Below the pieces are notes generated by a model, which saw only the letters and a program-made list of their open reading frames with translations, ran no database searches and was not told the origin of the DNA. A stretch of 35,254 bases of DNA from Myxococcota bacterium (GTDB lineage Bacteria; Myxococcota_C; UBA6777): NCBI GenBank assembly GCA_023150835.1, contig JAKLKB010000061.1:1-35254 (forward strand), in the 5' to 3' direction. Position 1 is the stretch's first letter. Each line of letters opens with the position of its first letter. Shown piece by piece: positions 1 through 35,254 of the stretch. The position numbers were made by a program, and so were the translations under genes.

Positions 1-236
1 CCGCTGTGGCTGCCCAATAATAGGGCGTCTACGTGTTCTCTTTTGTGTACGCACCACTCGGATATCGAACGTAGGGGCAGCCCGCTGTGGCTGCCCAATA
101 GTCGGGCGTCTACGTGTTCTCTTTTGTGTACGCGCCACTCGGATATCGAACGTAGGGGCAGCCCGCTGTGGCTGCCCAATAATAGGGCGTCTACGTGTTC
201 TCTTTTGTGTACGCACCACTCGGATATCGTATGAGT
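1..236 (+). repeat. Tandem 81-bp repeat array, right part of a family A (MITE-like) element
   Basis: Three units start at 1, 82 and 163, a period of exactly 81 bp. Units 1 and 2 differ at only a few positions and unit 3 matches unit 1 almost perfectly. Each unit carries the inverted repeat GGGCAGCC...GGCTGCCC (8-bp stem, 6-nt loop), with a wider imperfect outer stem (GAACGTAG...CTACGTGTTC). The array ends at 221-236 in CGGATATCGTATGAGT, which matches the terminal inverted repeat of the single-copy relatives at 10390-10511 and 18329-18447. The left end of the element lies outside the window. The reading frame running through the array is a by-product of the repeat period and is not called as a gene. 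Confidence 0.85.
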
Positions 237-280
237 GGTTCGTTGGGAAGAAGCGGATGTTGCGGGGGTTCAGTGGGGGA

Positions 281-961
281 TTAGGCGGCTTGGCGGCTGG
301 TGTGTTGGAAAGAAGGCGGTGTTGCGGTGGTTTGGGTTGGGAGGATGTTGTTGCGGCAGCGGATCAGCTTCCAATGTCCGAGGAAGTCGGTGTCGCGGAT
401 ATCGATCACGTCAAGGCCGTTGTCTGCGACAAACTGGCTGAGTTCGACGTCGGGTGTAAAGCCGATCCATCCGGCAAAAGGACGAAGGATCGCTTCGACG
501 CCGTTGATCACGCGATGAGAGGAGCGGAAGTGGTTGACGAGGATCAACTCGCCATCGGGTTTACAGACGCGGCGCATCTCGCTAATTAGACGCTCGGGGT
601 GAGGAACCACCGAAGCAACATACATGGCGATCACTTTGTCGAAGCTTTGATCGGGAAAGTCCATCTGCTCTGCGTCCATCACGCGCAAAGACTCGACGTG
701 ATGGAGTTTTTGATCGGCGACACGTTTGTGTGCAACATCGAGCATCTCTGCCGAGATATCGATGCCGACGATCTGTACATCGTGCGGATACATCGGAAGC
801 GAGATCCCTGTTCCAACGCCGACTTCTAAGATCCGCTCGTCTGTTGCGCAGTGCATGGCGCGGATCGCGGCCTTGCGTCCCGCGTCAAGGGCGGCTCCGA
901 AGATCAAATCGTATACTTTTGCGTAGCGACGGTAGGTATCTTTCACGGTCTTGAGATTCAT
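281..961 (-). CDS. pmtA: PmtA-like phosphatidylethanolamine N-methyltransferase (class I SAM methyltransferase)
   Basis: A 226-aa class I SAM-dependent methyltransferase. The N-terminus has the YRRYAKVYDLIFG segment typical of the Rhodobacter-type PmtA/UbiE-like group. SAM motif I is ILEVGVGTGISLPMYP and the acidic motif is VGIDIS. Members methylate phosphatidylethanolamine stepwise towards phosphatidylcholine at the inner membrane face; that substrate is inferred from the family and not proven here. The start ATG at 961 was chosen because a GGAGAG Shine-Dalgarno-like site precedes it; the upstream in-frame extension to 1036 has no homology-like content. The C-terminal 15 residues are low-complexity and end close to the repeat array. 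The gene stands alone and is divergent from the lipoprotein gene at 1303. A related small-molecule methyltransferase is the main alternative. Confidence 0.75.
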   Translation of the reverse strand: MNLKTVKDTYRRYAKVYDLIFGAALDAGRKAAIRAMHCATDERILEVGVGTGISLPMYPHDVQIVGIDISAEMLDVAHKRVADQKLHHVESLRVMDAEQMDFPDQSFDKVIAMYVASVVPHPERLISEMRRVCKPDGELILVNHFRSSHRVINGVEAILRPFAGWIGFTPDVELSQFVADNGLDVIDIRDTDFLGHWKLIRCRNNILPTQTTATPPSFQHTSRQAA

Positions 962-1302
962 CAACAAAAACTCTCCATGCGAGGGTTGAGGGGCCGAGAG
1001 GACGAGCCTGACAAAAGCGAAGCCCCGCATCAGCAAGCCAAATGCCAGAAAAAGGGTACCTCATCCGAATGGTCGAAGAATGGGACTCTTTTGGTTTCAG
1101 AGGCTTGACTTGTCGTATGTCTCGCACGTACGATGCCGATTCGTTTTGTGCCGAGGCGCGGCAAAAAGGTTGCCCAAAAGCAGCCCGAGCGGACGTCTCG
1201 CGGTGTAGGCATCTGCGTGCATGGAAGCATGTTGAAGAAGTTTTTTGAGTTGGAAGAAGCGAAAGCGTTTTGTGCCATTTGGTGACAGGCAAGGAGGGAT
1301 CG
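962..1302. other. Divergent intergenic region (341 bp)
   Basis: This stretch separates the divergent methyltransferase and lipoprotein genes. I see no convincing gene: overlapping short frames in both directions lack ribosome sites and protein-like composition. It holds one candidate sigma-70 promoter facing right (1105-1134) and the strong AAGGAGG site at 1291-1297 used by the lipoprotein gene. Confidence 0.5.
1105..1134 (+). promoter_or_regulatory. Candidate sigma-70 promoter for the vWA lipoprotein gene
   Basis: TTGACT at 1105-1110 and TACGAT at 1129-1134 are separated by 18 bp and point towards the gene starting at 1303. It would leave a leader of roughly 160 nt. The match is moderate and the call rests on sequence only. 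Confidence 0.3.
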
Positions 1303-3495
1303 ATGAGGTTGCGTTTTCAACGTTTTTTTTGGGTTGTGATGCTCTTGTTCGGAGGGGGGCTGGTGGCCTGTACCTGCGATGGTACGGGGGTGGGCACCTT
1401 TCCTGAGATCGAGTTGATCCCCAACAACATCATTTTTCAAGCGATCCCTGTCGGAAAAGAGACGATCAGGCAAGCGCTGATCCGCAACAAAGGCCAAGTG
1501 GCCCTGACCGTTCGTGAGATATCTGTCCTCAACGAGGCGGGTGGAAAGGCCTTTTCGATCCCTGAAGGCAAACTGCCCACACTACCTTTGCGGATCGAAC
1601 CCAACGAAACTGCGACGCTTTCGATCCGCTATGCCCCCCAATCTTCGGGTGTTGCGCGTGGGAACGTGCGCATCCTCAGCGATGCAAAAAACGTCGATAA
1701 CGACGGATACAACAAGATTACGCTGGCCTCCAGTTTGGTCTCGGCGGATATCCTCGCCACCCCCAACCCGCTGGACTTTGGGGATGTTCCGCCCGGCGAT
1801 ACCAAGATCCTCAGCACGATCCTTTCCAACAAAGGGCAAGCGGATCTGACCATCTCGGAGCTTTCTTTTGTCAGCAACGCTTCGCAAGAACTCGCGATCG
1901 TCACGCAGATCCAGTTCCCCTTGAAGATAGAGCCCGGAAAAGACTTTGACTTGCAGATCAGCTATTCTCCAAAAGGCCCGCGTATCGACGAGATCCTGAT
2001 CGTCAAAAACGATACAAGCCGACCCAACTACGAGATCCGCATCGTCGGACAACGTGCAGCCCCCAAGATCCAAGTCGATCCGGCACTCTTGACTTTTACG
2101 AACTTGCTCGGAACCAAAGACACCAAGACCTTTTTGATCCGCAACGTCGGAGGGCAAGATCTGGAGATCTCGGGCCTTGCTTTGGCCGCAGGAAGCAGCC
2201 AAGACTTTTCCCTGAAAAATCCGCCCACAACGCCGTTTTCATTGAAGGCCAAAGAAGAGATCAAAGTCGAGGTCCAATACCACTCCCAAGATATCCAAGA
2301 CGACCAAGGCGCAGTTGAGATTAAAAGCAATGACCCCGATAGTCCGACCGTTCGCGTTTCCCTTCAAGCCGTCGCCAAAGGTTGCGATCTGAAAGCTACA
2401 CCCGACAAATTGTCTTTCACACGACCTTCCAATCTGACGGTGACCATCAGCAACGTCGGCAACGAGCCTTGCAACTACAAAAGCGCAAGCTTTTCGCCTA
2501 CCACCAGCAAAGAGTTTTCTTTCTTTTTGCCTCCCCCCGCTGCACAAGCCCTTGCTCCGGGAAAAGTCTTTCAGATCGTGGTGCGCTTTTCGCCCTCCGA
2601 TAACGTCGATGACAAGGGCGCTTTGTTGATCGAGTCGGATGATCCCGATGCTCCCAGCCTCGAAGTGCCGCTTGAATCAAAAGTCCCCACAGGTAGCGAG
2701 TGCGAGCTTTCGATCTCCCCCACCACCATCCAATACGGATTCGTCGGCCTTGGCCGCGCACAAACCCGCCAAGTCTTGCTTGAAAACAAAGGCTGGGGAG
2801 AGTGTCTTGTTTCGCAAGCCAACTTGGTCGTGAATCCCTCACAGGTCTTTTCGCTTGGGACTGCCTTCAATCCGCAAGGTGAAAAGATCCCCGCAGGCCA
2901 GTTCTTCCGCATCGATGTGGTTTTTACGCCCAAATCAGGCACTTCTTTCCAAGGCGAGCTGGAGATATCCTCGAACGATGGGGCGAATCCCAAATCCAAA
3001 GTCAACTTGATCGGAACTACGGGACAATTGTGCATCGAAGCGCTCCCCGATCCGCTCGACTTTGGCACCATCCAACAACAATGCTCCTCGCTCAAACAAA
3101 CACTCGAAGTTTACAATATCTGTAGCCAAGCCGTCCAATTGACGGGCATTAAGTTCGGCGCAGGAACCAACCAACCCAACCAAGAATTCTTTATTCGCTC
3201 AGCCCCTAATATGCCGCAATCTCTGCCTTTTGGACAGTCGATCCAACTTCAATTGACCTACGCTCCCCGCAATCTCGGTCCCGACACAGGAACCTTGGAG
3301 ATCGCCAACTCCACACCCGCCCAATCTCCAATCATCGTTTCTTTGGTCGGAAAAGGCGTCGACTCCAACGAACAGACCGACACCTTCCAACAACTCAACA
3401 AGCCCGAGATCGATCTTCTGCTAGTGATCGATGACTCTTGCTCGATGTCGGACAAGCAGAGCAACCTTGCCAACAACCTCAACACCTTTATGTAA
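1303..3495 (+). CDS. Large lipoprotein with Ig-like (choice-of-anchor D/ASH-type) repeats and start of a vWA domain; truncated by in-frame TAA
   Basis: The ATG at 1303 follows AAGGAGG by 5 nt. A signal peptide ends in the lipobox LVAC with the lipidated cysteine at residue 23, so the protein should be a lipoprotein of the cell envelope. Residues about 30-690 are a series of roughly 110-residue beta-sandwich repeats; recurring signatures are NKG or NVG turns, 'LDFG' or 'LTFT' starts and 'RFSPS/YAPQ' strands, as in choice-of-anchor D or ASPM-SPD-2-Hydin families. A vWA domain then begins with the MIDAS motif DxSxS (D710, S712, S714). Translation stops at codon 731 (TAA, 3493-3495), 16 codons after the MIDAS. 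The same frame stays open beyond the stop to 4230 and encodes the rest of the vWA domain, so this is a broken 975-codon gene, a readthrough case or a sequence error. Codon use is rich in ATC and CCC and continuous across the stop. Confidence 0.8.
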   Translation: MRLRFQRFFWVVMLLFGGGLVACTCDGTGVGTFPEIELIPNNIIFQAIPVGKETIRQALIRNKGQVALTVREISVLNEAGGKAFSIPEGKLPTLPLRIEPNETATLSIRYAPQSSGVARGNVRILSDAKNVDNDGYNKITLASSLVSADILATPNPLDFGDVPPGDTKILSTILSNKGQADLTISELSFVSNASQELAIVTQIQFPLKIEPGKDFDLQISYSPKGPRIDEILIVKNDTSRPNYEIRIVGQRAAPKIQVDPALLTFTNLLGTKDTKTFLIRNVGGQDLEISGLALAAGSSQDFSLKNPPTTPFSLKAKEEIKVEVQYHSQDIQDDQGAVEIKSNDPDSPTVRVSLQAVAKGCDLKATPDKLSFTRPSNLTVTISNVGNEPCNYKSASFSPTTSKEFSFFLPPPAAQALAPGKVFQIVVRFSPSDNVDDKGALLIESDDPDAPSLEVPLESKVPTGSECELSISPTTIQYGFVGLGRAQTRQVLLENKGWGECLVSQANLVVNPSQVFSLGTAFNPQGEKIPAGQFFRIDVVFTPKSGTSFQGELEISSNDGANPKSKVNLIGTTGQLCIEALPDPLDFGTIQQQCSSLKQTLEVYNICSQAVQLTGIKFGAGTNQPNQEFFIRSAPNMPQSLPFGQSIQLQLTYAPRNLGPDTGTLEIANSTPAQSPIIVSLVGKGVDSNEQTDTFQQLNKPEIDLLLVIDDSCSMSDKQSNLANNLNTFM

Positions 3496-3531
3496 TGGGC
3501 CTCGACACTCCAAGCCGACTATCATCTTGGC

Positions 3532-4230
3532 GTGATCACCACAGATACGAAAGCCGCGACGGCAGGCTGTTTGCGTGGGACGCCCAAGTTTGTGACGCCC
3601 GCAACACCCAACGCGATCACCGCCTTCCAAAACAACGTGCGCGTCGGAACAACGGGACACTACGACGAGATGGGATTGGAAGCGTCTTGGATGTTCTTTC
3701 AATCCAACAAGCTTTCGGGATGCAACCAAGGCTTTTATCGCAAAGATGCGGCTCTTTCGTTGATTTACATCTCTGATGAAAAAGACTTTTCTCCGCAGCC
3801 CGTGAACTTTTATATCAACTTCTTTAAAAATCTCAAAGGCATACGCGACGCCAGCAAGATCCGCGCTTCGGCGATCGTCGGTGAACCCGGAAAAACTTGT
3901 CTTGCGGTCGTGTCGACGGATGCGCGTTATTGGGAAACAGCCCGTCAATTGGGTGGTTTGCAGATATCCTTGTGCAATAGCGCTTGGGGAGCGGAGTTGA
4001 CGAAACTGGGGAGCTTGACGTTTGGTTACCGCAGTCAATTCTTCTTGTCGCGGCCCGCAAATCCCGCCACGATCAAGGTGGAGGTAGACGGTAAACCCGT
4101 TGCGCAAAACGCCTCCTCGGGATGGACGTATGATGCGGCTTCCAACAGCATCATCTTCGCCGCAAGCGCCATCCCACAAGCCGGGCAGACCATCAAGGTG
4201 ACTTACCAAGCTTTGTGCCTCCCTCCTTGA
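3532..4230 (+). CDS. C-terminal fragment of the interrupted vWA lipoprotein
   Basis: Same frame as the upstream part; the frame is open from 3496. The first residues after the stop (WASTLQADYHLGVITTDT) are the helix and second strand of a vWA fold, directly continuing the MIDAS-bearing part. ISDEKDFS near 3770 fits the later metal-binding strand. The last about 65 residues form a small beta domain. The GTG at 3532 is the first possible restart, but no good ribosome site precedes it and a product made alone would lack signal peptide and MIDAS, so independent function is doubtful. It is best read as the 3' part of the gene at 1303. Among the nine codons one base away from TAA, CAA (Gln) is the simplest ancestral guess. 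Confidence 0.7.
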   Translation: MITTDTKAATAGCLRGTPKFVTPATPNAITAFQNNVRVGTTGHYDEMGLEASWMFFQSNKLSGCNQGFYRKDAALSLIYISDEKDFSPQPVNFYINFFKNLKGIRDASKIRASAIVGEPGKTCLAVVSTDARYWETARQLGGLQISLCNSAWGAELTKLGSLTFGYRSQFFLSRPANPATIKVEVDGKPVAQNASSGWTYDAASNSIIFAASAIPQAGQTIKVTYQALCLPP

Positions 4231-4339
4231 CCTCCTTTGTTCTCTTTCTTCGGCGCTCCTATCCTCCCCATCCATCGGCGGCATCGGCTCTTTGAGCTTC
4301 TTTCTTTTTTCATCCACCCACCATCGCGAGAAGATGTCT

Positions 4340-5209
4340 ATGCGTACCTTTTGGTGTGCCTTTCTGTTTAGTCTGTTTCTGTTTTTTCCGACACCTGCGA
4401 ACGCACGCTCGGACACCAATGCAACGCCCAAGTGTTTAAAGGGCGTGTTGTTGTCTTCTGCCCCTGTGATGGAGAGGATGGGGCCGTTGTTTCGGAGTGC
4501 AGCGCAACACAATCAGGCAGCTTTTCTCTTCGAGACCAACGCTGCGATGGATGGGGCGTTGTGCGGTTTTTTCGAGGGAGGGGCGTGCGTTCCGACCAAA
4601 GCTTCTACGTCAAAGAGCCGAGAGCGCGAAAGGCCCAAGGGAACGCCGCCATCAGAGTGGCAGTTGTTGTTGTTTATGGCGCTTTCTGGTGCAATTGTCT
4701 CGGTGGTATCGAGTTTTGCAATTCAGTCCTTGTTTGAGTTTCTGTTGATCACGCCGTCAAACAACACTGCTGAAAGCCGCATCAATGCAAGCTTTGCGTA
4801 CACAGCAGCCAACGTCGCGTTGATCCCTTGGGTGGTGGCGGGTACGCTGTTCGGGTTGAGCCGCTTGAGCAACAACTATGATTCGAACTTTTGGTGGATG
4901 TTGTTGGGGGCTTATGCTGGACAGGTGCTTTCGGCAGGGATCGGTTTGATGACCACGTTGTTGGGGAGCGGAACCCAGCGGTTTGCGGTGGCTCGGATCG
5001 TGACGTTGATCGCGGATGGCTTGTTGGCGGCGACAGGAGCGATGTTGGCGTATTTGTTCACGCGAAAGGCTTACGAAGAAGTCGAACACATGGGGGCTTT
5101 GTTTCACCTTCGTGAGGGTCGTGTGCGGATGGGTATCCCGTTGCCGTTGATTTATCGCGATGCTTACGAGCAACGTATCTCGATGACGTTTCTAGCAGGA
5201 CGCTTTTGA
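4340..5209 (+). CDS. Exported/integral membrane protein of unknown function, about four TM segments
   Basis: A 289-aa protein that I do not recognise. The start at 4340 gives a clean signal peptide (MRTFWCAFLFSLFLFFPTPA, cleavage near ANA) with GAGAAG about 7 nt upstream; ATG 4334 is an equally in-frame alternative two codons earlier. A soluble segment of about 85 residues with three cysteines and a charged Arg/Lys/Glu-rich linker follows. Then come four hydrophobic segments: a long one near residues 108-130, then near 150-170, 185-210 and 220-245. The C-terminal 40 residues are soluble and charged. It lies 109 bp after the lipoprotein gene on the same strand, with no terminator seen between them. 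No catalytic motif is visible. Confidence 0.6.
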   Translation: MRTFWCAFLFSLFLFFPTPANARSDTNATPKCLKGVLLSSAPVMERMGPLFRSAAQHNQAAFLFETNAAMDGALCGFFEGGACVPTKASTSKSRERERPKGTPPSEWQLLLFMALSGAIVSVVSSFAIQSLFEFLLITPSNNTAESRINASFAYTAANVALIPWVVAGTLFGLSRLSNNYDSNFWWMLLGAYAGQVLSAGIGLMTTLLGSGTQRFAVARIVTLIADGLLAATGAMLAYLFTRKAYEEVEHMGALFHLREGRVRMGIPLPLIYRDAYEQRISMTFLAGRF

Positions 5210-5300
5210 GGGGCGACGCGAGAAAAATGCTGGAAAATAACGAAACAGCGCGGATCATCTGAGGGACTCCTTTGAGGAGCGATGAGAGAAAAATACGCTG
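5205..5300 (+). repeat. Imperfect direct repeat (about 28 bp, two copies, 66 bp apart)
   Basis: Copies at 5205-5232 and 5271-5300 share the pattern TTTGAGGRGCGAYGMGAGAA followed by AAAAT and GCTG. The second copy overlaps a small perfect hairpin (CTCCT-TTG-AGGAG, 5267-5279) just upstream of the tRNA promoter. The first copy overlaps the stop codon of the membrane-protein gene. Function is unknown; a protein-binding site or a small local duplication are both possible. Confidence 0.5.
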
Positions 5301-5329
5301 TTGACAGAGCCGAAAGGGGCGTGTATCTA
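5301..5329 (+). promoter_or_regulatory. Sigma-70-type promoter of tRNA-Ser
   Basis: A perfect -35 box TTGACA (5301-5306) and a -10-like TATCTA (5324-5329) are separated by exactly 17 bp. The predicted start falls a few bases before the tRNA 5' end at 5342. Confidence 0.7.
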
Positions 5330-5341
5330 CATCCAACACAT

Positions 5342-5427
5342 GGAAGGTTGGCCGAGTGGTTTAAGGCGCTGGTCTTGAAAACCAGTGAGCCCGCAAGGGC
5401 CCGGGGGTTCGAATCCCTCACCTTCCG
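5342..5427 (+). tRNA. tRNA-Ser (anticodon UGA)
   Basis: The acceptor stem GGAAGGT (5342-5348) pairs with ACCTTCC (5420-5426), followed by discriminator G. The anticodon stem CTGGT/ACCAG encloses the loop CTTGAAA, giving anticodon TGA, which reads UCA-type serine codons. A long variable arm (about GAGCCCGCAAGGGCCC) marks a type II tRNA as expected for serine, and the T-arm has GGTTCGAATCC. The CCA end is not encoded (TCT follows). Length is 86 nt. Confidence 0.97.
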
Positions 5428-5455
5428 TCTTTCTGGCAGGATTACGTATTTGGGT

Positions 5456-5595
5456 GATTTTTGTGGGGCATTGCCCCACGCCCCACAAGGGACTGTGGCC
5501 CCTTGACCCCATATCGGCGAAGAGAGCGCAGGTTTTTTAACCCAACGGCTCTGTCGCTTGAAACACCGCGAACACGGCTTTTTTTGACCACTGCG
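5456..5595 (+). repeat. Dispersed repeat family B, copy 1
   Basis: It begins with a hairpin (TGGGGC-ATT-GCCCCA), then a second inverted pair (CAAGGG...CCCTTG), then the conserved block GTCGCTTGAAACACCGCGAA and CACGGCTTTTTTT. It aligns with 18499-18602 in the same orientation and with the reverse complement of 7440-7590. It fills the gap between tRNA-Ser and the 3' end of aat and contains no credible reading frame. Confidence 0.75.
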
Positions 5596-5677
5596 TAACT
5601 CCTATCCGTACCACACTCGCCCTACAACACAGGCGATATCCTCGACGGATATCGCCTGTTTGCGTTGATGGAAGCCA

Positions 5678-6460
5678 TCAGGTTTTTGCATCTGGATTGT
5701 TTGAGATGTTTTCTTCGGTGGGATGGCCGTCTTGCGTCGAATGGGTCGAAAAGCCATCGGGCTGGAGGACAAAGTCGTTATCAAATCGCCAAGGTCCGAA
5801 GCGTGTGGGGGCATCAAGAGCTTCTTGGAGGATGGAGAGGTAGATCTCGCGGGGCCATTCAAGGGCACCAAACCGATCGAGGTGGTCGGTGTAAACTTGG
5901 CAATCGATGAGGGGGATCTTCCAGCGCAAGAGTTGTTGGACGATGGCGACAAAGGCGATCTTGGAGGCATCAGGTGCGAGGGCAAACATCGATTCGCCGA
6001 AAAAGGCCGCTCCCAGCGAGACTCCGTAAAGGCCCCCCACAAGGCGATCTTCTTGCCATGCTTCGATGCTGTGGGCGATACCGCGCTCGTGAAGCTGAAC
6101 ATAGGCTTGTTTCATCTCGTGTGTGATCCATGTTCCGTCTTGGCCGGGGCGTGGGACATGAGAGCAGGCTTCGATAACTTGGGCAAAAGCGGTGTCGATG
6201 CGCAGAGTGTAAGCGTGTTTGTGCAAGTGCTTTCGCAGGCTGCGATTGATCAGCAGATCGGGACCCCACAACACAAAGCGCGGATCAGGCGAATACCAGA
6301 GGATCGGCTGGCCTTTGCTGTACCACGGAAAGATCCCGCTACGGTAGCCGAGTTCGAGACGCTCGGGGCGTAGATCACCTCCGACCGCGATGGGGCCAAA
6401 GCGAGGTGCGTTGAGTGGATCGGGGAACACAAGGTTTCTATCGAGTCGATAGATCGGCAT
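5678..6460 (-). CDS. aat: Leucyl/phenylalanyl-tRNA--protein transferase
   Basis: A 260-aa cytosolic enzyme that adds Leu or Phe from charged tRNA to N-terminal Arg or Lys of proteins, marking them for ClpS/ClpAP degradation (N-end rule). Family signatures are visible: GIFPWY near the N-terminus, ILWYSPDPRFVL, FFGESMFA and the IDCQVYTDHLDRFGALE segment. Length is slightly above the usual 230-250 aa because of a polar, Thr/Asn-rich C-terminal tail of about 30 residues. The ATG at 6460 was chosen because homology begins there (MPIYRLDRNLVFPDPLNAP); the in-frame extension to 6577 would run into the divergent gene. An AGGAT element precedes the ATG at about 9 nt. It is divergent from the cyclase-family gene across 110 bp. 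Confidence 0.93.
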   Translation of the reverse strand: MPIYRLDRNLVFPDPLNAPRFGPIAVGGDLRPERLELGYRSGIFPWYSKGQPILWYSPDPRFVLWGPDLLINRSLRKHLHKHAYTLRIDTAFAQVIEACSHVPRPGQDGTWITHEMKQAYVQLHERGIAHSIEAWQEDRLVGGLYGVSLGAAFFGESMFALAPDASKIAFVAIVQQLLRWKIPLIDCQVYTDHLDRFGALEWPREIYLSILQEALDAPTRFGPWRFDNDFVLQPDGFSTHSTQDGHPTEENISNNPDAKT

Positions 6461-6570
6461 GGTGGGGATATCCTGTTTTTTGCAGCGCGCCTCTGAGCAT
6501 GGTAGGGATACAAGAAGGTTTGCCGTGCGCCTGCGAGCGATGTTGACAGCGTGACAAAGGAAACCGCTTG

Positions 6571-7413
6571 ATGTCAAGTCAGATCACTCTTTCTTTCTTG
6601 CTACAAGGAAAAAAACGCTTGGTTGCGGATCTTTCGCAACCCATCGAGATCGGGATCTCCTTGGATTTTGATGGGGAACAACCGCAAGCTTTTTTTCTTC
6701 CTCGGGCCGAATCGACGGCCTTTTGTGCGGGTTCTTTTGTGGGAGACACGCGGCAAGGGGGCAGCGTCAACTGTTTTTCTTTGCGCCTGACGCCCCACGG
6801 AAACGGTACACACACCGAATGCGTCGGGCATATCGTCGAAGAGCGCGTATGGATCCACTCTCTTTTGCGTCTGAGCTTTTTTCCTGCGTATCTCTTGCGT
6901 GTGCCGTTGGAGTCTTTGGCGGCGAGTGGTGAAACCTACGCAGCACCGCACGATCCGCAAGATCGGGTGATCTCTTCTCGTGCGCTCCAACTTGCTTGGG
7001 ATGCGCTCGGTGAGGCCGAGGATATCTCGGCTGCATGGGTCTTGCAAACCTGCGGATATTCCGATGCTATCGAAGCGCACCGCCGCGTGTACAGCGGTCA
7101 GGTCCCTCCCTACCTGACCGATCAAGCGATCGCGTGGTTGTTGCAACGCGATCCCTTGCACTTGTTGGTCGATATCCCTTCGATCGATCGGGAAGAAGAC
7201 GCAGGGATCTTGCCAAACCACCACCGTTTTTGGGGGCTGCCGCTCGGACAGCGAACACTTCAGGGGCCACCCTCACCGCGAACCATCACGGAGATGATCA
7301 GCGTTCAAGGACAGATCCCAGAAGGTTTGTACGGGCTAGAGATCCAGATCCCTGCTTTTTTGCAGGACGCCGCTCCTTCGCGCCCGCGCTTGTATCCGTT
7401 GTCTCGGATCTAG
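6571..7413 (+). CDS. Cyclase-family metal-dependent hydrolase (kynurenine formamidase-like)
   Basis: A 280-aa protein of the cyclase/KynB superfamily (PF04199-like). The N-terminus has the family pattern VADLSQPIEIGISLDF. The metal-binding region reads PHGNGTHTECVGH, a divergent form of the HxGxHxD...H site of bacterial arylformamidase. LVDIPSIDREED...HRFWG is the conserved C-terminal block of the family. Family members hydrolyse N-formylkynurenine or related cyclic/amide substrates. A kynureninase (kynU) lies about 11 kb downstream, which suits a role in tryptophan breakdown but does not prove it: the first ligand histidine is shifted and the Asp ligand is Glu. ATG 6571 follows AAAGGA by 10 nt. 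A family B repeat begins about 25 bp after the stop. Confidence 0.75.
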   Translation: MSSQITLSFLLQGKKRLVADLSQPIEIGISLDFDGEQPQAFFLPRAESTAFCAGSFVGDTRQGGSVNCFSLRLTPHGNGTHTECVGHIVEERVWIHSLLRLSFFPAYLLRVPLESLAASGETYAAPHDPQDRVISSRALQLAWDALGEAEDISAAWVLQTCGYSDAIEAHRRVYSGQVPPYLTDQAIAWLLQRDPLHLLVDIPSIDREEDAGILPNHHRFWGLPLGQRTLQGPPSPRTITEMISVQGQIPEGLYGLEIQIPAFLQDAAPSRPRLYPLSRI

Positions 7414-7439
7414 GTGGTGCCGCCTTCCGTAAAAAAATC

Positions 7440-7590
7440 CACTGTGGACAAAAAAACCCCGTGTTCGCAGGCGCTCAAGCGAGAGTGTCGTTTGTGTGAA
7501 AAACGATCGTTCTGTTCGCCAAAACAGGGTCCATAGAGCCGCGCTCCCTTGTCGCGTATGGGGTGAAACCCCGCAAATGAAGATGATCTG
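7440..7590 (-). repeat. Dispersed repeat family B, copy 2 (inverted)
   Basis: Read on the minus strand it shows the family order: hairpin GGGG-TTTCA-CCCC, a CAAGGGA block, a GATCGTTTTT tract, then CTCGCTTGAGCGCCTGCGAA followed by CACGGGGTTTTTTT and GTCC. The last block is nearly identical to the copy at 18499-18602. It lies between the cyclase-family gene and the phosphatase gene and may supply the phosphatase leader. Confidence 0.75.
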
Positions 7591-7619
7591 CGGAGATCAA
7601 ACAGAGAAAGGACGACGAG

Positions 7620-8087
7620 ATGTTGTACAATTTTGGTTATGTATTAGAGGGGAAGTTGGCGGGTTGTGGGTATCCCGGGAGGGGAGGGGATCTGCGAGCG
7701 GATCTGCGAGAAGCCAAGCATCGGGGGATATCTGCGGTGGTGACGTTGACGGAATCCCCCTTAGATGCGGAGATATTGGAAAGCGAAGGGATGGTGTTTT
7801 TGCATATCCCAGTGGAGGATTATGAGCCGCCGTCGCTTGGGCAGATTCAGGAATTTGTGGACTTTGTACGCGGTCATCTTGCCCATTCATCGGGGGCGGT
7901 GATGGTGCATTGTATGATGGGTCGTGGTCGAACGGGGACGATGTTGGCGTGTTTTTTGGTGGCGGAGGGTTGGTCGGCGGAGTCGGCGGTTCGTCGTGTT
8001 CGCCAGTCGAGGCCGGCAAGCATCGAATCACTCGCCCAAGAAGAGATGATCGTGATCTGGGAACGTCACTTGTTGATGGACAAGTGA
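7620..8087 (+). CDS. Dual-specificity/atypical tyrosine phosphatase
   Basis: A 155-aa single-domain cysteine phosphatase. The P-loop VHCMMGRGRTG contains the nucleophile C98 and arginine R104 (HCx5R), and IPVEDYEPPS supplies the likely general acid D67. Length and arrangement fit small atypical dual-specificity phosphatases (DUSP23/VHZ-like) acting on phosphotyrosine or phosphoserine/threonine proteins, or on small phosphorylated molecules. No signal peptide or membrane segment, so cytosolic. ATG 7620 is preceded by AAAGGACGACGAG, a usable ribosome site. It is a single gene, convergent with the thioredoxin-fusion gene, with 58 bp between stops. The substrate cannot be deduced from context. 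Confidence 0.87.
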   Translation: MLYNFGYVLEGKLAGCGYPGRGGDLRADLREAKHRGISAVVTLTESPLDAEILESEGMVFLHIPVEDYEPPSLGQIQEFVDFVRGHLAHSSGAVMVHCMMGRGRTGTMLACFLVAEGWSAESAVRRVRQSRPASIESLAQEEMIVIWERHLLMDK

Positions 8088-8145
8088 GCGGTTGGATGGG
8101 GTCGGGACGAGAGGAGCTTGCGCTAGGTCTTGTTTTTTTGATCTG

Positions 8146-8973
8146 TTATTTGATATCGCCAAGGCCGCCGTGACGGAGGGAGGAGAGTAGCTGGTTGATC
8201 TGGTGGCGTTCTTGTTCGATGGTATGCTCGGAAAGAAGGAGCGTTGCGCGTGCGACTTGGAACATGGCTCCTGCGAGTTGGCAGTCCATCTGGCGGACGG
8301 GCTTGATCGAACGGATGTTGTCGAGATGTTCACGGACAAGCTGGCCGCCCATCGATTTTTTGCTGAAGTGGATCGACGTTCCGCCGACTTCCATCTGCGC
8401 TTCCATGTTGGTGAGTTTTCCCGCAGCGTTGAGCCACACCCATTCGAGCGGTGGTTCCCAACCGGGCCGATGGTAGGTCACGATCGTGCGCTTTTCGTCC
8501 GAAGACAGAGCCATCTTTCCACCGCCTTCGCCTTCGACTTCGAGTAGGTACAGGGTGCGTTCTTCGTTGGCGTAGGCTTTAGAAGTAGGGATGCCGTGGA
8601 AAGGGATCTCGCGCAAGCCAAATTCTTCGACGCTGACGGAGAGTTTGGCGTTTGGATCGAGATACAGCGCAAGCTCTTTTTCCAGTTGTGCTTTTTGGCG
8701 CAGACCGACGAGGTTTTCGACGACTTCACCGCGCACAAACAGCTTCATGTTGGGGATGCTCATGATCCGAAAACGATCTGCAAGGCCCGGGTTTTCTTCG
8801 GTATTGACTTTGGCCACCTTGATCACGTCTTGTTCTTTTGCGAACTGATCGAGAACGGGGATCATCATCTTACAGGGGCGACACCATTCTGCCCAAAAGT
8901 CCACCAAAACACGGTCGTTTTCTTGTAAGAATGTATCGAAGTTTTTTTCGGTTAAACTGATCACTTGTCCCAT
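8146..8973 (-). CDS. Thioredoxin with WCRPC active site fused to a C-terminal domain of unknown function
   Basis: A 275-aa protein. Residues 1-105 are a classic cytosolic thioredoxin fold: VLVDFWAEWCRPCK with redox cysteines C31 and C34, and the cis-proline segment IMSIPN. The first residue between the cysteines is Arg instead of the usual Gly, which should alter redox potential. Residues about 110-275 form a separate part with beta-rich, then helical stretches that I do not recognise; it is not the TPR-like tail of CnoX in an obvious way. There is no signal peptide. ATG 8973 is preceded by AAGGAG with good spacing; the in-frame extension to 9342 is antisense to the glycosyltransferase gene and was discarded. 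It is divergent from that gene across 153 bp. Confidence 0.85.
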   Translation of the reverse strand: MGQVISLTEKNFDTFLQENDRVLVDFWAEWCRPCKMMIPVLDQFAKEQDVIKVAKVNTEENPGLADRFRIMSIPNMKLFVRGEVVENLVGLRQKAQLEKELALYLDPNAKLSVSVEEFGLREIPFHGIPTSKAYANEERTLYLLEVEGEGGGKMALSSDEKRTIVTYHRPGWEPPLEWVWLNAAGKLTNMEAQMEVGGTSIHFSKKSMGGQLVREHLDNIRSIKPVRQMDCQLAGAMFQVARATLLLSEHTIEQERHQINQLLSSLRHGGLGDIK

Positions 8974-9126
8974 GACTTTGCTCCTTTTTGAGGTTCTGTT
9001 TGTTTGTTGTATTGGCTTGGGTACTCGTCGTGTGTAGAGATCCCAGATCACGATCGGTTGCAAAAAGATCTTGTGCGGTGTGTTTTTGCGTGGGACTTTG
9101 TTGGCGTGGAAAGGGAGAGCAGAGCG

Positions 9127-10368
9127 ATGCGTGTGATCATCACAACATGGGGAACCTTGGGGGATGTGGATCCGATGGCGGCGATCGGGAGTGCGTTGCA
9201 GGCGCGTGGGGCAGAGGTGGTGGTGTACACCAATCCGCATTTTGTGGAGAGAGTGGAGCAGAAAGGTCTTGAAGCGCGGGGATTTGGTGCGTCGTGGTCT
9301 CCTGATGTGTTTGCGCAAGGAACCCATTTGTCGCATCCGCATCTTGGGCCGTTGCGGGTATGGAATGAACTTTATGCGCCGCGATTTTTGCCGCTGTATC
9401 GGGAGATTGAGGCAGAATTAAAAAGAACACGTGTGGACTTGGTGTTGAACCATCTGTGGTGTTTTGGGGGTCATTTTGCGGGGCAAGCAGCAGGGGTGGC
9501 AACGGGCTTCGTTTCGTTGGCTCCGATAAGCTGGTTTTCGTCGGAGAATCCGGGATATCTGGGGCCGCAACGTGCGCCGTACTGGCTTCGCCGTTGGTCG
9601 CTCAAGGGGCCGATGCGTTGGGTGGGACGGGTCTTTTTTGGCAGGTCGTTGCAATCGGCGTTTCGGGAAGTGGGGCTTTCTCTTTCGCGGGATGCGTTTT
9701 TTTCGTCGGTTGCGTCGTGTGCGTGCAATGTCGGGTTGTGGTCGCCTGCGTGGCGGGCGGATGCTGCGGATGATCCTCCGAACGCTTGGACCTATGGGTT
9801 TCCGCGAGGAAGTGGCTTGCTTGCGCCGCTTGGGCCTGAGATCGAGTCTTTCTTGGCGCAAGGGGAAGCGCCTGTCGTGATGGGGCTAGGGTCGGCCTTG
9901 CCGATGCTTGCGCCTGATCTGTACCGAGAAGTTTGGCAAGCGTGCAGTCGCCTCGGCCAGCGGGCGATCTTGGTGGGCGGCCCTGCGGATCTGGTTGGAT
10001 CGAACGAACGTGAATTGTTGGTGGTTCCGTACGCGCCCTATCGTTCGCTGTTTGCGCGTGCGAAGGTTTTGATCCATCACGGCGGGATCAACTCACTTGC
10101 GGAGTCGCTCGAAACGGGCCTGCCATCCGTGATCATCCCTTTTGCGAACGATCAATTCGACAATGCCTATCGCACCGAAGACCTCGGGGCAGCGGTGGTT
10201 CTGCCTCGCCCCAAAGCCAATGCCAAACGCATCCACCAAGCGCTATCACGCGCTATGGCAGATCGGGACTTACAGGCCAAGGCTTATGCTTTGGGAGAGG
10301 CGATCCGAGCGCAACCTTGTGGCATCGAGCGTGTCGCGGAGGCGATCATGGCGAAGACATGGCGGTGA
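9127..10368 (+). CDS. GT1-family (UGT/macrolide-type) glycosyltransferase
   Basis: A 413-aa GT-B fold glycosyltransferase. The N-terminus RVIITTWGTLGDVDPMAAIG is the acceptor-side start typical of the sterol/macrolide/rhamnosyl group of nucleotide-sugar-dependent transferases. The donor-binding signature is in the C-terminal half: LIHHGGINSLAESLETGLP followed by VIIPFANDQFDNA, the bacterial counterpart of the plant PSPG motif (HxGxxS...P...DQ..NA). Substrates are likely a nucleotide sugar and a lipid or small hydrophobic acceptor; the exact pair cannot be read. ATG 9127 has GGGAG about 10 nt upstream; the extension to 9004 overlaps the divergent promoter region. It stands alone and is followed by a family A repeat. 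Confidence 0.88.
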   Translation: MRVIITTWGTLGDVDPMAAIGSALQARGAEVVVYTNPHFVERVEQKGLEARGFGASWSPDVFAQGTHLSHPHLGPLRVWNELYAPRFLPLYREIEAELKRTRVDLVLNHLWCFGGHFAGQAAGVATGFVSLAPISWFSSENPGYLGPQRAPYWLRRWSLKGPMRWVGRVFFGRSLQSAFREVGLSLSRDAFFSSVASCACNVGLWSPAWRADAADDPPNAWTYGFPRGSGLLAPLGPEIESFLAQGEAPVVMGLGSALPMLAPDLYREVWQACSRLGQRAILVGGPADLVGSNERELLVVPYAPYRSLFARAKVLIHHGGINSLAESLETGLPSVIIPFANDQFDNAYRTEDLGAAVVLPRPKANAKRIHQALSRAMADRDLQAKAYALGEAIRAQPCGIERVAEAIMAKTWR

Positions 10369-10389
10369 GAAGAACCATCGTAGAAGAAG

Positions 10390-10511
10390 ACTTATACGAA
10401 ATCCGCCCGTTATATGATCGTAAAAAGGTAGGGTCAGCCCCCCGTAGCTGCCCTATTACAGGGCGTCTACGCACTATCTTTTGTGTATAAATCACTCGGA
10501 TATTGTCTTGC
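10390..10511 (+). repeat. Dispersed repeat family A (MITE-like), single-unit copy
   Basis: About 122 bp. The left end ACTTATACGAAATCCG (10390-10405) and right end CGGATATTGTCTTG (10497-10510) form imperfect terminal inverted repeats. Inside lie the GATCGTAAAAAGGTAGGG block and an inverted repeat (GGTCAGC...GCTGCCC), followed by AGGGCGTCTACG as in the array at 1-236. No transposase is encoded. The right end touches the stop codon (10512-10514) of the hydrolase gene. Confidence 0.8.
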
Positions 10512-11168
10512 CTACGATGCGAGCGAAAAGAAGCGCTGTGTTTCATGCCAGATGCGAGGCATACTGGCGATCAGGCCGTGATCATCGTCGACTTCGATCA
10601 GTTGGACGTGGGGGTGTTGTGCTGCGTAGAGGCGTGAGGACTCGATGGGGACGACCGCATCACGTGTTCCGTGGATGATCAGCGTGGGGCAAGGTACGAC
10701 GGGGAAATTGGGATAGCGTGAGCTATCTTCGATAAACCCCCAATGAACGGGGGTTTGGACGCCATCGGCATCGGGAAGCATCAGGTAGCCGTCGTGTTGC
10801 CAACGCGCCATCTTGTCGGCTCCGTGCATCTTGGGCCAACGCGAGACCAGATCAAAGCCCGGGCAGAGTAAGACCAAGCGTGCGACTCGTTCGGGAAAAC
10901 AACTGGACCAGTAGGCGGAGAGATAGCCCCCCATGCTTGAGCCGATCAAGCACCAACGTTGGGCATCTGTCCGAGACCCCGCATCCATCTGATCGAGGCG
11001 CGCAAGCGCCCCTGTATAGGTGAGTTTGGCAAACGAGGGGTTGTTGATATCGGGGCGCGATAGCGTATGCCCCAAGGCTGCGAAAGATTCGCCAAGCATC
11101 TCGCCTTTTCGAGCTTTTGGACCCGAGGCGAAGCCGTGTATGTAGGCGTATACAAAGTCATGGCTCAT
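10512..11168 (-). CDS. Small alpha/beta hydrolase (YqiA/YcfP-like esterase)
   Basis: A 218-aa alpha/beta hydrolase. The start YAYIHGFASGPKARKGEML matches the oxyanion-hole region of small YqiA/YcfP-type esterases. The nucleophile elbow is LIGSSMGGYLS (central Ser), the acid is the Asp in HGTRDAVVP, and the base is His in DDDHGL. No signal peptide, so cytosolic. ATG 11168 gives the right length for the family and has AAAGGA upstream at a rather long distance (about 12 nt); the 128-residue in-frame extension to 11552 is antisense to the next gene. Its stop codon abuts a family A repeat. It is divergent from the cDPGS-like gene across 99 bp. The natural substrate is unknown. Confidence 0.82.
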   Translation of the reverse strand: MSHDFVYAYIHGFASGPKARKGEMLGESFAALGHTLSRPDINNPSFAKLTYTGALARLDQMDAGSRTDAQRWCLIGSSMGGYLSAYWSSCFPERVARLVLLCPGFDLVSRWPKMHGADKMARWQHDGYLMLPDADGVQTPVHWGFIEDSSRYPNFPVVPCPTLIIHGTRDAVVPIESSRLYAAQHPHVQLIEVDDDHGLIASMPRIWHETQRFFSLAS

Positions 11169-11267
11169 TGGAAAGCAAAGTCCTTTCGTTTCTGGGATTG
11201 CCTTTTGTCTCTTGCACAGGCTATCCTTGGCGGCGCGTAGGCGCAAGACAAAACAGAAGGAGGTGCG

Positions 11268-12596
11268 ATGATGAAGCGAAAGCGAGTGTTGATCTTGGGG
11301 GCGGCAGGGCGGGACTTTCATAACTTTCATCTGATGTATCGAGAAGAGGCTTCGGTCGAGGTGGTGGGGTTTACGGCGACACAGATCCCCAAGATCGCGG
11401 GACGCCGTTATCCGACGGAGCTTGCGGGGCCGCTGTATCCCGAAGGGATCGCGATTTATGAAGAGCGAGATCTGGAGCGTTTGGTGCGGGAGTATGGTGT
11501 GGAAGAGGTGGTGCTTTCGTACTCGGATCTTTCGCATGAAGCGGTGATGCACCTTGCGAGTCGGTCGATCGCTGCGGGAGCATCGTTTTTTTTGCCGGGG
11601 GCGGAACAGACGATGTTGCGCTCAAGCAAGCCTGTGATCGGGGTTTTGGCGACGCGAACAGGTTGCGGAAAAAGCCAAGTGTCGCGTTATCTTGGGCGGG
11701 CGCTGAAAGCTGCGGGGAAAACGCCTGTGGTGGTGCGCCATCCGATGCCGTATGGCGACGATCTGCGCAAGCAGCGTTTGGAGCGGTTTGCGACGTACGA
11801 GGACTTTGCGCGCTATGAATGTACCATCGAAGAACGCGAAGAGTACGAAGCGCATGTTCAAGCAGGGATCGTCGTGTACGCGGGCGTGGATTACGAAGCG
11901 ATCTTGCGCGAGGCCGAACAAGAGGCCGATATCGTCTTGTGGGATGGTGGGAACAATGATCTGCCGTTCTTTCGGCCCGATCTGTGGATTACGGTGGCGG
12001 ATCCGCTGCGTGCAGGTCATGAGTTGCGTTATCATCCCGGGGAAGCCAACCTAAGGCGAGCGGATATCGTGTTGGTCAACAAAGCGAATGCTGCCGAAGA
12101 TTGGGCGTTGAAGACGCTTTTGCAAAATATCCATGCGGCGAATCCAACGGCGCGCTGTGTGGTGGCGGATAGTGTGTTGCGTGTGGAAGATCCGTCGATT
12201 GTGGCGGGAAAGCGAGTTCTTTGTATCGATGACGGACCGACGCTGACGCATGGTGAGATGGCGTTTGGAGCGGGGCAGCGAGCGGCGGAGCAGTTTGGTG
12301 CGCGTGAAGTGGTTGATCCACGGCCTTTTGCGGTGGGAAGTCTGCGCGATACCTTGCAGAAATACCCGCATATCGGGCGATTGTTGCCTGCGATGGGCTA
12401 TTTTGCGGAACAGATCGCGGATCTCGAAGCTTCGATCCGAGCGGTGGATTGTGATGCGGTGCTGATCGCCACTCCCGTCGATCTGGGGCGTTTGGTGCAG
12501 ATCGAACAACCGTACACGCGGGTGCATTACACCTTGGAAGATCGGGTGGGAGAACGCTCGTTGTGGCAAGAAGTGCGCGAAGCATTGGGGCTTTGA
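11268..12596 (+). CDS. Cyclic 2,3-diphosphoglycerate synthetase-like GTPase/ATPase
   Basis: A 442-aa protein recognisable from the start VLILGAAGRDFHNFHLMYRE and VVGFTATQIPKIAGRRYP, which are hallmarks of the cDPGS family first described in methanogens and common as an orphan in bacteria. A P-loop-like segment, LATRTGCGKSQVSR, begins near residue 128, followed by a Walker-B-like DIVLWDGGNND and VLVNKANA, a base-recognition-like NKxx motif that hints at GTP. In archaea the enzyme closes 2,3-diphosphoglycerate into the cyclic form using ATP; the bacterial role is unsettled. The start is one of two adjacent ATGs (11268, 11271) behind AAGGAGG at 11258-11264; 11271 has the better spacing. A hairpin terminator follows at 12610. 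Confidence 0.82.
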   Translation: MMKRKRVLILGAAGRDFHNFHLMYREEASVEVVGFTATQIPKIAGRRYPTELAGPLYPEGIAIYEERDLERLVREYGVEEVVLSYSDLSHEAVMHLASRSIAAGASFFLPGAEQTMLRSSKPVIGVLATRTGCGKSQVSRYLGRALKAAGKTPVVVRHPMPYGDDLRKQRLERFATYEDFARYECTIEEREEYEAHVQAGIVVYAGVDYEAILREAEQEADIVLWDGGNNDLPFFRPDLWITVADPLRAGHELRYHPGEANLRRADIVLVNKANAAEDWALKTLLQNIHAANPTARCVVADSVLRVEDPSIVAGKRVLCIDDGPTLTHGEMAFGAGQRAAEQFGAREVVDPRPFAVGSLRDTLQKYPHIGRLLPAMGYFAEQIADLEASIRAVDCDAVLIATPVDLGRLVQIEQPYTRVHYTLEDRVGERSLWQEVREALGL

Positions 12597-12609
12597 GGTC
12601 GATGATCTA

Positions 12610-12633
12610 CCCCTCTACATGGAGGGGCTTTTG
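12610..12633 (+). terminator. Rho-independent-like terminator after the cDPGS-like gene
   Basis: The stem CCCCTC (12610-12615) pairs with GAGGGG (12622-12627) around a 6-nt loop, followed by CTTTTG. It lies 13 bp after the stop of the upstream gene. The T tract is short, so strength is uncertain. Confidence 0.6.
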
Positions 12634-12683
12634 TGCGGAATCTTTGGTGGTATCGCGCTGAGGCGAGAAGGGAAAAGCGGGCG

Positions 12684-15278
12684 ATGAATACAGGATGTCC
12701 AGATGCGTTGTGGGTGCGTGTGCGTGCGGGAAAGCCGGTATGTTGGATCGGCGCAGGCGTAGTGCGTTGCCTGCCTCCTGAGTGGAAAGTGTTGCGGTTG
12801 AACTGTGGTGTTGCGTGGTCGATGGGAGGCCCGTTGCATCGGGCATATCAGCAGATGCGCGCTTGGCTTGGCGAGCAAGTGGCCTTGTATCCGACAGAAG
12901 AAGACTCTGTGCGAGTTTCTTTGTTGGAGGAGATGCCTTTGCAGATGTTGGAGCCGTTGTTGATCAAGTCGAGCCAACAGCTTGCGGAGCGTTTTGCGGG
13001 GCGGATGTTGATCTGGTTTGATGCGGTCGAACGGGCCGATCAAGGTGTGTTGTCGGCGCTGCGTCGGATGTTGCTGGCGAAAGATCCGTTGGCTTTGCCG
13101 TGGGTGTTAAGCTTTCACGAAGAACCTCAAGCCGAAGTGGCAGGTTTCTTGGCGCAAGTGAGCGAGCGTTGGGGAGAAGAAGTACGCATCGAAGGGCAGG
13201 GCGAAGGATACGTCTCTCCCGAGCGCTTTGGGTGGGAGCAGCTACCTGCACCGATCTTGCGGGTGCTGCGTGCGGGCGCTTTGGTGGGCAGCAGCTTTGA
13301 GGTCGATGCTGCGGGTTATTTGGTCGGGAAAAGCAATCAAGATGTGTTGATGTCGCTGCAAGAGGCCGTCGATCTAGGTGCTCCGTTGGTCGATTATGGC
13401 GATGGGCATCTTTTTTTGCCGCCCAAAGCCGTCGAGCGATTGCTTGGGTCGATGTTGCCCTCGCTACGGGCGCTTTGGCATGAAAAGTTGACGGTCTGGT
13501 TGGCGGGGGATCTCGTCCAAACCACAAAGACCCCTCCAAAAGCGGACCTCTCCTCCGTGGCTTCCGCATCGTTTGAATCCCCCGCACCTCACAGCACGCA
13601 CGAGGGCGCGTTGCCCGAGACCACCGAAACCAATCTGGTTCCTTTTTCTTTGGAGCGCCAACAGGCCGAAGAGGCTCAAAGAGAAGGCGCACGCATTGTG
13701 GTGAAACGTTCGGAAGATTCGCCGATATCGTCTTCTCAAGACCACAAACGGAAGATCCACCGCGAACAAGAAAGAGTCGTTTCTTCCCCATCGAACGGCT
13801 CTCAAGACACGTTCGATCCATCGTTGAGCGACGAAGAACGTGCGGGGCTATTTGCTTCATTGTTTGATTCTGTCGAGACCGACGAGATCAAAGAGGCCGC
13901 TAGAGCAGCAGCAAAAACACCGCTCCCCTCGCACGAAAAACAAACCGAGCCACAAACCGAACCACACCATCGGCGACACACACATTCGCCGATTCGTTCG
14001 GTCCATTCGATGCCTTCGGCGTGGTCTCCTGCGCGTCCAAAGAATGTGTTGGGTGGCAGCGGTCTTGAAACGCGAAAGTTCCCGCACCTTCGACCTGTGG
14101 ATGTACCCAAGTTAAAGCCCACGATGCCGAAAGATCGGGTGCGGATGGCCGAGCATCTTCGCGAAGCAGGTCATTTGACCGAAGCTGCCGAACAATACGT
14201 GGATGCTTCGCGAGAGGCGATGAAGGCGGGAGAGAGCCAACGTGCGTTGTTGTTGATCCAGCAAGCGATCACGCTGTTGGAGGAGATGCCTGAGTCTCCC
14301 GTCCGATCGCTGTTGGAAGCGCGGGCTTTGTTGGAGTTGGGCCGCTTGCAATGGTTGGGGACTTTTCCCGAGGCGACTTTTTCGCTGCAACAAGCGTTAG
14401 CTTCGATGGATGCGGCAGAAGCAGCGTTACCGTTTGATGCGCCTCCTGAGATGGTCGGAGAGATCGCTTCGTTGAAAGCGGGTGTGAGTTGTGATCTTGG
14501 AGAGGCCAAGGTGTTGGAGCGTTCGTTGCGTGAGTTGACGCAGATCAGCCGCCAGTTGCTTGCGGAAGGGCAGCCGCTTCAAGCGGCGCGCCTGCTCAAC
14601 GAGCAAGCCGCTGTGTACATCCGTTTGGGCGATCCTGTGCAAGCAACGCATCTGTTGTATCGTTCACGTGGCCTGTTTGATGATATCCTTGCCAAAGAGC
14701 CGAACCATTCGACCGCACAAGAAGAAAGCGCCGATACCGAACATCTTTTGGCGCGGCTCGCGCTACACGTCCCCTTGCGTCCCGGTCGCGAAGAAGAAGC
14801 GATCGCGATGAGCCTCCAACATGCCCGAAACGCCGAGCGTTGGTATGCTGCCCAACGCCGCTTTCATGCGCTAGGCCGCGTTTGGGGGACGATGGGCCGA
14901 CTCGAACTCAAGCGCGGTCGCCTCGAAGCTGCACAACAGCGTTTGATCCAATCGCTTGAATTGCAACAGCAAAGTGGCGATCTCACGGGCATGGCGCGCA
15001 CGCACGATGCGTTGGCGCAACTCTTTCTGTTGCAAGGCAACGAGATCGAAGCTGTGCGCGTGTTGGGTGCCTCCATCGCGCTCAACTTTGAAAAAGGTGC
15101 GCCGCTGGGTGTGGCCTTTAATCGACGGGCTTTTGATCAGCTTTTGCAACACCTTCAAACGCAACGCATCACGCCCACCACCGCGCTTCAACAACAGATC
15201 CAACAAACCGAAGCCTTGTTGCTGGAGGCCGAGCGGATGCTTGGGCGCGTTGCTCTGCCTCGAACCATCGGTGTCTAA
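12684..15278 (+). CDS. AAA_16/STAND-like protein lacking a P-loop, with long linker and TPR domain
   Basis: An 864-aa protein. The first 260 residues resemble the later part of STAND/AAA_16 ATPase modules: a Walker-B-like strand ([13 protein letters not shown]113), a sensor-like strand ([10 protein letters not shown]) and a winged-helix part ([20 protein letters not shown]). No GxxxxGK[ST] Walker A is present and the protein starts too late to hold one, so nucleotide hydrolysis is unlikely. Residues about 280-490 are a polar Ser/Glu/Thr/Pro-rich linker, and residues about 480-850 are TPR-type helical repeats ([20 protein letters not shown], then several LLxQGxxxxA units). No signal peptide. 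ATG 12684 is preceded by GAAGGG; a GTG at 12633 is less likely. It probably acts as a scaffold or regulator. The protein at 29635 has the same order of domains with an intact P-loop. Confidence 0.65.
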
Positions 15279-15316
15279 AGTGCAACATGTTGGATAACAC
15301 AAGGAGGATCGCAACC

Positions 15317-17422
15317 ATGCCAGAATGGAGAAAGAAATTCTGGCTCCTGAGTGTGTTCTTATTGCTGATCGTTGGGCATTGGGGATGCGGAGATCCGTGT
15401 GCAGGGCCTTTTCCTGTCGGCCAAGTCCCCGCCGAGTGCCGAACCGAGCCACAACGAGAACCGACACAAGAGCCCACAACACAAGAAGCTGCGGGAGAAC
15501 CCGTCTCTCCCGAGGCTCAAGAAAAGCCGCCCGAAACACAAACGGAAAGTCCCGCTGAAAGCAGCGCAGAGACCTCACCTAGTGAACCCAACGAACCTAA
15601 CGAACCCAGCGAGCCCAGCGACGGCGCGGGAGAAGCGCTCCATGAGACCGCGAAAGAGTCGAGTCCAACGGTACGACTGACAGGCATTGAGGGAGACGGC
15701 ACACAGGCCGCCATCGCCTACCCACAAGGAGAGACAGCCCCCGCGCAAGCCCAAGAAGCCACGCGCCGATTTCAGACTTCTTGGAAGATATCGGGTGAAC
15801 ATCTCGATCAATTAACGGGTTTAAAACTGGTTTCGCAAAAAGATGCTTCGATGGTTTTTACAGAAAAAGACGGTCTTCGTTTTGAGGCTGGAGGTGACGC
15901 CATGCAACGCACTGTATCGCTGCCGAAATCTTTGGTGGCAGGTTTGTTTTTTCTCTACGGTTTGATCGGACAACAAGAGATCTCTCTCGCACAGGTTTAT
16001 GTTTTACAAGGAGAAAAGGGAGACAAAGGCGATGCGGGTACAAACGGCGACAGCTGCCGTATCGCCTCAACCAACAAAAACGCCCAAGGAGACACGGAGA
16101 TCGTTTTTTCTTGTGCAGGCACCTCCAGCACCGTGACCGTGAGCAAAGGTGACAAAGGCAATCGCGGAGAAAAGGGTGAAACAGGCTCCGTAGGTCCGGT
16201 CGGTCCAGCAGGCCCCGCAGGTTCGGTTGGACCCACAGGCCCCGCAGGTTCGGTGGGTCCGGCAGGTCCGACAGGTTCGGTCGGCCCCACAGGCCCGCAA
16301 GGTCCGAAAGGAGATGGTTTCGATGCGGCGACGGTTGCGTATGTGACCCAACTACAAACCTCGCTCAAGATCGATAGCAGCAAGAACACGATGATCTTCA
16401 CGGGCGTGAATGTCTTTGTACAAAACGGTGCGGGAACAACGGTAACGACCAACGGGCTTGGGAATTTGATCGTGGGCTACAACGAAGCCACGACCGCCGT
16501 TCGTACGGGTTCGCACAACATGATCGTCGGAAGCGGACACTCCTACAGCTCGTATTCTGGGATCGTGGCGGGCGAAGGGCACACGCTGAGCGGCAGATAT
16601 TCAGCCTTGATCGGCGGCCAAAGAAACACCGCCAGCGGGGAGCGTTCGGTGGTTGTGGGCGGAGAGCAGAATCAAGCGACGGCGAATAAGGCCAGTGTTT
16701 TTGGAGGAGAGCAGAACCAAGCGACGGCGAGCGGGGCAGGTGTTTTTGGCGGGACGGGCAGTATCTCTTCGGGGGTTCAATCGGCGGTGCTTGGAGGAAA
16801 AACAAACACCGCGTCAGGTCTCCAAGCTGTGGTCGTAGGCGGATCGAACAACCGCAGCGAAGGTACACTTGTGTTGAGCGGAGGGGGAGACAGCAACATC
16901 GCGGCGCAATCGCAAAGCGCTGTGATCGGCGGCCAATCAAACAAAACCGATGCGAATTATTCTTCGGTGTTTGGAGGGCAAAGCAACAAAACCTATGGTT
17001 CTTATAGTAGCATCGTGGGAGGGCAAAACAACTCGACGGGTTTGTTTGGTGGATCGGACGGACAATACGCAACTGTCGCAGGAGGCCACAGCAACGGCGG
17101 AAGAGGAAGTCACTCGTTCGCTTCTGGCGGGGCACAAAATTATGCTTATGGCCCGTACAGTAGCACCACAGGAGGGTATAAAAACACGGCTGGTTCGGCG
17201 ACTGTTGCAACAGACGGCCAATACACGACGACATCAGGCGGCCAGAACAACGTCGCAACGGGCCTATACAGCCACGTTTCAGGCGGTGCGAACAATCGGG
17301 CAGAGGCCGAGAATTCCAGCGTGAGCGGTGGTGCAAATAACCGAACAACGGGGCTTTCCGCGAGTGTTCCGGGAGGCGTGAATCGGGTTGAAAGTGCCAT
17401 CAACGGATGTTCGGGATGCTGA
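15317..17422 (+). CDS. Secreted, probably lipid-anchored collagen-like protein with YadA-head-like repeats
   Basis: A 701-aa protein. The signal peptide ends in GHWGC, an atypical lipobox with the candidate lipidated cysteine near residue 24. Residues about 45-120 are a disordered Pro/Glu/Ser/Thr spacer. Two Gly-X-Y stretches follow: a short one near residue 235 ([10 protein letters not shown]) and a longer one near residues 275-335 ([20 protein letters not shown] and on), predicted to form a collagen-type triple helix. Residues about 375-690 hold some 20 short repeats of the type SVVxGGxxNxAxG, matching the left-handed beta-roll of trimeric YadA-like heads. No YadA-type C-terminal membrane anchor is present; the protein ends in NGCSGC. 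Both modules trimerise in known proteins, so a trimeric surface fibre is inferred. ATG 15317 lies 9 nt after AAGGAGG, 38 bp after the preceding gene. Confidence 0.8.
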
Positions 17423-17621
17423 CGTGGTTTTGGTTTGGGATGTTGATGTGGTCTTGAAGGGCCGCGTGGACACAAATCAGCCCGAAGCATACTCAGGAGC
17501 CGAGTGGTTTGGGATCTTGAAGGGTCGTGTGGAAGGGGGGTTTGGAGGGGAGTGGGAGGCTTGTGCGGGGAGGGCGGATTGTGTACAAGAGAAGTCTCGA
17601 TCTTTTTTCAAGGAGTGTGGA

Positions 17622-18332
17622 ATGGTGCGGTGGTTGTGGGTTTTGGGAGTTATGGCGGCATCGGCGTTTGTCGTGGGTGTGGCGTTGGAGATGTACTGGT
17701 TGCGGTTGTTGACGAAGCCGATACCTGTGGGCTGTATGGCGGCGTGGCTGTGGTTTCGGGAAGAGGAAAAGGGGTGGTATGAGTGGGGGATCTTGTTGGG
17801 GCTGTTGTGTTCGATCGGGGGGGATATGTTTTTGGAGTTGAGTGCGGGGATGTTTGTGGTGGGGCTGGGTTGGTTTTTGACGGCGCATCTGTTTTATGTG
17901 ATGGCGTATACTTCGGCGACACGGCGCGCGGTGGCGTTGCAGTTGCTGCCGTTTTTGGGGTATGGGGTGGCGTTGTATGCGTATATGTACGGCTCGATTC
18001 AACAGAAGTTTCCGCGTCTTGTGATCCCTGTGGCGCTGTATACGTTGGTGATCTGTTGCATGATGTGGCGAGCAAGTGCGATGTTGCAAGAGGCGGATAT
18101 TCGGCGTCAAGCGGCATGGTCGGCTTTGTTGGGGGCGATGATCTTTGCGTCGAGCGACTCGGTGATCGCGTTGAATAAGTTCGTTTGGCCGATCCCGGGG
18201 GCTCGTTATGTGATCATCGTGACGTATTGGCTTGGGCAATTGGGGATCGTGCGTTCGGTGATGCGGGCAGAGGCGACAGCTTCGGAGGCCGAAGGCGCGA
18301 AGTCTCGGACGTATGTGCAGCGGGCTGGTTGA
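17622..18332 (+). CDS. YhhN-family membrane protein (lysoplasmalogenase-like)
   Basis: A 236-aa polytopic membrane protein with about eight hydrophobic segments. The KPIPVGCMAAWLWF segment after TM1, the CSIGGDMFLEL motif (YhhN-type GDxxL) and the conserved SDSVIALNKF near the C-terminus identify the YhhN/TMEM86 family. Characterised members hydrolyse the vinyl-ether bond of lysoplasmalogens; if the host makes plasmalogens, as many Myxococcota do, that role fits. ATG 17622 has AAGGAG at 17610-17615; an in-frame opening from 17388 overlaps the previous gene and was discarded. The stop codon (18330-18332) lies inside the terminal repeat of a family A element. The coding strand is unusually rich in G and T. 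Confidence 0.83.
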   Translation: MVRWLWVLGVMAASAFVVGVALEMYWLRLLTKPIPVGCMAAWLWFREEEKGWYEWGILLGLLCSIGGDMFLELSAGMFVVGLGWFLTAHLFYVMAYTSATRRAVALQLLPFLGYGVALYAYMYGSIQQKFPRLVIPVALYTLVICCMMWRASAMLQEADIRRQAAWSALLGAMIFASSDSVIALNKFVWPIPGARYVIIVTYWLGQLGIVRSVMRAEATASEAEGAKSRTYVQRAG

Positions 18333-18447
18333 TACGATATCCGAGAGATCTGTGATCGAAGCAGAGCGCCCAGACGCCCTGTGCTTGGGCCACAGGGGGC
18401 TGCCCCTACTTTTTTACGATCACACACCCTGCGGATTTCGTATGAGT
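18329..18447 (-). repeat. Dispersed repeat family A (MITE-like), inverted copy
   Basis: About 119 bp. One end is TTGATACGATATCCG (18329-18343) and the other CGGATTTCGTATGAGT (18432-18447), giving terminal inverted repeats with the core ATACGAWATCCG. On the minus strand the interior reads GATCGTAAAAAAGTAGGGGC, then AGCCCCCTGTGGCCC and AGGGCGTCT, collinear with the copy at 10390. The left end overlaps the stop codon of the YhhN-family gene. Confidence 0.82.
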
Positions 18448-18498
18448 CGGTGCGTTTTTTGTTCGAGGGTCAACGTGACGCGGATCGGCTTGTTTTGT

Positions 18499-18602
18499 GG
18501 GGCTTTGCCCCCATGTGGAGCGAGAAGATCATCGTTTTTTCAAACCAACGAAGCCGTCGCTTGAGCGGGTGCGAACACGGGGTTTTTTGTCCGCAAGCGA
18601 CG
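18499..18602 (+). repeat. Dispersed repeat family B, copy 3
   Basis: It starts with the hairpin TGTGGGGCTTTGCCCCCA, continues through GCGAGAAGATCATCGTTTTT and ends with GTCGCTTGAGCGGGTGCGAA, CACGGGGTTTTTTGTCCGC. The final block is nearly identical to copy 2 and clearly related to copy 1. Together with the family A element it makes up most of the 295 bp between the YhhN gene and kynU, so kynU is expressed either from within the repeats or by readthrough. Confidence 0.78.
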
Positions 18603-18627
18603 CTGATGAAGAAAGCGAAAGATCGAG

Positions 18628-19902
18628 ATGGAGTGGCGTTTGGATGAGGCGTGTGCGCATGAACAGGATCGCGCAGATGATCTAGGGCGATTGCGGGAGG
18701 CGTTTTGTTTTCCGTATGCGTCGGGGAAAGATGGTGAGACGCTGCTGTATTTTTGTGGGAATTCACTGGGGCTTCAGCCTGTGGGGGTTGCGTCTGCGAT
18801 CGAACAAGAGTTGCAAAAGTGGTCGTCGCAAGCGGTGGAGGGGCATTTTATGCCGCCAGAGCCGTGGTTTCGGTATCACGAGCTGTTGCGCGATGGGATG
18901 GCTTCGTTGGTGGGGGCGATGCCGCATGAAGTCGTGGTGATGAATAGTCTGACGGTGAATCTTCACTTGTTGATGATCTCGTTTTATCGGCCCACATCGG
19001 CGCGTTACAAGATCGTGATCGAAGAGGGAGCGTTCCCTTCGGATCGTTATGCGGTGGGAAGTCAAGCGCGTCTGCATGGTTATGCGCCCGAGGAGGCGGT
19101 GTTGCGGTGGTCGCCGAGGGCAGGCGAAGATCTCTTGCGCATCGAAGATCTCGCGGATATCTTGGACAAACAAGGCGATCAGATCGCGCTGTTGATGCTG
19201 GGGGGTGTGCATTTTTATACGGGCCAATGGCTTGCGATGCGTGAGATCGTCAAGATGGGGCATGCAGCGGGTTGTCTTGTGGGGTTTGATCTTGCCCATG
19301 CAGCGGGGAATGTGCCGTTGTCGCTACATGATTGGGATGTGGACTTTGCGGCGTGGTGTTCGTACAAGTACATCAACAGCGGGCCGGGGGGAGTCGCAGC
19401 GGCTTTTGTTCACGAAAAGCATACGCAAGATCCGAGTCTCTTGCGCCTTGCGGGATGGTGGGGAAATGATCCTGACAAGCGTTTTGCGATGGAAGAGTCG
19501 TTTGTGCCGGTGGCTTCGGCAGATGCGTGGCAATTGAGCAATGCGCCGATCTTGTCGATGGCAGCGTTGCGTGCGTCTTTGGATGTTTTTGCGCAAGCCT
19601 CGATGGAAGCATTGCGCGACAAATCTGTCCGATTGACGGGGTATTTGGAGTTTTTGTTGGAGCAGATGCCTGCGTCTTCTTACACGCAGATCACGCCCAA
19701 AGATCCGAACCAACGGGGAGCGCAGCTTTCGATCCGCGTCCACACAGGAGCGCGGGATCTGCAACAGAAACTTCAAGAGGCAGGGGTGATCTGTGATGTG
19801 CGTCGCGATGTGATCCGTGTGGCACCGGCGCCCTTGTACAATCGCTTCCACGATGTTTGGCATATTGTTCAGATCCTGAGGGGGATTCTTCATGGCTCTT
19901 GA
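18628..19902 (+). CDS. kynU: Kynureninase
   Basis: A 424-aa PLP-dependent enzyme of aminotransferase class V fold that cleaves kynurenine (or 3-hydroxykynurenine) to (hydroxy)anthranilate and alanine in the cytosol. Family blocks are clear: LYFCGNSLGLQP near the start, VVVMNSLTVNLHLLM, GFDLAHAAGNVPL with the PLP-ring Asp, and WCSYKYINSGPGG with the Schiff-base lysine K247, followed by GWWGNDPDKRFAM. Length matches the family. ATG 18628 was chosen because homology starts soon after it; the upstream GAAAGA is only a weak ribosome site. Neighbours do not form a kynurenine operon, but a formamidase-like gene lies at 6571. Confidence 0.95.
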   Translation: MEWRLDEACAHEQDRADDLGRLREAFCFPYASGKDGETLLYFCGNSLGLQPVGVASAIEQELQKWSSQAVEGHFMPPEPWFRYHELLRDGMASLVGAMPHEVVVMNSLTVNLHLLMISFYRPTSARYKIVIEEGAFPSDRYAVGSQARLHGYAPEEAVLRWSPRAGEDLLRIEDLADILDKQGDQIALLMLGGVHFYTGQWLAMREIVKMGHAAGCLVGFDLAHAAGNVPLSLHDWDVDFAAWCSYKYINSGPGGVAAAFVHEKHTQDPSLLRLAGWWGNDPDKRFAMEESFVPVASADAWQLSNAPILSMAALRASLDVFAQASMEALRDKSVRLTGYLEFLLEQMPASSYTQITPKDPNQRGAQLSIRVHTGARDLQQKLQEAGVICDVRRDVIRVAPAPLYNRFHDVWHIVQILRGILHGS

Positions 19903-19903
19903 G

Positions 19904-20011
19904 GGGCATGGGGCGGGCTATCGAGGGTGGTTGGGACAGGAAGCGAGGGGAGCGGGTCGTGGTGGGTATGTGAAGGGCATGGGGTGGGCTATCGATGGCG
20001 GATGGGACAGG
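19904..20011. repeat. 37-bp direct repeat bracketing the 3' end of the IntI-like gene
   Basis: Copies at 19904-19940 and 19975-20011 (period 71 bp) share GGGCATGGGG, GGGCTATCGA and GGGACAGG with about five mismatches. The second copy encodes the last seven codons and stop of the integrase-like gene on the minus strand. The first copy lies right after the kynU stop and preserves the same stop triplet in the same register, so it looks like a duplicated gene tail. Confidence 0.6.
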
Positions 20012-21113
20012 GCGATGGGCTCCAAGCATCGAGCGGGCTTGGGATGGATTGAAGGTCAAGCGGCAAGTGCCACGAGGCGTCGTGTTCCCAAGCGAGGTCT
20101 TGGGGGAGACAGAGGCGGCGGACTTTTTCGATGGGATGGCCTTCTTCGACGAGATGCTCTACAAAACTGGCGCGCAGATTGGAGCAAGAGATAGATTCGT
20201 TGAGTCCGATGGCGCGGGCCGCACGTTGAAGGCTCTTTTGAAGGGTGCTTTCGTGCATATGATCTTGGCATTCAGGGCGTTCAGCCCGAAACAGCGGGCT
20301 ATTAAGCGACATAAAAACGTATCTCCAACTCCAAGCGTTGGCTTCTGAGCCGTTGCCTCGGCGCAGATAGACGGGGAGTCGGACGGCAGCAACACCATGT
20401 TTCAATTCTTCTTGGTAACGCCAGCGTGCGTGTTGGAGGTGGCGGATCAGCGGCTCGTAGAGATTGCGCGCCATGCGAACGGCACGCGAAGGTTTTCCTC
20501 GGGCATCGCGGATCAAGACGGTGGCATGGGTGAAATCGAGATCACGGACACGCAAGCGCAACACCTCAAACAGGCGCATCCCGCCGTTGTACATCAACAT
20601 CGCGGCAAGTCGGTTGTTTTCGTCCATGACTTGAAACATCGCGGAAAGCTCTTCGCGGGAAAGCGGACGTGTGCGCAAGCTATCGGGGGCGAGTCGCGGT
20701 TGGTTCGGATGGGAGCGGGTGGGCTTGGGAAAGCAAAGGCGTTGTAAAAAGCTGAGGGCAGCGCGGGCTTGAGCGATGCTGCTTGGAGAGCGTAGATCTT
20801 GTTGGAGTTTTTGCAAAAACAGGTCGCAAAGGGATTGAAAACCGGCGGGTTGGTCGGCAGAGGCAGGAGCGATCAACCGTTGTTTTTGCAAGGCGTCCCA
20901 AAAGCGCACGCACCAATGATGATAGGTGAGTAAGGTTCGCTCGCTGTAATCTCCCGCATGACGGGCATGTTTGAGGCAGAGCAAAAAGCTGTCTTTGGTG
21001 GTGTGTCTGAGCAAAAGTGCGGGGAGAGCAGGAGATTTGTGTTCGGGTGAGGGGAAACGAGAGGAAGAAAACGGTCTGTGTGGGGTATTGGTTGCGCCGA
21101 GTTGCATGGTCAT
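19989..21113 (-). CDS. Integron-integrase-like (IntI) tyrosine recombinase homologue, catalytic residues lost
   Basis: A 374-aa protein aligning along its length with integron integrases. The N-terminal SAM-like domain has YSERTLLTYHHWCVRF; the catalytic domain has MYNGGMRLFEVLRLRVRDLD with the first catalytic arginine (R180); the IntI-specific insertion is present (VRLPVYLRRG...WSWRYVF). At box II the family HTLRHSF reads SNLRASF: R314 remains but the histidine is S311. Gapless alignment to IntI1 puts P337 at the second histidine and A346 at the nucleophilic tyrosine; there is no tyrosine at all after R314. The terminal SPLDA motif is kept, so this is not a simple frameshift. It should not cut DNA but may still bind it. 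ATG 21113 has GGAGG 5 nt upstream. No attC-like sites were seen nearby. Confidence 0.75.
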   Translation of the reverse strand: MTMQLGATNTPHRPFSSSRFPSPEHKSPALPALLLRHTTKDSFLLCLKHARHAGDYSERTLLTYHHWCVRFWDALQKQRLIAPASADQPAGFQSLCDLFLQKLQQDLRSPSSIAQARAALSFLQRLCFPKPTRSHPNQPRLAPDSLRTRPLSREELSAMFQVMDENNRLAAMLMYNGGMRLFEVLRLRVRDLDFTHATVLIRDARGKPSRAVRMARNLYEPLIRHLQHARWRYQEELKHGVAAVRLPVYLRRGNGSEANAWSWRYVFMSLNSPLFRAERPECQDHMHESTLQKSLQRAARAIGLNESISCSNLRASFVEHLVEEGHPIEKVRRLCLPQDLAWEHDASWHLPLDLQSIPSPLDAWSPSPCPIRHR

Positions 21114-21376
21114 GGTGGCCTCCGAAACGATGGGGTGTGGATGGTTGCGCGAGCGATGCGTGGAGAAGCGAAAGCATCGAGCGCTTTTGTCTGCAAAGAG
21201 GCCCATGACAAGGGATGTTCCAACAGGAGATCAAGAAGTGCCTTCTCTTTATGTGTCGAGGTGTTGCGTGGTTTGGAAGGAGCAAGCAAAGCAAGCGAGA
21301 GCAGGGGATTGTCCAAAAAATGGCCGAGGGAGTGTTCGGGATGTGTGCATCGCCGAAGGGGCGCACAACGTTGCAA
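21110..21376 (-). CDS. Small hypothetical ORF overlapping the IntI-like gene by ATGA
   Basis: An 88-aa frame with a TTG at 21376 and a TGA that overlaps the integrase start codon (ATGA), the usual geometry of translational coupling. The second half is helical and protein-like (KEKALLDLLLEHPLSWASLQ). There is no convincing ribosome site and no family is recognised, so it may be chance. It is the only candidate gene in the 311-bp gap between the protease fusion and the integrase homologue. Confidence 0.25.
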   Translation of the reverse strand: MQRCAPLRRCTHPEHSLGHFLDNPLLSLALLAPSKPRNTSTHKEKALLDLLLEHPLSWASLQTKALDAFASPRIARATIHTPSFRRPP

Positions 21377-21424
21377 AGAGACAGATCGCCAAGAGGGAGG
21401 TTTGTGAAGAAAGGAAGTCGAGTA

Positions 21425-24400
21425 TCAGGGAAGGACGGGGAGATTGTCGATGGCTTTCCGAAGGAGTTCTTGGTTTTTGTGTGAAAAGCCGACAAGGTAG
21501 GAGATGATCTTTCCGTTGTGGAAGAGGACAAAGGTGGGTGTGGCGTTGATACGCAGTTTGGTGAAAAAGTCGCGTTGTGTGTCGACGGTGTTGTAAAAGG
21601 GCATGCTTTCGGGGTTTTGTGCGAGCCATGTGATGACGACGCGGGAGGTTTCGTTGCTGACGGTGAGGATGCGGAGGTTGCGGTTGGTGTAGGTTTTTTG
21701 GAAGGCGCGCAGGGCGGGGAGTGCGGCTTTACAGGGGCCGCACCATGTGGCCCAGAAGAAGGCGATCACCGTGCCTTTTTTGAGGTCGGGGAGAGGCTTG
21801 TTGAGATCGACAGAGAGCAGGGAACGGGTGTCAGGGGCGGCACGTCCGACGAGACTTTGTCGTTTCATTGAGGGCGGGTGGGTGAGGCGAAGGAAACGGA
21901 TATTGAGTTCAAGGAGTTTGCCATAACGAAAGACCAAGATCGGGATATCTTGGTCGGGTGGGCTGACCATGACACGCTCGCGGATCTCGAAGGGTTCGGT
22001 GAGTTCGTGTTTTCCGAGGGTGGTGATGATATCGCCTTCGCGGATGCCGGCGTGTGCTGCGGGTGTGTTGAGGTAGACTTCTTGGACACGGACAGCCCCA
22101 GAAGGAAGCAGCCAGCGTTCGGGGTTGGGGACGGGTTGGAAAGCGACGCCAAACCACGAAGGGAGGGGGATGTGCTCGCCTTCAAAGGAGAGGGGGCGGA
22201 GGTGTTCGGTGGTGGAGGTGTATTCTTCGCCGAGGGGGGTTTGTTCGCATTGGATAAGGTTGTGCAAGCCGCGCCGATAGCCGAGGTGATCGGGGTGTTG
22301 GCTGTGTTGGAGTAGGAGACGACCTGCGATGCGAAAGAGCAAGATCTCGATGCGTTGGAGGGCAGCGAGTTGAACTTTGCGTTGGAAGACAAAGTCGTGC
22401 ATCTCTTTTTCGCGCTGCTTGAGGAATCGCAGGCGCTCAAAAAGCATCGGGCGCATCTGAAGGTAGCGAAAGAAGGTTTGTTTGAGTTGGTTTGCGGTGT
22501 AGGCGTAGGTAGAAAAAGAGCGTTGGAAGCCTGTTTTTTTGGCGCGTCGTAGAAAGCGCAAGAAGTCAAGGCGGCGGAGCTGTTCGCCCGTACTGGGGGG
22601 GCCGACGGGAGGTTTTTGGAGATGGCGGAGCCGCTCGCGTAGTTGGCGGAGCCGTTCTTGGCGTGTGGCGGGAGTTTTGCGCGGCGTGGGATGGGTGGAA
22701 GGTGCGGACTTGGGGGCGTATCGCTGGCGCTGGCGCTCATATGCGCGAAGGCGCTGGAGGCGTTGATCAAGTTCGATGTAGCGTTGGATAAGTTGTTGCC
22801 GTCGTTGGTGGGCGGCGCGCTGTTGGGGAGAGAGCGGTTGTGGGCGAGAAGGGCGTTTGGATCGGGGTCGTCGGAGGAATTCGCTGAGAGCGCGATCGAC
22901 GCGTTGTTTGAAATCGGGTTGTTGTTTGAAGATGCCGTTGAGATGGTGATCGCGGGCAGTTTGGAAGACATTGGCCCACATACGTTCGACGCGCTCCCAC
23001 CAAGCGAGCTTTTTGCGCAGTTCGGCGCGTTGTTGTTGGAGGGCGGCGAAGTTGAGCGGGCTTTGGAGTCCGAAGCGACGGGCGATATCTCCGATCAGTT
23101 TGCGATCTTCTTGGATGCCGTCATACCCGAGCGAGGCGTATTGTTGGAGCAGTTGATCGCCGAGTTTGTACATCGAGATCTCGTCGGCTTGTGCGTCGGC
23201 TTGGAGCATGGCGTAGAGGTAAGCGTCAGAACTGCGGTGTGGGACGTCGGGGGTGCGGTCGGTCAGAAGGACTTGACGGTGAGCCTGATCGAGATCTTTG
23301 GCGGCACGCATCGCCAAGATAAAACGATACGCATGACCGACGTGTTTTTTGAGCTGGGTTTCGGGGAAACAGCCGTAAGCGTATTGGCTTGGGAGGGTGG
23401 CGTAGAAGCCGCAGCGGTCGCCTGTGGGGATGCCGAATACTCCGGGCTTTCGGAAGATGCTCCATGCAAAAGAACCCGAGAAACATTGCGACATCACCGA
23501 GACGATACGGCGTTGCCCAAAGGGCCGAAGCTGTTTGTGGAGTTGGCGAACGCTGAGCGACTCTTTCCAAAGAGAGATGGAGTTGTTGGTGAGTTTGGGG
23601 TCTTTGGAGTTGCGAGTGCCGTGATCGGTGACGAAAAGCAAGAGCGGACGGGGATCGTTGGGGTGTTTCTTTGCGAGTCGAGGCAGTTGTTTTTGGAGGG
23701 AGGCTTGGGTTGCAGGAAGCAACGTTGTATTCGGAAGATCAGTGTTGATCAGCTTGGGGCGTTGGACAAAGAGACGAGACTCACGACGCCCGTCAAACAG
23801 CCAACCTTGCGGATCTTGGCGCTTGTGGAGGATGGCTTGATCAGGTTTGGGATCTTGGCCGTCTGCGGAAAAGATGCTGATCTGCTCGGATGATAGGCCG
23901 CGTTCTTGAAGAACCATCCGCATCATCCGAAGATAGAGGACGTGGGAGTAATAATTGATATCGGGGGAGCCTCCACCGTTGAGCAGGATGGCATGCGCAA
24001 AAGGCCCGTGGCTGTGGCTCTTGTCTTGGGTGGGAGCAGGAGCGGAGGCGGATATCTTCGGATGGGCTTGGGGCTGTTTTGCGATCCGTGCGGAAGATTG
24101 GGCTGTTTGGGGTTGTTTTGTGATCCGTGCGGAAGATTGGGCTGTTTGGGGTTGTTTTGTGATCCGTGCGGAAGATTGGGCCGTTTGAGTCGATTGAGAG
24201 GTGGGAGATGTGCGTGCGGTGGGGCGGGAGGTGGGGAGAAGTCGTGCGATGGGGCGGGAGGTGGGGAGAAGTCGTGCGATGGGGCGGGAAGTGGGGAGAA
24301 GTCGTGCGTGGGGCATGTTTGGGGTGGGAGAGAGAGGTCGAGAAGTCGGGAGAGATTGGGCGAAGGCAGGAGAAGTGGGGAGGAAAAGCAGAATGGCGAG

Positions 24401-24439
24401 CCAAGGGGCGTACCGCAAAGGGCGAAGGAGGCTTGGCAT
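21425..24439 (-). CDS. Secreted caspase/C13-like protease fused to PDZ and C-terminal thioredoxin (TlpA-like) domains
   Basis: A 1004-aa exported protein. The signal peptide is MPSLLRPLRYAPWLAILLFL to SPAFA. Residues about 35-150 are Ser/Thr/Pro/Gln-rich linkers with 10- and 13-residue tandem repeats. A clan CD cysteine-protease domain covers about 155-420: AILLNGGGSPDINYYSHVLY, LLFVTDHGT with His273, and SVMSQCFSGSF with Cys319, as in legumain and caspase families. Residues about 440-760 are highly charged, Arg/Gln-rich and probably helical. A PDZ domain covers about 763-855 (VYLNTPAAHAGIREGDIITT). The end is a thioredoxin domain with WCGPC (C900, C903) and cis-Pro segment NATPTFVLF. ATG 24439 has GGAG 8 nt upstream. 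It follows TlpA- and CcmH-like genes on the same strand, so a periplasmic thiol/protein-quality role is inferred; the substrate is unknown. Confidence 0.75.
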   Translation of the reverse strand: MPSLLRPLRYAPWLAILLFLPTSPAFAQSLPTSRPLSPTPNMPHARLLPTSRPIARLLPTSRPIARLLPTSRPTARTSPTSQSTQTAQSSARITKQPQTAQSSARITKQPQTAQSSARIAKQPQAHPKISASAPAPTQDKSHSHGPFAHAILLNGGGSPDINYYSHVLYLRMMRMVLQERGLSSEQISIFSADGQDPKPDQAILHKRQDPQGWLFDGRRESRLFVQRPKLINTDLPNTTLLPATQASLQKQLPRLAKKHPNDPRPLLLFVTDHGTRNSKDPKLTNNSISLWKESLSVRQLHKQLRPFGQRRIVSVMSQCFSGSFAWSIFRKPGVFGIPTGDRCGFYATLPSQYAYGCFPETQLKKHVGHAYRFILAMRAAKDLDQAHRQVLLTDRTPDVPHRSSDAYLYAMLQADAQADEISMYKLGDQLLQQYASLGYDGIQEDRKLIGDIARRFGLQSPLNFAALQQQRAELRKKLAWWERVERMWANVFQTARDHHLNGIFKQQPDFKQRVDRALSEFLRRPRSKRPSRPQPLSPQQRAAHQRRQQLIQRYIELDQRLQRLRAYERQRQRYAPKSAPSTHPTPRKTPATRQERLRQLRERLRHLQKPPVGPPSTGEQLRRLDFLRFLRRAKKTGFQRSFSTYAYTANQLKQTFFRYLQMRPMLFERLRFLKQREKEMHDFVFQRKVQLAALQRIEILLFRIAGRLLLQHSQHPDHLGYRRGLHNLIQCEQTPLGEEYTSTTEHLRPLSFEGEHIPLPSWFGVAFQPVPNPERWLLPSGAVRVQEVYLNTPAAHAGIREGDIITTLGKHELTEPFEIRERVMVSPPDQDIPILVFRYGKLLELNIRFLRLTHPPSMKRQSLVGRAAPDTRSLLSVDLNKPLPDLKKGTVIAFFWATWCGPCKAALPALRAFQKTYTNRNLRILTVSNETSRVVITWLAQNPESMPFYNTVDTQRDFFTKLRINATPTFVLFHNGKIISYLVGFSHKNQELLRKAIDNLPVLP
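24060..24320 (-). repeat. In-gene tandem repeats (39-bp and 30-bp units, three copies each)
   Basis: About 24068-24186 holds three 39-bp units encoding TAQSSARITKQPQ-type linker repeats; about 24232-24320 holds three 30-bp units encoding LLPTSRPIAR. Units are nearly identical at DNA level, which implies recent expansion. Both lie in the linker between signal peptide and protease domain, and keep frame. Confidence 0.8.
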
Positions 24440-24515
24440 AAGAAAAACTCCGAAGTGAAGGCACGCCATCGGAGCGTTTCTCCAAGGCATGCTTGGGGGG
24501 GTTGAACGGATGGCG

Positions 24516-25274
24516 TCAGGCGGTGTGTTTGTGTTCGAGGGTGTGGTGTGAGGATTGTTTTCCACGAGCATTCCAGTCGAGGATCAGGAAAAAGACGATC
24601 ATCAAGATAAAGGCCGCAGCAGCGATGGGAAGCCAAAAGATATCTTGGTGGGGAGGGATGGCAAGGATGCGCTCACCAAAGCGCTTGACGTAGGCATCCA
24701 AGATCTGCTTGTCGGTATGGCCTGCGACGATGCGCTTTTTGAGGTCCAGTTTGATCTGATCGGAGGCAGGGCTGGGGTGCATGGAGACGGGTTGTACCCA
24801 ACAGCAAGGAGCGATGATCAACGTGAGCAGGTGCTGATAACGCCGAAGTTGGGCAGCATTGAGGGTGGGCGCATCTTCGGCCTTTTTGGGGGCGGAAGAG
24901 GCTGTCAGCGAGTCTGGGTTGTGGCTGGGGGGGGGCGCGTTGGTGGGCACCGAAGGAACGGGGCTTTGTGTGGATGGCGTGTTGTTTTGTGTCGAAGGTT
25001 CGGTTTTTTGTGCGGATGATGGGTTGCTTTGTGCCGAAGGTTCGGTTTTTTGTGCGGATGAAGTGTTGTTTTGTGCGGAAGGAGCGGCAGAAGATGATGC
25101 TGTGGTGGAGGGGAGAGGGATGGGTTGGAGGCGTGACCATCGCGGTGCGGGTGGCTTGCGTGGTGCGGGTGTGGTGGTGGTCGGTGGTGCTGCGTGAAGT
25201 GTGTGGGCAGCGCAAAGCAAGGCCACCGCGAGGAGGGGTTGAAGAGATCGTTGCAATGTCGGGAGTGCGGGCAT
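24516..25274 (-). CDS. CcmH-like cytochrome c biogenesis protein with a CCW motif
   Basis: A 252-aa protein. The signal peptide (MPALPTLQRSLQPLLAVALL to HTLHA) is followed by a Ser/Gln/Thr/Pro linker of about 100 residues with a 14-residue repeat (SAQKTEPSAQSNPS type). The CcmH/NrfF-like domain starts near residue 145: IIAPCCWVQPV, SDQIKLDLKKRIVAGHTDKQ and ILDAYVKRFGERILAIPP. Classical CcmH has LRCxxC; here the two cysteines are adjacent (C157, C158), a variant I associate with deltaproteobacterial homologues. A single membrane segment (FWLPIAAAAFILMIVFFLIL) and a short basic tail close the protein. CcmH reduces apocytochrome c cysteines before haem attachment. ATG 25274 has AGGAG 8 nt upstream; the TlpA-like gene ends 44 bp upstream, so they are probably co-transcribed. 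Confidence 0.8.
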   Translation of the reverse strand: MPALPTLQRSLQPLLAVALLCAAHTLHAAPPTTTTPAPRKPPAPRWSRLQPIPLPSTTASSSAAPSAQNNTSSAQKTEPSAQSNPSSAQKTEPSTQNNTPSTQSPVPSVPTNAPPPSHNPDSLTASSAPKKAEDAPTLNAAQLRRYQHLLTLIIAPCCWVQPVSMHPSPASDQIKLDLKKRIVAGHTDKQILDAYVKRFGERILAIPPHQDIFWLPIAAAAFILMIVFFLILDWNARGKQSSHHTLEHKHTA

Positions 25275-25318
25275 TGTGGGGTCTCCTATCCGCAGAGATC
25301 GAACGGATGCGGGTGCGT

Positions 25319-26245
25319 TCAATGAGGTCGGCTGGTTGGTGCGTTGGGGGCGCGTTGTAGAGCAGGAGCGGGTCTTGGTGTGGGGTCGTGTTGCAGGGCG
25401 GGTGCGATCTGGGGTTGGTTTGGCGCGTGTTGCAGCGTGGGTGCGGAGGGACGAGAAGCAGAACCGTGTTGCAGCGTGGGTGCGGAGGGGCGAGAAGCAG
25501 AACCGTGTTGCAGCGTGGGTGCGGAGGGACGAGAAGCAGACATGGGTTGTGTGGCGTGTAAGGGCGGTGGTGTGGGCTGTTTGGGAGCGGGGGAAGAGGT
25601 GGGAGGGTGTTTTTTCGACTTGAGTTTTTGGATGAGTTGGCGGAGGGCGTTGTCGGAGAGACCGCCCGTTGCGTAATGAGCGACGCGGGCATCGGGTCCG
25701 ATCACGACGAGGCTAGGGAGGACACGGATCTTGAATTGCGCGGAAGCGCGGGGTCCGATGTGATGGTAGGCCCATTCGTTTTGGGGGATCTTGTATTTGG
25801 TGAGGAAGGTTTGAAGTTCGCTGGTGGGCATTTGGAGATCGGTGCTGACGAGAAGGGATTGGATGCCTTGTTCTTGGAGAAGTTTGGCGCGTTTGGAGGC
25901 GCTTGCAAGGCCACGGATGCAGGTGGGACACCATGTGGCCCAAAAGTGCAGGACAGTGATCTTGCCTTGGAGAGTGGGCTTCCATTTTTTGGCTTTGTGG
26001 ACATCGATGAGGACAAAGCGTGGGGCTTGAGCGCCTTTGGGGATGGAGGGTTTGGGTTGGTTGAACATCCGAAATGCGACAAGGGCGAGTAGAACAAGGA
26101 TCAAGAAGTTGAGCATGGAGCCGGCAGGATCGCGGCGTTGTGGTCCTTGTGACGAAGAAGTCCCGTTGCGGCTGTGTTTGCGCGAGGCGCGTGGGGAGGC
26201 ATCGGGTTCATCGTGAGGCAAGGGGCGAGCTTGTTTGGGTGACAT
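25319..26245 (-). CDS. Membrane-anchored TlpA/CcmG-like thioredoxin with repetitive C-terminal tail
   Basis: A 308-aa protein. Residues 1-43 are polar and basic (cytoplasmic side), residues 44-61 are one membrane segment, and residues about 70-200 form a TlpA/DsbE-type thioredoxin domain in the periplasm: VLHFWATWCPTC with C106 and C109, a VSTDLQMP strand and the cis-Pro segment RVLPSLVVIG. The tail (about 215-308) is Pro/Ser/Ala/Gln-rich with three copies of SASRPSAPTLQHG. With the following CcmH-like gene it resembles the CcmG-CcmH pair that handles thiols in cytochrome c maturation; other ccm genes are not in the window. ATG 26245 follows GAGGACCACC. It begins 18 bp after the adenosine deaminase stop, suggesting one transcript. 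Confidence 0.83.
   Translation of the reverse strand: MSPKQARPLPHDEPDASPRASRKHSRNGTSSSQGPQRRDPAGSMLNFLILVLLALVAFRMFNQPKPSIPKGAQAPRFVLIDVHKAKKWKPTLQGKITVLHFWATWCPTCIRGLASASKRAKLLQEQGIQSLLVSTDLQMPTSELQTFLTKYKIPQNEWAYHHIGPRASAQFKIRVLPSLVVIGPDARVAHYATGGLSDNALRQLIQKLKSKKHPPTSSPAPKQPTPPPLHATQPMSASRPSAPTLQHGSASRPSAPTLQHGSASRPSAPTLQHAPNQPQIAPALQHDPTPRPAPALQRAPNAPTSRPH
25428..25544 (-). repeat. 39-bp tandem repeat, three copies, inside the TlpA-like gene
   Basis: Units start at 25428, 25467 and 25506, exactly 39 bp apart, and are nearly identical. They encode the 13-residue repeats in the protein tail and keep the frame. Confidence 0.88.
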
Positions 26246-26263
26246 GGTGGTCCTCTGTGTGGG

Positions 26264-27499
26264 TTATTCTTCGGAGCGGATGCCGTGTTTGCGTTCGACG
26301 GACTCGTAGAAGTCGATCATTTGGCGGACATACGCTCGTTTTTCGATATACGATTGAGGGAAAAAACTACGCTTAAACCCGTAGATGACGATATTGCGGA
26401 GTTGGTGAGGGGTGAGGTCAAAGTGTTCGGCGGCGAGTTGAACTTCGTTGCTGACGCTGGTGTTGGAGATGGTGCGGTTGTCGGTGCAAAGGGTCACGCT
26501 GAGTTTGGCGTCGAGCATTTTTCGGAAGTTGTGATCGGCGATGCTGGTGAGTTCGGGCATGGTTTGGAGATTGCTGGTCAAACAAACTTCGATGGTGATA
26601 CGGCGTTCGGCGATAAACTGGGCGAGTTGTTTGATGTAAAGTTCGCGGTCAAGGATGCGTTCATTTTGGATGCGGTCGGCGCTGAAGAGGTGGTAGCAAT
26701 GACCGATGCGATCAGCGTGGAGGGTGGTGATCGCTTGGAAGATGCTTTCAGGGCCGAAGGCTTCGCCTGCGTGGACGGTTTTGCTGAGGAAGTGGCGATG
26801 GACGTAGCGGTAGGCTTCGACGTGATCGTCGGCGGGGTATCCGTCTTCTTGTCCGGCGAGATCGAAGCCGACGATGGGGATGCCTTCATCGCGTTTGATC
26901 GCGACGATGGCTTCGGCGAGAGAGTTGGAGGCGAGGCTATAGAGGCGGGGGGTGGCGGTGTAGGTGTGGACATCATTAAAACGGCGGAAGTACTCGGAGA
27001 AGTTTCGTGTAAACATCCGCATGGCGCAAGTGATGATGCCGTATTCAAAGGGGGGTTCTTTGCCATCGCGGATATCGGGGAAGTTGTTGAATTCTTTTTT
27101 GGCTTTGGCGAGTCCAGCGTTCACATGGCGGAGGACTTGGGCCATATTGAGTCCGGGGCGGCTGTGGAGTTGGGGAGCGAAACGGACTTCGATGTAGCGG
27201 ACGCCTTCGGTAAAGTTATCGCAAGCGAGTTCATAGGCGCAACGTTCGAGGGCTTCGCCTGTTTGGAGCACAGCGACGGTGTATTGAAAGCCGCTCAAGT
27301 ATTCGCCGAGGTGGGCGTATCGGGCTTTGAAGACGGTTTCTTTGAGTCCGTCTTCGGTGTACGAAGGGAGGGGGACTTTTTGTTCTTGGGCGAGTTCGAT
27401 CAGGGTTTTGATGCGGATGGAACCGTCGAGATGGAGATGAAGATCCGTTTTGGGGATCTCGCGGATAAATTCGGGGGTAAGCTGGTTATTTTTGGTCAT
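26264..27499 (-). CDS. add: Adenosine deaminase
   Basis: A 411-aa zinc enzyme of the amidohydrolase superfamily converting adenosine to inosine in purine salvage. Zinc and catalytic motifs are visible: KTDLHLHLDGS (HxH), TVHAGE, DRIGHCYHL and VTLCTDNRTISNTSVSNE with the metal-binding Asp, plus the substrate loop GFDLAGQED. Some length above the 330-350 aa norm comes from inserts in the N-terminal half. ATG 27499 has GAGG 7 nt upstream; the track-like TTG one codon earlier is less likely. It heads a run of four closely spaced minus-strand genes (gap of 18 bp to the TlpA-like gene), though a functional tie to thiol chemistry is not evident. A long antisense frame over this gene is a shadow. Confidence 0.93.
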   Translation of the reverse strand: MTKNNQLTPEFIREIPKTDLHLHLDGSIRIKTLIELAQEQKVPLPSYTEDGLKETVFKARYAHLGEYLSGFQYTVAVLQTGEALERCAYELACDNFTEGVRYIEVRFAPQLHSRPGLNMAQVLRHVNAGLAKAKKEFNNFPDIRDGKEPPFEYGIITCAMRMFTRNFSEYFRRFNDVHTYTATPRLYSLASNSLAEAIVAIKRDEGIPIVGFDLAGQEDGYPADDHVEAYRYVHRHFLSKTVHAGEAFGPESIFQAITTLHADRIGHCYHLFSADRIQNERILDRELYIKQLAQFIAERRITIEVCLTSNLQTMPELTSIADHNFRKMLDAKLSVTLCTDNRTISNTSVSNEVQLAAEHFDLTPHQLRNIVIYGFKRSFFPQSYIEKRAYVRQMIDFYESVERKHGIRSEE

Positions 27500-27909
27500 C
27501 AAATATCCTCGTGTTGGGTTCGAGAGGGCGAAGATTCTGCCTGTTGGGGAGCGGGGTGCATTGTGCGCGATGACAAGCGAAGGCAGGCAGAACGAAGCGT
27601 GAGTGTTGCAGGGATAGCGTTCAAATTGACCGAAGCATCGGGTCTTTTCGGCTTTTGATCAAAGGCTTTGCCCGCGCCGTAGATTAAATTCGGTGTATTA
27701 TGGGGCGGGGGGGATCGAAGCGCAAGGCCATCAAAAAAGAACAGCGAGCAAGAGACAAGGGACGCGATCGAAAGACTTGACCTGTGGAGGGTTTTGCGAA
27801 AAGATGGCCGATAACGCAAATCAAAGGCTCCAAGAAGGCAGCCCAACGTGTCGAGCAAGCCGTCGGGTTGGGGTTCAAAGGCAGCACAACAGGAAGGGAA
27901 TGGATTACG
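27500..27909. other. Divergent intergenic region (410 bp)
   Basis: It separates add from the TPR-protein gene. It holds one short very basic frame at 27700-27780. A minus-strand frame of 119 codons ends in TGA overlapping the add start (TGATG), but lacks features of a real protein. I see no clear promoter or hairpin. Confidence 0.4.
27700..27780 (+). CDS. Possible small basic peptide (26 aa)
   Basis: The ATG at 27700 opens a 26-residue frame that is extremely basic (GSKRKAIKKEQRARDKGRDR) and ends in TGA. No ribosome site is visible. A leader peptide or small nucleic-acid-binding peptide is conceivable, but chance is equally likely. Confidence 0.15.
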   Translation: MGRGGSKRKAIKKEQRARDKGRDRKT

Positions 27910-28464
27910 ATGTCAGCGAGAAGATGGTGTTTGTGGGTGGTTTGTAGCGTGGGGTTGTTGTGTGGGATCCGCTCGGTGGCATGGGCTGAAACGGAAAAAG
28001 AAAAAGAAGCCCGCGACAAGATGATCAAAGAAAAAGCTCAGCAAGACGAGCTTTTTGATGTGAACTTTATGAAGGTGTATCGTGAAGCCCAAATCAAATT
28101 CATCCAGCAATCTTATGATCAAGTGATCGGGATGACGCAAAACTTGTTGCGGATGCGCAAGTCCGCACGTGCGATGTTTTTGATGGCGACCGCTTACAAG
28201 GCCAAGGGGCTTTATCCCCGCGCCATCGACCTTTTCCAACAAGCCGCAGGGACGTTCGACGACAAGAGCCAATTTTACGAAAAAGCGCAGTCTCTGTACA
28301 ATGTTGCGTTTTGTTATGAACTCTCGAAGAATCGGGCGCAAGCGATCTCTGGTTGGCAGCTTTATATCAACTTTGCTAACAATTATCCCCAAGAATCCGC
28401 CAGTGTCGCCTTTGCTCGCGCTCGCATCGAGCTACTCAACAGCATCAAAGACAAAGCCCCCTGA
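27910..28464 (+). CDS. Exported TPR-like protein
   Basis: A 184-aa protein with a signal peptide (MSARRWCLWVVCSVGLLCGI, cleavage after VAWA) and no lipobox at the cleavage site. A charged helical segment (Glu/Lys-rich) comes first, then about three TPR-like helical pairs between residues 55 and 180: the pattern FMKVYREAQIKFIQQSYDQV, ARAMFLMATAYKAKGLYPRA, YNVAFCYELSKNRAQAISGW. It resembles the periplasmic repeat part of YbgF/CpoB-like or outer-membrane assembly scaffolds without a specific match. ATG 27910 follows GGAAGGGAATGG; an in-frame opening to 27784 would bury the signal peptide and was rejected. It is convergent with the gene ending at 28541. Exact role unknown. Confidence 0.72.
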   Translation: MSARRWCLWVVCSVGLLCGIRSVAWAETEKEKEARDKMIKEKAQQDELFDVNFMKVYREAQIKFIQQSYDQVIGMTQNLLRMRKSARAMFLMATAYKAKGLYPRAIDLFQQAAGTFDDKSQFYEKAQSLYNVAFCYELSKNRAQAISGWQLYINFANNYPQESASVAFARARIELLNSIKDKAP

Positions 28465-28540
28465 TTTGTTTGCTGTGTTTTTTGGATCGCCGTAGGAGGG
28501 AGGGAGTAGGTCAAGACATCCGATGGTTGGGAGCCTCGGA

Positions 28541-29470
28541 TCAATCGCCGTAGGAAGGGGGGGCAGGGGAGTAGCGAGAAGGCGGAAAATAGGGAGGTGT
28601 GTGAGGGGGAGGGATGATGATCGGGCGTGGTCGGTAGTGGTAGGGACGGCAGTAACGTGTAAAGATGCCGGTGTTTTGGAAGCCTGCGCAATTGTTGTAG
28701 CGGAGGGCGAGTTGCCATGTGGGGGCCATCGAAGCGCGGCGGAAGGTGGTAAAGACAGAAGGGGCGTGTTGGTGCTCGCCATAAGCGGTGCCAAGGCCGG
28801 GCTGATGTGGGGGGCGGAAGGGGCGTCGCCAGCGGTGGTAGGGCATACCTGCTGCGGATTTGGCGCGAGAGGGAGCGGGTTCGCGGTCGGCGTCTCGGGT
28901 TGCAGGTTGTCGTTGTTCTTCGGCGCGTCCGTCGTGTGCGCCGCGACGGAAGGGGACAGGATGCGGGTGTGGGATATAGGCGATGGGTTGGTGTTCACGG
29001 AAGACAGAGACACGGATCGAGCCGATGTCGTAGAGCGGACCGCCCATCCTTGCGGCATAAGAAGACGATATCGAGGAGAAACGGAAAGCTGCCACGCTGT
29101 GCTGACTGGTGCGAAAGCCCGTGATATCGACATAAGCATACGGGTTCAGCACGTACCCGCGATGGATATCGGGGCGTGTGGGTTGCCCGTTGATCACATC
29201 GCGTCCGTCCACAGCAGTCACGACTTCGATGCGTTGGTTGGTGAGGTTGCGGATCAAGATCGAGTAGGGTTGTCCGCGTCGTCCAAGCACGAATATCTGG
29301 CCGTGATGCCAGAAGTGAGGGAGGGAGCTTCCGTGACTGCGCAGTTGCACGCTTACCGCTCCAAGGGAGACTTCGCCTCCGCTGCCTGCGATCCGTGCGG
29401 TGGCACAGCCAAGTTGAGGCCAAAAAAGCAAGGTGCCTGTGAACAAAAAGAAACGTAAGAGTGTTGACAT
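28541..29470 (-). CDS. Exported protein of unknown function with a conserved N-terminal domain
   Basis: A 309-aa protein. A signal peptide (MSTLLRFFLFTGTLLFWPQL) ends near LGC, so it may be a lipoprotein although the lipobox is imperfect. Residues about 45-155 form a beta-rich domain seen as 'hypothetical' in many proteobacteria: YSILIRNLTNQRIEVVTAVD with GRDVINGQ, HRGYVLNPYAYVDITGFRTS and AAFRFSSISSSYAARMG, then IGSIRVSVFRE. The remaining half is Pro/Arg/His/Tyr-rich and probably disordered, ending in PPPHTPPYFPPSRYSPAPPS. ATG 29470 has GGAG about 11 nt upstream. It is divergent from the giant gene at 29635 across 164 bp. No enzyme motif is visible. Confidence 0.7.
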   Translation of the reverse strand: MSTLLRFFLFTGTLLFWPQLGCATARIAGSGGEVSLGAVSVQLRSHGSSLPHFWHHGQIFVLGRRGQPYSILIRNLTNQRIEVVTAVDGRDVINGQPTRPDIHRGYVLNPYAYVDITGFRTSQHSVAAFRFSSISSSYAARMGGPLYDIGSIRVSVFREHQPIAYIPHPHPVPFRRGAHDGRAEEQRQPATRDADREPAPSRAKSAAGMPYHRWRRPFRPPHQPGLGTAYGEHQHAPSVFTTFRRASMAPTWQLALRYNNCAGFQNTGIFTRYCRPYHYRPRPIIIPPPHTPPYFPPSRYSPAPPSYGD

Positions 29471-29634
29471 GGTTTGTATTTCTCCGCATAGAGTGGTATC
29501 CAAAACTGCCTCGTCTTATACGAACGCTCAACAAAAAAGATCTTTACAGGGGTCGAGCCAAAAATTGTGCGGGTGGTGTGCGCCTCTCGAAGTCCGCGGT
29601 TGAGCGCGTTGTGCAACGTGTTAGGAAAAGCAAG

Positions 29635-32600
29635 ATGGAAAACCAAAATCTGGGTGGCTCGGTGTCGTCGTTCTCATCGTTGGAGATCTGTGGCTTGTGC
29701 GGCCATGCAAACCCGCTGGATCAGCGGTTTTGCGGTCAATGTGGTGCGGAATTAAAGGCGTATCTCCAACGGATGCGGGAAGTTCAGCGTGGGACGCAAG
29801 AAGGCCCCCAGATCCAAGTGACCTTTTTGTACGGCGTGTTTGGGGAGTCCGAGGGAGGCGTTCGAGACGCCGAGACGTTGGACAAGCTGCGCAAGCGGTT
29901 GATGGGGCGTTTTCGTTTGGTGGTGACAGAGCGAGGAGCCAAGTTCGAAGACATGGGGCGCGGTCGTTTTAGTGCGACGTTGGGGATTCAAGATCCGACC
30001 GAAGAAGATCCACTTGACGCGGTGACGTTGGGGTTGAAGCTGCTGCGCTTGTCTGCGGTGGCTCCGCAACTTCCGCCGCTACGCCTTGCTGCAACGACGG
30101 GGCGCATCGCGAAGGCGTCCATTGAAAAGCCTTTGGCCCAAGAACAAGACGCCGAAGAGATCGTGGGTGGGCATGGCCTATTGCGCCTTGCAAGTAAGGT
30201 GGTTTGGCATTGTCCTGTGGGTGGTTTGCTGGTGGATGGTCTGACCTATCGGATGATCCGAGACACCCATCGCTGCAAGCGATTTCGTTTGGGCGGCGGG
30301 GTGCTGTCTTCGACCGCCTTTTATGAGGTGGAAAGCTCGGTCGATGCGGCGGGTGCATCCTACGATCCTCCGCTGGTTGGGCGAGATCGCGAGATGGCGC
30401 GGATGGTGCGCGTGTTCGAGCGCGTCGAAGTGGGAGAGGGGCCGATCTTTTTTACGCTGACAGGAGAACTGGGGATTGGAAAGACGCGCTTGTTGACGGC
30501 GTTTCAACAGCAGATCTCTGGTCGGGCGATGCTGTTTCGCAACCCCCGTGAGCGCCGTCGAATCGACCGATGGCGTCGCACTCCTTACTCCTATTTTGCC
30601 GAGATCTTGCGGGCCTTTTTCGAGATCTACGAAAACGAAGAGGACGAACTCAGCCGCCAAAAACTGGTGCAAGGGATCTTGAGTACCACCACCGAACAAA
30701 GTGATGGCCGCTTGCGCGAAATGACCCATCTGATCGGGCTTTTGTGCCAAGTCGACTTTCCAGACTCCCCCTACATCGACGCCGAACGCGAAGATCCCAC
30801 TCAACTCGAACGCCGCGCTTTTACGGCCCTCACCAACTATCTTGAACGCGCTGCAACCCGCCGCCCCATCGTCTTTTTGCTCGACAACTTGTATTCGGCG
30901 GATACTTCCTCGATCCGCTTGTTGAAGCATCTTGCCCAGTATCTCGAAAGCGCGCCTGTCTTGTTTGTGTGTGCTTCGCGCAGCTCGCTGTTGGCGCAGC
31001 TTGAAGAAGAAGCCTCGCTGATCTTGCCGGGTGAACGGCTGACTTTGCGCCCACTTTCCGAAGAGGCCGCTCGCAAGATGCTCAGCAGCCTTTTGCCTGA
31101 GCGCGCCCAACTTTCTCAAGACGCGATCACTCGGGTCTTGTCGATCGCCGAAGGCAATCCCTTCTTTTTGCGTGAGTGCTTGCGTGATCTCCATGAACAA
31201 GGTCTGTCCGCGCTGACCGCAGAAGGGGGGGCCGATCAGATCGATATCCCGGGAAGCATCGAAGGCATCTTGCAAGCGCGGATATCTCGACTGCAACCCG
31301 ATGAGCGCGATATCTTACAAAAGGCCGCTGTTTTCGGTAAAAGCTTTTGGCGCGGCGGCGTCGAGATGTTGTTGCGCTACGAAGGCGAGATCAAACCCGG
31401 ATGGCGCGTGGCCGATGGAGTGCTGCTTGATCGCGACGATGACGCCGAAGATATCTTGACGCGCCTAGAAGCCCAAGGCGTCGTCCAGATGAATCATGCC
31501 ACCACCTTCGACGGCGAGGCGCAGTACAGTTTTGTCCCGAGCCTGCTTCAAGAACTGGTCTACCAAGAACTCCCCGAAAAGCTATTGCCTGCCTACCATC
31601 GACTCGCTGCGCAATGGTTGGAACTGGTCGCCCGCAACAAACACCAAGATCTCGGTGCAGATATCGCCCATCATCTGGAGCTTGGCGAACTTTCCTCGCG
31701 TGCGGCGTTGTACTGGCTTGAACTCGGCCAGCGCGCAGTCAAGGCTTTTTCCCTTGATTCCGCCATCGAATACCTCGAAAAAGCCCTGAAACATCTCGAT
31801 GGGACGCTTTCACATAAGCGCGTCGAAGGCTTGCGCTCCCTCGCCGAAGCCCACCTCCAACAAGGCCGTTATCCCGAGTCTATGCGCTGCTTTGAACAAT
31901 TGTTGAGCTTGTCTTGGCAGATGGGGCAACGCGTCCTTGCTGCCGAAGTCTACACCCGCATGGGATGGGTCGCCTTTTTGATGCGAGACTTTGACAAGTC
32001 CCTCGATCTGCTCAAAAACGGCCATTGTTTGCACCAAGAAAGCGACTACATCCGAGGCGTCGCAATGGCGCTTTCGCACATGGGAAAAGTCTACACCGTC
32101 TTGGGCGATTACGTTCAGGCCCGTCTCTACCTTCAAGAAGCCTTGGATATCCGACGCCAACTTGAACACGCAGGAGACCTTGCTTGGACGCTCAACGATG
32201 TCGGCAACCTGTATTTTGAACAAGGCGAACTGGCCGAAGCGCGGCGCTATCACCAAGAGTCGTTGGAGATCCGCCGCCGACTCGGACATACCCCGCAGCT
32301 TTTGCAGTCGATGAATAACCTTGCGCTGCTGCATGTCGCCCGTGGCGATTATGATGCCGCACTCTCCGAGCTTTTGGATATCTTGGAACTGGCCGAAAAA
32401 ACCGGCGATAAACTGGCCTTGGCGGTGGTCTTGGCAAACTTGGGCGAAGTCTACCTCTTACAAGGCGAATTGAATGCTTCCGCTCAACATCTCGAACGCG
32501 CCATCCAGACCGCAGGAAAGCTCAGCGATACCCTGATCTTGGCGGAGTGTTATCGGTTGTATGGTGAACTGGCCTTGGAGCGCGAAGCCCCCTTGGTTGC

Positions 32601-35254
32601 GTTGGATTGCTGCGGCACGGCCTATCGTTTGGTCACCGAACGCGGTATCCGCTCCGCGATGGCCGCGATCTATCGCTTGATGGGTCAAGCCTTCGCCGCG
32701 ATCTCGCCCGATCTTCTCGCCCGTGAACGTCACGTCGATGGTGAACGCAAGCATCTCCCCTCTGAGTTCTTTGGCCAAGCCCGCGCTTGTTTGGAAGAGT
32801 CCATCGCAACAGCCCGTAGCCACGGCAATACTCGCGAAGAAGCCAAAAGCCGCCTCGAACTGGGCGTCTTTGAAGCCGAACAAGGAAGCATCGCACGTGG
32901 CCGTTATCAGGTCGAACAAGCCCGATCGATCTTTGCTCGTCTTGGCATGGAGTTCTATCGGCAGCTTGCCGAACGTATGCTGGAGGATATCGACGCCTAC
33001 CAACAAGACGAAGATCGCCCCGTCGATGTCGAGCAAGACAACAACTCCCCCTCCCCAAACCCTGCCGCACAAACCATCCAATTCCGCCTGTCCTTCGACG
33101 ACAACGAGCTTGGACCCGCCCCCACTCCCGCCGAAGATCTCGGCGACGAAGGCGATATCGGCGCTCTGATGGAACAAGCCTCCTCAGGGCTGTTGCCCGC
33201 CGTTGTCCGAAAAACACGACCCCAACACGCCAGCGATACCGCTGAGTCTCTCGCCCCCAAAGAGGCCCCCCCTCGCGACAAAACCAATGCCTCCCTCCAA
33301 ACCCAAGAGGCCCCCCCCCGCGACAAAACCAACGCCTCCCTCCAAACCCAAGAGGCCGAAACGCCCACACAAAAAAACACCGAAGCATGGGTCCAAGACA
33401 GCGACACCCTGCTTGCTTTGAGCAACACCAAACAACCCCCCCACGATGACGCCGACGGTGACGCCGACGATGACGCCGAACAAACCGTGTCCTTGATGGC
33501 TGATGATCTAGAACAATCTGATGATCCCGATGATCCCGATGCGCCGACTCAATTCGCTCCGTCCAAGGCATCCGCTCCGTCCAAGGCGTCCGCTCCGTCC
33601 AAGGCGTCCGCTCCGTCCAAGGCATCCGATCCGCCCAACGTATCTGATCCGCCCAATGTGTCCGATGAGGGTGAGATCGGCAAAGCCACTCCCCTCCACG
33701 ATGTTGCTTTGCTTTCATCTGCCTCCTCTATCTCCAATGCCCCCCTACGCCTTCCCCCGCCCTCTTCTCTCAAAAAAGATCCCCACGCCTACGAAGACCT
33801 TGAAACCAATCTTCACCTCAAACCAAGCAACGAAGCCCTCTTGCCCGAAGACCATTATCCCCTTGAAGCCCTTGGCCATGCGCCTTCTTTCTCCGAAAAT
33901 CAACGCGAAAAGTCCACCACCACCGCTGTCTCCCAAACCTCCGAAGAACTCCCGAGCATCGACGATGAAAAAGAGATCCCCGAAAAAACCATGGTCGCTC
34001 CCGTCCATGTCGTCGAAGCCCTCGCCCAAGCCAGCGCCCGCGATACCACCGAACGCAGCCTCTCCGAAAAAAAGGACGCCTTGGTCGATGCCTTCTCGGA
34101 TGCCGATCACGACGACGAGTGGACCGAACGAAAAACCATGCGGGTACAAGGTCTCCCCGCATCGCCTACAACACCCGCGATCTCCACAACTCCTGCCACT
34201 TCCACAACTCCCGCAATCTCCACAACTCCCGTAACCACCGCACCATCCACAGCAAAGGCCCCTTCGACTTCCGCACCATCCACAGCAAAGGCCCCTTCGA
34301 CTTCCGCACCATCCACAGCAAAAGCCCCTTCGACTTCCGCATCTTCCTCCTCAAATCCGCCTACAGCCATCGCACCCTCCGCCGCAAAGTCATCCTCTTC
34401 CCCTCAAACGGTGCGGCCCTCGTCCTCCGATATCCCACAGCTCTCCGTGAAAACCACTCCCTCCACAGGTGCCCCCTCCAACCCCACCAAACCAAGCCCG
34501 ACCCCTCCCACCAAAGATGCCGCCTCCACAAGATTGCCGTTCCCGATGCTGTCAAACCCCAGTCTGCCCGGTGTCCTCAACCCCGCCCACTCTGTCCCCG
34601 AGATGCCCAGCGTCGGTCAATGGAACCCCGCTCACTCTATCCCCGAGATGCCCGGAATCATCGCTCCCCAAGATTCGCTCTCTTCCTCCGCTGACCGCCC
34701 CGCCGCCCGCCCCCTCCCCGGAACTCCCTCTTATGACGATCTCCCCGGATGGATCGCCCCCGAAGAACAAAAACACCTCCCCCACATGGGCGGCAAACTG
34801 CCCTTCCCTAGCCTTTCGCGTACTGATCTCCCCGCGATCCCCCCTCCGTCGATGATCTCGCAGCCCACACAACCCCCTCTCCCTTCCCGTACAAAAGAAA
34901 GCACTCCTCCTGCCGCAACCGCCGTCCCCTCGGCTTCTTCTCCTTCCGCTCAAGATGCACCCACCAAAAAAACCGATAGCTACCCCCCCGAAGAAATATT
35001 CTGGTCCCAAAGCTCCGAAAAGATCGAATCCTTCGCCGTCGAAGAAGATCCCCGCTGGCAACAAAAAGCACCCCAAGAAGTCCAACCCCTCCCCCCCAAA
35101 CCCAAAGTCGCCCCCCCACCGCCTCCCCCACAAGCCCTCAAAGCCCGTCGTTCGGGTACTCCCGCACACGGTGAACCCCTCCTCTCCGCCTCTTCTACCC
35201 CCGCCCATGGCCAAGATGCCCTCCTGTCCCCACCCCCCTCCTCCGATGATATCA
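29635..35254 (+). CDS. Giant zinc-ribbon / degenerate cyclase / AAA-ATPase / TPR regulator with long disordered tail (3' partial)
   Basis: The frame is open from ATG 29635 to the window end (at least 1873 aa); AGGA lies about 11 nt upstream of the start. A zinc ribbon comes first (C19, C22, C33, C36). Residues about 55-215 resemble a class III nucleotidyl cyclase domain but lack its metal-binding aspartates (LRLAATTGRI, GGHGLLRLASKV). The AAA_16/STAND ATPase starts with PLVGRDREM; Walker A is GELGIGKT (K283) and Walker B VFLLD (D417). A winged-helix part is followed by about ten TPR units (about 690-1110). From about 1120 on the chain is disordered, Pro/Ser/Thr/Ala/Asp-rich with short repeats (APSKAS x4, APSTAKAPSTS x3). 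No signal peptide, so cytosolic. Such proteins are typical signalling ATPases of myxobacteria. The ligand and output are unknown. Confidence 0.85.
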   Translation, partial: MENQNLGGSVSSFSSLEICGLCGHANPLDQRFCGQCGAELKAYLQRMREVQRGTQEGPQIQVTFLYGVFGESEGGVRDAETLDKLRKRLMGRFRLVVTERGAKFEDMGRGRFSATLGIQDPTEEDPLDAVTLGLKLLRLSAVAPQLPPLRLAATTGRIAKASIEKPLAQEQDAEEIVGGHGLLRLASKVVWHCPVGGLLVDGLTYRMIRDTHRCKRFRLGGGVLSSTAFYEVESSVDAAGASYDPPLVGRDREMARMVRVFERVEVGEGPIFFTLTGELGIGKTRLLTAFQQQISGRAMLFRNPRERRRIDRWRRTPYSYFAEILRAFFEIYENEEDELSRQKLVQGILSTTTEQSDGRLREMTHLIGLLCQVDFPDSPYIDAEREDPTQLERRAFTALTNYLERAATRRPIVFLLDNLYSADTSSIRLLKHLAQYLESAPVLFVCASRSSLLAQLEEEASLILPGERLTLRPLSEEAARKMLSSLLPERAQLSQDAITRVLSIAEGNPFFLRECLRDLHEQGLSALTAEGGADQIDIPGSIEGILQARISRLQPDERDILQKAAVFGKSFWRGGVEMLLRYEGEIKPGWRVADGVLLDRDDDAEDILTRLEAQGVVQMNHATTFDGEAQYSFVPSLLQELVYQELPEKLLPAYHRLAAQWLELVARNKHQDLGADIAHHLELGELSSRAALYWLELGQRAVKAFSLDSAIEYLEKALKHLDGTLSHKRVEGLRSLAEAHLQQGRYPESMRCFEQLLSLSWQMGQRVLAAEVYTRMGWVAFLMRDFDKSLDLLKNGHCLHQESDYIRGVAMALSHMGKVYTVLGDYVQARLYLQEALDIRRQLEHAGDLAWTLNDVGNLYFEQGELAEARRYHQESLEIRRRLGHTPQLLQSMNNLALLHVARGDYDAALSELLDILELAEKTGDKLALAVVLANLGEVYLLQGELNASAQHLERAIQTAGKLSDTLILAECYRLYGELALEREAPLVALDCCGTAYRLVTERGIRSAMAAIYRLMGQAFAAISPDLLARERHVDGERKHLPSEFFGQARACLEESIATARSHGNTREEAKSRLELGVFEAEQGSIARGRYQVEQARSIFARLGMEFYRQLAERMLEDIDAYQQDEDRPVDVEQDNNSPSPNPAAQTIQFRLSFDDNELGPAPTPAEDLGDEGDIGALMEQASSGLLPAVVRKTRPQHASDTAESLAPKEAPPRDKTNASLQTQEAPPRDKTNASLQTQEAETPTQKNTEAWVQDSDTLLALSNTKQPPHDDADGDADDDAEQTVSLMADDLEQSDDPDDPDAPTQFAPSKASAPSKASAPSKASAPSKASDPPNVSDPPNVSDEGEIGKATPLHDVALLSSASSISNAPLRLPPPSSLKKDPHAYEDLETNLHLKPSNEALLPEDHYPLEALGHAPSFSENQREKSTTTAVSQTSEELPSIDDEKEIPEKTMVAPVHVVEALAQASARDTTERSLSEKKDALVDAFSDADHDDEWTERKTMRVQGLPASPTTPAISTTPATSTTPAISTTPVTTAPSTAKAPSTSAPSTAKAPSTSAPSTAKAPSTSASSSSNPPTAIAPSAAKSSSSPQTVRPSSSDIPQLSVKTTPSTGAPSNPTKPSPTPPTKDAASTRLPFPMLSNPSLPGVLNPAHSVPEMPSVGQWNPAHSIPEMPGIIAPQDSLSSSADRPAARPLPGTPSYDDLPGWIAPEEQKHLPHMGGKLPFPSLSRTDLPAIPPPSMISQPTQPPLPSRTKESTPPAATAVPSASSPSAQDAPTKKTDSYPPEEIFWSQSSEKIESFAVEEDPRWQQKAPQEVQPLPPKPKVAPPPPPPQALKARRSGTPAHGEPLLSASSTPAHGQDALLSPPPSSDDI
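33271..33360 (+). repeat. 45-bp tandem duplication in the disordered tail
   Basis: Two adjacent 45-bp units encode APPRDKTNASLQTQE twice. Farther on, 18-bp units (about 33550-33630, APSKAS) and 33-bp units (about 34240-34340, APSTAKAPSTS) repeat in the same frame. All are multiples of three, so the tail grows without frame loss. Confidence 0.75.

Follow-up and report, generated by a model that had tools for sequence, protein, structure and literature searches.

Legumain, the asparaginyl endopeptidase of clan CD, accommodates asparagine through the S1 pocket residues Arg44 and His45, and the activators known for the clan are pH, Ca2+, InsP6, dimerisation and proteolysis, none of which is redox (PMC4357240). 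DegP, a protease with a PDZ domain, degrades apocytochromes c (PMC5742617). In the 35,254-nucleotide stretch of DNA analysed here (the window), the open reading frame at 21425-24439 on the minus strand encodes a protein of 1,004 amino acids with a signal peptide. Behind the signal peptide of the predicted exported protein come a low-complexity linker and a C13-like protease, then a long helical stretch, and finally a PDZ domain followed by a TlpA-type thioredoxin. The open reading frame, Pfam profiles and models agreed with a preliminary description of this gene in its coordinates, in its numbering of H273, C319, C900 and C903 and in its domains and their order. That account was incomplete, as the helical insertion, a four-cysteine core, two paralogues and a conserved ResA-CcmH gene run were absent from it. 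The features of the gene are as follows.

21425-24439, minus strand: whole gene, a C13-like protease with a helical insertion, followed by PDZ and TlpA-type thioredoxin domains (open reading frame and Pfam)
24356-24439, minus strand: Sec signal peptide, residues 1-28, AFA/QS (sequence; kept in the genus-mate L028)
24014-24355, minus strand: low-complexity linker of Pro, Ser, Thr and Arg with short tandem repeats, residues 29-142 (sequence and dN/dS)
23156-24013, minus strand: legumain-like protease domain of clan CD, residues 143-428 (model and structure comparison)
23621-23623, minus strand: catalytic His273 in a TDHG motif (present in 115 of 116 homologues)
23483-23485, minus strand: catalytic Cys319 in an SQC motif (present in all 116 homologues)
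23411-23413, minus strand: Cys343 in a CGF motif, probable structural disulfide partner of Cys731 (co-occurrence)
23369-23371, minus strand: Cys357 in a YGC motif, within the loop that follows strand five, probably not disulfide-bonded and close to the active site (from the pattern of pairing)
22235-23155, minus strand: helical insertion within the caspase fold, residues 429-735 (865-residue model)
22247-22249, minus strand: Cys731 in an LxxCE motif, at the C-terminal end of the protease core (sister-clade comparison)
21881-22168, minus strand: PDZ domain, residues 758-853 (Pfam and dN/dS)
21440-21859, minus strand: TlpA/ResA-type thioredoxin domain, residues 861-1000, with WCGPC at 899-903 (Pfam and structure)

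An alternative in-frame ATG is located upstream at 24571, and the start at 24439 yields a normal signal peptide (MPSLLRPLRYAPWLAILLFLPTSPAFA/QS), in agreement with the earlier view of an exported chain. From the signal peptides, the fused protein is predicted to be exported to the periplasm. The linker that follows is mostly absent or much shorter in the genus-mate L028. Its tandem repeats are short and in frame (TSRPIARLLP and QTAQSSARITKQP), and short in-frame tandem repeats, SASRPSAPTLQHG, were also observed in the tail of the protein encoded by the nearby ResA-like gene (25319-25600); the low-complexity linkers of these two genes are changing.

A profile search of solved structures by sequence, using the protease profile, gave chance matches only, and the Pfam match to Peptidase_C13 at residues 254-372 was weak (E value of 0.0017; 18.4 bits, under the cut-off of 22.8), so that a fold search was needed. 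The AlphaFold2 model of residues 143-428, made from a 43-sequence alignment, had a pLDDT of 90.8 and a pTM of 0.89. Its top match among solved structures was legumain (Foldseek E value of 1.6E-9; Z of 18.5 and rmsd of 3.4 with 203 residues aligned), and after the legumains the next matches were metacaspases, GPI transamidase and caspases. A second model, covering 865 residues and made from 13 sequences, had a pLDDT of 77 and matched legumain with a Z of 17. Because the legumain matches to this larger model extended from model residue 2 to approximately residue 611 and so crossed the helical region, the roughly 300 helical residues at 429-735 were assigned as an insertion in the caspase fold, placed before its last elements. 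The C13 profile was reached above its cut-off by the fused relatives L104 (24.8 bits), L106 (30.7 bits) and L038 (28.6 bits). Since these proteins pass and the window protein fails, the family was classed as C13-like, at the edge of C13.

In the model of residues 143-428, H273 and C319 sit after model strands 124-128 and 170-174, giving the arrangement that defines clan CD, with His and Cys at the ends of successive strands of a caspase-like alpha/beta fold. The clan CD assignment of the preliminary description was therefore upheld by the model, and so was its His-Cys dyad, which is intact in all but one of the 116 homologues. The exception, a fused homologue (L127:4897-7311), has SQG in place of DHG and retains the Cys, the PDZ domain and the CxxC; it is possibly an inactive relative. 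The fused protein of the window is predicted to be proteolytically active. In a sequence alignment through a bacterial C13 protein (L075), an invariant Ser165-His166 aligns with the position of the legumain S1 residues Arg44/His45. Since the S1 arginine is apparently replaced by Ser165, the cleavage preference probably differs from that of legumain, and specificity for asparagine would not be expected. The caspase/metacaspase (C14) profile PF00656 did not match the window protein at E values up to 1. Elsewhere in the genome from which the window comes (G000), there are eleven matches to the PF00656 caspase domain, and a single contig (C203) accounts for four of these.

The PDZ domain matched PF13180 (PDZ_2) at residues 764-847 with an E value of 4E-7 and 30.5 bits, above the cut-off of 27. 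At residues 864-989, Pfam thioredoxin families matched with E values of about 1E-11 (1.6E-11 for PF00578), and the structures closest to the C terminus of the 865-residue model were DsbE, ResA and CcmG, with Z of 17 to 19.5. C900, C903 and the cis-proline P968 are conserved, which identifies the domain as a thioredoxin of the TlpA/ResA type; for the CcmG/DsbE family TIGR00385, the score was 22.3 bits against a cut-off of 123. The PDZ and thioredoxin domains might act mainly as non-catalytic binding modules, with redox activity being incidental. This would suit L104, in which the CxxC is replaced by SGKG in a retained thioredoxin domain, and several other members that lack the Trp before the CxxC, but both CxxC cysteines are present in 34 of the 35 members that have the domain, and we consider such a role very improbable. 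The thioredoxin domain has been lost from three further proteins of the fused clade (L106, L115 and L126), which, like L104, keep the His, the catalytic cysteine and the remaining core cysteines.

The distribution of the fusion was then considered. In the window's phylum, five genomes carry up to three paralogues each (A, B and C) with identical domain order. A survey of 386 genomes across the taxonomic domain gave one further full-length fused member, in G378, and a search of 377 genomes of the second, larger phylum to which G378 belongs gave approximately 27 strong loci. The survey thus extends the fusion described earlier to paralogues and to a second phylum, all within one clade. In two further phyla (582 genomes) the protease was present, with no fused PDZ or thioredoxin in the loci examined. 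In a tree of 75 protease domains, 41 fused proteins were separated with a support of 100 from a sister clade of 34 proteins that share the protease core and have no PDZ or thioredoxin domain; three entries inside the fused clade that show neither domain (L031, L039 and L118) reflect contig ends or a broken frame. Because the fused proteins form one clade, and the sister clade and the loci examined in the other phyla are unfused, the simplest account of the fusion is a single, old origin. An assembly error as its source was rejected, given the same order in paralogues of five genomes and in the loci of the second phylum.

Compared with the genus-mate, dN/dS was 0.09 for the whole gene, 0.026 for the protease, 0.018 for the PDZ domain, 0.078 for the thioredoxin, 0.124 for the helical part and 0.31 for the linker. 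The protease, PDZ and thioredoxin parts are all under purifying selection and are therefore kept together for use. These ratios, together with the homologues, ruled out a chance open reading frame.

The window protein has exactly six cysteines, C319, C343, C357, C731, C900 and C903, and all six are invariant, where covered, among 14 members of the window's phylum. The first four constitute a core retained by the fused clade and, apart from a few exceptions, by its sister clade, whose proteins terminate a few residues past the LxxCE motif of C731. Across the 116 homologues, the C-terminal CE motif of C731 is always accompanied by C343, and all 11 proteins without C343 are also without C731. C357 is missing from L189, L190 and L192 (and, by inspection, from L199), all of which retain C343 and C731; L191, which was only partially aligned, was excluded from these counts. 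These patterns of co-occurrence and loss suggest that C343 and C731 form a structural disulfide, which would fasten the core's end to the fifth strand and leave C357 unpaired beside the catalytic C319. A C357-C731 disulfide is less likely, as C731 and C343 stay when C357 is lost and C731 was never found without C343. A role for C731 as the dedicated partner of the thioredoxin CxxC was ruled out by its conservation in proteins without a thioredoxin.

The periplasm is an oxidising environment, and one way to account for the fused thioredoxin is a redox switch in cis, in which Cys319 would be held oxidised, perhaps as Cys319-Cys357, and reduced by the thioredoxin, with activity following the reducing power of DsbD/CcdA. 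If C343-C731 is structural, C319 and C357 are the natural partners that remain near the active site of this six-cysteine protein, and in one family unfused relatives adjoin DsbD and TlpA genes. Nevertheless, we regard such a switch as rather unlikely, since the protease core and its four cysteines persist without the CxxC in L104 and without the thioredoxin in L106, L115 and L126, since the core cysteines are kept, with few exceptions, throughout the sister clade, which has no thioredoxin, and since the known clan CD activators are not redox (PMC4357240). The preliminary description had proposed that a built-in thioredoxin could keep the protease active. The four fused-clade proteins and the 34 members of the sister clade argue against this as a requirement, and the thioredoxin may still contribute in this way where it is present.

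The genomic context of the gene was compared among genomes. Three genes lie upstream of it.

26264-27502, minus strand: adenosine deaminase-family gene, first of the conserved run (PF00962, E value of 3E-69)
25319-26245, minus strand: ResA-like TlpA thioredoxin gene
24516-25322, minus strand: CcmH-like gene, the sole CcmH found in the genome (PF03918, E value of 5E-11)

The run of adenosine deaminase, ResA-like gene, CcmH and paralogue A, to which the window gene belongs, was found on one strand in four genomes from three genera (G000, G001, G003 and G004), with the order conserved at L028, L029 and L030. In each of the four genomes the CcmH of the run was the only one found; in G002, where the contig ends at the gene, no CcmH was found. 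CcmF is located elsewhere, away from the run. In the CcmH-like protein itself, a motif with two vicinal cysteines, PCC[WY].QPVS.H, takes the place of the usual LRCxxCQ and is conserved in three genera. Just downstream of the protease gene, on the same strand, is a tyrosine recombinase of the Phage_integrase family (19989-21206), a position that is kept in the genus-mate and was not seen in other genera. Farther away, the window encodes a protein of ASH/HYDIN-type Ig-like domains (1270-3495), which are otherwise characteristic of ciliary and centrosomal proteins, and a protein of approximately 1,930 residues with a zinc ribbon, an AAA ATPase and TPR (29461-35253) that reaches the window end.

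DsbD was present in all nine genomes tested. Between paralogues B and C, a thiol gene was nearby only for B, which lies approximately 4.4 kb from DsbD in two genomes (G000 and G001) without forming a clean operon. The fused gene of the second phylum was not near CcmH and had no consistently adjacent thiol gene; the sampled neighbours were unrelated (AcrB transporter, radical SAM, sulfatase, kinase and multicopper oxidase). A role in cytochrome c maturation was therefore rejected as the general job of the family. In one family of a third phylum, the unfused protease of two genomes (L224 and L225) is encoded immediately downstream of DsbD and close to TlpA genes. Their C13-like cores are encoded at L224:6842-8947 and L225:5653-7965, and that of L224 is joined to a BSP-family peptidase domain (PF04450). 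For unfused proteases more broadly, thiol genes were nearby at 4 of the 20 loci from one phylum and at 0 of the 20 from another, too uneven a result for a general association to be claimed.

That the gene shares a run with a ResA-like gene and CcmH, and that its thioredoxin domain is structurally close to DsbE, ResA and CcmG, would also suit a reading in which protease and thioredoxin serve different clients and are simply joined in one chain, the thioredoxin being a reductase in its own right or an additional ResA/CcmG for apocytochromes. We judge this to be improbable: the run already has a separate ResA-like gene, the single chain is kept in most members across two phyla, and the same fusion occurs in homologues far from CcmH.

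The reading that we tentatively favour is that of a PDZ-targeted reductase-protease for envelope processing or quality control that acts on disulfide-containing clients. The protein would be an exported legumain-fold thiol protease equipped with both a targeting domain and a disulfide reductase. The PDZ domain would bind the tails of clients, client disulfides would be opened or captured by the TlpA-type CxxC, which presumably is recharged by DsbD/CcdA as the membrane reductant, and the legumain-like domain would next cut the loosened chain. In the lineage of the window, paralogue A may have come to serve the thiol-reducing ResA-CcmH branch of cytochrome c maturation, with mis-oxidised or unused apocytochromes as plausible clients. 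An action on proteins with wrong disulfides was the second proposal of the preliminary description, and it is the better fit of the two, because it agrees with the PDZ domain, with the run of ResA-like and CcmH genes and with the destruction of apocytochromes by DegP; the direction of the redox reaction and the identity of the clients are what we infer. The favoured mechanism is also supported by the unfused relatives next to DsbD and near TlpA genes and by the presence of DsbD in all nine genomes. Counted against it are the three members that have lost the thioredoxin domain and kept the protease, and, for paralogues B and C, the restriction of a nearby thiol gene to B in two genomes.

More guardedly still, protease activity may be coupled to periplasmic disulfide reduction through the fused thioredoxin, whether by way of client disulfides or of a Cys319-Cys357 switch, and the protein may constitute a proteolytic branch of the handling of cytochrome c thiols. 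If true, this would be a redox-driven member of the caspase/legumain clan, adding redox coupling to the known controls of clan CD, and it would connect proteolysis with the thiol chemistry by which cytochrome c is assembled, a process in which DegP is the protease implicated so far (PMC5742617). The conserved six-cysteine pattern makes the redox idea directly testable by point mutants of one protein.

Each part of the protein has counterparts among known systems. With legumain (C13, clan CD) it has in common the caspase-like fold (Z of 18.5) and the TDHG and xC motifs, and it differs in scoring under the C13 cut-off, in its helical insertion of approximately 300 residues and in the added PDZ and thioredoxin domains; no sign of the C-terminal LSAM region of legumain was seen in the window protein. 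The bacterial metacaspases/orthocaspases (C14B) likewise have the clan CD fold (Z of 17.9 for plant metacaspase 4) but have other motifs and other domain partners, and the window protein is without PF00656. DegP, DegQ and DegS (HtrA) are also periplasmic proteases with PDZ domains, and the PDZ sequence of the window protein is near that of DegQ. They are, in contrast, serine proteases of another fold without a thioredoxin domain; the trypsin-like serine protease domain of HtrA/DegP is absent from the window protein, of which the PDZ part alone matches (31.8 bits against 416). The ResA, CcmG (DsbE) and TlpA oxidoreductases have the same type of thioredoxin (Z of 17 to 19.5), and the window gene lies beside ResA-like and CcmH genes, but these are free or membrane-anchored reductases, whereas here the thioredoxin is the C-terminal part of a protease. 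The protease-PDZ-thioredoxin architecture was found in no NCBIfam model and in no paper of the searched literature, which covered few subscription papers, and to that extent the earlier statement that no described protein has this order holds. Each domain is ordinary alone, and the combination, which is old and apparently undescribed, brings known parts together in a new and conserved assembly.
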